Origin: Porphyra umbilicalis
Lineage: Eukaryota; Rhodophyta; Bangiophyceae; Bangiales; Bangiaceae
Length of the DNA stretch: 64,000 nucleotides
NCBI GenBank assembly: GCA_002049455.2
Contig: KV918768.1
Coordinates: forward strand, 186,001 to 250,000
Reading direction: 5' to 3'
Position 1 is the stretch's first letter. Each line of letters begins with the position of its first letter. A program made the position numbers and the translations under genes. Below, in pieces: positions 1-64,000 of this stretch. A model generated the notes under the pieces. It was given only the letters and a program-made list of their open reading frames with translations, made no database searches and was not told where the DNA came from.

Positions 1-512
1 GAGCAGTAGAATGGACACTAGGGTGACCTAGAAGCTGGTACAGAGAAGATCTCCAGCTGTCAAGAGCGACACGGAGCCAATCGCCATGACGTGTAAGGGT
101 CTCCATCATCCAATCGTCAATCAATATCGACCGCATCATCGCATGTGTGGCTGTTGTTGGCCAGCTGCACGGGCTGCTTACTGTGGGGAGATTGTCAATG
201 CTTACGGCGTAAGCGACATTGTCGTTTTGTAGCTCGGCCCCCTCCGTAAGATGCGGACGTCGGAACTTTTCGTGAAGCGCAGGCAAGCGGCGTCCGGACT
301 GAGGGAAGGCTATGGCCGTGCTCAGCGCCCCGAGATAGTTTGAATGACGTACTATTGACAAACCGGACGACGCGCACTTCCGCTGCGCAAATTAATGTGG
401 GCAAAATTGCCGTTTCCGGCCCCATGCAGGCCGGTCCGCAAGATTTTTTCGGAGCTTTTTACGAGAAAAACGCGTTTGCGCGTGAACACACGATAAGCAC
501 CACTGCGAAGGG
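1..512. other. No gene seen
   Basis: The segment lies upstream of the pogo-like element. Neither strand has a reading frame that resembles a known protein, and no inverted or tandem repeat stands out. Confidence 0.4.
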
Positions 513-560
513 ATGAGGCAGTTCCATCGATTCACATTCGTGCACGCCGATTCACATCCG
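513..560 (+). repeat. Left terminal inverted repeat of the pogo-like element
   Basis: It pairs with 2477-2522 in inverted orientation with few mismatches. The shared core reads ATCGATTCACATTC followed by TGCACGCCGATTC. Confidence 0.8.
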
Positions 561-714
561 GGCTTGGCGCCAGCTGGAGCATGACCAGATTTTTGGCGGG
601 CGTTGAATCACGGGATCAGGCGATCCTGTGATAAGTCGAGCTGGGGCGCGGCCGGCCTGCGCCCGTCCCTTTCCCGCCCCCCATCCCCCGCCCCTCCCCC
701 GCCCAACCTTAAAA

Positions 715-2408
715 ATGAAGACTGCGCCGGTAGTGGCCCTCGTGGAGGACGTCAAGGGCCAGTTCAACCATGTGGCGGAGGCGTTGGCACACGTGGCGGA
801 GCAGCTGAAGCAGTCGTACGCGTCGATGCGAATGGCGTACTACCGGTCGCGCCGCGGGCGTGCGCTAGCGCACGGGGCGATGAATCTGACCCCCCAGAAG
901 CAGACCATTCTCGTGTCCGTCACGCAGGCGTTCAGCTTGAACAGCGTGGCGCTCAGAGTACTGCAGATACGGGATCTCATCAAGCGCAAGTGGAACGTCC
1001 CGGTGTCCCACCAAAGGGTCACCTGCTTCGTCCGGCGGCACCGCTGAGAGCTCTCCAAGAGATTCTGCAAAGCCATTGCCGACAAGCGGAAGGGGCAGCA
1101 GGTTTTTGATGGGGTGGTGGACTTCTGCAATGAGATGAAGGCCTTCTTCTCGCACTACCACTTCCCTGACTTTGCCGAGTTCAACTACGACGAGACCAGA
1201 GTCGTACAGCGGGGCGGCAAGATGTCTCTGCTCCGCGTGGAGGCGTCCGACAAGAAGGGAGCCAACGTGAAGTCCACTCGTCACTGTACGGTCGTGTCGC
1301 TCCTTACCTTTGTAAGCGCGGACGGGGGGGTGCTGATGAGTGTGTACATCCTCCAGGGGCGGTTTGGCGACGGGGAGGAGGCCCCCGTCAACTGCACAAT
1401 AAAACGGGCGGAGGCCACGACACGGGGGACGTGGCGTTGCTTCTATTGCTGGAATGACACCTGCTACCTGGCCGCGGCTGCGATTGAGGCGGTTCTGACA
1501 AAGGTAGCTGAGAAGTCAAGCACCCGCAACCATGGGATGCACGCCGTACTCTTTGGCGACCAGCTGGCCGCCCACCGCCACGCGGACATCCTCGAGTACG
1601 CCATGACGCTCAAGCTCTTCCTCTTCTCCCTTTCCCCCAACACCTCCCACATCACCCAGCCGCTCGAAGAGGCCCCCTTCGGTTCGCTGCAGGCGGGCAA
1701 GACGGGCCGCAACGAGGTGGCCGTGATGATTGCCTTGCTGACGAATACAAGCTCGCGAGTCACCCTCCTGCTCGCTGCCTACGCGGCGGAGCGCTAAGCG
1801 TTCACCCGGTCGGTCGTCCAGGGGTCCTTTTGGCGGCGGGGGCTGTGGCCGTTTAACGCCGACTTGATGAAAGTCAACGTGCGCGCCAACCTCGGGATGG
1901 TCGATACAGGGGAGACGGCGGTGGAGGCGACCGTAGCGCTGTGTTGCAGGTCATCCAAGACGCCCAAGAGCGTGTCGACATTTCCAGAGCGGGGGCGCAA
2001 AGCGGTCGGGCGGTGGTCAAGAAGGGGGTGGTGCACTCGCCGTTCCTGCTTCTCAAAGAGCACCGCGAGACGGTGGATGAGGCCGCTAAGGAGACGGTGG
2101 CCAAGGCCGCCCGCCTCGCTGACAAGGAAAAGAGGAAGATATCCCTGGAGCGCCAGGCGGCGTACAGAGCAGCAGCCCGTGAGCACCACCGCTACCGTAG
2201 GTGTGCGGACGAAGTGTACCACGGCGGCAAGACGTGGACTGGGTTTTTGTAAGACGCGTTTTGGGTGTGTTTTGATTGTTCCAAGACGCCAGCGGGAAGG
2301 AAGGGGTTGGAGGAGCACATCAAGGTCTGCTCGGGTGCACCTGCGGCGCCACACGAGAGCGAGAGAGATAGCGGGAAAGAGACGAGTGGCCCTCTGGGCG
2401 GCGAGTAG
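715..2408 (+). pseudogene. pogo-like transposase pseudogene
   Basis: A pogo-family transposase would cut and paste the element in the nucleus. The frame starting at ATG 715 shows a helix-turn-helix region (TPQKQTILVSVTQ onward), then an HTH_Tnp_Tc5-like segment ending in FVRRHR. A DDE domain follows, with NYDETRV (first acid), LFGDQ (second) and SHITQPLE (third; many pogo relatives have D at this place). After it come GLWPFNADL and a C-terminal Cys2/His/Cys finger (CFDC to HIKVC). In-frame stops lie at 1045-1047 (TGA), 1795-1797 (TAA) and 2250-2252 (TAA). One frameshift occurs between about 1925 and 1945. Homology continues smoothly across each defect, so these are mutations rather than gene ends. 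Confidence 0.85.
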
Positions 2409-2476
2409 ATTTTTTCATAGGAATGGCCATTGCAGTCATTGATCCGGCCCAAATCAGGGGGGGGTGTCGTGGCCTC

Positions 2477-2522
2477 AGATGCGAATCGGCGTGCAAGAAT
2501 GTGAATCGATGAAAGTGCCTCG
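2477..2522 (-). repeat. Right terminal inverted repeat of the pogo-like element
   Basis: This is the reverse complement of 513-560 apart from a few substitutions. It lies about 70 bp downstream of the transposase C-terminus. Confidence 0.8.
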
Positions 2523-2600
2523 ATGGGCCGAGGCGCCGGCCGTGGTCGATGGGCGACGCGTCGGCCGGGTGGCCTGCCCCCGTAAGAAAAGAACATGGTA

Positions 2601-2999
2601 TTGCTGATCCCCGAAGTTTGTCCTGGGGGACAGAGACAGAGACTGACTGTGAATAAATGCACTCTATTGGTCTAAAACGACAGTAAAAAGGCATCGAAGC
2701 CCATAGAAAGCCCGTATTCGGTGGCAGGACCTTGCATCCAGCGGAAATCACTGTTGGTTGCCGCTGGATCTGTTTTTCTTGGTACGAAGCAAGCTGCCCA
2801 CGCGAGATCTTGACATTTTCTACTGTCTCCTGCCCAGAAGTGCAGAGAAAGAGAGGAGCTGATGTTGGTTTCCAGGCTGTATGGGCACATGTAAACAATC
2901 AGGAGAACCAAGTCAGTCCCAGGGGCGCATGTGATGGGTGGAGAGAGTCGGTACGCAAGTCAGTCTCTGTCCACCAGGACGAAATTCGGGGATCAGCAA
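2601..2999. mobile_element. MITE, TTGCTGATCCCC family, copy 1
   Basis: This 399-bp element has inverted ends starting TTGCTGATCCCCGAA and is flanked by TA at 2599-2600 and 3000-3001. The inverted repeat covers about 40 bp, with mismatches. TA duplication and a short non-coding interior are typical of Tc1/mariner-derived MITEs. A second family member with the same terminal sequence lies at 43847-44287. Confidence 0.8.
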
Positions 3000-3001
3000 T
3001 A

Positions 3002-3477
3002 TACAGTCAATCTCCACCCATATCCCATCCGGCTCCTGTCACGATGGCCTATGGACCGGATTTGTACGATCGAACCCCGTTTCAAGAACCGGTTGTAATT
3101 TTTACGCTCACCAGGAACGTGCAGTTGGACATTCACATTCCGCCACCTGGAGATACAAAACCGACGCGCCGTCTTCGATTACCGCCGCTGCCCACGGACG
3201 CCGTCACTACCGCCGATCCCGTGGTCGTTGCCACCACTCACCATCCCCCCCCCCCTCCCCCCCCCCACATCTCCCCCCCTCCCCATCCGGCGTCCCAGCT
3301 GCCGCCAGTGCTGGGTCGGCGTGCCATCCGTCCAAGCATGGGAATCCGATCACCCCAGCCCATGTCAACGGTGGGGTTGTTGGCGTCTTCACAAACTGCG
3401 CGTCTGAGCCCCGGCGTGATCGTGCCGCTTGTGCCCCCCCCCGCCTCCCCCGCCCTCTTTACACGCGAGCCATGCGG
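3002..3477. other. No gene seen
   Basis: The segment holds C-rich low-complexity tracts (for example 3246-3290). Reading frames here are proline-rich and carry no recognisable domain. Confidence 0.4.
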
Positions 3478-3615
3478 ATACAGCCGTTCCATCGAAAACC
3501 TCGCACGCCAACTGTTGCACCACTCTGACGAATCGGCCTCTGCGACACCGTAAAGGCTGATTAGTAAGAGTGGTGCAACAGTTGGCGTGCGAGGTTTTTG
3601 CGAGAACGGCTGTAT
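3478..3615. repeat. Small foldback hairpin with 49-nt arms
   Basis: Arms 3478-3526 and 3567-3615 are near-perfect inverted copies separated by 40 nt. They begin ATACAGCCGTTC and run into CTCGCACGCCAACTGTTGCA. Similar terminal sequence occurs at the outer left edge of the giant foldback element (near 10175-10205) and at 34050-34090, so this looks like a minimal member of a foldback transposon family. Confidence 0.75.
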
Positions 3616-5159
3616 GATGCAAAAAAGGTCTTGCTCTCCCGCCCTCCTTTATTTTTAGAGAGACACTGTAGGCCCTCAACCCCCCTTGGGCGCTTGCTCT
3701 TCCCCGCCCCGCTTTGATGCCAACCACACCCCCGCCCGACTCCGCATCACCCGCCCAGCGCTATCTGCAAAAATCAATTCTTCATACAGTCACAGAAGGT
3801 TGCAAGGATGCTCCGCTGCCACTTGAACGTGCTCAGATGGACGATTCGAGGCCACGATCGTCGTGTTTTGATGTTCACAAACAGGCAGCGGCACGGACAT
3901 CTGTCTTCCCACTGGGTGGGACATGGATGCAGACTGACTGTACCACAGGTTTCGGCACCAAAATCCGGGAAAACACGTCCTCTTAGGCCAAATCGGCATC
4001 CCGCGAGCGTTCTTCTCGGAATTTGAGGGCAGGACGTGTTGCGTTGTGCGGGTCGAGATACACGCCCTCTCGAGCGCCCCCACTGAATCCGTGCGGATCA
4101 TCGTGGTGACAGCCCGAGCACCCACCAGGCGCCGTGGAGGCTGCCGTCCCTACACTTCTTGCCACAACAGGTGTGACAGCGGCAGCCAACGATACAAAGC
4201 ACACGCGCCCCCGAAACCCTTACAACATTTCTGTGCACCATGCCTCTACAGAGGCGAGAGGCCGATATCTCGGCCAGACCAGTCACGCCCAGTTAAGAAC
4301 GGACATGTAGGTTTTCGTGGAACTTTCATGATCTTCATTACCACATGGATATTCCATTGGATGATGCGCCACTGTCAAAAGATGAAACGACAGTGTATTG
4401 CTCAACCACACAAGTCCAGCCAGTCACTCCATGAAAAGAGCCTTTGGAGTTTTACTTCGTTTGAAACAGTCAGCTTCCAAGCGGCACATCGCATGAGAGC
4501 CCACCCAGAGGGCACTGTTTACACGTAGAAAGCCTCATATTTGTATGGAATTTGAAGCAAGGCACGGAATGGTCTACAAGAAGTCGGCCTTTTCACAGCT
4601 GTCCGCACACTCTAGTGGGTCATGACACCAAGTCATCTGACGCACAAAGCCCCAGCTGTTTCTCCACGTTGATGGACGGAACTCGCCTATAAAGGAGAAC
4701 CATGTGATAGCGCTGTCACAGAGTGGGTCGACGCGCGGTGCCAGGACTGCTGTTCCGTTTTTATTCTAGATCTCCACTCTTGTACATATGGGCAACAACA
4801 TTCCTTTTCTACCTTCCCTCGCTCTTGTATGTCCTCGCCTCAGAATAAAAGCTGAGGCCACTCCCCCGAGCATACCGCATACATCTGCCTTGCTTTCGCC
4901 AACACCCCGCTTGCACTCAGCGATCACTCCTCATCGTCTCCGCGCCTCACGAAGACACCAGACAGTAGATTTGACGGAGAAAGCCATAGGAAACATGCGA
5001 TTACCGATCAGGCCGACATCAGAGGGCAAAGAAGGGACGCGGCATCAGAGTTGGGGAGAATGACTACAACACCAAGGGGGGAGACGAGCCGCAACAGCGC
5101 GAAGAGCGTTAATGATGTGAACAAAACGGCAGTACAGCGGCCTTTACAAAAGGCCCACA
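3616..5159. other. No supported gene
   Basis: Several short frames exist on both strands, but none shows a domain, a convincing start or splice structure. Nothing else was recognised. Confidence 0.4.
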
Positions 5160-5161
5160 TA

Positions 5162-5491
5162 TGTGGCGGTTGATTTTAGAATCCGCGATCTATGGGGCTG
5201 TCAACATTTCTGACCTATTCAGACCTCAAGAATCGTCTCGTCACGAACTGTCGAACGCCGCCTTCGCCATCTGCAGTGAATCAAATCCCAGAGCAGGGAT
5301 GTAATTTTCTCGATCCATGACGTTCTGCTGACTTTAGCCCAGAACCAGGAAAGGTCTGGCCAGATCACCCATGAAGGGGGATCGCGACTCAGGATTGACC
5401 CGTGTGACTTTAGATCGAACAATCTTTAACTCGCCGTATCTCCGTTCGATGAAGCTCACCTAGATCGCGGATTCTAAAATCAGCCGCCACA
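5162..5491. mobile_element. MITE with TGTGGCGG termini
   Basis: This 330-bp element has inverted repeats of about 31 bp at 5162-5192 and 5461-5491, with one mismatch. Both begin TGTGGCGG and continue with TGATTTTAGAATCCGCGATC. TA flanks both sides (5160-5161 and 5492-5493), which suggests a Tc1/mariner-type non-autonomous element. No coding capacity is visible. Confidence 0.8.
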
Positions 5492-5493
5492 TA

Positions 5494-6408
5494 TGGTCCC
5501 ATGTTCAATCGAATCGTCATGCGATGCTGGCTTCGATGCGACAAACCTCAGCATCTAAAAGACACTGCTTCACTCTGCTTCATGGGGGGGAAGGGGGGGC
5601 GGGGGTGGGGTGGGGATAGACGGTCACGTACCAGTAAGGCAGCACGACAAGCTTCAATGCACGCGTACCAAGGAGCCACGTGGTCCTGGAAAGGAAGTAG
5701 GAGGTATCATCCTGGTTGTCAAACTCACAGGAAGAGGGGAGAGGATTGGAGCAGTAGGTGTCTACTGGTGCCTGCGGCGGAAGAGGTGGTCGCATGAGTT
5801 TCGCAGAAGGACGACAAGCAGAGGTTTCTGAGGGTTGTGGAGGGCGGGTGGCTGTAATCAGTTCAGAGGCGTGGCCTCCGTGACTATCAAGTAAATCAAA
5901 GCCGCATATCCGGGCTTAACCAGGCGTGCATGGCGCAACGCCCTCATTTCTTCTCTGATCCACCACTGGTCAACTATCCAATTGGAGATTCCCACTGCCA
6001 CAGTTACAGCACAGTACCGTTCAGTGGTTTCATTACCAGCCGTGCATCGAGCAAGCCGTAGAGGCTGCCAGGCACACTTGATATGAGGTGCTCGTGCGAC
6101 GACAGCAAGAAATCTAGGGTTGTGTGTTGTCGAATGCTGCCATCACGAACAGCCACCGTAGTAATGCGGAAACTGCGCGAAGCATCTAGAGCCTTTCACT
6201 GTCAGCACACGGAGTTCGCAAGCTGGTTGGGCAGTAGACAGCTGTGATTGCGCATAAAAAGTCACCATCGAACTGCTCATTGCCTCCACATATCAGCAAT
6301 TGACACGACCACCTGCGCACCCTGCTTCCCGCTGCCTGTACCGGCGCACTCAACTGCTTGCATCCACCCCACCGCCTTCACTACCCTCCCCCCTCCCCGC
6401 AGCTCAGC
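5494..6408. other. No gene seen
   Basis: A G-rich tract lies at 5584-5617. No terminus resembling the CCCTAC ends of the related element at 20314-25959 was found upstream of the transposase that starts at 6409. Confidence 0.35.
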
Positions 6409-8810
6409 ATGCTGCCCGCTGGATTGTACTTGTGTGAGTGTTTCTCCTGCGCGGATGAAGGCTGCGAGGCCGCCAAGGGCATAGGCAGGTCGACAGGGTA
6501 CCTTCACCGTCAAGCGGATAAGCGCCCTCATCTGGCCATGTCCACAGGGGGCACGAGGTTGGCGCACGATCACGGTGGAACGTCGGCGGGCGCTTTTCCT
6601 GGCGCCGGCGTAGCCGCAGGTGAAGCGATTGACGATAGTTCGGAGGAGGGGACGGTGACGGGCTCTGGTGCAGACGCGGGGGGGGTGCCGCACACCGACA
6701 CAGCGGCGACAGCAGATTCTAGGACGGCCTCAGAGCCGGCCGGTGACGGCCGCCCATGCGATGCCGATGAGACCCCCGAGCCAAGCGAAACAAGTAATTC
6801 GAGCTCCGAGAGTGATCCAGAAGACGTTCCTCCTCTCGCTTTTGATGCAGAATCTGTGCAGCAAGGTGCCGCTGGACCTCCTCCGTCTCCCAACTACCAA
6901 CCAGATGTAAGCACGAGCGAGATAATGCTTCCTATCGCTCAGTTTAAAGATAACACTGTCGATCTGGCGCTGTACGCATACACGGTTAACCACGATTCAA
7001 CGCAGGCGTCAATTACGGATCTACTTAGACTGAGCTCCACAACGTTCGAGTATCGCACGCCCTACCTTATGAAGCACTTCATCGATGCAAGCGTACACTT
7101 GGAGACACGTGCTGTCGACTTTTGCCTGATCGGGTGCGTGGCCTGTACGCACACGCGCTCACAAAAGACCACCTGGGATGCCTGCGGTGCCCCTCGCTAA
7201 AAGGCCAATGAGAAACCGGCTAAACAGGTCGCGTACTGGTCCCTGACGCCATGAATGGCCCACATTCTTTATAACCCCGTCATTTGGAAATCCATGCTGG
7301 AGAACATGGCGGCCGCCAGGATTGCGGCCGATGGCGGGGCAGACCGCGTGCAAGACTACTACCACGGCACCAATGTCTGTCACTACCGCGAAAGGGGGCT
7401 ACTCGATCATAGGCCTGTCGTGACGCTGAAATGCGGCACAAATGGATTCCAGTTGTTCTGGCAGAACGGGTATGAAGGTTGGCCAATTACCGCCACGCGT
7501 CTGTGCTTGAGCCCGGACCAACGGAACCGTATCAATTATCAGTTGCAGCTCATCGTGACTCCTGGACCAAAGCAACCATTCGACCTGGAGTCATTTTGGC
7601 ACCTCAACGCCGAAGAGTTAGCTGAGCTGGGGAAAGATGTTCCCGGTCTTGTCATTCCAGATTCCGCAACGCCTGTGGTGCTGAGCGCAGGCGTTCTTGA
7701 CTTCACGACGGATCAACCCGGTGGCGACAAAAAATTCAGAGTCAATGGCACTAGCAGCTACGTGTTAATCGGCCTCGCGAATTCAAGGAGATATACGGGC
7801 CGGCGATTAATCACATCTGCTACCCGCCTAAGGACCCTACGAGCGGTAGCACGCTGATTAAATTTAACAATTGTACTGCCCCGCGCCGGACGGCCGCAGC
7901 TATATCCGCAACTGCCGCTGAAGTCGAAGACGCGCGCGCTGAACGCAGGTCAATGGCATACCGAACCAGGCTGAAGCAGGAGAGTGGCGTCAGGAGCTCC
8001 TCGCTATTTTTCGCTCCTAGCCCGGCTATGCGCGCTGTCTATTCAAATCTACAGGACTTGTGGGACTTGGGTCCCACCGCCGCCCCATAATAGACCACGC
8101 ACGTGGTACTCTCAACGTCGTGCCGCATATATGGAAACTCTTCGCCGGGGCACAGCTGGTGAACATGAAAAAGAACAAAGATTACATCATGCCGAAGGCC
8201 ACGATGGCGTTCATCTGTCTTGAGCTCCGTGGGGCCCGACGGACGGTGCCGCTGGTCCAGGCCAGGTCACAGAGAAGCATTGACGTGCACCACTAGTCTC
8301 GGTCCCGGTGACTTCTACAACATGTTAATTGCCTTAAGCCGGGCTGGCCGTCTACTTTTTCGGCCAAGGGTCGTGACAAAGGCCGACATTCAACCAATTG
8401 ACGAGCACATTAATTACTTCGTCACGAAGTACTATGTCAACATCTACCGCAGAAAAGCGCAGCGGCTGCCCCTCTGCCTTTCCACATCCGCTACTATATT
8501 GGACATTCTACCACTGCTCTGAGCCTGCGGGCCGGCCTGGATGGTCGGGCAGTTCCCCACGGAAAGCAAAATAGGCTCGCTGGGAAGGCTTATTCGATCG
8601 ATGTCGCGACCTTACGAAAGCCTAGTGGCGAATGTGACACGCCATTGTAAAGCCGACCTCGTGCCGTACTTTGCGGAGAAGTTTCTTCCCGAAGACTGGG
8701 CCAGAGCCTTGGACAAGAAACAAGCGACTGTCGGACTGCCAGTTGGCAGTTTGCTCGCACCAGAAATGGTGGGTCATGATCAGGGGCTTGTGAATCTGCT
8801 AAATTTGTGA
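6409..8810 (+). pseudogene. CACTA-type (TNP2/DUF4218) transposase pseudogene, copy A
   Basis: The reading frame starts at ATG 6409 with a Cys motif (CECFSC). A Ser/Asp/Glu-rich linker follows, then the TNP2-like core: WDACGAP, GTNGFQLFWQNG and an IVTPGPKQPFDLE segment. The core ends in a DUF4218-like region (LPLCLSTSATILDILP, then the WMVGQFP segment). TNP2 proteins are the transposases of En/Spm (CACTA) elements. Defects are a TAA at 7198, further in-frame stops before 7255, frameshifts near 7790, 8050 and 8220, and a TGA at 8521. It is collinear with the copy at 21132-23487 and keeps a 600-bp stretch that the other copy has lost. Confidence 0.8.
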
Positions 8811-8817
8811 CCACTCA

Positions 8818-9714
8818 CTAGGGTTGTGCAACTTGCCCCTGTTTGAAGGGCTGCGGTCGTGACACGTGAAGACACGCCCTAAACACGCCCTTAAACACGA
8901 AACACGCCCAACACGCCCTAACGTAACACCTATATAAACTCTAAGTAGCACCTATCAATTCTCTGCCTAAACCGCTCCATACGATACACAATCTTGGCGC
9001 TGGCCAGATACGTCGTGTGAAACACATCCTTGAGCAGCACGTTGGTCTGACGAGGACAGCGGCCGCTGCCTGCCGCGCTCGACGCCCCACGCACCGCAGC
9101 AGCGACACCCTCCGTGCCGACGCTCCGCGCCACTTAAGCCTCGCAAATTCTGACATGATCAAACTCTCGGAGGCGAAGCGGCTGGCTGGCGCCGTTGACT
9201 TTCAATGCTTCGTCGTTCGCTCTCGCCTCTCCCCGCTCGCGTCATGCCTGGGACATTTCGTCCAACTCTTGCTGTATGCTTCTGGCGTCGGATGCCAGGA
9301 GTGCGACCGCACCCGTGTCAGCGTCGTTCTCGTTGTCGGCAGCGGGGGGGAGGCTCCACTCGTCCTCGTAGTCATCATCGGGGTCCACCATTTCGCCGGC
9401 ATCTTGACTAAAATCGCACATGCGGGACCCCGGTGAAGCCGTCTGCCGCGGCGCCGCCTCTTTTACCAGCGCAAGTCGAATTTGCAGCACCACCATGGTC
9501 ATGTCGGTCAATCGGTGGGGGTTCAGTCGGTTGTAATTCTTACACGACCACCTCACTGCAATGAGCCTTAAAAGTGCGCATGAACCTGTAATTAAGCACG
9601 CCTAAAACACGCCCCACGTTTGGGCAGGCGTGCTGGCGTGACACGCCCTGAACACGCGATAAAACACGCCCTGGGCGTGTCCGTGAACACGCCTTGAGCG
9701 TGTTGCACAACTGT
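8818..9714. mobile_element. hAT-like non-autonomous element with ACACGCC arrays
   Basis: This 897-bp insert is flanked by the 8-bp direct repeat ACCACTCA (8810-8817 and 9715-9722), the duplication size of hAT transposases. Its ends are short inverted repeats sharing TTGTGCAAC: left AGGGTTGTGCAAC, right end reverse complement ACAGTTGTGCAAC. Dense copies of ACACGCC, some in reverse orientation, fill 8869-8930 and 9597-9705. They are the kind of subterminal transposase-binding repeats seen in hAT elements. No transposase gene is inside. Confidence 0.75.
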
Positions 9715-9722
9715 ACCACTCA

Positions 9723-10179
9723 GATATACTCAACACCAGCATTTTTTGAATCAGATCAGACTTTTGCCACAACTTCTTGAATAGGGATAAGATGAATATC
9801 CGCAGCCAATACAAGACGGATATGAAAAAGAATACGGTTTCTATCCAAATTATATTAGATTATTGAACAAGTATGTCGGACAGGATGTACTTTCAAGGCG
9901 TCTTGCTAAAAAAAAAAACGAACAGCGGTTTGTGGTGCAAGTTGTGAACGCGGCCCACACTAGACCATGACCAGCAGTATGCTTGCCAAAGTCAATGTGA
10001 GGTAAGGGGCTTCGGCTTTGGTGTCCGTCTTGGTGTCTAGGTGAGTCTTTTGTCTTGATACTCGTTCTGATGTCTGTGGGCCTTCCATGACCGGCCGCAC
10101 GGCCCGATTGTCACAACTGTTTATTGTCGACTATCGGCCCGAAGTTTGCTCACTACTGTTCAGCACTTTCGAACATGTA
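9723..10179. other. AT-rich intergenic stretch
   Basis: The composition is clearly more AT-rich than the surroundings, and ATATCC-like motifs resemble those in the hAT-like element at 27742-28540. No gene was seen. Confidence 0.35.
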
Positions 10180-10194
10180 CAGTCGTTCCACCAA

Positions 10195-11418
10195 AAACCT
10201 AGCACACCCGCGGAACCAACAATTCCAGCGACGTCTCGCATGTGCCTCTTCTGCTCTCCGATGCTGTCTCTTTTAGACATGCGCCTTTGAAACTCCCTCG
10301 AACATGACCAATCCACGATTACAGCGGAGGCCCGGCGTGCCTGAGGGAGCTTCTCAAGAGGGACATGGGCTTTCTGAAACAATATCTCCGACACAGCTGA
10401 AGCTGCATCGGATTTTGGAACTCGTGGCAGGTCCACTCCACGCGTGGCGCGAGAATGTCGCCCACATTCACACGTGTTTGCCACTATCACGCAGGGCAGC
10501 AAATTGTTCCCTCGATAGATCCTCCGGCCCTGCGTTCTCATTGGCGCGGGAGTCCACAAGGCACAGCCCACGTTCTCGCTGATGAGGTGGAACAATGAGA
10601 GAGCGTCAGAGTGCTTCTATTGAGATCGGGCCCTGCAATAGATGCCCCACTTGTTACCGGCTCACACGCAGCGGGAAGGAGGGTTACGACTCACTGGGAT
10701 TGTTCCGCTGGAAGCCGTCGCCTTTTTTCGGAATAGGCTCATCACACGCAAGCTGGATGGACACACGAGGTAGCACAAAACAGCAAGGACTTCTTGAGGG
10801 CCTTCTCTGGCCCCCCACGTCGGGGGGACAGGCCCATCGACCAACTTCGCTGTTTCGCCTGGGGCGCGCGTGCCAGGCGTCACACGTCCAGTATCCATGA
10901 TCAGAGCGCGGCACCGGGCGTGTCGCCCACTTCAGCTGACATCCCAGTGCGAGCAGGATAGAGACCAGTAGATCTCGCCCTCCGCGCCATTTCGAACCGC
11001 TGGCAAGTCAATTGCAAAATCATCGGGAATCGCAGCATCCTTCGACCCCATGTTGATCCCTGAACGATAGCCCGACGGTCCAGATCACCGGTCCATTCTG
11101 GGTCGGTCCATGTCACATGATCAAATTTGTGACGATCAGAACGCAGATATCGACCGGACGCCGGCGTGGTCGATTCGGACCATGTCGCCGCCGCCATCCG
11201 CAGCCCCCGCACCCTCCCCCCCACGGCCGACGCCGCCGTCGCCGCGGCTGCGGCCGCCGCGTCCCGCCCACCCCCTTCCCCTGCCGCCCCACGCTCCCCC
11301 CCGCCCCCCACCCCCCCTCCTGATCCGATCACTTCTGTTTTTCATCTCGTCTTGCATTCGTGTTTCTTGCTTTCTTTTTCTTCGGGCATCTGCGGTGTTC
11401 TTTGGGCGGTCCCTCTAT
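10195..11418 (+). repeat. Left arm of the giant foldback
   Basis: It is inverted relative to 11767-12990. The inner part, about 11190-11320, is a C-rich proline/arginine-type low-complexity tract. Confidence 0.85.
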
Positions 11419-11766
11419 GTCGTTGAGAGAAGAACATGCTGTGGTTCATTCTTGTTTTTTGTCCCACTGCCGCCCTCGTGGATCTCCCTTGTTGGTGCTG
11501 ATCACCGCCTGTGACTCTCTTGCGTTCTGTTCTGTTTTTTGAAGGGGGAAAAAAGGTCACGGCGGTGGATTTGTGCCCTCTGTGTTCGAGGCGGCTGGTC
11601 CCTTCACGCTTTGAATCAGCATTTTGCGCACTGTGGACGGGCGAGAATAATTGATGCCGACAGCAAAGAGGTGCAATAAACTGCAGCGACCGCCGACTCA
11701 GTCCCGCAGCGCAGAAAATGGACAACGACAAGAAGAACAGGAGCAGCGTGTGTCTACATCTGAGAC
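11419..11766. other. Unique spacer of the giant foldback
   Basis: The spacer is about 350 bp, with the two inner edges still faintly similar. No gene or motif was recognised. Confidence 0.5.
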
Positions 11767-12990
11767 ACAGCGGGACAGCCCAAAGAACACCGCAGATGCC
11801 CGAAGAAAAAGAAAGCAAGAAACACGAATGCAAGACGAGATGAAAAACAGAAGTGATCGGATCAGGAGGGGGGGTGGGGGGCGGGGGGGAGCGTGGGGCG
11901 GCAGGGGAAGGGGGTGGGCGGGACGCGGCGGCCGCAGCCGCGGCGACGGCGGCGTCGGCCGTGGGGGGGAGGGTGCGGGGGCTGCGGATGGCGGCGGCGA
12001 CATGGTCCGAATCGACCACGCCGGCGTCCGGTCGATATCTGCGTTCTGATCGTCACAAATTTGATCATGTGACATGGACCGACCCAGAATGGACCGGTGA
12101 TCTGGACCGTCGGGCTATCGTTCAGGGATCAACATGGGGTCGAAGGATGCTGCGATTCCCGATGATTTTGCAATTGACTTGCCAGCGGTTCGAAATGGCG
12201 CGGAGGGCGAGATCTACTGGTCTCTATCCTGCTCGCACTGGGATGTCAGCTGAAGTGGGCGACACGCCCGGTGCCGCGCTCTGATCATGGATACTGGACG
12301 TGTGACGCCTGGCACGCGCGCCCCAGGCGAAACAGCGAAGTTGGTCGATGGGCCTGTCCCCCCGACGTGGGGGGCCAGAGAAGGCCCTCAAGAAGTCCTT
12401 GCTGTTTTGTGCTACCTCGTGTGTCCATCCAGCTTGCGTGTGATGAGCCTATTCCGAAAAAAGGCGACGGCTTCCAGCGGAACAATCCCAGTGAGTCGTA
12501 ACCCTCCTTCCCGCTGCGTGTGAGCCGGTAACAAGTGGGGCATCTATTGCAGGGCCCGATCTCAATAGAAGCACTCTGACGCTCTCTCATTGTTCCACCT
12601 CATCAGCGAGAACGTGGGCTGTGCCTTGTGGACTCCCGCGCCAATGAGAACGCAGGGCCGGAGGATCTATCGAGGGAACAATTTGCTGCCCTGCGTGATA
12701 GTGGCAAACACGTGTGAATGTGGGCGACATTCTCGCGCCACGCGTGGAGTGGACCTGCCACGAGTTCCAAAATCCGATGCAGCTTCAGCTGTGTCGGAGA
12801 TATTGTTTCAGAAAGCCCATGTCCCTCTTGAGAAGCTCCCTCAGGCACGCCGGGCCTCCGCTGTAATCGTGGATTGGTCATGTTCGAGGGAGTTTCAAAG
12901 GCGCATGTCTAAAAGAGACAGCATCGGAAGGCAAAAGAGGCACACGTGAGCTGTCTATGGAACTCTTGGTCCCGCGGGTGTGCTAGAATG
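11767..12990 (-). repeat. Right arm of the giant foldback
   Basis: It is the mirror copy of 10195-11418. Near 12925-12985 it differs from the left arm by several substitutions and small indels. Confidence 0.85.
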
Positions 12991-13005
12991 TTAGTGGATT
13001 GACTT

Positions 13006-14352
13006 TTCTAGTCAAATATATTCTCATTCAAACATTTCCCCTCAGGCAGAGATTGGAGCATGGGAGTTTCTTGGGCCTACACAATATTCAGTTCTTTTCT
13101 CAAAAGTCTTGTTCTTGAATTAACCCCCCTTTTTTGGCAAACGGCCAGCATGCCCATACACATGCTGATTTGATGTTACTGACCTCGAAAAAAAGGCGGT
13201 TGTAGAGTTGTTGCAGTCATTGAAGCGTGGACCAATGGAAGGGCTAATAATGGTCTGAGATTCCTACACATTCGCCCGATTGAGCCGTACGTACAGGCGT
13301 ATGCACGCCTTGGAAGAGAACCTCAGGATCTCATGAAATCTGAAGAAGTTTGGATTTCTCATGAGACATGCCAGGCCCAGAACCGTCTTCATGTCGTCAT
13401 CGGGCGCGAGCCAGCTGCTCAAAAATCTTAGAACGTCTCAATGTGCGTTGCAGTGCCTCTGCCTGACTCCTGCAAGAGACGATGATTGGCTTGCAAAATG
13501 GCTAACAGCAGGTGTCAGCCTATAGGTCGATCGTTGAGTTTTTTATCACCCAATCCGTTTCCTTTTCTACAGCCTGTCGTCGACGCTGCAGCACTTGTTT
13601 CTGCAACCACCAATTTTTAGAGGATAGCCACACAGTTTCGAAAAGTTGGAGTGCTGGATTTCTGAGATAGTGTCTGGCAGTGTGCTGATTTAGCGAGTCC
13701 GTTTGACGCAGCGGGTGTTTCCACCGTCACGGCCCACGACGGCGTCGGGGCGCCGGCCCTCCTTCGATTGGCCATTGCAGATGACATTCGCGTTTTGCGC
13801 CCGCCGCGGGAGCTTAACGCCTTTCGCTGGGCGTCGTCGACCGAAGAGACCCGGGTTACGCCACGCACTGATCTCCCCAAAAGCCAATCACAGGCGTGCG
13901 CAATGAACAGGTCCAGCCAGGTCGCCACGCATCGGTACATGTCCACGGCGCGTCCTGCACTTTCTGGCATGGAGTCCGTCAGCAATCAAGAACCTCTGAT
14001 GGTTGCAAAGGCGGTATGAGTCGTCAATGTCGTGGAGCACGATCATTTGCAGCCCGTCGAAGGTGAAATGCACCGTGACACGTCCCTGTTATGCACTGAA
14101 CAGGAAGGGGACACGTCGCCCGAATGGAAAGGCGCACGAAGGACAAAATGAGGCCCGCCCGACGTGACGGTCAATGCCGGACGCCACCTTCACTGATAAA
14201 AGTGCTCTCTGATGAAGGTTTACCGCGGGTGCAAAGGCGCGGCGGTTGAGTCTAGCGGTCAGGACAGAGACAATTCTTCCTGAACGTCCCGGTCTTCTAT
14301 CGAGTGCTCCGAGACCGTACTGCACTGGGCGGCGCGAGCGGCTGCACAAATC
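13006..14352. other. Unassigned region
   Basis: The part to about 13620 is AT-richer and seems non-coding. Minus-strand frames at 13617-13985 and 13888-14073 have protein-like composition (for example FDGLQMIVLHDIDDSYRL) but match no family that I recognise. Confidence 0.25.
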
Positions 14353-15995
14353 ATGGCTACCACTCCCCCCATCGCCGCTGGTGCGTCATGTGTTGCTATG
14401 GCTTTTCAGAACCCTCCGGATGAGGCAGACGGCACAGGCGGAACAGCCGCCGGCACAGCTGCCGAAAATATCGACCATTCAGTTGATGCTGTGGACGGCG
14501 CGGGCAGCATGGCAGCCAATAACGCTGGCGTGGCGGCGCTGTCTACGCCCGAGGCCGAGTCAGGCGCCCGCAGGCGGGGGGGCTCCCAGCCGTGGCCGAG
14601 CCGCGAGCAGGGAACGGCATGTGCGCGCCCCCAAGACACCTTCGTGACTTCGGCGACAGAGGAGCTACGCGAGAACCAGGCTGTGCACTGGTTGTTCCAG
14701 ATGCTGTTGGAGCCTTGCGACCCTCGTGAGGCGACAATTCCCTGCGCGTCGGTCGCTGTTCGTGCAGCCCACTGCGCGTCCTTGGCCGCCTCGGGGTTTG
14801 GCACCGCGGGCGGACTCACCAAGGAGAACGTGATCAATGCCATCAAGCGGGTCATGTCGTCCCAGCAGACCACACTCAAAGCCGTCGCTAAGGCTTTTCC
14901 TATGTGTGCGATGGTCACCTTCAAGCGCCCTGACAAAGTATGTGTCAGCTCGAGTCGCTCTCGTGCGTGCTGCGGTAAACGCATTTGCCTGTTGTTCGTG
15001 GTCGCTTTCTAATCTCTCGTCTGCTGTCGTAAGTAAAGCCACTGACCAATGGAACATAATTGGCGATGCTGTCTTTGGCAATGCGCGGGTGTGCGCTGTA
15101 TATCCATCATTGTGTTGTCTCTCTGACACAGCGCGACGTCACTAAGCGGTGGTCCTGGTTCGCCGGTCAGCCAAGCTGTCTCGACGGCCTAAAGCTCTGA
15201 CACAATGTACAGACGCGCATCACCCGGTCCCACCGGTTTCTTGGATGTCTGCGCTGGCGTACGGAGGTAGCTCCGGGAAGCGTACTTGCGGAGTGGTCGG
15301 CGGAGAGCTCTACCCGCCTGTCCCGCGCCCTGGCGTTTGTCAATTCCCGAGCCGTTCGGCTGCCTGCTCGCGTTTCGCTGCTGACCGCCCCTAATGTCGC
15401 CGGCCAAGATCCAACATTCGGCATCCGCTTAGACTTTTCCGACGCACACTCCCCGAGGCAGGTGAGCAAGGACATGTGTTTTGCGGTTTCGCTTACCAAG
15501 AGGCGGCGGGGCATGGTAGTCGATATCAGGGATGCTGAAGAAGACGATTCAGGCTCCGGAAGTGTCGTCTTGGGCTAGAGCGACGGCTTGCGCTTCCGAG
15601 ATATGCAATACACCATCGCCGAGGTCCCCGACTCGGGGCAGCTGCCCAACGGAGCTGTCGTACTCGAACTCTGCCTGCCAAGAGAGCTGGACGACCGAGC
15701 GGCCTTCCTCTGCACGATGGCGGTTGGGCTGGTGGACCACATACCGGTCGACAACAGCAAGATCACCACATATGAGATCATCTTCGGAAGCAAGGAGCAC
15801 GTCTTAGGCATGGCGGTGACAGGTCGGAACCAGCCGTTTTCCATTTGGGGTCGCGCGGTGGTCCAGTCGATGCTCAACGACCTAGACGTGCAGCTGGACG
15901 ACATGGCCGCAGCATACGCTTCTATTCACGAGGCCGGGGCTCCGGAATCGCGCCTGAAGGCGCAGGAGCAGGCTACGGAGAGACGTAACAGGTGA
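14353..15995 (+). pseudogene. Unknown protein, one intron, two in-frame stops
   Basis: The frame opens at ATG 14353 and runs to 14937. There a donor GTATGT begins an intron that ends in ACACAG at 15131 (194 nt). Exon 2 keeps the frame to TGA 15993-15995, interrupted by TGA 15198-15200 and TAG 15576-15578. Protein-like sequence continues across both stops, for example KRWSWFAGQPSCLDGLKL before the first and MQYTIAEVPDSGQLPNGAVV after the second. The N-terminal 110 residues are Ala/Gly-rich. I recognise no domain. It lies between the copy-A transposase and the CACTA-like terminus at 18192, so it may be the second gene of a decayed element; that is inference only. Confidence 0.45.
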
Positions 15996-17900
15996 CTACG
16001 TGGCTGCGGCGCCGGAAGACAAGAACGACAGCCGGCCAGGAGCGACTGGCATGGGGCGAGGCCGGCGGCGGCCCCCGTCGCAGTAGCCGCCACCACCAAT
16101 GTTATCGCGGAATGCAGAATCCCCCTTCGACGCGCACAGGACGCGGCGACCGCGGTGACCGCCTGTGCCGTCCCGCCGCAGGATACCCGTCGACGACGCG
16201 TCGGCGGCAGCAGCCGTTTTGCCCACAGCACATGTCGGCAGGTGCCCACAGTGACGGCGTCGACGATCAGCCGTCCATCGTGAGTTGAATGAAGGCAGGG
16301 AGCTGGCACGCCCAACGCGCCCACCTGTCGGCCGACGGCAGCGCGAGGAAGAGGTAAGCGCCGCCGCCGAGGCTGCTGCTGCCGCCGTGGAAGCCGACGG
16401 GCCGCCGCCGTGCGGTGCCTGCGCCGCGCAGCGGTCGACGCACATGGATACCTGCACCCGTTCCCACCCGACCGATTCGGCACCGCCGCCACCGCCTTGC
16501 GCGTGACGGATGCTCCACAGGCGGCGTACAAAGGCACAGGACATGGCGCACAGGGGTGCCAGAACCCAAATGACAGGGAGCAAGAGCGGTCACTGGCTGC
16601 CAGCAATACCCAGAGCGCCCAGCAGCGATGGATATGCTGCCACCAGCTGCCTTGTGATGCGCGCGGCCATGACGGCAGTCGACGCGCTCGGCGGTTGCGC
16701 ATGCGCGTGTGCGCGCACGCTCCACCTGCTAGGGTCGTGCGTAGCGATATGGAAGGGAAATGATTCGCACTGATCGTGGCAAGCTGGCTCAAGCCCCTGT
16801 TTCACGGCCTGACAGCATGCCTGCAGTCGCGCTGTGAGCAGTCGAAGAGTGTCAGCTTCCATTCGCTGGCAGTTGGCTGGGCAGCCACAGGATGACGCTG
16901 CCCGTAGGGCCATGTTGCGGCGCCAGGGCACGACAATTCGTGCCAGGGTCAGTTGTTACACAGCAAGGGGCGAGAGAGCCCCTTTCGCACGGCGAAGCAA
17001 CACGACAGCAGTCGTGCCGACAGCAGGCCACGGGTGGCAGCTGCATCTCCACCTGCCACTCGTGGGCCATTCGCTGGACAGAAGAGAGACGCTGGCCCTT
17101 GGGCCGCGCCGCGGGGCCACGGCGCGTGCATGCGTGCTGGTGCTTGTCTGACTGCAACCTGTGAGGAGCTTGATTTCTTCGTGAAAGCCGTTGTCCGTTG
17201 CACTGAAAAGGAGGAACCCGTGCGATAAAACGAGGAAGTCGTGCGATACAAGGAAGGTGCCCTGGGAAAAATGTGGGCGTCCTGTTCCGCTGAGCACGCC
17301 GTCGCTGCAGCCCAGGGCTTCAAAAACTGCTCCGTGACCGGAGTGGTCGTGCGATCTTGGACAGCTAATTACGTGCGCGCGAGAGGAGCCGCACGATAAA
17401 ATAGGCTGCAGACAGCAGACCGTCGCGCTTTGCTGCACCACAGCCCGCTTGTAGTTCACGCCACGAATCGGCGATCACTGCGCTCTCCATCCCCAGCAAA
17501 ACGGCCTATGACGAGTCATCTCGACACCACAATTGTATTAATCCTGCTGCTGCGCGCCGGCGAGTTTCGATAAAGTTGTGCTGTGTACAGAGGCCGCAGC
17601 TCCCAACGTGCGATCATTCGCCCGCTGCACAGGGTGCGCGTCAAGTCCGGAAAAGTGCAGCCGCAACATTAAATAGACCCTCTCTGGTCCCCTTTATTGT
17701 AAATGTGCGCACGAGCATGCCCGCATTGCGCAGGGCGATCTGTGTTTGGAACCCTCCACCACATGAAAGATGCATTGCTGTGTCCGCTCATGTGTGGGGA
17801 TCGCTCTCTGCAGCACGTGCTGCATCTGCTGGGGGTGGGGGCGAAGGAAAGGCCATGAGAATACTGTAAGTTGCAAAAACAAATGAAGGCAAGTGGCGAC
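15996..17900. other. No supported gene
   Basis: This GC-rich sequence has overlapping frames on both strands, none with a domain. Short repeated phrases such as GTGCGATAAAA and TCGTGCGAT occur at 17220-17260 and again, partly inverted, near 17350-17400. Confidence 0.3.
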
Positions 17901-18192
17901 AAACCTTGGTCTGAGGCCACAGCTGGCGGTTGGGCACCAGTAAGTGCGCTGACACGGCGGGGTTTGGAAGAGGCAGGCCGGGCCCAAAATCCCGTTTCTG
18001 GAACACCCCGGGTTGACCTCCGTGCACCTATCGAATGGGCACAACCCGCTTGTTAATCCGCACGAGGCGATTTCCGCTGTCTTGAAATCCCGGGTGAATC
18101 GCACCAGGGATACCAATTTGGCCCGGGATCCCAGGTTTCCCGGAGTTTTGGGGTGAAGACCCGGGATATCCGGTCACTTTTTTCTTGTAGGG
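17901..18192 (-). repeat. Terminus of a CACTA-like element (CCCTAC family)
   Basis: The segment ends in TTTCTTGTAGGG at 18192, the reverse complement of the CCCTACAAGAAA start of the element at 20314. Internal motifs such as CCCGGGATATCC and GGGATCCCAGG match the subterminal repeat style of that element. The element body would lie to the left. No matching left end was found in the window. Confidence 0.55.
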
Positions 18193-19113
18193 ATGCCCCT
18201 CGCACTGTCCGTGATGGGCGCACTGGTGCGCAATGTGACAGCATTACTGCTTGTCAGGCCCCGACACGGGGCCTTCTTCCAGTTATGCGGGGGTTAGCCG
18301 ATCCGGGAAACCGGTCGGTCAGGATCCACTACAAATCCCGACCACCGTCAAACCCATTCAGGGCAAATATGCCTAAGCTCCGCATATTTCGAGTCGTTTC
18401 GGTTTCGATACACTTGTGATCACCCCGTGCCTCACCAACCATAACCGCGATCTCGAGACTTCCCTGGGACTAGTAACTCCCCGGGCGTGCCCCATGGCAA
18501 GGGCCTAATTTTGTGTAAGCCCGACTTGGATCATTGACTTGTATCACTCCGCGCCCCTGACCCCGGGGCGCCGCGAGGGTGTCACGTAGCACCCTCTCCC
18601 CGCCTCTCATCAAGGCGGTATTCGAAGCGTCGGCCGTTCTCCGCTGAGACTGGCCCCATGGGCCCTGCGACGAGGGTTTTCCGAGGGTCCTTTGAGGTTT
18701 TCGGAAGAGAGTTTTCCGAGGGTCCTTTGAAGGTGTCTGAGAGGGGGTTTTCGGAGGGTCTGAGGGGAACGGACGGGACAAGAGGGCGAGGCGTGAGTGT
18801 TGCCTCGAGGCCTTCGACGCGGGCAAGTATACTTCCGGTCACACAACTCGTGTTTGTCGCTCGGGGCGTCTCCCCCCGGTCGACGCCATGCGTGTGTGCT
18901 CTTCGGGATTCTCTTCCGGGGCGGGTATTCCCCGACAGGACTACCCGGCAACACGGTCTGGCTCGCCCTCCCCCCAACTGGGTGGGGTGGGCCGAGCGTG
19001 TTGTCACACGCAAGGTCGGGTAGATGGAGGCCATCGAGCTGGTGTAGGCCTTTCACCGTCATCGCCTGCTCACTGGCCCATTCACGGGGCACCCGCGATA
19101 TGTTTCTCTGCGG
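18193..19113. other. Intergenic region with a 35-bp tandem repeat
   Basis: Near 18677-18770 three copies of a unit containing TTTTCCGAGGGTCCTTTGA recur at a period of about 35 bp, the third copy being degenerate. The period is not a multiple of three, which speaks against coding. The rest holds no gene that I can support. Confidence 0.4.
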
Positions 19114-20313
19114 GTGTGCCTGCACGCCAGCCGTTGGGCACTGGGGGGCGACGAAGAGGAGCGGACGCGTTTGTGGAAACGGGAACAGGCGCTATGCGTT
19201 TTCGCCACCAAGGAGCGGGTGCCCTCGAGCGGGCTCGTGGCTATGTGGGGAGAAGACATCCATGGCGCGGTGGCACGCAAGCAGCAGGTGTGCTCCTTTG
19301 TGTTGCTCCAAGGCGACGGCGACGGCGACGGCGATGGCGCCGGTCTGACGGTTCATGACCTCGTGGTTGCGATTATGAACGGCGTCGGCACAGTGGCTCA
19401 CAAGGAGCGGGAGGTGTTCAACCGCGATGTGGTATTGGGTTACTGTCGGGCGCATGGCGTTGAGAACGCCGAGCCCACCGCTGGAAGCACCCTGAGTGGG
19501 ATGTGCCGGAAGCTGTGGGAGCTGCCGATGGACCGCTTCGTAGAGTATGCCCTCCCACGCTTGCTGCGAGACGGTGGGGAAAAAAAGGAGTTGCGGGTGC
19601 TCTTGCTCATGATACCCTGCATTCGCTGGCGAGCGGAAGTGAGTGGAGGCACCTGTGGACTAAACCTCAGGGACTTTTGCGGAATGGACGAGGAGATCCT
19701 TGATCAGAAGGCCACTGTGGTCGAGGGCGCGCTGGCGGACGGGAACCTTCTGCTCTCGGTGCGGTTGCAGCAGGCTGCGTTTGAGGTGGCGGAACGGTCT
19801 GGCCCCCGGTGACGGTCCGCTGAGACGAGCACTGAGTATCGGATGATGCAGCGCCTGTACCGCAGTGCGTGATCGTCTGTGGAGACCCCAGCTGTGGAGT
19901 TGGATGGGGGCTCCGGCTTGAAGGCACGGGCTGAGCGGCGCCTTTTCCGCAACGACAGTAATGTCATGGGCTTGTGCACGACTGAAACCTCCAGCAGTTC
20001 ACAGCGAATTTTCGTTGCGCAACACGAGTACCGAATCCCCATCTTGCGCTCGAACACCGGAGCAGGCGTGGCCACCTTGAAGGGCCACACAAATCGGGTG
20101 TGGTGCCTGGAGGTGGTCGGGAGCGGCGGCAATGGCGTCAGTGCGCGAGTGGTGTCGGGTTCGTGGGACCAGACTTTGCGCGTATGGGACCTGAACACGA
20201 GGACGTGCGTGGCCACCCTGAACGGCCATATAAACGGTGTGAAAAGCCTGGTGGTGATGAGCGGCTGCGGCATCAGCGCCGGTGCGCGGGTGGTGTCGAG
20301 GTCGTGGGTGAAG
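19114..20313 (+). pseudogene. WD40-repeat protein, 5' part (split by a transposon)
   Basis: A long plus-strand frame starting near 19114 gives about 230 residues of unknown N-terminal domain (FNRDVVLGYCRAHG, PRLLRDGGEKKELRVLLLM), including a GDGDGDGDG run from a trinucleotide repeat. TGA stops at 19810-19812 and 19870-19872 interrupt it. WD40 repeats begin at about 20060 (TLKGHTNRVWCLEV, then SWDQTLRVWDL). The frame reaches 20313 and resumes exactly in phase at 25963, after the 5.6-kb insertion. WD40 repeats form beta-propeller scaffolds for protein interaction; the partner is unknown. Confidence 0.75.
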
Positions 20314-20465
20314 CCCTACAAGAAAACTTGACCAAAACGCCCAGGTTTTCTGCCTCCGAATCCCAAATAGTCTGGGATATCGAGCCAAACCCACTTCCTT
20401 GGAGCGATTTACCTGGGATTCCGTGCAACGGCGACCTGGCCCGTGCGGATCGACCTGGGATTCTG
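20314..20465 (+). repeat. Left terminal/subterminal repeats of the CACTA-like element
   Basis: It begins CCCTACAAGAAAACTTGACC. ACCTGGGATTC and related motifs occur at about 20343, 20375, 20410 and 20451, probably transposase-binding sites. Confidence 0.75.
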
Positions 20466-21131
20466 AGTCCACAGCCGCGGGTCGGCCTGGATGGGATCCT
20501 CAGCCTCTCTGCTCATGCCGCTTCGCGCACCAACAATCCCCGCCAGCTCTGAACAAGTTGTGACACATCAGGCTGCAGGGAGGCAGGGTATCCCCGGCTG
20601 GGCCAGTGCCCCGATACAGGTGGTCCGGTGACGCGGGCCGGCGGCGCTCTGGGCCGCCGCCAAGCGACCATCCAGGTACGTGGGGACATCAGGACCAGCA
20701 TGCCTCGAGCTGTCCGATTGGAGGAGGGAAGGGGTGCAGCGAGTGGACGGTGGCCATCACAGCGATGCATTGAGCACCTCTCGTGTGCGTGCAGGATAGA
20801 AAATGTGAGAGTTATGGTTACCTGGTCGAATCACCTGAGGCTTCTGACGGGCGAGGTGCTTCCAGTCTGGTCTTCCAGCGTCAAGATTTAGATGCCGATG
20901 GAAGCTGACAGAGCATGCCACTGTCAGCCGTGCGATCCTGCCATTTGATTGGGCACTGCTTCGCCCTGATTGCCTGTAAAAGAGTCTCCCATGGCCTTAC
21001 CGACGATGTATTCCATCCGCCATTGACACTCGCAGTGCCACCGCCGGTGCTCCCTCTTCGCTGCCTCGTCATCGACGTGCTGCTTCAGCTCCCCCCCCCA
21101 TCCCGACCTCCACCTTCCACCAGCAGTGGCC
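20466..21131. other. Leader region of the CACTA-like element, no gene seen
   Basis: The segment lies between the subterminal repeats and the transposase start. A C-rich tract precedes the ATG at 21132. Confidence 0.35.
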
Positions 21132-23487
21132 ATGGCACCCTCTGGCGTCGGCGAGCGGTACGCCTGTTACTGCCCATCCTGCACGGACGACGGGCGCAGT
21201 GGTCCCAGCTCGGTGGGTCGGTCATCTTCTTTAAACCACCGATAGCGTGAACAGCGCCGTCGTCTGGAGCATGGCGGACACGGTGGCGGTCCAGCAAATG
21301 CCCTTCTCCCCAATGATGGGGCGGGGGGACCATTAGCAAGCGACGGGCTTTCGGCGCCGTCGGGCGGCCATGGAGGACAACCGCCAGGCGACGATGGCGC
21401 CAGCGCCCAGGCGGCCGTCAAGGCGGACCGGCGCCGATGCGATGCAGACAAAACGCCGGATGCAAGTGTCGCATCGAGCGATTCCACGTCAAACGACGGA
21501 TCAGATGGATCAGACGGGTCAAAAGACGTGCCACAACCGGATTTCATCGCTGATCCGGAGCCAGAAGATCAAATTGGGGCTCCTCCAATCCCGATTTACT
21601 AACCAACCGTCAGCACGAACGAAGTGCGTCTGACGGTGGGCCAGTTTAAGGATTGCAGAACAGACCTTGCGCTGCATTCCTTTACAGTTCATCACGATTT
21701 GGCGCAAGCGTCGATTGCGGATCTTCTTCAATGAAGCTCCTTCGCGGCCACGTACTGCACGCCCCACCTCATGGAGCGTTTCGTCGATGCCAGCGTCACC
21801 TTGGAGACAAAGTTAGTCGACTGTTGCATCCACGGGGGCGTGGCCTTCACCAATACGCGCGCGCAACAGACCAAGTGCGACGCTTGCGGAGCACCGCGCT
21901 TCAAGACCAACGGCAAGCCGGCCAAACTGGTCACGTACTGGTCCTTGACATCCTGGTTGGCTCACGTTCTCAGCGACCCCATAACTGGGAAGTCAATGAT
22001 GGAGAACATGGCTGCGGCGCGCAAGGCTGTGGATAAAGTGGCCGACGGGGTCCACGACTACCCTCACAGCTTGAACTTCCGTCTCTACCGCGACGCAGGG
22101 CTACTTGATCACGGGCCTTTCGTACCAGCTAATTGTGGAATCGACGGCTTTCAGTTCTTTCGGCAGAACGGGTTCGAAGGCTGGCCGGTAACGGTGACAC
22201 CCCTGAGTCCGAGCCCTGACGAACGGACGCGCACAAAGTATCCGCTACTGCTGGTCGTAACGCCTGGGCCCAGACAACCCGCCGACCTCGAAGGCGACGG
22301 TGGCCCTCATCGGCCGGGATCTGCGGGAGGCGCGTCGAACGGTGCCCCTGGCCCGGGCCAGATTTCTGAGAAACATCGACATCCATTAAAAGTCGTTCAA
22401 GGTGGTCGACTGGATGCAGTTTATCTTGTGCAGCGGAGAAATACTGCTGGCAGGTCGGATTACAAGCGCCTTTTACAAGATCTTCACGGCTCCAAGCCTT
22501 GCCTGCCGTCTGCTATTCGGACCTAGGGGCGGATTTGAGGCGGATGTCCAGTCGATTGACAACGATCTCAAGTACTTCGTGACAATCTACTACAATACGA
22601 TATACCGCGGATCGGCCGAGTGGTTACCGCTCTGCCTGTCTACTGTTTCTTATCTTCTGGACATTGTGCTACTGATCCGCGCGTGCGGCCCAGCCTGGGT
22701 CGTCTGGCAGTTTCCGATGGAACGGAACTTTGGGACGCTGGGAAAGCGGATCCGTTCCATTTCAAGACCGCACGCCACCCTCGTCAAGAATATCACACAC
22801 AAATGTAAGGCCAACGTCATTACCTCCTTTCGCCAGCAATACAAGCCCACCGAATGGGCAGAAACAGCAAAGAAAAGTTGGACGGCGCTCGATCTTGCTC
22901 GTGGCAGCCTGAAGGTACCTCAGGATGGCGGCCCGGACTGCGCCCTGCTCCCACCTAAGTGCGAGCCGGTGGGCCTTGAAGGGCCGGAGCTCGCCAGTAT
23001 GCGGGCGGTGCTGATCCAAGAGAACGCCGACGAAGTGCCTCTTCAGGTTTGGGCTGAGAGGTACTACCGAGCTAAGCTGGCGTCCAGAAAAAATACCAGA
23101 TCTAAGTTTGTCGGGTCGGACTGCGACAAGCGCCGGCGCCGTAGCTTTTTGGTACCGATCAACTCCGGAGAAGCTTTCTTCCTCCTTGACGGCTCCGTGG
23201 GGGAAAGCTCAGTTCCAACGTATGGGGCCATTCAAAACTACGAGGCCGTGTTCATGGATGACCAAGCATTGGCCTTCGCCTAGGTAGAGCGCGCTTAGTC
23301 GGCCGAGGACCGCCCCGGCCGTTATGATTACGCCGCGACCAAGTACGGTATTGAGTGTATCCTCCGGCTAGGCGGGAAGTGCGGATACGTACCAGTCGGC
23401 GCCGTGGCCGACGTCGTCGCCACGATTGAGAGCGAGGGCCTCCATTTTGTGTTGTTTAATCGGAAGCCGTTTTCTGAGGACCTATAG
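21132..23487 (+). pseudogene. CACTA-type (TNP2/DUF4218) transposase pseudogene, copy B
   Basis: ATG 21132 opens with CYCPSC, matching the CECFSC start of copy A, followed by an acidic/Ser-rich linker. The TNP2 core follows: CDACGAPRFK, GIDGFQFFRQNGFEGWPV and LLLVVTPGPRQPADLE. The DUF4218-like part has CLSTVSYLLDIVLL and VVWQFPMERNFGTLGKRI, and the C-terminus has KYGIECILRLGGKCGYVPV. In-frame stops are TAG 21243, TAA 21600, TGA 21732, TAA just before 22390 and two TAGs at 23281 and after. Near 22293 about 600 bp present in copy A are missing, with a frame change. The copy is dead. Confidence 0.85.
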
Positions 23488-24100
23488 AACCAGAAGGGGT
23501 GGGCTAAGAGGACGCAAACAACTTGTTATTGGATCTAGTTAAGCGTGTTACTGCCAAAAAAGAATAGAAAGCAGTGACTAAGACAAGAACAAGTGCCGTA
23601 TTGGCTTTGTACACGCTAACAACTGCAGCTCCGATTCATTCCAGTGACGTTTCTTCGCCAACCAGATCTCGACCGGACCCAGGGCCCACGGAGGCCTCTG
23701 GGCCGCACGATCTTGAAAACGCGGTCGAGGGGGCGGCATTGGTTTTCAATGGCATCTGGCGGGGGTGCGCATTCACCAGCACCGCCCGGCGGCAGCTTTC
23801 CGCCACCAGTGCTTCGTGGGCGCTCTACGGAAGGGGGGCGCTCAGAGCCTGCGCACTGGGAGTCTTCTGGCCAGCGCCCAGACGATGCCAGTGCACACCT
23901 GGCCACGGGGACTACCACGGTGTGAGTGACGCGGTGAACCGGTCGCAGGCACCACCCCGTCGCGTCCAACGTCATCCTCCCCGTCGCGCCTCACAAAGGC
24001 ACGCACATTTGCCGCGCCTTTTGCATCTGTCGTCCGTGTCGCACTCTCGATGCTCCTTCTCCGATACCCCTGGACCGATCCTTCCCCGAGCTCCCGTAAC

Positions 24101-25443
24101 ATGGCGGCCGGCCGCAAGCGTGCGCGTGGTGCAAGCGGTATGTGTTGTTCGTTTCTTCGGATCTCATGTATATCCACTGACCCCCCCCCCCCCCTTCCCC
24201 CCAACATCCCCCGGTCTGAGCGTGATTATGTTCTTTGTCCGTACGGCTACGTGTAATATGTGTGTGATATGCTGTCACATCCTTGTATGAACACCCGGTC
24301 CTCCTCGTCTGTCTTTTTTCGGCAATGGAAGGTGTACATACGGGGGGAATGCACACTGGTATGGTGACTGACGCGACCGGAATACTTGAGTGCCTTCTTT
24401 TACGTTGTGTTTCTTGGTGCTCGATATCCTTCTCTTCGATCCATTTCGTTTCCTTTCCAGGCAATTTGACCGCCGCCGTCGCGGCGGCTGCAGCACTGCC
24501 GGCGGCGGCTCCCCGCGCGTCGAACGACGCATCGTCACCCCCGCGAGCGCAGCCGAACCGCACTTCGGGACGCCGGCGCGCGGCCGTTACCACGCTGCCA
24601 CCACCGCCGAATCGTCGGCTGTCCTCTCCCTGCGAGGCGTTGCTCCCGCCCCCCGTGCGAGCGCGTCTCTCTCCTCGCGGTGCCGGCGCGCCAAGTTCTT
24701 CGGCCACGGGGGCTACTTTCGCGTGTCCCTCCGGGCGTGGCAGCGCCGAGAATATGGCCTTTCCGGCGAGCCCTGCTGGGCCTGCGGCGGCTTCGAACGG
24801 CTCTGCCGAGCGCACGCTGGTGGTTCTGCCAGACCCATATTGGTCGCGTGCGGCGGGCAGGACCCGCGACACCACGAACGGTCGGTGCGGATCTGAACTA
24901 CACCCAGACCCGGATGCGGCGCGGCGTGCGATGGCGATACCCGCAGCCACCGTCAACCGTCTGCCAGATTTTGACGTCCTCAACATCTCTGGGCTGGAGG
25001 TGCTACACTTCAAGCGGCTGAAAAAGTCCGCCGCTAAGGTGTTCAGCCCCCTCGTCACCTTCTGCGCACAGGGGCGAGTTGACATTGACGTGGCCGTCCG
25101 GCACCTGGAATGGTTCGAGCCGCGGCTGGGCGTTTGCTTTCGGAGCTGGGGAGCCTGCTCTCTGCTTTCCAAGGTAGCCGACAATAGCTCGGCCTACCAC
25201 GAGGCGCTTGCAAAGAAGGGGCAGGCCGGGCAGGCGGCGGCCGCGGCGGCGACGGCGGGTGTGGCAACGCTCCCGTCGCCGACACGGCCACTGCCACCGC
25301 CGCCGACTCGGTCGTTGCGACCCTCGTCGACGAGGTCACCGGCTGCACGGGCCAGATCGGGTACTAACGCCAGCGATCACGCAACCGTTGATTGTGCGAC
25401 GGGTGCCCAGTCGGCCGAGAATTTCTTTCCTTCTCATCGCTAG
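24101..25443 (+). CDS. Second gene of the CACTA-like element, one intron
   Basis: Exon 1 (24101-24137) encodes a short basic start (MAAGRKRARGAS). A canonical intron runs from GTATGT at 24138 to TTTCCAG at 24460 (323 nt) and restores the frame exactly. Exon 2 reads to TAG 25441-25443. The protein of about 340 residues has an Ala/Pro-rich N-half and a conserved-looking C-half (LPDFDVLNISGLEVLHFKRL, then FEPRLGVCFRSWGACSLLSK). Many CACTA elements carry a second, DNA-binding (TNPA-like) protein; position and size fit that role, but I see no diagnostic domain. Unlike the neighbouring transposase it has no stop codon inside. Confidence 0.6.
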
Positions 25444-25759
25444 TTACTAAACACAACCAGCCGACCTGTTTCAACACAACATTATCTTATCAATGATTTC
25501 TTGACTAAATGGAACATTGCAATTACAGCAAGCTGTCAAGTACACACGATCATAGCGTACAGCAGAAACTGATATGCCAATACGTAAAACCGTACTTCAC
25601 ACGGACATGTAAAATTCTTTGAAGGTATCCCAATGTAAGACTATGCAGTCACAACTGCACTCAAACTTGGATATGGACCGTTGCACTGTCTGACAGCATT
25701 TCTCTCATCTATGCAACGTGGATGCCTGTGAGCGAACCAAAGTGCATAAAATCCCAGGT
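25444..25759. other. AT-richer 3' flank of the second CACTA gene
   Basis: No gene seen; probably the 3' untranslated part plus element spacer before the right subterminal repeats. Confidence 0.35.
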
Positions 25760-25959
25760 TGTGTCTGGGATTCCTAGCCCCAGCGATGCCCGAAACTCCC
25801 AAGCAAGCTGGTGCTTTGCTTGAGCCTGAGGGCCTTCTTTCAAGGCTGTGGAGATCTTAGACCTGGGATATTGAGCCACACAACCTGGTTATTTGTGCCA
25901 TTTCACCTGACATTCTGGGCCATAAAACCTGGGACTTCTGGTTAGATGTTCTAGTAGGG
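25760..25959 (-). repeat. Right terminal/subterminal repeats of the CACTA-like element
   Basis: It ends in CTAGTAGGG at 25959. ATCCCAGGTTG, ACCTGGGATATTGAGCC and AAAACCTGGGAC mirror the left end. Confidence 0.75.
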
Positions 25960-26915
25960 AAGACAGTGCAGGTGTGGGACACGGCCACGAACACGCGCGT
26001 GGCCGTCCTGAAGGGCCAAACAGACAAGGTGAAGCGCCTGGCGGTTGTGAGCGGCGGCAGCAACGGCGTCAGTGCGCGGGTGGTGTCGGGGTCTGAAGAC
26101 AGAACAGTGCAGGTATGGGACGCGGACACGGGCACGTGCAATGTCACCCTGCAGGGTCACGAAACAGAGGTGTCGTGCTTGGCGGTGGTGGGCGGCAGCG
26201 ACAGCGGCGTTGGTGCGCGGGTGGTGTTGGGGTCGTTGGACAAGACAATGCGGGTATGGGACGCGGCGATGGGTACGTGCGTGGCCGTGACGACAAAACA
26301 GTGAGGGTTTGGGACGCGGACACGGGCACGTGCAAGGCCACCCTGCAGGGTGACACAAACGAGGTGTCGTGTCTAGCTGTGGTGAGTGGCGGCGAAAACG
26401 GCGTTGGTGCGCGGGTGGTGCCGGGGTCGTGAGAACAGACGATGCGCGTATGACACGTGGAGACGGGCACGTGCGTATCCACCCTAGAGGACCACAACGA
26501 CGTGGTGAATTGCTTGGTGGTGGTGTGTGGTGGCGGCATCGGCGTCGGTGAGCGGGTTGTTTCAGGGTCAGTTGCCAGGACAATGCGGGTATGGGAAATG
26601 AAGACAGGCACGTGCGTGGCCACCGTGACGGGCCACACCGACCGGATGACGTGCCTGGCGGTGGTGGGCCGCGGCGGCAACGGCGTCGGTGCGCGGGTTG
26701 TGTCGGGTTCTTGAGACAAGACGATGCGGGTGTGGGACGCTGACACGGGCTCGTGCGTGGCCACCCTGCAGGGCCACACAAAATTGGTAAATTGCCTGGA
26801 GTACGTTGGCGGCGGTGGCAAAGGTGTGAACAATTTGGCGCCGGGAGCGGACGCGGCCACCCTGCGGAAAGCGTGCAGGCGAGTGTTGCGGCGGCACGGT
26901 GCATGCAAGGCCGCG
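25960..26915 (+). pseudogene. WD40-repeat protein, 3' part
   Basis: It continues the frame from 20313 and holds about six more WD40 units of about 44 residues. Each has the pattern VRVWDADTGTC, TLQGH and GVGARVVSGS. The units are similar at DNA level (about 132-bp period). A deletion near 26285 fuses parts of two repeats and shifts the frame. TGA stops occur near 26430 and 26713, and a second defect near 26450. The frame is cut off at 26915 by the LTR of a copia element. Downstream, 33620 onward has no further WD40 repeat. Confidence 0.75.
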
Positions 26916-27477
26916 TGTTGTGAGCGCAAAGTCCCACGCGCGCGCAGTCGGAGTGCGCGGGCGTGCCGTCTCTCCCACTGTGCCAAAGTCGAGCAGAGAG
27001 GTTCAACGCTTGTCCTTTCACTCGTGCGCCGGGGCTAGTCCCCGGTGCCTGCCTCTCTTATACCCTCTCGGCCATGGCCGCTCCCCCAGGCACCCGCCCT
27101 CTCAGCGTCCCCTAGCGGTCCCGTCTCCCCGCCGGGCTCCCCCGCCCGGCTCCCCCAGGAGCCTAGGCCAGGCTGGGCTCCCCCACACCCAGCGCCCTCC
27201 ACGCGTCGGAGCCGCCGCTGGTTGAGTTGCTCCGCCTCCCCGCCGCTCCGCCACGCGCCCGGCCTTCGGCCGCTTCCGGCTTGGGTGGTGCCCACCGTCC
27301 CGGTGGCGCCTCCCCCGACGGCCGCCGCCAGGCGCGCGGCGCTCCCTGGGTGGGGAGCCTCCCCCGCGCCACCGGGAGGGTGCAGCCCTCCCGATGGCGG
27401 CACCCAGCCGCGGGGACTTCGCGGGTGCCGCGGGCACGGGGGTACAATTAGTACTTGCTCCCCCCGTGCCCACAACA
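26916..27477 (-). repeat. Copia 3' LTR
   Basis: 562 bp, about 99% identical to the copy at 33053-33614. It is 3' relative to the minus-strand transcript. Confidence 0.95.
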
Positions 27478-27483
27478 TTCCCC
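27478..27483 (-). promoter_or_regulatory. Copia polypurine tract (short)
   Basis: GGGGAA on the minus strand directly adjoins the 3' LTR, the place where plus-strand DNA synthesis is primed. It is shorter than usual. Confidence 0.5.
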
Positions 27484-27498
27484 GGCGGCCGCGGGCGT

Positions 27499-30400
27499 CT
27501 AGAGGGTGAGGTCCGACAGCCCCGCCGCCTCCCGGCATGCGGTGAATGCCGCGATGGGGAGCGCCTTCGTTAGCATGTCCGCTACCATCTTCACCGTCGG
27601 GATGTACGTGGGCACGAGCACCTTGTCGGCCACCTTCTCCCGCACGAAGTGGAAGGCCACGTCAATGTGCTTGGTCCGCTGCGAGGACGTGTTGTTGCGC
27701 ATCAGTGCCAGCGCGCTCTGGTTGTCGATGCGCATGTTCATCAGGGCCTGAGGTGGATAAAGTAGAGCCAGACATATCCGCACATTATACTCGTAATAAC
27801 CCATAATCCATGCCGCAGCCGCGTATCCATATCGTACTCTGTTCAATTACCGCCGGATATATTGAGCCTGAATGACTCTCCAAAGGCCGGATATAATATA
27901 ATCAGAATCGAATTTCCACCTTGCCTGATCCGGCTCACATATTGTGCGCCGCAGTGCTGGCGCGTGGGGATGCCTCCCCACCCTGTTCAACCGCCATCAT
28001 CTGGCAGTGCCAAGCGGCGATCTTGACGGAAAATTCCCGAACGGTTCTATCCTGTGTCTGAAACCGCCTGCCTTGCTGTCAACGGCGCGCGCGAGATTCC
28101 GAACGGGCACCCCCGGGTGAGCACACGAGAGTTCCAACGATCACTACTGACGAGGACCGCTGCACCACCCAAATCAATTCCAACAACCAAATGGTACTTG
28201 ACGGCGGTTCATCGCGACAAACGCTTGTGAAGAGACACGCGTATTTAAATCACATGTAAGACTGTACCTGGAGAGATGTCTCCTTTGATTTCATTTCGTT
28301 TCAATTTTAGTCTTCTTCCCGATCCATCATCCAAGAGAATATATTCAATCTGTCTATCCTAACAATATCCAAAATCGTACTAATTGAATATCCGACTATA
28401 ATATTGTTCCTGACTCTGTCCGTCCCAGCAAGATCTAATTTTGGATATATGACATCGTCAAATACTCAATCCAGAGTGCATGTGAGAGGATGTGGATTAT
28501 ATCCTAATGCAACCAAAAGTGCCTGATTCCAAAGCCCCTAATGTTCATCGGCTCCTCCTTGCCCGTCAGGTCCTTGAGCAGCCGGCGCACCCACACCGCT
28601 TCCCGCGCCGCCATCGCCCCGGCGACGTACTCGGCCTCGGTGGTTGACAGGGAAACCGACCCCTGGCGCTTGCTCGTCCAACTCACCGACGCACCGTGCA
28701 TGGTGAAGATGTATCCCGTGGTTGACCGTCGCGTCGGGACGTCCCCCGCGTAGTCTGCGTCGCTGTAGCCCGTGACGCCCGTGTCGGCCCCGTACGTCAG
28801 TGCCAACGTGGCTGTCCCCTTGAGGTAGCGGAGCACCCGCTTAGCCGCTGCAAGGTGCTGTCCCGTGGGGGCGGCCACGTACCGCGACAGTTGTCCGACA
28901 GCGTACGCGATGTCGGGGCGCGTCCCCGTTGCCAGGTAGAGCAGCGCGCCCACCAGCTCCTGGTAGGTTTGCTGGAGCTCCGCCGTGAGGGGCTCCCCGT
29001 CCTTGGTCAGCCGGTCGCCAGCCCCCATCGGGAGCTGCACTGGGTTGGCGTCTGCAAGCCCAAACCGTTCCAGGATGGTATACACGTACTGCCGCTGCCC
29101 GAGTCGTAGGGTGCCGCGCTCCGTGTCCCGCTCGACGTGGAACCCGAGGAAGAAGGTGGGTTCCCCCATCTCCCGGGCCTTAAATGCCGTGGTGATGTCG
29201 GCCTTGGCCGACATAGCGGCCGCGTTGGTGGCCCCCGCCACCAGTAGGTCATCGACGTAAACTAGGATGTAGACAGTCACTTCGTCGCGGTCCCCTTTGT
29301 AGAGGCACGGGTCAAAGGCGCACGGGGTGAAACCCGCCTCCCCTAGCATCGCGTCCAGCTTCTTGTGCCATGCGCGTGCCGCCTGCTTCAGCCCGTAGAG
29401 GGCCCTTCACCAGCCGGCACACCTTCCCCTTGTCGCCGCGCTCGTACCCACGAGGTTGGCGAATGTAGATCTCCTCGTCGACCTCCCCGTTCAGGAAGGC
29501 GGTCTCAACATCCAGCTGCTAGAGGACCAGCCCTGACGCGGCGCAGTGCGCAAGTAGCGCCCGCAGCGTCGCGTAGCGCGCCACAGGTGCGAAGACGTCG
29601 GTGTAGTCCACCTGGTACGTCTGTTTGTCGCCGCGCCCGACAAACCGGCCTTTGTGTCCGACGAGCTCCCCCTCTGGGCCGCGCTTGCGCTCGCAGAGGA
29701 TATCCGTATCCGTCACGGTCTTCCCCAGTGGGAGGTCGGTCAGGTACCAGGTCCCGTGCTCCCACAGCGAGTTGACCTCGCGCTGCACCGCCGCGTCAAA
29801 CTCAGGCCAGTCGGGCTCGTGGCGCGCCTGGCCGATGCACATCTTGTCGCGCGGGCGCCCCCCCTTTGCGGTGAAGGCCCAGGCCAAGTCGGCAAGGCCT
29901 CGCGGCCGGGGTGCGGCACGCAGTAAGCGGGCGGGGTGGCGAGACGCTGGTGATGCGGGCGGCGCCCCGCCGCCTGATGAACCGCCGGCCCTACTCTCCG
30001 CAAGCCCCGCGGCGTCCGAGGAGTCGGAGTCTGAGGAGCCCGAGATTTCCTCGGCCGCATGCAGGCCTGCGTCCTCCCCCACGGAGTCGCTGTCGGCTGC
30101 CGAAGCGGGGCCGTCCGCAGCGTGCATGTGAACCAAGCGCTGGGCTGCCGCCACCGCGTCCGCCACGGAGCCTGCCGCAGGCGACGGTGGGGTGTGGGGC
30201 GGAGGGCGGGGTCCCGGCAGCGCCACTGTCGGCGCCGCGGCCGGGGAGATGACCGATGGCGGGGCGGCGCGGGATTCAACCGCGTCCAGGTCCGCGGGGA
30301 AGCGCGCGATAGGCCCCGCGGTAGCTATCTCGGGCACGGTCGAGGCATGGTCGGTCGAGCAGACCGTGTCGAGCGCCCGGGGCTCGTCAAACCACACGTC

Positions 30401-32809
30401 GCGGCTGGTCTCGACGCGGTCCCCGACGAGGACCCGGTAGCCACGCTGGTCGATGCCGTAGCCGACGAAGATGCCCGCCACCGCGCGGGGCTGCAGTTTC
30501 TTGCGCAGCTCCGCCGGGGTGTGGATCCAAGCGCGGCAGCCAAACGGCCGGAGGTGCCCGACATCGGGGCGGGTCCCGTAAAAGAGCTCGTAGGGAGTGG
30601 CGGGGCGGTCGCGCCCCATAACCCGGTTCCCGAGGTAGTTGACTGTGACCGCCGCCTCTCCCCAAAACTTGCCGTCCAAGTTGCAGCCGGCCAGCGCCGC
30701 GACGGTCAGCTCAGCGACGACCCGGTTGTAGCGCTCGGCCACCCCGTTGGACTGCGGCGTGTAGCGGGTCGTCGTCTGGTGCTGGATGCCTTTAGCCGCG
30801 AGCCAAGCGGGCCAATCGCCCCCCGTGTACTCCAGCCCATTGTCGGACCGGATGACGCGAACCCGGTGCCCCGTCTGGGTCTCCCAGCGGGCGACCACCG
30901 CCATGACCGCGTTTTTGGCCACGCCCCTCGTCTTGACCGGCACAATCGCCTTAAATCGGGTGTAGTCGACGATGACCCCGACGAAGAAGGTGCTCCCCGC
31001 GGGCGTCGCCTCTTTCATGGGCCCGGCGACGTCGGTGTGCACGACCTGCAGCGGCCCGGTGGTCCGGATGCCCAGCGTAGGGAAGGGGGCCCGCGTCATC
31101 TTTCCCTGGATGCAGGGCGGGCAGGGGTCGGTCCGAAGTGCCGCGAGCCCGGCCTTGTCCAGCACCATTCCCTTGACCACCTTCGCCGTCCGCTCGAGTG
31201 TGGTCGCATCCAAGTGAGCGAAGCGCCGGTGCCACATCGCCGCGGTGGGCGTGGCAACGCTGACGAGGGCGGACCCCGTCTGGGCAATCGTCGGCAGGAT
31301 GTACACCTTGTCCGACAGCACCCCGCGAATCATGTCGCGGTCCCCGTGCCGGATGACCACCCCGCCCCCGCGCTTGAAGGTCACCTCGTACCCGCGCACC
31401 GCCGCCTGGCGCACGGAGAAGAGGGAGGAGGCCAGGCCGGGCACAACCAGCACGTCCTGCAGTGTCAGGTCCATCACCCCTCCCACGCTGTCCACTTGGA
31501 GGAGCGCCGTCCCGCTTGTGCGTGCCGTGCGGTGCCGCCCGTCCGCCAGCATGATGGTGACGGGGGCTCGCCCCGCCACGTTGGTGAGACGGTCCGCAGT
31601 GCCGGTCATATGGTGGGAGGCGCCGCTGTCCATCACCCAGACTGGCGCGGGCGCCTCCCCTATGTCCGCCGGGTCCGCAACGGTCATGAAGGTGGTGCCA
31701 TCACCCCCGGCACCCTCGTCGTCCGAGTCGGCCACCAGTGGCGGCACGTTGTCGTCGTCCTCGGAGTCGCTGAGGAGCTCCGGGATGTCATATGCCTCCT
31801 CCGCGCCGCTCAGGGTCTCCGGGGCGTCCTCGTCCCGCTCCACGGGATCGGCCTCTGGGACCGTATCCACGTCGTGTGCCAGCATGGCCAGCCCCGCAGC
31901 CCCTCCGTCCTCTGCGGGCTTGTCGCCCCTGCTGTTGCTTGGGCAGTCTCGCTTGATGTGGCCGATCTCGTCGCATTTGTAGCAACGGCGGCGCTCCCGC
32001 CCCCGGCGCATCCGGCGGTCGTCCAGTCCGGTGGCAGCTAGGGCGTTGGCCACCTCGCCGACACGGTCTGCCTTGTGGTCGAGCCCGAGCCGCGCCTCCG
32101 CCGCCTGCAGCTGCTCTTGCGCCGTCTCCACCGTCAGGCCGGGCTGCATGGCCAGCACCGTCGCCGTGAGCTCGTACTTCGATGGCAGCCCCGCCAGCAG
32201 CGCTGGCACGAGCTGGGCGTCGTCGATGTCGGACCCCAGCTCCATGAGCTCCCATGCCAGCTCCTCGCCGCGGCTAAAGTAGCGCACGACCGACTCGTCC
32301 CGTCGCATCCTCAGCCCCGCCAGCTCTCGGCGTAGGTTCAGCGCCCTTGCCGGACCGCGTGAGCGGAACGCCTGCGCCAGCGCCGCCCACGCGCCCCGCG
32401 CCGTCGGGTGGCGGCGGAAGGTGGGCATGTGGTGTGGCTTGACGTTGAGCACCATCAGCGACATCGCCTGCTCATCCAGCCGCCCCAGCTCGCCCGCCGT
32501 CGGCTCCCCCGACGTGCTGCCGCTATGTACCCCCGACGTCGCGTCGGCCTCGTCCGTTGGGGCCGGTCGGGTCACTGCCGCCCCGCCGGCCGGAGTCCCG
32601 ACACGGGCCGGGTCCACCGCCGCCCAGCAGCCCTTGAATCGCATCAGGTGCTCAATTTCCGTGCTCCATTGCAAGTAGTTGGTGTCGTCGAGCTTGGCGA
32701 TCCTCGGCACGCCGTCACCCGTCATCTGGCCCGGGCGGATCTTGTCAGCCGCCCCTCGCGTGGCTCGCCGTCCGCCACGTCCGTTTGCCACCGTCCCGGT
32801 CCGGCTCAC
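27499..32809 (-). pseudogene. Copia gag-pol polyprotein, disrupted
   Basis: From ATG 32809: a gag domain (KLDDTNYLQWSTEIEHLM), a zinc knuckle (CYKCDEIGHIKRDC, residue about 275), an aspartic protease motif (MDSGASHHMTG, about 390), and the integrase HHCC region with DDE residues in HTDVAGP, IRSDNG and NGVAERYNR (about 590-690). The N-half of reverse transcriptase runs to TAG 29519-29521. After one extra base near 29400 the frame continues with the YVDDLL active site and RNase H (YSDADYAGD, TEAEYVAGA). The hAT-like insertion at 27742-28540 separates the last segment (IDNQSALALMRN, RTKHIDVAFHF), which ends at 27499. Reverse transcription and integration would occur in virus-like particles. Confidence 0.95.
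27742..28540. mobile_element. hAT-like non-autonomous element nested in copia pol
   Basis: This 799-bp insert is flanked by the exact 8-bp duplication ATGTTCAT (27734-27741 and 28541-28548). Its ends are imperfect inverted repeats, CAGGGCCTGAGG on the left and TAGGGGCTTTGG on the right (reverse complement), matching the hAT consensus YAGNG. The AT-rich interior has recurrent ATATCC/GGATAT motifs. No gene is inside. Removing it with one duplication rejoins the copia frame, so it arrived after the retrotransposon. Confidence 0.87.
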
Positions 32810-33038
32810 TGCCGGTTCGGGTTCCCTGTGGCACCGGTGTCGTCCTCAGACGCCCCCGGGCCCTCCTCCGCGTTCCGCCCCCTTGCCGACACGCCCGCGT
32901 TCACCGCCGCGCGTCGCACCCAGAGCACGTCGTCCACGTACACAACCCGCGTCTCCCCGGTGCAACCCGGGTCGCCCGCCTGCGCACGCATCGTCTTGGT
33001 CCACGACCGCGGAGCGACACCCAGCCCGAACGGAAGGC

Positions 33039-33052
33039 CTGGGCCCATAACC
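33039..33052 (-). promoter_or_regulatory. Copia primer-binding site, half-tRNA type
   Basis: Directly inside the 5' LTR the minus strand reads GGTTATGGGCCCAG. This is complementary to the anticodon stem-loop of eukaryotic initiator tRNA-Met (CUGGGCCCAUAACC) rather than to a tRNA 3' end. Drosophila copia is known to use an internally cleaved initiator tRNA-Met in this way. Confidence 0.8.
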
Positions 33053-33614
33053 TGTTGTGAGCGCAAAGTCCCACGCGCGCGCAGTCGGAGTGCGCGGGCG
33101 TGCCGTCTCTCCCACTGTGCCAAAGTCGAGCAGAGAGGTTCAACGCTTGTCCTTTCACTCGTGCGCCGGGGCTAGTCCCCGGTGCCTGCCTCTCTTATAC
33201 CCTCTCGGCCGTGGCCGCTCCCCCAGGCACCCGCCCTCTCAGCGTCCCCTAGCGGTCCCGTCTCCCCGCCGGGCTCCCCCGCCCGGCTCCCCCAGGAGCC
33301 TAGGACAGGCTGGGCTCCCCCACACCCAGCGCCCTCCACGCGTCGGAGCCGCCGCTGGTTGAGTTGCTCCGCCTCCCCGCCGCTCCGCCACGCGCCCGGC
33401 CTTCGGCCGCTTCCGGCTTGGGTGGTGCCCACCGTCCCGGTGGCGCCTCCCCCGACGGCCGCCGCCAGGCGCGCGGCGCTCCCTGGGTGGGGAGCCTCCC
33501 CCGCGCCACCGGGAGGGTGCAGCCCTCCCGATGGCGGCACCCAGCCGCGGGGACTTCGCGGGTGCCGCGGGCACGGGGATGCAATTAGTACTTGCTCCCC
33601 CCGTGCCCACAACA
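33053..33614 (-). repeat. Copia 5' LTR
   Basis: 562 bp and 5' relative to the minus-strand transcript. TG...CA ends and the CCGCG duplication adjoin it. It should carry the promoter of the element. Confidence 0.95.
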
Positions 33615-33619
33615 CCGCG

Positions 33620-34404
33620 GCCTTGCCGCGCGGCGAAGCGGTCTCCATCGCTTTTCCATGTCGGAGTGGGGGGCGCCTGCCTGGCGGGTTGACGTGGCGG
33701 CGCAACGAGACACGCACGCGCCGTTGCGGCCGCTCCGCGGCCACCGGGTGCCCACGGGAAGGAAGAGCAGACGGGCCTTTGGGCGCGGCCCTGCTGACAG
33801 GCGCGGTGCGGGACGACGGTGCCGCGCGGGTGTGCACGGGAAGGGGGGGCAGGCGTGCCTTTGGACGGGGGAAGAGGAGGGCCGCCCGAGTATGCAAGCA
33901 GGAGAGGGAGAGGACAGGGGGAGACCCGTGAGATATGCGTCAAGAGAACGACCCTTTCTCTCATGGGAGCACGCGCTGGCGGTGTCTCTTGATCAGACCA
34001 GACCACACCCACCGTCGTGCGGTTTCCCCCGCAGAGGCCTATTTGGAACTCTTTCACAACAGTTGCAGTGCGGGATTTTTGGAAGAACGGCTCTAGTGTT
34101 GGTCATCCTGACAAGCAGAGCCTTGTAACCTCGGCTCGACTCTGCGCACGGGTCTCTTCCGGTGCGCACCTTCCCCGCCTCCACCGCACCCGTATCCACT
34201 CCGTCACCCTAACGTGCGGCTTGTGCACGGGAGTGCTTGAGGGCGAGACGAGACGGCGCACGAGATTCTATATTGTGCCCCTACCCGACCGCGCGTCCGT
34301 CACGCGCCAGTCCCCGGCCAGCGCGACGCCGCTACCCGCGACGTCGCAACCCGCGACGCCGCTGTCGCCCGCCACTGCCCTCAGGCACGCAGGTACAGTT
34401 CCTC
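33620..34404. other. No supported gene; relic of a foldback terminus
   Basis: At 34050-34090 CAACAGTTGCAGTGCGGG and TTTTTGGAAGAACGGCT resemble one arm of the hairpin at 3478-3615. The remainder is GC-rich with overlapping frames that lack domains. Confidence 0.35.
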
Positions 34405-34710
34405 CTAAAAGTCTTCCGCATCCATGACCGACATCTTCGAAGCAGCCAAAATGGCGTGTGCGGTCAACGCCGCCTCTTGGTCGCGGTCAGACACAATCGG
34501 CACGCCGTAGGTGCCAGTGGTGGAGTGGAGGCCCGTGCTTTCAAAGATGGACGTGAGGGCCTTGGCACAGTCGCTGACGTCGGGAAGGGGTTTGGTGTAG
34601 ACGCCACAAGCGACGATTTGCGTCACATGGTAGCCGGTGTAGACTACATGAGGACATGGCTTAGTGATTTCAAGATAGGGCAGGTGCGACAAGGAAAAAA
34701 TGGGAGCCAT
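34405..34710 (-). CDS. Unrecognised ORF, possible exon
   Basis: An open 101-residue frame contains protein-like sequence (YHVTQIVACGVYTKPLPDVS, then GVPIVSDRDQEAALTAHAIL). I do not recognise a family. The start and any splice sites are uncertain; it may be the last exon of a minus-strand gene or a remnant of an element. Confidence 0.25.
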   Translation of the reverse strand: MAPIFSLSHLPYLEITKPCPHVVYTGYHVTQIVACGVYTKPLPDVSDCAKALTSIFESTGLHSTTGTYGVPIVSDRDQEAALTAHAILAASKMSVMDAEDF

Positions 34711-34994
34711 TTTGGCAAGAGCAAGAGAGAGTGACGACGACCAGGTCGGTTAGTCGTCGGGGCTATGGGGCACAAGTGGTCCACAAAGACGGGTCGCGGT
34801 CAACGGAGCCATGTCACAGTTACCTCACCAGCGTGCCGCCGCGCTACAGGCACCCGAAGGCCGCTGCCCCACGCGGAATGAGCGAGCGGATCCGGCAAAC
34901 GTCGACTCACGCCAGGGATGCCCGGATGCTTGACCCGCCTCCCCACTCACAAGATAGCACGTCTCCACGTACAGATTCGCGCCACCACAGGCCA

Positions 34995-35507
34995 CTACAT
35001 CGCTCGCTGACTCAGCGTTTCCCGGCCAGAGCTCGTCACAACGACCAGCTTTTTCATGACTTCAATGCCGGTGGCGGCTGCTCGCTTGCCGGTGTCACCG
35101 CGATCCACTGACAAAGACTGTGTCGCCGACTCCAAAACGCACGACGACTGGAGCGCTCCCCAGTGCATTGCCACATCCACCACCAGCGCCACGGCTCGGG
35201 GCATAGCGGCCGCGACGACTGCGACAGCACTGCGCGGCGACTTCGTGCGACTCCACACAACTGTAACTAGGCATGCCGCGACGCGGTCAACGCCCTTGGC
35301 GACGGCGGTCGCCGTGGTCGGGAGAAGGGTTGTAGATTACTTGTCAAAGACCTTAGTGGCTTGGGCAGGCGTGTGAGCGCGTGTAGACCAGATGAGGTGG
35401 TTGGGTCGGATGTGAAGGCTGTCACCGTGGAGCGCACCCGTCAGTAGTAAGCATAGGTGAGCCGTACTCATGATGAGAGTGGGGGCGGCCGAGATGAGCT
35501 TGATGTT
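34995..35507 (-). pseudogene. Unrecognised minus-strand frame with one TAA
   Basis: About 170 residues of continuous, non-low-complexity frame run from 35507, with one TAA at 35337-35339 and the end at 34995. Segments such as SLHIRPNHLIWSTRAHTPAQ and VALVVDVAMHWGALQSS look like protein. No domain is recognised, and chance in GC-rich DNA cannot be excluded. Confidence 0.2.
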
Positions 35508-35842
35508 GGCCGTACAGCATCAGGTAACGACTGCGTTTAAGGGCAGATACAGGATCTCAGCTAGTCTGGACACATCGGCGATCCGTGTTATGGGGAGTGG
35601 TCAGCCGAGCGCATGTGGCGGAGGCTGAGAGACAAGGGGGTCGTACGGGAGGGCGCCGACCACGCCCCGCGGCCAGCAGTTGGGCGGCCGCTGGGAGCGA
35701 CACACCGGCAGACGTGCAAGAGGCGGCCGCCGCCCTCCCACTCGCAGGGCGAGGCCGCCTCCTGGCAAGAGACCGAGTGCCTCGGCTCGGCACCGGCACA
35801 ACGCCCACCGTCTGAAGTACAGTAGGTATTCGATTTTAGGGC

Positions 35843-35876
35843 GCTCGTTTATATGACCCGGGTCATATAAACGAGC
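35843..35876. repeat. Perfect 34-bp palindrome
   Basis: GCTCGTTTATATGACCC is followed at once by its exact reverse complement. There is no loop, and the flanks do not pair. Confidence 0.9.
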
Positions 35877-36906
35877 CGATCTTAAGCAGAATTATGAGAC
35901 GTAAGTCAAGAATCTGAAGGACTCTCATCGATGTGGCGTGCAATTAATGACAAGGCACGCGGCATGTGCCACCGTCGTCACGCGGTGACGTGACTCGAGT
36001 CGCAGCTGTGCACCGCACACCCCCTTCGACAAGCTAGTCATCACCCGCCCCTACTGGCGGCGCCTTCACTCCCCTTGATCATCCAGGCATGTGTTGACAG
36101 TTCGTGCACGAAGAAAAGGGCACGACCTTACCAATAAAAACGTGAAAAAGACCCCCATGTAGCCCCCTGTGAAGAAAACACGATTTGGGACACCCCTCAT
36201 AGAAGCTCCAGTTAGCACATGAGCTTTGGCGTTGCAAACCTGTAACCCCAAGAACCTGAAAAAGACTGGCTCCAAGATCGGGGCTATCTGAGAGGTCCAC
36301 AGAACAGGGCCCACAGGCGGGTACTATGGAGTTGTCAGCCAAGAACGCGTCGGGAGAGGCTCTTTCCATGGAGGCCAGTCGAGAATTTTCTCGTACCCCA
36401 CCCCACCTGCCCCCGTGCAGTGATGTGTCAGTCCTTCAGAAAACGCGCATGTCTCATTTTTGGGACACGCACCATATAGGCGCACAGGTTATTGGCCAAT
36501 GGTTATAATCAATAAAAATCGCCCCATACGATTTAGAATCGAGGGGTTGATTATAATCATTTTATCCGAGCCGAGGAATGATTATAATCACACCTCTGAA
36601 GAGGAGTGACCAACTGTGCGAAACTGTTTCCCAGCCATCCATTCAGCCGGAAAAAAGTCGTTCGACCAATGGGTAGTTGACCGAGACGCTGTCTTGACTT
36701 CGACCACACCGGCCAAAATTGGGAAGACAGCAACAGTCCGTTTTCGGATGGCAGTGACATTGCATGCCAGCTACATACTGCGCTTCGACGGCTGAGCTCC
36801 TTGGCGGCGGCGGCCGCGACGGGCCGGGGGGGGGGCGTGCCGGCGACGGCCGGCGTGACCACGGCCGCGGTGCCCGCGCGGGAGCCGGCTTGGCGCCCCG
36901 CCGGCG
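35877..36906. other. No supported gene; repeated GATTATAATC
   Basis: Three copies of a TTATAATCA/GATTATAATC motif lie near 36502, 36554 and 36582 in an AT-rich island just before the GC-rich block. No reading frame with a domain was found. Confidence 0.3.
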
Positions 36907-37153
36907 GTGCAACTCCCGCGTTTGCCCGAGGTGCAGCGCATCTCCCTGCCTGCCGGCGTGCCCGCCGGCGTGGCGCCGCCGGCGCCGCCCGAGGTGGGGC
37001 CCGCCGCTGTGGGCGCCGCCGGCGGGCGCTCCTTTGTGGACTGCTACAAGCGCTTCCAAGCGACGGACGCGCGGGTGCTCGCCGCCGTCTGTGTCGGGCT
37101 CGTTGTGGCGCTGGGGGCGGCGGCGGCCGGCGGCGGCGGCTGCAGCAGCGCCT

Positions 37154-37189
<36 letters not shown>

Positions 37190-37388
37190 GTGCCCCCCTT
37201 CCACCAACCCCCGTCGCCGCCTCTGTCGCCGCCACCGCCACCATCGCCGGTGTGGTTTCGTCCCCCCCCCCCGCCCCCCCCTCCCTCACCACGCGTGCCC
37301 CATCTCCCCCGACGGCGTGCGGGGCGTCCGCGTGGTGGCCGTCGCGGCGGTGCTCGGCGTATCCCTACGCTCCGCTCTCTCAAAATGA
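36907..37388 (+). CDS. Putative small membrane protein (frame broken at a C run)
   Basis: The frame from 36907 has a coherent segment (SFVDCYKRFQATDARVLAAV) leading into a hydrophobic stretch (VCVGLVVALGAAAA). Ala/Gly/Pro-rich sequence follows. At the long C tract near 37260-37280 it would need one extra base to continue into ISPDGVRGVRVVAVAAVLGV and stop at 37386-37388. No family is recognised. The start is uncertain, since no ATG stands in a good place. The low-complexity GC-rich context makes this tentative. Confidence 0.35.
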
Positions 37389-39555
37389 CCGGCGCTCTCA
37401 CCCTGCCGCCATGCGGCGCCACGACCACCGCTCTTCTCCACAGGACCGACGCCGTCGAGCGAGTACGCGGGAGGTGCGACGACACGGGCTGCGGCCGCCG
37501 CCGTCAGCGCCACGCGGCGCGCCACTATCGAGGCCCGCCCACGCCCGCAGGTGCCGGCAGCCCGACGGCGCCGGCCGTGGCCGACTGTCACAGTCGCCGC
37601 CGCCGGCCGCCGTAAGCCAGTGGCAGGTGAGGCAGGCGGCCGCGCGCCGCTCCGCCGGCGGTGCCGACGCGGGCCCGCCGCTGACGGCGCGCGCGGCATG
37701 GCACGGCACCCTGCCAACGCGCGTCGGCCACGCACGGGCGCCGCCGCCGGCGGAGGCGGGGGCGGCGCCACGGACCCCCTGGGGGCGGCCGCCCCGAGCC
37801 GCTACCACCGACGCAGTCGCGCCGCCGGCGGTCGCGCCGCGGCCGCGTCGCGGCGTGGCGCGGCGGTGGCCACACGCGCGTCGCGCAGGTCGCCACCGCG
37901 GCGCGGCCGCGGCGGTGGCGGGCGAGCACGGCGCCCGCCGGGGGGGTGGTCGGCGCGGCGATGCGGTCCCCCTCCTCCCCCCCCCCCCCCGGCATGGCCG
38001 CCGCCGCGCCGGTGGGCAGCGTTGGGGGTGCCACGACGGCCGCCGTCGGTCGTGACGGGACCTGTCCGCCGCCGCTGGTGCGGCCGCGAGGGGGTGGCGC
38101 GCCCGCCCGTAGGGGTGGCGGCAGCACGGCGGCGGGTGGTTCGGACGCGCGGCGGCGACGCGGCCGACGCCGCGCCGGGCGGAGGGGTGGAGCAGGGGAC
38201 GGCCGCGAGGGCGGGGCCGTCAGAAGGGGGAAAGGAGGGGGGGACGCCCGTGCGGGCAAGGCAGGAGGAGGTTGCGTACCCGTGGGGGGGGGGGAAGGGT
38301 GGCGGGTGCGCCGCAGGGGGGGGGAGTGGGTGGGTGCTAGAGTCCGTCATGGCCGTCGAAGGGTGGGAGAGGGGAGCGGAGGGCAGCTCCTCGGGTAAAG
38401 AGAACGCCCATCCGGTACGCGGCACGGCAACGCCGCGGCGGCGTTGCGGAAACGCGATCCGCGAGGGGGGGCGGGCCGCGCCCCGCGCCGCCCACCGTGG
38501 CAGAGGCGGCCGCGCGCCGCGGCACGCGGCGTGCGGCACGCCCACGGGCGCGGGGTCCCCCCGGTCGGTGGGTACGCGCGCGTTGAGGCACCCCCGTCGG
38601 CACGGGCGGCCGGCGCTGCCAGGCGCGCGCGCCCCGACCGTGCGCCGCTGCGCGGCACTGGCGGCCGGCGGTCGCCGCCCGCGGGCGCGGCCGCCCGCGC
38701 CACGGTGCCGAGGCGGCGCGGGGCGCGAGCGCCCCGCGGGGATTGTCGCGTGTGTCCGTGGGGGGGGCGGGCGCCGCAGACCGCACCGGTGCGGTGTCAA
38801 TAGCACCGCCTCTTGTGTCTAGTTTTTTCAGCTCGTTTACCCATAACTTGCCTCGCAGGGTGGTCCCTGTTGGTCCTCCCGCCACGTGTGTACTGGGTGC
38901 GCGCTGCTGGACAACCAGACGCCCAGGTCGGTGTTTCAATGCTCTGCTAGACGGCCCTTTCGTAGGGCAACACGAGGTACGCAGTGGAAACTCAGCCTTC
39001 ATTTACCAGCCTACGGACAAGCCTGTCGGCCAGCGAGGAACGCGTCAGACCCTCAGTGCGGAGCGTACAGTGCTGTAGATGGCACGTACAGTACAGCGCG
39101 TGCACAGCCACCGTGCATCAATGGATGCCATGCTGGCGCCGCGGACATCCATCCTCGGACATAGGCGCCCGATTGGTCAGACCCGCGCTGAATCTGTGAC
39201 GGACGTTGCACGAGGCAACACAGATCCGCTGACCAGATCGACGGCCGGTGGGACCGGTCAGCGCTCGCGCGAGCGCAGTCCGCCCCCACCGGCCATCGAT
39301 CGCCCATTGCCGTCCTCGCTGTCCACCCGACGCGTCCGCGCGCGGCCCGCAGACACCTCGACGTCGGACGTGGTCGGGCCCTGCCGCTCCCCAGCGAGGC
39401 ACACGTCTCCAGCCGTAGGATATGTCACCGACCAGTAGTTGCAACCAGGGGGATGGGGGGGCGCGCCGCGCGGGCCCCTCGCGAAGGCGGTGAGCAGCCA
39501 CAGGGCCACCGCTGGAGGCGGTGGGTTTGCGAGACTGGAGGACGTGGGGGGCGGC
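37389..39555. other. GC-rich block without a supported gene
   Basis: All six frames stay open for long stretches because of composition (Arg/Ala/Gly/Pro-rich), so length is not evidence of coding. A frame through 38820-39078 (FNALLDGPFVGQHEVRSGNS) is more protein-like but unidentified. Confidence 0.35.
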
Positions 39556-39562
39556 TATAAAG
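39556..39562 (+). promoter_or_regulatory. TATA box of the secreted-protein gene
   Basis: TATAAAG lies 229 bp before the ATG at 39785 within GCGGCTATAAAGCGG. The spacing predicts a transcript start near 39587 and a pyrimidine-rich 5' leader of about 200 nt. Confidence 0.65.
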
Positions 39563-39784
39563 CGGTGTCGCGCTTGCGTGGAGCAACAGCAGCACACGCG
39601 TCCCACTTACTGCACCTTTTCCACATCAATTTAGTCGCCTCGTCCCCCACGCGCCGCCAACCACCTCATCCTACGGCCTTCTGCCACCCCTTGCTCTCCG
39701 CGCATCCATCCTTTGCCTTTCCTCTTGCCGCTGCCTCTCTCCTTTTGTGCTTCCCTTCCCCGCCCGCCGCCACCCCCCCCAACC

Positions 39785-40339
39785 ATGGCGCGCATCCGCA
39801 CCTTCCTCGCCACGGCGGCGCTGGCCCTCTCGCTCGTGGTTGCCGCCGTCGCGGTTCCGACCGCCGCGGTCCCCGCGCGCGTTGCAGCGGCCCCCCGCGC
39901 AGCCTTGGCGCCCGCCGCCGCCGCCGCCGCCCACCCCCTCGCCACGTTGCGTCGGCCGGCCGCCGGCCGCCAACTGTCGCTCGGCCACCTCACCGAAGAG
40001 GAGGTGGCCGCGGTGGTGCAGCAGGTGCTCGCCCCCCTGTGGGACGCCTTTACCAGCGGCGCCCTGGACGGGGTGCTCGCCGACTTTCAAGCCGGCAAGT
40101 TGGACGACATGATCCCCCCGCAACCCGACGTGCTCGCTGGCGTCGACGAGATTGTGGCGCTCGCCAAGCGGGGCATCCCCATCGTGTACGAGTTGCTCGA
40201 TCAGCTCAAGGCCGGGGAGTTTGACGACTTTCTGACCGAAGCCAAGAGCGGGACGCTCGAGGAGTTTGTCGATGCGGTGATTGCCCACGTCATGGAAGCG
40301 TGGCTCGCCTCCGCACCCGGCCCGGCGGCGGCGGAGTGA
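39785..40339 (+). CDS. Small secreted protein, unknown function
   Basis: ATG 39785 sits in a good Kozak-like context (AACCATGG) and opens an intact, intronless 184-residue frame. Residues 1-23 form a classical signal peptide (MARIRTFLATAALALSLVVA). An Ala/Pro-rich segment follows, then an acidic, probably helical domain from about residue 65 (LTEEEVAAVVQQVLAPLWDA, DVLAGVDEIVALAKRGIPIV, LEEFVDAVIAHVMEAWL). It has no cysteines in the mature part and no recognised domain. A TATA box upstream and a duplicated AGTAAAACGTA element downstream support a real transcription unit. This is one of few undamaged host genes here. Confidence 0.85.
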   Translation: MARIRTFLATAALALSLVVAAVAVPTAAVPARVAAAPRAALAPAAAAAAHPLATLRRPAAGRQLSLGHLTEEEVAAVVQQVLAPLWDAFTSGALDGVLADFQAGKLDDMIPPQPDVLAGVDEIVALAKRGIPIVYELLDQLKAGEFDDFLTEAKSGTLEEFVDAVIAHVMEAWLASAPGPAAAE

Positions 40340-40410
40340 GCGGGCGACGGTGCGGTCGTGGTGGCGGAGCTGCGCGTCCGTGTCGGGTTGGCGGTCCGCG
40401 CCTCGTGTTG

Positions 40411-40484
40411 TCGTGTGCGCCCAGTCAGTAAAACGTAGTTTGACTGGTCGTGTGGGCCCAGTGAGTAAAACGTACTTTGACCTG
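40411..40484 (+). repeat. Two-copy 37-bp repeat in the 3' region of the secreted-protein gene
   Basis: Units at 40411-40447 and 40448-40484 share TCGTGTG, GCCCAGT and AGTAAAACGTA. They may hold the 3'-end processing signal, since AGTAAAA is the only A-rich motif after the stop. Confidence 0.6.
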
Positions 40485-41203
40485 ACCGTTGTGTCGCCCG
40501 GTGCGCGTCGCGCCAGTGTTGTAGCCCCAGCGCACACCCCCAAGCCACACCGTTCAGCGACCTACATCGGCGAACACTGTCACCGCCGCGGCGCAAAGTT
40601 CCGCCCGCTTCTTGATGCGGTAGATCGTGGGTGGGAGAGGTGGCGGGGAAGTGGATATTGCACCCTTCCTGGCCCTATCCCCCCTGCCAATGGTGCTGCG
40701 AAGGGTGCGCGAGCGCTGGCCACCCACGTGAGCGGTCGAGTGGGGGTCATGGCACCATTCCACACCGCCCGTCAGTCGAGCCCTGAACACGTTGGTGTGC
40801 GTCGTTTCGAGTTGTGACTGCAACGGGCGTCCTGCATGACGATGCCCGCGAGCGAGCGCGGCGGCGCTGTTGGAGTTCCGGCGCCGGTCGGAATCAATCT
40901 TCATCCGCCCGCCCGAGCGCTGCCGATCGGCGGCGGCCACCGCCGCCTTCGACCGGATCCCCTACCCATCCGCAGGCGCCACGTACGCAGGATGCAAAAG
41001 ACCAAGGCAAACCCACCCGTCCACACTCTTACTACAGGTTGAACTCGCAGAGCAAACAAAAAAGAAAAAAAAAAACCAAATGACGCAGGCAAGATGAAAG
41101 ACCAAGGGCAGAAAGGAGTGGCGCCATGTGGTCAAGCCCACCAACCCGTCCGAAGCTCCCTTTCAGGAGCACTCTGCGCCCCCCCCCCCCCCCGCCCCCC
41201 CCA
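40485..41203. other. No gene seen
   Basis: The segment contains an A-rich run at about 41056-41080 and a C-rich run at about 41181-41200. The latter directly follows the stop codon of the minus-strand acidic protein gene. Confidence 0.4.
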
Positions 41204-41647
41204 TTACTTCTTCTCGTCATCCGTCCCTTCCTCCTCGTCGCTCTCAGTCTCCTCCTTCTTCTCTTCCTCCTCGTCGCTCTCAGTCTCCTCCTTCTTCTCT
41301 TCCTCTTCGTCGCTCTCGGTCTCTTCTTTCTTCTCTTCCTCCTCGTCGCCCTCAGTCTCTTCTTTCTTCTCTTCCTCCTCGTCGCCCTCAGTCTCTGCCT
41401 TATTCTCTTCCTCCACGTCGCCATCCTTCTCTCCCTCCGTCTCTTCCTTCTTCTCATCCTCCTCGTCACTACTCTCGTCGGTCGATCCAACCTCGTGCAC
41501 AAAGCACTTGCCCGGAGTGGGTATCGGTTCCTCGCTAAGTGTCACTTCTCGGCAGGCCCGCCCAGCCGCCAGGGCGGCATCGCAATACCTTGTGGGGGAG
41601 ACAAACAGGCACGAGCACTCGAGTCTTTGCAGGTCCGCGGTACACAT
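41204..41647 (-). CDS. Acidic repeat protein with Cys-containing N-terminus
   Basis: The frame from ATG 41647 gives 147 residues ending in TAA 41204-41206. Residues 1-50 contain five cysteines (MCTADLQRLECSCLF, YCDAALAAGRAC, GKCFVHEVG). The rest is a highly acidic array with the unit DEEEEKKEETES, encoded by a 36-bp minisatellite repeated about six times. The frame stays open upstream to 41806, so the true start or an upstream exon may differ. Function is unknown; the tail should be disordered. Strand and frame are supported because the repeat unit is a multiple of three and only this frame reads without stops. Confidence 0.5.
   Translation of the reverse strand: MCTADLQRLECSCLFVSPTRYCDAALAAGRACREVTLSEEPIPTPGKCFVHEVGSTDESSDEEDEKKEETEGEKDGDVEEENKAETEGDEEEEKKEETEGDEEEEKKEETESDEEEEKKEETESDEEEEKKEETESDEEEGTDDEKK
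41210..41425. repeat. 36-bp coding minisatellite
   Basis: About six tandem units, each containing CTTCTTCTCTTCCTCCTCGT and TCGCTCTCAGTCTC on the plus strand, encode the acidic array. Single-base changes distinguish the units. Confidence 0.8.
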
Positions 41648-41809
41648 CTTGGCGATCGCGCGGCGGCACCGGCTTGTGCTAGGAAGCCTTGGGGTTGGGG
41701 GGCGGCCTCGTGAACACACCGAATGCCCGAGGATTGCACCGCGTGGGAGCGGCTGTTGAGGCCAGCACCCTCGGATAGGGCGTCGCTGCCCCTTTTGGAT
41801 GTACACGGT

Positions 41810-43844
41810 GGCTTGTAGTGACTTTGAAGGGGAGGTGGTGCGAACCGGGGGCAGTGATAATGGGGATGGGGAGGGGCCGCAAGGAGCACAGTGTGTGGGA
41901 TCGAGGGAGACGGCTCGACACTGAAAAGGGTGAGGTTGAGGGGCCCTTAAGTGCGTTTCTGTTCGTCACGTGCGGTGGAGTCGGACACAGCTCACAGACG
42001 TGCGTGTGTGCCCTGGGAGATGCCACGCCACAGGCTGCCAAGGCACCTCTTTGGACAGCACTGGCACGTCCAGCCGAAACGGCAACCGGGAACGCCGGAG
42101 TGGAGGGCGCTTGGCTGCCAGTCACGGCGTACGTGACGGTTGAACGGCTGCTATCTACATTGGACATGGAGCCCCGCGCTGGACATGGCCCCCAAGCCCA
42201 CACAAAATTCCCAAACGTGACCCGGAAGAAATCGATGAATGATCCCATCCATCCCATCTTGCGGTTCATAAAGTTTGGGCCCAATAATCCACAGCAGATT
42301 CTATAACCGAAGGTCCCAGAGTTTCGCCCTGTTGAACTTGTGCCGGGGTACAAACGTCGCCGGAGCCTACCCTTGGTGGTCGAGGAAGAACGCTGGAACG
42401 CGTCGGCATGCCGTGGCGATCGAGAGGGTCTTCTGCATCGTGAAAAAACGCAATACAGCAGTTTTAACCACCCTACCCATCGTTGTGTGGTGCGACGCGT
42501 CACAGTCCTGTGCCATGGAGAACGCGCACTTAAAAACAGTGACAAACTCCAACTAATTGGATGTCGTAGCGAAAAAAAACGGTATTTCAACGTATGGGAG
42601 CTTTTATTTCTTTCCGGGACCGTGAAGACGGACCAGAAAAGCATTGGCAATCATCTGCGCATTTCGGATACTCTGTCGCTCTACTCTGAGTCCCAAACGA
42701 GTGCGTTCGAGTGCGGCCGCGTGGCGCGTGTCTGTGGTGTCCGTGCGTCGCCATGGGGGCCACACCACCCACACTTGCAAAGCCCACCGCGGGTCCAACT
42801 GGAGGCACCTATTCCCGGGGGAATCTCTGGGACCATGCATACAGTACCCCACAGCCACTCTTTCCTGTTGACTGGGGCCAGATGGCAAGATGGCCCTCCC
42901 TTCCGAGTTCACGGAGGTGGTGACAGCTGTTTCCCTCGCGCAGGCACAGAGGGCCTCTCCAGGGGACCTCCTGGGTGAGATTCCATGGAGCCGCATGATG
43001 ACGGGGCCTTGTGCCTCGCACGCACACTTTTCCAAGGCTCTTCCTCCATGTGCGCCAGGGACGACCCTTGCATTGAGCGGCTGGCAACACCACGAACTCC
43101 GGCCCTCCGAAACAGGAGGTGAAAGGGCGGACGGTCCACCGATCGACGCGACTGAAAGCTCAGCCCAGCCTCTGCTGTTGACTGGGTGTTGTGTGCCACG
43201 ACTCCGTTCGTCCGGGCGCCACGTTCCGAACGACGCGGAGCTCGCATCCTACGGCCCTCAGGCCGGATAGCACTCTTGCTCGGCCACAACGGCAGGAGAT
43301 GAAGAAAACGGCCAAGGCCAAGGCGATTGTTTGCAACGGAAAGAGAGACACATGATTGGGCCGCGTAGATGGGGCGTCTCGCCGAGAAGGGCCAGTCCAT
43401 TGCAGCTACGCAGCTACGCCGCCCTATGGGATATGTACACTGCCGCGTTGGTCGTGTGTCCCGTGGTGGGTGGCTCGACACAACCGAAGCATCTGTTTGG
43501 CCCACAAACAAATCGCGGGGGCTCAACGGGACGTAGAGAGCCCCGTTCGATCATGTGTCGTCGATTTGTGTGAGCGTCCGACGAACGGGGCGCTGCCTGA
43601 CGCTCATCGGGAGCCGGTGGCCCATTGGCTCGAACAGGTCCACCACTTACGCCGGTACGTCGTGCGGCAAGTTGGTGCGAGCTCACCGCGGTCACCTCAT
43701 CCATCCTCCTTGTGTTTTGGATACGTACCCAGAGGGTAGACAACGGGGGAAGGTACCGTTGGCAGCCCACTCGTGATTCGTTTCGAATGCCAATCCAGGT
43801 GCGCCACCACTTGCGCTGAACTTCCGTGAATAGCCTTATTCATG
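41810..43844. other. No firmly supported gene
   Basis: Plus-strand frames at 42340-42978 and 42890-43270 are protein-like in parts (for example MALPSEFTEVVTAVSLAQAQ) but match no family that I recognise. The phrase TGTTGACTGGG recurs at about 42868 and 43176. Confidence 0.25.
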
Positions 43845-43846
43845 TA

Positions 43847-44287
43847 TTGCTGATCCCCCAATTCTGTCCTCATCGCCCCGGAACGGTAGTGGAACGGCAA
43901 TGAATGCAGATCTCTCATTGGTCGAGCAGTCCGACAGCAGTGCATGTCCGGCCCGATCTTTACAGAATGTGCCCGTACGGCCCCCAATCGCACAATCGAC
44001 GCCTTCGTTTTTCTGCACTTTTCTGCGTATCTCCCAGAAAATCTCGATATCCCAACGATTGCGGGCCGGTTGCTCCCTTGACACGGAAGGGATCGGAAGA
44101 AAATCTCAAGAAAAAGAAGGATCTCGGTTCTGCACGGAAGTGGCGGTGGGAGAGCCAATAGGACGTCTCAGATTCGTGCTGAGCAGCTGTTTACCGCTGC
44201 GTTTAACCAATACATGGCCAGTTCCACAAGAACCGTACCGCCAGGAACCGTTCCTGGTCGATGAGGACAGAATTGGGGGATCAGCAA
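43847..44287. mobile_element. MITE, TTGCTGATCCCC family, copy 2
   Basis: This 441-bp element has perfect inverted ends of about 30 bp starting TTGCTGATCCCCCAATTCTG. TA flanks both sides (43845-43846 and 44288-44289). The ends are shared with the copy at 2601-2999, while the interiors differ. Confidence 0.85.
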
Positions 44288-44335
44288 TACTGGATTCAGA
44301 GGTCAGCCACGTTATGAAACCCTTCCCGTCAGGGT

Positions 44336-44751
44336 GGAGCAGAACCGGAAGCGCAGCAGGCCATTGGCGGTGGAGCGTGTCGCACGTGCATAAACCGCTG
44401 TGCCGCCACGAGCGGCCGCGGCTGCGACACTGACGCACTCTGCCCCCGCGCGCCGCCAACGGGGCGCCCACTGCACGAGGGGCGGCCGCCGTTGCTGTGG
44501 CCGTGCCGGCGGCACGCCACGGCCGTGCCGGCGGAGGCCGCGGCGGGGGTGCTCCCCCCCCCCGCCGGCCGTCCCTCACCGCCGACGTTGGGCGGCGGTC
44601 CCGCGCCCGTGTTGCTTCCGCGCAGGGCACCGGTCGAGCGGGGGCGGCCGCGAGCAGAGACACCAGGCCCACCGCTGCACTGGTGGCACGCCGCAGGCAC
44701 ACGTGCGACACGCTCCACCGCCAATGGGCGGCTGCGCTTCCGGGGTTGCTC
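44336..44751. repeat. Inverted repeat, probable non-autonomous element
   Basis: Arms at about 44336-44391 and 44696-44751 are inverted copies sharing CGGAAGCGCAGC, CCATTGGCGGTGGAGCG and TGTCGCACGTG. They begin CAGGGTGGAGCA and CAGGGAGGAGCA, hAT-like in form, but no 8-bp duplication is evident. The interior is GC-rich without a gene. Confidence 0.6.
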
Positions 44752-45082
44752 CTCCCTGTGGGGACGGGGCGTGGTCGCCCGCGTCGTTGGCGTCGGCCTA
44801 CCCGTCGGGGCCGAGGGCGCAGCGCCCGGGCGGTGGCGGCGGCCGCGGCGCGGCGTGGTGGCAATCTGAAAATTGGCCGTAGCCGTCGCGGCCGGGGACC
44901 CCCCCACACCGTGCCCCTGTCGCCGACCCGGAAGCGTCGCCTGCATCCCCGCCAACGGCGTCTCTGCTCACCCCTGTGCTGCCAACGTCACCAGCCCACA
45001 GCAGCCAACGGCATGCTTGTTCCGTGTCTGTGCTCTGTACAATGACCCCTCCCACCCTCTCCCCCCCCCCCCAGGAGCGCCC

Positions 45083-47772
45083 TCACGCCGTCACCTGAAA
45101 CACATCCGCCGGCCACTCGCCTGCCGGCAGCCCCCCGTTGTCGACCAACACGTCCCGCAGCGTGCGCCGCCCCGCCGCCACGGCGCGCCCCAGGCGCGTG
45201 CGCCCGACCTCCCCCCACTCGACGTTGCGGTAGAAAAACCGGTCGCCGTCGCGGAGGCGCGCAAACTGCTCCCGCAGCGCCGCCGCAAAGAGCCCGCCGA
45301 GCACCCCCCCCCCACGTGCGCCTCACACAGGCCGCCGATAAACGGGTCCACGTCGTCGACCGACGCGTACACCGACGCGAGGGCGGCGGCGGTGGGGGCG
45401 TCCCCCCCCCCCGGCACGTCCGCAAACGCCCGGTGCGGCGCCAAGCCGTACATGACGCGCGCGGCGTTGAGGCCCGGCGCCCCGTGGTCCCGCCCCCGCG
45501 CGCAGTTGAGGGCGACCAAGTCGAGCCCCGCCCCGCCCGACGCCGCAAAGAGGCGGTGCCGCAGCGCCGGCACGACGTGGCGGTCGACCTCTTGGCCGAC
45601 CGTCACGGCGGCGCCGAGGAGGATCGGCCCGACGCCCGCCGCCGCCGTCCAGTTGGGCGCGAAAAAAACGTCGGCGAGGGGCGTCCCGTCGGCAGCCCCG
45701 CGCCGCGCCCGCGCGTCGCGCACGGGCAGCGCGTCGGGCACCGCCGAGTGGCCAAAGCGGAACGCGACGGTGGCGAAAAAGTTGGACAACGACGGATCGA
45801 CCGACGCGTTGTAGCCCGCGTAGGGCGGGAGGCCCCCGCCGCCCGCCCCGGGCGGCGGCCCGAGCGCCCGCGGCAGCCACTCATTGTACGTGACCGCTTG
45901 GGCGGTGGCGGCCACGAGGCGGCGCGCCTCCTGGTAGAGCCGCTCGTCGGCCCAGGCGGGAAAGTCGGCGGCGAGGACGCGCGCCACGCGGTTGTGCTCC
46001 CGCACCCAGAGGGTGTGGAGGGCGGTCAGCGCCGGCTGCTCGTTGGCCCGCCGGTCCCCGGCGGCGAAAAAGGCGGGCGCCGTCGACGGCTCGTTGGGGA
46101 GCACCGTGCCGAGCACCGCCTCGGCGTTGCGAGGGAGCAGCGCGCGGGACGCGGCCGACGTGAGGGGGCACCCGCCGCCGCTGCCGCCGCCACTGTCGCC
46201 GCGACCGCCGTAGGCGCCGCCACGGCCGCGGCCGCGGCGGCGGCGCCAGTCGCGGCGGCGGCGCCAGCCGCGCCAGCCGCGCCAGGTGCGCCCCCCACCG
46301 CCGCCGCGGCCGCGGCCGCGGGAGCGGTACCCCCCCCGGCGCACCCCCCAGGCGGAGCCCCACCCCCCCGCTCGGGCTCACCCCCCCCCCCTCCGTGCGC
46401 CCCCCCCCCGCGGGCACCCCCCCCCCCCGGCGGCGGCGGCACGCCGACGCGCAGCCGCCCGCCCGCCCCCTCCCGCAGCGCGCCGACGCGCGCCCACCCC
46501 CCCCCATACACGTGGCTCGCATCCAAAAAGGAGGTTGCGAGGTTGGCGTGCTCCCGCCGCCCCTCCCCCCCCCCCCCCGCGCCACGCGGGAGCGCGCAAA
46601 CGCGAGGGCGGCGCGGGGGCGCCCCCCCCCGCCGCCGCCGCGCAGCACGTCCGCGTCGTCGGTTAGCGGGATGGGGGCGGCTTCGGGGGCGACCCCCCCC
46701 CCCGACGACGCCGTCGCGGCCATGTCGTGGTCGATGAATTGGCCCCACCAGGTCCACAAGTCGGTCAAGCCGGCGGCCGACGGGATGGAGACGCCCGCCG
46801 GCTGGTCTGCCACCGCGTTGGACACGGTGCGGCAGTTTGGGCGGGACGGAAACGCCATGGACGCGCCCGCCCCGCGCACGTCGCCGCCGCCGCCGCCGCC
46901 GCCGCCGCCGTCACCGCCGCCGCCGTCGCCCGCCGCCGGCCACACCCCGTCCACGGCCGGGTCGATGCGGCGGAGGAGCCCGCCGGCCGTCCCCCACCCC
47001 GCCACCCACCGCCGGTTGCACACGCCCGTCACCGACGCGTAGCGGGAGGCGCACGGGGCGCCGCCCGCCACCAGCGCCGCATTGTCCGCCGCCGCCGACG
47101 CGGCCGCGGTCGCCCACGCGGCGAGGCGCCCGCTCGCCCGCGCGGCGCCCCGCGGCAGCCGCACGCCGACGGTCAACACGGACGCGCCGTCCACCGCCCC
47201 CTGGCGTGCCAAAAACGCCCACGTCGTCCCGATGAGCGACGGCAGGTCGGCCGTGTCGGCGTCCCCCCCCCCCCCGCCGCGTCCGTCACCACCGCGTCGG
47301 TGCGCGCCTTTGCCGCGCGGACGACGCGGAGCGTCATGGACGCGCCATTGTGAAAGACGGCGGTGACGGCCGAGCCGTTGGCGCCCGCCGCCGTCAATGA
47401 CGCGGCGCCGCGGCCGAGCGTGAGCGCGGCGACGGCGGGGAGGGTGAGGCGGTCGAGGAGGGCGGGGAGGGGGAGCGCCACCCCGGCCCGCGCGCTGTGC
47501 CACGCGCCGTAGCGGGTGGCGGTGCGGGCGCTCGCGGGGAGGGCGTCTACCGCGGCGGGCGCGGCGGCCCCGGCCGCGGCGGCGGTGGCGGGGAGGAGGG
47601 CGGCGGCGGCGAGCGCAACGGCGGCGGCGGCCGCCGCGCGCACGCCGCCGCGCGGTGCGCGCGGGCGGCAGACAGCGGGTGCCGCAGGTGGCGGCCGCGA
47701 CGTGCGCCGCCGCGGCGGCGGAGGCAAGGTCGGCCGGTCCGCCGCGCCGCCGTCGCAGCGCCGCGCGTCCAT
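45083..47772 (-). CDS. Animal-type haem peroxidase (frame broken at homopolymers)
   Basis: Haem peroxidases of this superfamily oxidise halides or organic donors with hydrogen peroxide, usually secreted or membrane-bound. From ATG 47772 comes a hydrophobic leader (AAAAAVALAAAALLPATAAA), then VTGVCNRRWVAGWG, and the distal-His motif WGQFIDHDM with its calcium-binding surroundings. NLATSFLDASHVYG, ALHTLWVREHNRVA, YQEARRLVAATAQAVTYNEW, the proximal-His motif FRFGHS, NCARGRDHG and DPFIGGLCEAH follow. The product is close to 890 residues, without introns. Breaks occur at 47263-47275 (C13), 46565-46577 (C13), somewhere in 46289-46430 and 45304-45313 (C10). Each is fixed by one extra base, so undercalled homopolymers are likelier than a dead gene. 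Confidence 0.88.
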
Positions 47773-48850
47773 GGCCGTTGGCGACCGGGCACCACCGTCG
47801 ACGCGGCCGCAGCGGCGGCGGCGGCGGCGGCGGCGGCAGCGGCGGCCGGGGGGGAGGCAGCCACGCGGCGCAGCAACGGCCGACGCGCCAGCCGGCAGGC
47901 GCGGGCGGCGCCCCGCCACGGGGCGCCGCCCTTAAACACCCCCGGCGGCAGCGCGACGGCGGCGACGGGCGCCGGCAGGCGCGCACCGGCACAGTGCGCG
48001 CGGCGGCGCGGCGGCCGCGCGGCGGCGGGGGCGGAGGGCGCCCATCTTTCCCCCGCCGCCGCCCGCCCGTCCGCCGCCCTCCGCGCCGACCGACAAAACG
48101 CAGGGGCGGGGGACGCACCGCATCGCCGCCGTCACGGTGACAGCCCAGAGGGGGGGGGGGGGGGGGGGGGGGGGGGGCGTGCCGCGGTGCGCGGGGGGGG
48201 GCGGACATTGCCCGCGCACGGCGGCCGCCCCGCCCTGGCTCCACCCGCCGCCGGTGAGTGCACGGCAGCCGCCCGCCGCCGACGTGCCGCCGCAGAGGAG
48301 GGGCGGGTGGGGGGAGGGGGGGGGGGGAGGGGGGGGGGGGAGTGCCACTGCCGACGGTGGTGGCGACGGCGGCAGCGGCGGGCGGCGCGCCGCGGGGTGG
48401 AGGAGGGGGGGGGAGCGGTGGGGGGGCGGGTGCGCGGGTGCGGCGGGGAATGCACGCGGACCGCGCCGCCGGCGGCGTCGGGCGGGCCGCCGCGCGGCGC
48501 CACACTGAGAAAAAAAAAACAAAAAAACCAGGGACCCGACGCGCGGCACGGGGCCCCGCCCCGCCCGCCGCCGTCGGCGCGCCCCCGCCGGTGCGCGGCG
48601 CGCCCGCGGCGGCGCGCAATGCACGCCCGCGGCGGCGGCGCGGGGGGGTGGCGCCACCGGCGCACGGGCGGGCTGCCTTTGCGCCTCGGGGGCGGGGCGG
48701 GGGTGCACTCACAACAACGGCGGCGGCGCGGCGCGGCGCACCACGGCGCGGCGCCCGTGGCGCGGCGCGTCCGCCAGGACGGGTCATTCCATAGTCCCGG
48801 TTGGGAATTATTTTTTGGGCATCGGTTGGGGACGCCGCCCCGCTCCTAAC
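47773..48850. other. GC-rich upstream region with a G28 tract
   Basis: The segment lies upstream of the peroxidase. It carries a run of 28 G at 48150-48177 and further G runs near 48310-48345. Open frames reflect composition only. It ends abruptly at the tandem Crypton repeat. Confidence 0.4.
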
Positions 48851-49349
48851 CGTGTTATATCTTAAGGTCCTAGGCACGATCGTCGGACGGCGTCGGACGT
48901 CGCAGCGACACTGCAAACAGCGATCGGTCCTACGGTAGCCCCCTGATGTCCGACGCCATGCCGAGCTAATTCCATCCCCTCAACGGCCATATGCGGGTGT
49001 TCTGAGATTCGTTCTGACCATCGAATGAGTCCATGGACACGATCCGCTCGAGCACCAAAATACAGTAGGAAACGATCACGGACATCGATGTGTGGTTGTC
49101 GCGTCCTCCGAGACTCGCACGCTGCCCACCACCCAATGCAGTCGCAAAGGTCACTCCTCATCACGAACCGTAGCCTTTCTGCACATCACCGCAACTCGCG
49201 GCGGCAAACCCGAGGTTTGACGCCTTTCCTCATAGAAGTTTGACCTTTAACGGCATTGGCTTGCCAGCTTGCTGGGCGACCTGAGGACTGATGCAGTCAG
49301 CGGGAGGTCAGGACTGCTGTTTTGAGCTGGGGACACAATGCAATGTACT

Positions 49350-49971
49350 CTAGAGACGGCGCGTAGCGGCCACGCGGAACAGACAAGGAAGCGGGGAATC
49401 GAAACCGCAGGCGGAAGCATGCCGGGGCCAGCGGTCCATGTATCCTTTCAGGTAGGCTGAGCGCGGCTGTGCTGCATGCGGGTCAGAAAAACGGTGGCTG
49501 ATCTCGACTAGTTCGGGACGCCGGGGGCCGCCCGCTGTTGGGGCGTGAAAGCCATCCCAGTGCACCGGCCAGGGTTTTGAGGGCATGGACATGGGTGCTT
49601 TAGTTCGTGTCTTGCCGCATTTCCTGCACGTCCTTGGGCTGCGGGTGCAACACATAAGGAGCGCCAGAAATTGGGCCCCAAACCTCTTCGGTGGGTCTGC
49701 TGTGCTCGTATGGCCAGCTGTCGATGAGCCTTGGGAATGAAAACGTTCTAGAGAATCGAATGCTCGGAGAGACTGGTCCTGTTCGTAGCTCAGCACTGGC
49801 ATTAGCACCTTGTTGACGGAGCGGTTCAACGAATTCTAATTGTTTCGGAGCAGGCTGGACGCGTCCAGCATCGGCGGTAGTTGTAAACGTGGTGGCAAAC
49901 CCTTGTTGAGGGCACGCGGAGGGAGTCTGACCTGCACAAGTTGTTGGGTGGCGCCGGTATCGGTGGGGCAA
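49350..49971 (-). other. Two overlapping unrecognised frames downstream of the recombinase, unit 1
   Basis: Frames 49350-49829 and 49600-49971 both look partly protein-like (PYVLHPQPKDVQEMRQDTN; VEISHRFSDPHAAQPRSAYL). The first is preserved unchanged in unit 2 (57782-58261); the second has lost its start there. No family is recognised, and they might be exons of one spliced gene. Confidence 0.25.
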
Positions 49972-50750
49972 GAGCAGGCGTCAGCTGTCATCTGGGGGGG
50001 GCCGCACGAGAGTCGGATCGCAGCAGAGGGACGTGGGGCTGCGGCTGGGGCGGGCGGCATCCGTGGTGGGCGGCAAGTCGGCCGGTCATATCGTGAGGCG
50101 GCGGGCAAGCGGCAAATTGCGCCGATGGGGTGCGGAGCAGAGGTGGGCGGCATCGGTGTTGGGGTGCGGGGCCTCGGTGAGCGGTGTTGGTGATGCATGT
50201 TCTGGGGCGGGTTCGACTCGGTGGGGGAGGGGTGGAGGTTTTTGGTGCCGGTGAGGTCTGGGGCGGTGGCGGGAGGCATCTGTCCGAGCGAGCTGAGGGG
50301 TATTGGAATCAATGGGGAGCGGACCGGCGGCACCTGGAGGCGCGGGCGGGCGGGGGATGGGCGGTTGCTGCCGGTGGGGTGCTGCATGGAGATGGAAGGC
50401 GTCGGTGGTGAGCGGGCCGCGAGGAATTTGAGTCGATAGTGGGTGGGCGAGCTGCGGCTGGAAGTGAAGGGGGGGCGGGTGGAGAGCCAATTGTGTCGGT
50501 GGCGTGTGGTACGGGGGCGGGCGGCGTCGGTGAGGGGCGGGCCGCGAGGTATTTGAGTCGATGGGGCTGGACGAGGGGCGGCTGGTGGCGGGGGGGGGGG
50601 GGATGGCGGAGTGCAGATTGCTTCAGTTACGTGAGTGACGGGGGGGGGGGCCTATCGGTCGTGTGCTGGCCGGTGGGGATTCATAATGATCGAGAGCGGG
50701 TGAAGTGGCTGGTGATTTTTGTGGCGCGGTGGGGCGGTTGATTGTAGAGG
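49972..50750 (+). repeat. G-rich degenerate tandem repeats, unit 1
   Basis: Imperfect units of about 120 bp contain GGGCCGCGAGG followed by ATTTGAGTCGAT (about 50415 and 50540), with more diverged copies upstream. The zone lies directly 3' of the recombinase gene. Confidence 0.5.
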
Positions 50751-50813
50751 TGATACAAAAGCTTGAGTATGTTGGTGATAGAGTTTAAAACGAAGAAAAA
50801 AGACGCACACGCT

Positions 50814-53800
50814 TTAGAATTGTGGAGGGTAGTCGGCCCTGGCCAACTTGAACACCTCTATCGCTCCTCCCCTCCCCGCATACTTGGCTTTGATATCGGA
50901 CACAATGGTCTCGACGCCCACAGCCGCGCCGCGCTTGCCGTACTCGGATGCAAACGCGAGGTAAATACCCGCGCGTGTGCTGTACAGCTTTCCCTGCCGT
51001 CGCGCACGGCCCTTATCGCCGACCTTGCGCCAGCGGTCCCCAAACAGGGCCTCCAACTCCCGGATGGCAACCCGCTTCTCCAACCCCGTTGCGTACTCGT
51101 CCAGAGCAACCTCCCAGCCCTTTCCAACCGCCATCGTCAGCATGGGGACGCACTGGCGCCCGTCCTCGAACAGATCCACGCCATCCAGCTTGTGTGCCAA
51201 TTGCAGCTGCCGCACATTGTCCCTGTCACGAATGAGGGGCGCCGATAAGGGCACCGCACAGGCCACAGGCAAAGGGGGGCGTGAGGACAAGGGGGAGCGT
51301 GCCGTCGTAGGTGACAGCACGACACCGAGAGACGCAACTGGTGCGCCACGGGCGACTAGCCCGCCCGCATCGACCGCCGCGGGATGCACAGCGGTTTGGA
51401 TGGCCGTCGACGGGCCAGCCACCGGCGAGATAGATGACACGGTGCCCCAGGCTGCGGTCGTCGGGGTAGCTCCCACCGCCACCCCCCCACCCCAAGACAG
51501 CGAGGCGACCTCCCCATCGCGCAGCGCGGCGACCTCGCGACGCAAGTCTCGCAGCTCCTGCGCCATTGGAGCGACAACCATCATTAGCTCGTCAAACCGT
51601 TCGTCGTTGCGCGTCCGCGTGGTCGCCGCCACGGCGTCAATCTGCCGACTGAGGCGCTGCTCGACGTCTAGGACCCCCGACGAGCTCGCCGCCGCAACGG
51701 CCTCCACGGCTACCTTGACTGCGCGCGACATGGCGGGGAGTACCTCCGCAACCGCCGTCGCCACGGCCTCGTTCGAGTCCGACAGAGCCTGCTTCATCGT
51801 TGAAACGTACGCCCGAAAGTTCTCCGTGTCCAGCAGCGGGTGGCGGTGGATGGCACAGTCGGGGGGGATGGTGGTAGTGGCCATGCGAGCCGCCCAGGTT
51901 TGGAAAAATATAGACCGCGCCCAACGCGCGAGGCCGAAAAAGTCCAAAAGGGCCTTGTCATAACATTTTGGGTCCGCCCCGACCCGAGTTGTGTACGCCT
52001 CCTCCTCGCGCTCCAGCCACGGGCACAGCGTCCGCTGCAGCTCGACGGGGACGGCGACAGTCAGCCGCGGGGTGATGGGAGACTGGCAGTCGGGCGCTCG
52101 TCCGGACAGGGCGACCATCATGGGCACGTTGGGTATAAGACCATCGTACACCCCGTTGGCGGCACCTTTCTCCCACATCCCGTGGAGCAAGTTGTCGGCC
52201 AACGACACGCTCGCTTCCTTTCCTCGCTGCGCGGCGGCGCGGCGAAACGCGTGCGTCGACCGCGCCTCCCCCGGCAGCCCGCCGCCCCGCCAGGCCTTTT
52301 TGAGCTGGGAAAGATGATACTCGTACGGCATCTCCTTGAACAGCCCCCCACGAACCGCCGGGAACTGCCGCCAGCAGTACCACTGCCGGAATCCCATATG
52401 AGACCCCGCCGCCCAGTAGAAGACCGGGTCTACACCGGCCAGCAGTAGCTCCGCGTCGGCAGGATTAAAGTTTGGTGAAAAGGAAACCGGGGGTGTGAGG
52501 AGGTCCTGTCCGGGGCGGTGGCAAGTCGCCACCAGCGCGTCAGCGGCGGCGCCAAGCGGGCATAGCCACGGGTCGACGTGACCAATGGCACCCAAGCAGT
52601 AGGCGCCCCCCTCCTGCGTTTTTGTCGCGCTGACGTACGTGCACAACACGTCGACCGTAGCGCCGCCGGTGCCAAACATGGACGGAAAGCGGCGCACCGA
52701 AATGTCGCTCCACTCCAGCCCGCGTGCCGTGGCGCCGCGCGCCTCCAGCGAGAAGGTCTCCAAAAACAAACTGCTTAAAAGCATGTGCTTTTTCAGCTCT
52801 TCTGCGGTGAAGGCGCGCAGCAGCAGGCCTTCGGTCATCGTCCGCCGCTCTGCATCCGGTAGCGTGGGGTCCCGCTCCCCCATGGCCTTGGCCACGCCCG
52901 CGGCGTTGTTCTCCAGGAACCGCTGCCGTTTCGACTGGTTGACAACGAGGTTGGCCGCCTCGTAGCTGCCCACCGACTCGAACGCCTCCACGTCGTACTG
53001 GGCACACTGCGTGCACTTGCATCCCGTCCACAGCTTGTTGAATATAGATCCCACCTTTGACAGTGCGCTCTGGTGCATGCGCAGCACCGACTTACCCACC
53101 TTCCGCAGGTGCGGCGTTGGGACCGCCCCATTCACGCCATCAGCGGCTCCCACAGGTGTCTGGGGAGCGTGGGGCGGAAGCGTGGCGTCCCCGCCGGCCG
53201 CAGCCGCCCCAACAGCCTCAGTCGTGTTAGGTGAGGTGCGGGGGGGGGCTGAAGTCCGACCGGTATGCGCCCCAGTCGGTGGCCGGCTCGCCGCCGGCGA
53301 CCGAGCAGTGCGCGGCACTGCCGAGGATGCAGTGGCCGCCGAAGCGTTGCTTGCGGGTGCGCGCGACGTGGCCGCCAACGAAGCCGACGGGGGCTCGTCC
53401 GAGTCGTCGCCGTCGCTGCCGCTGCTACCGCCGACCGCCGACTCGTCCGAGTCGGGATCGCCGCCGGCTGGGTCGCGGTCGCCACGCAGCCCCGGCGGAA
53501 GTGGAGCCTGACCGGCGTTCCGCTCGCCCACGACCGTGTGGTCGGCCGCCGCCGCCGCCGCATCGAGCGCTGTAGTGGGAGCGGGGAGCGCCTGGCCGCG
53601 TCGGCGTCGACGGTGGCGACGGAAACGGCCCTTCTCCGCGTTGAGGAAGGTGACGGCCATGTGCCGGTTGATCGGTACGATCACGCTGCCGACCTGGGTA
53701 CTCTCGGAGGAGGCGCCGAAGGCGCAATACGCCTCGACCGACGCCCCGTATGACTTGGTCGTCTTCTTGATACCCTGGTTGGTACCACTCACCGTGTGGA

Positions 53801-54863
53801 GCGTCCAGCTGTTCGCGGCAGCGATGGCCACGCTGGCGAGCGTCGCGTACTGCTGAATCTCGGCGAGGTGGAGGGCCTGCAGCACGACAGCCTGGACGTT
53901 GCACTTGCTGAACTGGAAGAGCTGAGCGTGCTTGGCGACGACAACCAGGTTCGCGTACGCACGCTTGTCCGCCGCACGCTGCTCGGGCATGCGCCGCCCG
54001 GGCCCCTCTGCGAGCGCCTCGATAGAAGCGTCGGGGCACCCCGGCAGGACGCCAATGCGAATCAGCCGCCGGCCAACGTCCACTTGGCTCAAAAACAGGC
54101 GCTTTACCAGGTTAACCGGAGTCATCCCGGCCACACCATCCTCGAACTGCTCGTATCCCGCGGACAGCTCGGCGGTCACCTCCCCCCTTAGTCCACCGTG
54201 CACATGGACGGCGGGGGCGACGACCAGGTTCGTTTTCAGGACTCTCCGCCCCCCGTCGGTACGGGACCCGCCGCCCACACCGTCCGTGCTACCCCGCCCA
54301 TTGCCTGCAGGTGCACCATCCAGCCCGTCGGCGCCCGCGCCGCCGCTTGGACCTCGCACCACAGGCGAGCCCCTTGGCCCACCATCGGGGGGGGCGGCGA
54401 CGTGGCCGATGACACCCCCGAGCGACGAGGGGCACCCCATCGTGGCACTCACGCGGCCACCACCGCCCGTCGACGCGGTGACTGGCGACAGGGCGGAGGT
54501 GGACGCGTGGGAGACGCGACGGTTCGGCGTGGCCAGTGCGGCGGCTGCGGGGGGGGTGCTCAACGGGCCCGCCGTGCGCAGAGTGGCCGTGGGGATGGTG
54601 GCAGGAGCGGAGGCGCTTGTTGTCGGTGGGGGGGAAGCGGTACGCGCGGGGGCGGCATGGCGACGACGGGTCGACCGACGGTCGCCAGTCGACGGCGGTT
54701 GTGCCCGGCCACGCTTGGCCGGGCGTGTCGTCGATCGACTTGCCCCCGGCATTGAGCACCACTGTTTCCTGAGATGGGCAACGAGGCGCACAAAAGGTGG
54801 GTGCAGGGACGTGCCGTTCATGGGAGGGGCGCGGCGTGAGCGCGACATGAAAACATAATGCAC
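50814..54863 (-). CDS. Crypton-type tyrosine recombinase with GCR1_C-like domain, unit 1
   Basis: An uninterrupted 1,349-residue frame. The first 200 residues are Ala/Gly/Ser-rich and of doubtful start. Conserved sequence begins near VVAPAVHVHGG. After a second linker, the core-binding part (about 580-700, with CKCTQC) leads into the catalytic domain. It shows Arg714 in ARGLEWSDI, Lys748 in SATKTQEGG, His871 and Arg874 in THAFRR, Trp897 in HGMWEKG and Tyr906 in GVYDGLIP, nine residues after Trp, as in tyrosine recombinases. The C-terminus (about 1220-1330; GKGWEVALDEYATGLEKRV, LEALFGDRWRKV) matches the GCR1_C DNA-binding domain of fungal-type Cryptons. It should excise and integrate the element through a circular intermediate. 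Confidence 0.87.
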   Translation of the reverse strand: MHYVFMSRSRRAPPMNGTSLHPPFVRLVAHLRKQWCSMPGASRSTTRPAKRGRAQPPSTGDRRSTRRRHAAPARTASPPPTTSASAPATIPTATLRTAGPLSTPPAAAALATPNRRVSHASTSALSPVTASTGGGGRVSATMGCPSSLGGVIGHVAAPPDGGPRGSPVVRGPSGGAGADGLDGAPAGNGRGSTDGVGGGSRTDGGRRVLKTNLVVAPAVHVHGGLRGEVTAELSAGYEQFEDGVAGMTPVNLVKRLFLSQVDVGRRLIRIGVLPGCPDASIEALAEGPGRRMPEQRAADKRAYANLVVVAKHAQLFQFSKCNVQAVVLQALHLAEIQQYATLASVAIAAANSWTLHTVSGTNQGIKKTTKSYGASVEAYCAFGASSESTQVGSVIVPINRHMAVTFLNAEKGRFRRHRRRRRGQALPAPTTALDAAAAAADHTVVGERNAGQAPLPPGLRGDRDPAGGDPDSDESAVGGSSGSDGDDSDEPPSASLAATSRAPASNASAATASSAVPRTARSPAASRPPTGAHTGRTSAPPRTSPNTTEAVGAAAAGGDATLPPHAPQTPVGAADGVNGAVPTPHLRKVGKSVLRMHQSALSKVGSIFNKLWTGCKCTQCAQYDVEAFESVGSYEAANLVVNQSKRQRFLENNAAGVAKAMGERDPTLPDAERRTMTEGLLLRAFTAEELKKHMLLSSLFLETFSLEARGATARGLEWSDISVRRFPSMFGTGGATVDVLCTYVSATKTQEGGAYCLGAIGHVDPWLCPLGAAADALVATCHRPGQDLLTPPVSFSPNFNPADAELLLAGVDPVFYWAAGSHMGFRQWYCWRQFPAVRGGLFKEMPYEYHLSQLKKAWRGGGLPGEARSTHAFRRAAAQRGKEASVSLADNLLHGMWEKGAANGVYDGLIPNVPMMVALSGRAPDCQSPITPRLTVAVPVELQRTLCPWLEREEEAYTTRVGADPKCYDKALLDFFGLARWARSIFFQTWAARMATTTIPPDCAIHRHPLLDTENFRAYVSTMKQALSDSNEAVATAVAEVLPAMSRAVKVAVEAVAAASSSGVLDVEQRLSRQIDAVAATTRTRNDERFDELMMVVAPMAQELRDLRREVAALRDGEVASLSWGGGVAVGATPTTAAWGTVSSISPVAGPSTAIQTAVHPAAVDAGGLVARGAPVASLGVVLSPTTARSPLSSRPPLPVACAVPLSAPLIRDRDNVRQLQLAHKLDGVDLFEDGRQCVPMLTMAVGKGWEVALDEYATGLEKRVAIRELEALFGDRWRKVGDKGRARRQGKLYSTRAGIYLAFASEYGKRGAAVGVETIVSDIKAKYAGRGGAIEVFKLARADYPPQF

Positions 54864-57282
54864 AGAGGCAGCGGTTCAAAGGGACACAGCAGTAACAACC
54901 CGAGCATATAAAGGTCACAGGTCAAGCAAAGATTGAGGCAAGTCAATGACGTGCTCCACCACTTTGGGCGCACGACAGCAGCATGGGGCCCCGTCATCAA
55001 ATGCACGCCTACCCAGAGAGTCGCGTCACACGCCCACATCACGCACACGCACATGCTGTTCTGGCAATGATAAGCCCAGAACGGCAGGAAGACAACCCAA
55101 AAGGAAGATGCAGCGTAGTGACGTACCAAAAGTTATATCTGTATGTCTGGGTCGCCCCGGGGCTCAAGTTGACAGAAGGAGGCAACTATGTAGACGTACA
55201 CGTCTGTCCACCACCCCTCTCCACCCAACACGTGTGTACCAACCCGCGGCGCGGGGCCACAGCACCGACTGCCCCACCCCCACCGTCCAGCCCAGGCAGT
55301 CAGAGGCCAGGTTGGCGCGCCCTCCCCGCGCCACCCTGGTCTCTTGGCCTCCCGCAATCCCTGGACGCACGTCCTCCGACGTAGCCGCACACACCCCGCG
55401 CCGGAGCCTGCCCCCTCCCCACGAGCCTCAGCACCGCCACGGGCCACTCGCACTCCCACTGAGCTCCACGGACGCTCCCACCCCTCCCGCCCCGCCCACC
55501 CACAGCACAGGACCCACTCAACCGCGGCGACACCCACCAGTCCCACCGCAACAGCGTGCCTGGAGTGGCCGGTGCCGCTCACCCCACGCAGGAACACCCT
55601 TTGGCCTCCCCCTGCGGGCCACGGTGGCAGGCGCGCAGGGGCTGGCGTCGTGCAGCAGGTACAGAGGGGCGCCGGTGACGGGACCTTCGGGCACCGGCGT
55701 CAAACCTGCGAGTGGTTTGGGGCCAGGTGACGGGCGTGAGGCGGGCGGTGGCGTGACGGGCACGATTCGGGCCGAGTCCAGGTATCCTCGTGCCAGGGGG
55801 TGCCGGAGTGTTGAGATGGTAGTGAGTGAGGACACGGGAGCCCCAGAACACCAGCGTCGGAAACACGGGGAGCAAAAACAAGCTACAGCGACGAGGTCGG
55901 GCAGCGTCGGAGAGGTGATCACCAGCCTGCCGGCGTGGGGGGGGGGGGGGCGGGGGCGGGGGTGCGCGCGACGAGAGAGTCACGCAAGGCGAAGTGTGGA
56001 GAGGCGCACGGTGCGCCACGCTCGCGTAGAGCCGCGAGAGCACACGCGCTCGCGGCAGCGCGGGACGCAGCCGTCCGTCTCCCTCTCCCAGCTGAACAGC
56101 CCGTGCGTGAGCGGTGGCCCACGGGACGGCGCGGCGCGCCTGCCGCGCTCTCAGCAGCCGCGCGGTGCGGAACAAAAGCACCCAGTCGGTAGGGGAACAG
56201 GGGGGGGGGGGGACGAGGCCAGGGTGATGCACGGGGAGGACACGCAGCAACGTGGGCGCGGGCGGCGAGCCTAGAGAGCACCGCAGCAGGGCGCCTCCCG
56301 CCCGCCCCCACCCACCCCCCGCCGCCACACGTCGACCAACAGCGAGGCAGCGGGTGTACGTGGGCGGGGCCGCCCGAGGGAGGTTCGAGGTCCTCATCGG
56401 GGGGCGGGCGACAGCAGCCGCACCGGGCTACGAGTGCGCCAGCCAGTGGCCGCCCACCGGTGGTGGCGGCGAGCGAGGAGTGGCGCGCTCGTGGAGGGGG
56501 GGGCGAGGCGGCGCCCCTATGCCCATGCGAGTAGGCAACGCCAGCGCCAACGGCAAGGGCGAGCAGTGGTGGCGCGCGCGCGCGCACGCGGGGCCGACGC
56601 CGAGGTCCCTCCTCGCGACCCGGGAAGACCGAACCGCATCGGGGCGGGAGGCGAGGAGCCTCGGCGGCCGGAGCGACTCGGTGCAGCCAGGAAAGCCGGT
56701 TGCGGGAGGAGTGGCGTGCGCCCTACACGGGCGGGAGACGCGCTCTGCCCACACAACCCACGCCCCCCCCCCCTCCCCCGCTGCGCCACTGAAGCAGCGA
56801 CGACCACCGACGTATTGGCCGACGGCGTGGCTGGGCGCCGTTCGCTCGGCGGCGGCAGCGGCGGCGGTTGCGATCGCTGGCGCCAAAATCATCGGGAACG
56901 CTAGGATGCACGGCCGGACCGGTCGACACGTCTCTGAGACGCCGTGTGGCGGGGGGGGGGGGGGCACACCCCGCGGCGTACTCGTGTCCCACGGCCAGTC
57001 CGACAGTCCAGGGGGAGCAATGTAGTTGCTCCCCCTCAACCCAGACGGCCTCAACGTAGTGGGCGGGCGGGGTGCGAACAAGAAAGAGACACAAGATACA
57101 CGAGCGCGGGGCGGTGCGGGGTTCAACCACTGGCTGTGCTCCCCGCAGTGGCAGCAGCGCGTATGGGCCATGCGGACGATGGAAGCCCCCCTTCCGATAT
57201 GAATTAGACGTCCGACGCGCCCAAATTTACACCGCGGCCCGCGTCCGATCCTGTCCGACGCGTCCGACCGACCGCGAATACC
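54864..57282. other. Upstream part of unit 1, no supported gene
   Basis: The segment carries the likely promoter zone of the minus-strand recombinase and long C/G-rich tracts. Open frames on both strands (for example 54946-56274 and 55579-56397) have the low-complexity look of GC-rich DNA. TCCGACGCG-like phrases repeat at 57207-57275, just before unit 2 starts. Confidence 0.4.
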
Positions 57283-60200
57283 CGTGTTATATCTTAAGGT
57301 CCTAGGCACGATCGTCGGACGGCGTCGGACGTCGCAGCGACACTGCAAACAGCGATCGGTCCTACGGTAGCCCCCTGATGTCCGACGCCATGCCGAGCTA
57401 ATTCCATCCCCTCAACGGCCATATGCGGGTGTTCTGAGATTCGTTCTGACCATCGAATGAGTCCATGGACACGATCCGCTCGAGCACCAAAATACAGTAG
57501 GAAACGATCACGGACATCGATGTGTGGTTGTCGCGTCCTCCGAGACTCGCACGCTGCCCACCACCCAATGCAGTCGCAAAGGTCACTCCTCATCACGAAC
57601 CGTAGCCTTTCTGCACATCACCGCAACTCGCGGCGGCAAACCCGAGGTTTGACGCCTTTCCTCATAGAAGTTTGACCTTTAACGGCATTGGCTTGCCAGC
57701 TTGCTGGGCGACCTGAGGACTGATGCAGTCAGCGGGAGGTCAGGACTGCTGTTTTGAGCTGGGGACACAATGCAATGTACTCTAGAGACGGCGCGTAGCG
57801 GCCACGCGGAACAGACAAGGAAGCGGGGAATCGAAACCGCAGGCGGAAGCATGCCGGGGCCAGCGGTCCATGTATCCTTTCAGGTAGGCTGAGCGCGGCT
57901 GTGCTGCATGCGGGTCAGAAAAACGGTGGCTGATCTCGACTAGTTCGGGACGCCGGGGGCCGCCCGCTGTTGGGGCGTGAAAGCCATCCCAGTGCACCGG
58001 CCAGGGTTTTGAGGGCATGGACATGGGTGCTTTAGTTCGTGTCTTGCCGCATTTCCTGCACGTCCTTGGGCTGCGGGTGCAACACATAAGGAGCGCCAGA
58101 AATTGGGCCCCAAACCTCTTCGGTGGGTCTGCTGTGCTCGTATGGCCAGCTGTCGATGAGCCTTGGGAATGAAAACGTTCTAGAGAATCGAATGCTCGGA
58201 GAGACTGGTCCTGTTCGTAGCTCAGCACTGGCATTAGCACCTTGTTGACGGAGCGGTTCAACGAATTCTAATTGTTTCGGAGCAGGCTGGACGCGTCCAG
58301 CATCGGCGGTAGTTGTAAACGTGGTGGCAAACCCTTGTTGAGGGCACGCGGAGGGAGTCTGACCTGCACAAGTTGTTGGGTGGCGCCGGTATCGGTGGGG
58401 CGAGAGCAGGCGTCAGCTGTCATCTGGGGGGGCCGCACGAGAGTCGGATCGCAGCAGAGGGACGTGGGGCTGCGGCTGGGGCGGGCGGCATCCGTGGTGG
58501 GCGGCAAGTCGGCCGGTCATATCGTGAGGCGGCGGGCAAGCGGCAAATTGCGCCGATGGGGTGCGGAGCAGAGGTGGGCGGCATCGGTGTTGGGGTGCGG
58601 GGCCTCGGTGAGCGGTGTTGGTGATGCATGTTCTGGGGCGGGTTCGACTCGGTGGGGGAGGGGTGGAGGTTTTTGGTGCCGGTGAGGTCTGGGGCGGTGG
58701 CGGGAGGCATCTGTCCGAGCGAGCTGAGGGGTATTGGAATCAATGGGGAGCGGACCGGCGGCACCTGGAGGCGCGGGCGGGCGGGGGATGGGCGGTTGCT
58801 GCCGGTGGGGTGCTGCATGGAGATGGAAGGCGTCGGTGGTGAGCGGGCCGCGAGGAATTTGAGTCGATAGTGGGTGGGCGAGCTGCGGCTGGAAGTGAAG
58901 GGGGGGCGGGTGGAGAGCCAATTGTGTCGGTGGCGTGTGGTACGGGGGCGGGCGGCGTCGGTGAGGGGCGGGCCGCGAGGTATTTGAGTCGATGGGGCTG
59001 GACGAGGGGCGGCTGGTGGCGGGGGGGGGGGGATGGCGGAGTGCAGATTGCTTCAGTTACGTGAGTGACGGGGGGGGGGGCCTATCGGTCGTGTGCTGGC
59101 CGGTGGGGATTCATAATGATCGAGAGCGGGTGAAGTGGCTGGTGATTTTTGTGGCGCGGTGGGGCGGTTGATTGTAGAGGTGATACAAAAGCTTGAGTAT
59201 GTTGGTGATAGAGTTTAAAACGAAGAAAAAAGACGCACACGCTTTAGAATTGTGGAGGGTAGTCGGCCCTGGCCAACTTGAACACCTCTATCGCTCCTCC
59301 CCTCCCCGCATACTTGGCTTTGATATCGGACACAATGGTCTCGACGCCCACAGCCGCGCCGCGCTTGCCGTACTCGGATGCAAACGCGAGGTAAATACCC
59401 GCGCGTGTGCTGTACAGCTTTCCCTGCCGTCGCGCACGGCCCTTATCGCCGACCTTGCGCCAGCGGTCCCCAAACAGGGCCTCCAACTCCCGGATGGCAA
59501 CCCGCTTCTCCAACCCCGTTGCGTACTCGTCCAGAGCAACCTCCCAGCCCTTTCCAACCGCCATCGTCAGCATGGGGACGCACTGGCGCCCGTCCTCGAA
59601 CAGATCCACGCCATCCAGCTTGTGTGCCAATTGCAGCTGCCGCACATTGTCCCTGTCACGAATGAGGGGCGCCGATAAGGGCACCGCACAGGCCACAGGC
59701 AAAGGGGGGCGTGAGGACAAGGGGGAGCGTGCCGTCGTAGGTGACAGCACGACACCGAGAGACGCAACTGGTGCGCCACGGGCGACTAGCCCGCCCGCAT
59801 CGACCGCCGCGGGATGCACAGCGGTTTGGATGGCCGTCGACGGGTCAGCCACCGGCGAGACAGATGACACGGTGCCCCAGGCTGCGGTCGTCGGGGTAGC
59901 TCCCACCGCCACCCCCCCACCCCAAGACAGCGAGGCGACCTCCCCATCGCGCAGCGCGGCGACCTCGCGACGCAAGTCTCGCAGCTCCTGCGCCATTGGA
60001 GCGACAACCATCATTAGCTCGTCAAACCGTTCGTCGTTGCGCGTCCGCGTGGTCGCCGCCACGGCGTCAATCTGCCGACTGAGGCGCTGCTCGACGTCTA
60101 GGACCCCCGACGAGCTCGCCGCCGCAACGGCCTCCACGGCTACCTTGACTGTGCGCGACATGGCGGGGAGTACCTCCGCAACCGCCGTCGCCACGGCCTC

Positions 60201-63200
60201 GTTCGAGTCCGACAGAGCCTGCTTCATCGTTGAAACGTACGCCCGAAAGTTCTCCGTGTCCAGCAGCGGGTGGCGGTGGATGGCACAGTCGGGGGGATGG
60301 TGGTAGTGGCCATGCGAGCCGCCCAGGTTTGGAAAAATATAGACCGCGCCCAACGCGCGAGGCCGAAAAAGTCCAAAAGGGCCTTGTCATAACATTTTGG
60401 GTCCGCCCCGACCCGAGTTGTGTACGCCTCCTCCTCGCGCTCCAGCCACGGGCACAGCGTCCGCTGCAGCTCGACGGGGACGGCGACAGTCAGCCGCGGG
60501 GTGATGGGAGACTGGCAGTCGGGCGCTCGTCCGGACAGGGCGACCATCATGGGCACGTTGGGTATAAGACCATCGTACACCCCGTTGGCGGCACCTTTCT
60601 CCCACATCCCGTGGAGCAAGTTGTCGGCCAACGACACGCCCGCTTCCTTTCCTCGCTGCGCGGCGGCGCGGCGAAACGCGTGCGTCGACCGCGCCTCCCC
60701 CGGCAGCCCGCCGCCCCGCCAGGCCTTTTTGAGCTGGGAAAGATGATACTCGTACGGCATCTCCTTGAACAGCCCCCCACGAACCGCCGGGAACTGCCGC
60801 CAGCAGTACCACTGCCGGAATCCCATATGAGACCCCGCCGCCCAGTAGAAGACCGGGTCTACACCGGCCAGCAGTAGCTCCGCGTCGGCAGGATTAAAGT
60901 TTGGTGAAAAGGAAACCGGGGGTGTGAGGAGATCCTGTCCGGGGCGGTGGCAAGTCGCCACCAGCGCGTCAGCGGCGGCGCCAAGCGGGCATAGCCACGG
61001 GTCGACGTGACCAATGGCACCCAAGCAGTAGGCGCCCCCCTCCTGCGTTTTTGTCGCGCTGACGTACGTGCACAACACGTCGACCGTAGCGCCGCCGGTG
61101 CCAAACATGGACGGAAAGCGGCGCACCGAAATGTCGCTCCACTCCAGCCCGCGTGCCGTGGCGCCGCGCGCCTCCAGCGAGAAGGTCTCCAAAAACAAAC
61201 TGCTTAAAAGCATGTGCTTTTTCAGCTCTTCTGCGGTGAAGGCGCGCAGCAGCAGGCCTTCGGTCATCGTCCGCCGCTCTGCATCCGGTAGCGTGGGGTC
61301 CCGCTCCCCCATGGCCTTGGCCACGCCCGCGGCGTTGTTCTCCAGGAACCGCTGCCGTTTCGACTGGTTGACAACGAGGTTGGCCGCCTCGTAGCTGCCC
61401 ACCGACTCGAACGCCTCCACGTCGTACTGGGCACACTGCGTGCACTTGCATCCCGTCCACAGCTTGTTGAATATAGATCCCACCTTTGACAGTGCGCTCT
61501 GGTGCATGCGCAGCACCGACTTACCCACCTTCCGCAGGTGCGGCGTTGGGACCGCCCCATTCACGCCATCAGCGGCTCCCACAGGTGTCTGGGGAGCGTG
61601 GGGCGGAAGCGTGGCGTCCCCGCCGGCCGCAGCCGCCCCAACAGCCTCAGTCGTGTTAGGTGAGGTGCGGGGGGGGGCTGAAGTCCGACCGGTATGCGCC
61701 CCAGTCGGTGGCCGGCTCGCCGCCGGCGACCGAGCAGTGCGCGGCACTGCCGAGGATGCAGTGGCCGCCGAAGCGTTGCTTGCGGGTGCGCGCGACGTGG
61801 CCGCCAACGAAGCCGACGGGGGCTCGTCCGAGTCGTCGCCGTCGCTGCCGCTGCTACCGCCGACCGCCGACTCGTCCGAGTCGGGATCGCCGCCGGCTGG
61901 GTCGCGGTCGCCACGCAGCCCCGGCGGAAGTGGAGCCTGACCGGCGTTCCGCTCGCCCACGACCGTGTGGTCGGCCGCCGCCGCCGCCGCATCGAGCGCT
62001 GTAGTGGGAGCGGGGAGCGCCTGGCCGCGTCGGCGTCGACGGTGGCGACGGAAACGGCCCTTCTCCGCGTTGAGGAAGGTGACGGCCATGTGCCGGTTGA
62101 TCGGTACGATCACGCTGCCGACCTGGGTACTCTCGGAGGAGGCGCCGAAGGCGCAATACGCCTCGACCGACGCCCCGTATGACTTGGTCGTCTTCTTGAT
62201 ACCCTGGTTGGTACCACTCACCGTGTGGAGCGTCCAGCTGTTCGCGGCAGCGATGGCCACGCTGGCGAGCGTCGCGTACTGCTGAATCTCGGCGAGGTGG
62301 AGGGCCTGCAGCACGACAGCCTGGACGTTGCACTTGCTGAACTGGAAGAGCTGAGCGTGCTTGGCGACGACAACCAGGTTCGCGTACGCACGCTTGTCCG
62401 CCGCACGCTGCTCGGGCATGCGCCGCCCGGGCCCCTCTGCGAGCGCCTCGATAGAAGCGTCGGGGCACCCCGGCAGGACGCCAATGCGAATCAGCCGCCG
62501 GCCAACGTCCACTTGGCTCAAAAACAGGCGCTTTACCAGGTTAACCGGAGTCATCCCGGCCACACCATCCTCGAACTGCTCGTATCCCGCGGACAGCTCG
62601 GCGGTCACCTCCCCCCTTAGTCCACCGTGCACATGGACGGCGGGGGCGACGACCAGGTTCGTTTTCAGGACTCTCCGCCCCCCGTCGGTACGGGACCCGC
62701 CGCCCACACCGTCCGTGCTACCCCGCCCATTGCCTGCAGGTGCACCATCCAGCCCGTCGGCGCCCGCGCCGCCGCTTGGACCTCGCACCACAGGCGAGCC
62801 CCTTGGCCCACCATCGGGGGGGCGGCGACGTGGCCGATGACACCCCCGAGCGACGAGGGGCACCCCATCGTGGCACTCACGCGGCCACCACCGCCCGTCG
62901 ACGCGGTGACTGGCGACAGGGCGGAGGTGGACGCGTGGGAGACGCGACGGTTCGGCGTGGCCAGTGCGGCGGCTGCGGGGGGGGTGCTCAACGGGCCCGC
63001 CGTGCGCAGAGTGGCCGTGGGGATGGTGGCAGGAGCGGAGGCGCTTGTTGTCGGTGGGGGGAAGCGGTACGCGCGGGGGCGGCATGGCGACGACGGGTCG
63101 ACCGACGGTCGCCAGTCGACGGCGGTTGTGCCCGGCCACGCTTGGCCGGGCGTGTCGTCGATCGACTTGCCCCCGGCATTGAGCACCACTGTTTCCTGAG

Positions 63201-64000
63201 ATGGGCAACGAGGCGCACAAAAGGTGGGTGCAGGGACGTGCCGTTCATGGGAGGGGCGCGGCGTGAGCGCGACATGAAAACATAATGCACAGAGGCAGCG
63301 GTTCAAAGGGACACAGCAGTAACAACCCGAGCATATAAAGGTCACAGGTCAAGCAAAGATTGAGGCAAGTCAATGACGTGCTCCACCACTTTGGGCGCAC
63401 GACAGCAGCATGGGGCCCCGTCATCAAATGCACGCCTACCCAGAGAGTCGCGTCACACGCCCACATCACGCACACGCACATGCTGTTCTGGCAATGATAA
63501 GCCCAGAACGGCAGGAAGACAATCCAAAAGGAAGATGCAGCGTAGTGACGTACCAAAAGTTATATCTGTATGTCTGGGTCGCCCCGGGGCTCAAGTTGAC
63601 AGAAGGAGGCAACTATGTAGACTTACACGTCTGTCCACCACCCCTCTCCACCCAACACGTGTGTACCAACCCGCGGCGCGGGGCCACAGCACCGACTGCC
63701 CCACTCCCACCGTCCAGCCCAGACAGTCAGAGGCCAGGTTGGCGCGCCCTCCCCGCGCCACCCTGGTCTCTTGGCCTCCCGCAATCCCTGGACGCACGTC
63801 CTCCGACGTAGCCGCACACACCCCGCGCCGGAGCCTGCCCCCTCCCCACGAGCCTCAGCACCGCCACGGGCCACTCGCACTCCCACTGAGCTCCACGGAC
63901 GCTCCCACCCCTCCCGCCCCGCCCACCCACAGCACAGGACCCACTCAACCGCGGCGACACCCACCAGTCCCACCGCAACAGCGTGCCTGGAGTGGCCGGT
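57283..64000 (-). repeat. 8,432-bp direct repeat, unit 2 (cut by window end)
   Basis: It is collinear with 48851-55570 in the same orientation. Differences seen include C/T changes near 59845 and 59861, one near 60151, and shortened G runs at 60291-60296, 62816-62823 and 63056-63061. The unit continues past the window. Confidence 0.85.
59244..63220 (-). pseudogene. Crypton-type tyrosine recombinase, unit 2, frameshifted
   Basis: This is the same protein as at 50814-54863. The G run that is 7 long in unit 1 (51861-51867) is 6 long here (60291-60296). It shifts the frame between the catalytic domain and the GCR1_C-like C-terminus, which lies on a separate frame (59244-60353). Two further G-run differences near 62816 and 63060 change the low-complexity N-terminus. 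All catalytic residues are kept. The defect may be real or a homopolymer sequencing error. Confidence 0.8.

Follow-up and report, generated by a model that had tools for sequence, protein, structure and literature searches.

The 64,000-nucleotide stretch of Porphyra umbilicalis contig KV918768.1 that was analysed (the window, 64% GC; its contig is C8 below) carries near its end an 8.4-kb unit in two head-to-tail copies, which raises the question of what this unit is and how it came to be paired. A sequence-only reading had taken the pair for two copies of a Crypton-type element, the unit at 48851 beginning again at 57283 in the same orientation and nearly identical. This description held over the full length of the unit: the two copies align by BLAST at 99.787% identity across 8433 columns and differ by 11 substitutions and seven one-base indels, all seven in G runs. 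A direct repeat of 8.4 kb is far beyond chance. The 17-mer CGTGTTATATCTTAAGG is present at exactly two sites in the window, 48851 and 57283, and the left-terminal 20-mer of the unit, with up to three mismatches allowed, was found only at these two positions among the matches listed for the 83.8-Mb assembly. The same reading had proposed that the contig be followed further to see where unit 2 ends and how many units follow. Unit 2 runs 1709 bp beyond the window; its last base, C8:251709 (65709 in window numbering), corresponds to the last base of unit 1, and other DNA follows. Two full units and no third were found from window position 44001 to C8:268000. Six 10-kb loci compared with themselves, each shorter than would be needed to reveal a complete second unit, showed no further whole-element tandem. 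The left flanks of units 1 and 2 are different DNA, as are their right flanks. As a separate observation, four of the 11 substitutions are clustered within about 200 bp (55096-55296). The coordinates of the features are collected in Table 1.

Table 1. Positions of the paired units and their predicted features, in window numbering.
Feature	Position	Strand	Remarks
Unit 1, complete element	48851..57282	-	8432 bp; strand is that of the recombinase gene
Unit 2, complete element	57283..64000	-	8427 bp; first 6718 bp in the window, remainder C8:250001-251709
Outer CC core at the left of unit 1 (putative)	48850..48851		Flank ..CTCCTAA
Left subterminal boxes of unit 1	48882..48954	.	Unit positions 32, 42 (GTCGGAC), 98 (GTCCGAC)
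Predicted tyrosine recombinase ORF of unit 1	50817..54863	-	1349 aa; GTG as listed start, codon 6 the first in-frame ATG
GCR1_C-like DNA-binding region (predicted)	50961..51101	-	Residues 1255-1301; under the Pfam cut-off
NDC10_II-matching region	51816..52748	-	Residues 706-1016; R709, K748, H871, R874, H894, W897, Y906; this protein alone under the Pfam cut-off
Right subterminal boxes of unit 1	57210..57268	.	Unit positions 8360, 8403, 8412 (GTCCGAC)
Unit-unit joint GAATACCCGTGTTAT	57276..57290		Putative strand-exchange core CC at 57282-57283
Unit 2 recombinase gene, two open frames	59247..63220	-	Frames 60227-63220 and 59247-60353; G-run indels inside the gene

The position of the unit ends can be compared with those of relatives on other contigs. 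Searching with the terminal sequences of the unit (183 and 170 bp) gave four places each, the pair included; for the right end the additional places were on C278 and C262, and for the left end on C25 and C262. The C278 copy, which corresponds to unit positions 5392-8432 and is 94.55% identical, follows the unit up to GAATACC(C) and then passes into unrelated DNA, and the C25 fragment starts with CCGTGTTAT, preceded by unrelated DNA. Since the points at which these copies depart from or join the unit coincide with the unit ends in the pair, the boundary of the duplication is evidently the element's own end, in agreement with the earlier interpretation of the locus as a tandem of a mobile element. 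The C278 copy stops at a pair of inverted 15-bp arms, GTACCGACGGGGGGC and its complement (L024 / C278:8461), which suggests a fold-back rearrangement. In the element-end comparison, C34 and C162 both read CATACGG just before diverging and the C12 element seems cut at both ends; these three were excluded from the counts.

The joints of the pair read CTCCTAA-CC-GTG on the left, GAATAC-CC-GTG in the middle and GAATAC-CC-TATAC on the right, and all three would fit a 2-bp CC exchange with zero extra bases. The outer left end lies at AACC in three of three cases (C8, C25 and C262, the C262 end being placed by eye), whereas the unit-unit joint reads ATACCC; around the C262 element AACC is seen, by eye, on both sides. 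As for terminal direct repeats, CC is present at all joints, and inspection by eye around the C8 pair revealed no 6-bp repeat. No end-to-end inverted match was detected by BLAST of the unit against the contig, and a test for inverted symmetry about the CC core was negative, the best arrangement pairing 6 of 11 positions where random places most often reach 7. The sequence formed by joining the two outer flanks, that is, the empty site, was not found in the assembly.

Both ends of the unit carry short subterminal boxes. GTCCGAC or its complement GTCGGAC occurs nine times in unit 1, with six of the nine sites in the outer 110 + 110 bp, where 0.06 would be expected from the 14 sites in window positions 1-48850. 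The Poisson value for this clustering is 8e-11, still <1e-6 after multiplication by the approximately 8000 possible 7-mers, and is optimistic because the motif was picked after viewing the sequence. The orientation of the boxes at unit positions 32 and 42 is opposite to that of the right-end boxes. A similar arrangement is found in the C262 element, which is 7869 bp long, has CC at each end and shares 65% DNA identity with the unit over the matched stretch: with one letter relaxed, its boxes lie 33, 44, and 100 bp from the left end and 74, 31, and 22 bp from the right end, compared with 32, 42, and 98 bp and 73, 30, and 21 bp in the unit. Six of the eight relaxed boxes in C262 are thus within 2 bp of the end distances of the unit, and the right end of C278 retains all three boxes. 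We propose that the GTCCGAC boxes are binding sites of the recombinase.

The only gene recognised in the unit is predicted, from its residues and domain matches, to encode a tyrosine recombinase. Among the loci compared, 11 other contigs carry relatives of this protein, and the catalytic residues were aligned for the window protein and those of C89, C162, C195, and C12. The C262 piece, which has six stops, was left out of this alignment, and C34, C369, and others were included in a separate scripted alignment only, from which hits spanning 250 query positions or fewer were dropped. R709, K748, R874, H894, W897, and Y906 are invariant in all five aligned sequences, and H871 is kept in four and is Gln in one, so the R-H-R-Y set of tyrosine recombinases is present (R709, H871, R874, and Y906; both Arg and the Tyr in 5/5, the His in 4/5). 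The spacing of R709 to the next Leu, Trp, Asp, and Ile fits box I of the tyrosine recombinases. In C34, H894 is replaced by Tyr, followed by a stop.

The Pfam family NDC10_II matches all five aligned family sequences, with a best E value of 2.6e-16; the window protein alone scores 18.2 against a Pfam cut-off of 26.3. GCR1_C matches three of the five at E <= 0.1, and the other two pieces end before this region. In the window protein alone the GCR1_C match scores 19.6 to 20.5 (cut-off 23) and lies C-terminal of the recombinase region, with E values of 0.0011 for the whole ORF, 0.00059 for the C-terminal part and 0.00024 for the unit 2 piece, all under the cut-off. A search of the genome with PF16787 identified six places, five above the cut-off, compared with none in 14 control genomes; two lie on contigs that the DNA search missed (C353 and C356), and the C8 gene is absent from the six. 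The sequence-only reading had called the unit Crypton-type, and the tyrosine recombinase residues together with NDC10_II and GCR1_C, here below cut-off, would make up the CryptonF domain set. A PDB search with the protein gave two hits, with E values of 0.39 and 0.44, which were taken as chance; a PDB search with the family profile and searches of NCBIfam and PHROGs gave no hits. An alignment-free structure prediction of the catalytic region was discarded (mean pLDDT 33.8).

Five substitutions between the units fall inside the recombinase gene and four of them alter an amino acid. The split frame in unit 2 could be decay or sequencing error, which are indistinguishable here because the differences include G-run indels. 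In the C20 relative (L027:7057-7955), a tandem array with an approximately 164-bp period, its repeats about 94% alike, lies in or beside the recombinase region.

The unit also contains a divergently oriented ORF of 442 aa (54946-56274). It has no Pfam match and was rejected as cargo: it may simply have stayed open by chance in DNA of high GC content, since its sole match among the other loci compared is in the C278 copy. Neither a reverse transcriptase nor a DDE transposase match was found by Pfam in the recombinase ORF and the 442-aa ORF.

Pairwise comparison of the recombinase genes gave dN/dS ratios of 0.10 for C34-C162 and 0.17 for C12-C162, and of 0.23, 0.38, and 0.46 for C8-C262, C8-C89, and C8-C195, the C8 ratios being rough because dS exceeds 1 in those pairs. 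The close pair C34-C12 has a dN/dS of approximately 0.8. From these values, the distant relatives show the signature of purifying selection, which is not seen in some recent copies. The two units of the pair differ by 11 substitutions in about 8426 compared sites (0.13%), and the unit differs from the C278 copy by 152 in 3031 sites (5.0%); judged by this divergence, the pair is young relative to its family. With C278 as the outgroup, five of the 11 substitutions could be polarised, three to unit 1 and two to unit 2, as would be expected of two real copies.

The pair is probably a recent head-to-tail arrangement of a CryptonF-like DNA transposon, formed via a circle, or a dimer circle, made by the recombinase. 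The recombinase would probably bind the GTCCGAC boxes near both ends and would join the two ends at the short CC core, releasing a circle with the joint GAATAC-CC-GTGTTAT; the chromosomal joint at 57276-57290 is the sequence expected of such a circle joint. The circle would then insert at a short site resembling AACC, and the pair would have arisen either by insertion of a circle at one end of a copy already in place or in one step from a dimer circle. We infer the circle, the box binding and the succession of steps from the sequence.

Among the alternatives, the one that survives best assigns the recombinase a role in the first circle or tandem only, the present pair being the product of homologous recombination that united a circle with a resident copy, or of unequal exchange in a formerly longer array. 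This would yield the same exact joint, and the sequence does not discriminate between the two routes; we nevertheless judge it unlikely, as no third unit is left in the interval that was searched and a circle or an earlier tandem is still required. It is a variant of the recombinase-made circle rather than its opposite. Less probable again is an assembly artefact, in which two haplotype versions, or reads from a circle, were strung into a tandem and each chromosome carries one copy. Just 11 substitutions between the units would be a plausible haplotype difference, but the breakpoints lie exactly at element ends known from other contigs, and a haplotype duplication should copy the flanks, whereas the two units have different neighbouring DNA and each outer flank was found whole only once, at C8, with short pieces recurring on other contigs (8 of 10 rows of hits). 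A conventional tandem duplication that did not involve the recombinase, made through template switching or end joining at short CC/ACC homology, is very improbable: the joints do share a mere 2-3 bp, as in microhomology events, but such a process must strike both element ends exactly by chance and produce the expected circle joint with nothing lost or gained.

With formation through a recombinase-made circle as the preferred explanation, a more specific version can be put forward tentatively, and is in our estimate rather unlikely: the end of a resident element could be a favoured insertion site, at which circles dock by 2-bp CC exchange and build arrays. If so, the joint at 57283 would preserve in the chromosome the trace of a circle made by a eukaryotic recombinase, and would also be a recombination site that can be used again.

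The putative label CryptonF-like is based on the predicted domain set and the architecture. CryptonF elements are described as combining a tyrosine recombinase with GCR1_C and short terminal direct repeats (PMC3212892). The unit resembles them in its predicted tyrosine recombinase and GCR1_C region, in the lack of visible terminal inverted repeats, in low copy number and in a proposed circle, which for Cryptons was put forward by analogy with prokaryotic elements (PMC3212892). It differs in its host, probably a red alga and thus outside the fungal and oomycete hosts named in that account, and in an exchange core that seems to be 2 bp, where the Crypton terminal repeats described are 4-6 bp, with 6 bp the usual length in fungal and oomycete elements (PMC3212892). 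The two copies in tandem are a further point of difference from CryptonF, and the three subterminal boxes per end may be another. As to the host, phycobilisome linker matches (PF00427) were reported at 12 places in the genome, four on C665, apparently a plastid contig, and eight on seven other contigs, and among 14 control genomes Synechococcus elongatus alone had a match; combined with the genome size and the 64% GC, this indicates a red alga, a glaucophyte being improbable. Cbf2/Ndc10 is counted as Crypton-derived (PMC3212892); the recombinase region here is related in sequence to domain II of Ndc10/Cbf2 (PF16787), but unlike that protein it retains the catalytic residues, and its gene lies inside a mobile unit.

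Starships, very large elements that carry cargo and have a captain gene at one edge, provide another comparison. The unit measures only 8.4 kb, its recombinase start is approximately 2.4 kb inside and not at the edge, and no cargo was recognised in the frames scanned (the recombinase ORF and the 442-aa ORF), all unlike Starships. The likenesses are the tyrosine recombinase, putative short direct repeats and a proposed circular form (PMC12506042, PMC12134995), for which, in Starships, reportedly no data yet demonstrate a circular intermediate (PMC12506042).

Among the titles and abstracts listed from the open-access literature, none described Cryptons in tandem or Cryptons of red algae, and the 535 Crypton entries given in one column of PMC8729191 are not linked to red algae in the accompanying passages. 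The pair probably extends the hosts of CryptonF-like elements to red algae. This recent tandem, in which the units meet precisely at their ends, provides a concrete sequence target for circle detection, and the marked ends, the conserved boxes and one open recombinase frame make binding and strand exchange testable in vitro.

Several other features lie in the window. An ORF at 45881-48916 (- strand) matches animal haem peroxidase (E 1.2e-7) and its listed start falls within the left end of unit 1, which may place the insertion near the 5' end of a haem peroxidase-like gene. Direct repeats of 562 bp (99.3%) at 26916-33614 surround an ORF at 29519-32809 (- strand) with gag, integrase, and RVT_2 matches, by which this region is recognisable as a predicted Copia-type LTR retrotransposon. 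A large inverted repeat occupies 10181-13004, with arms of approximately 1.24 kb that are 98.3% identical and a spacer of approximately 340 bp.
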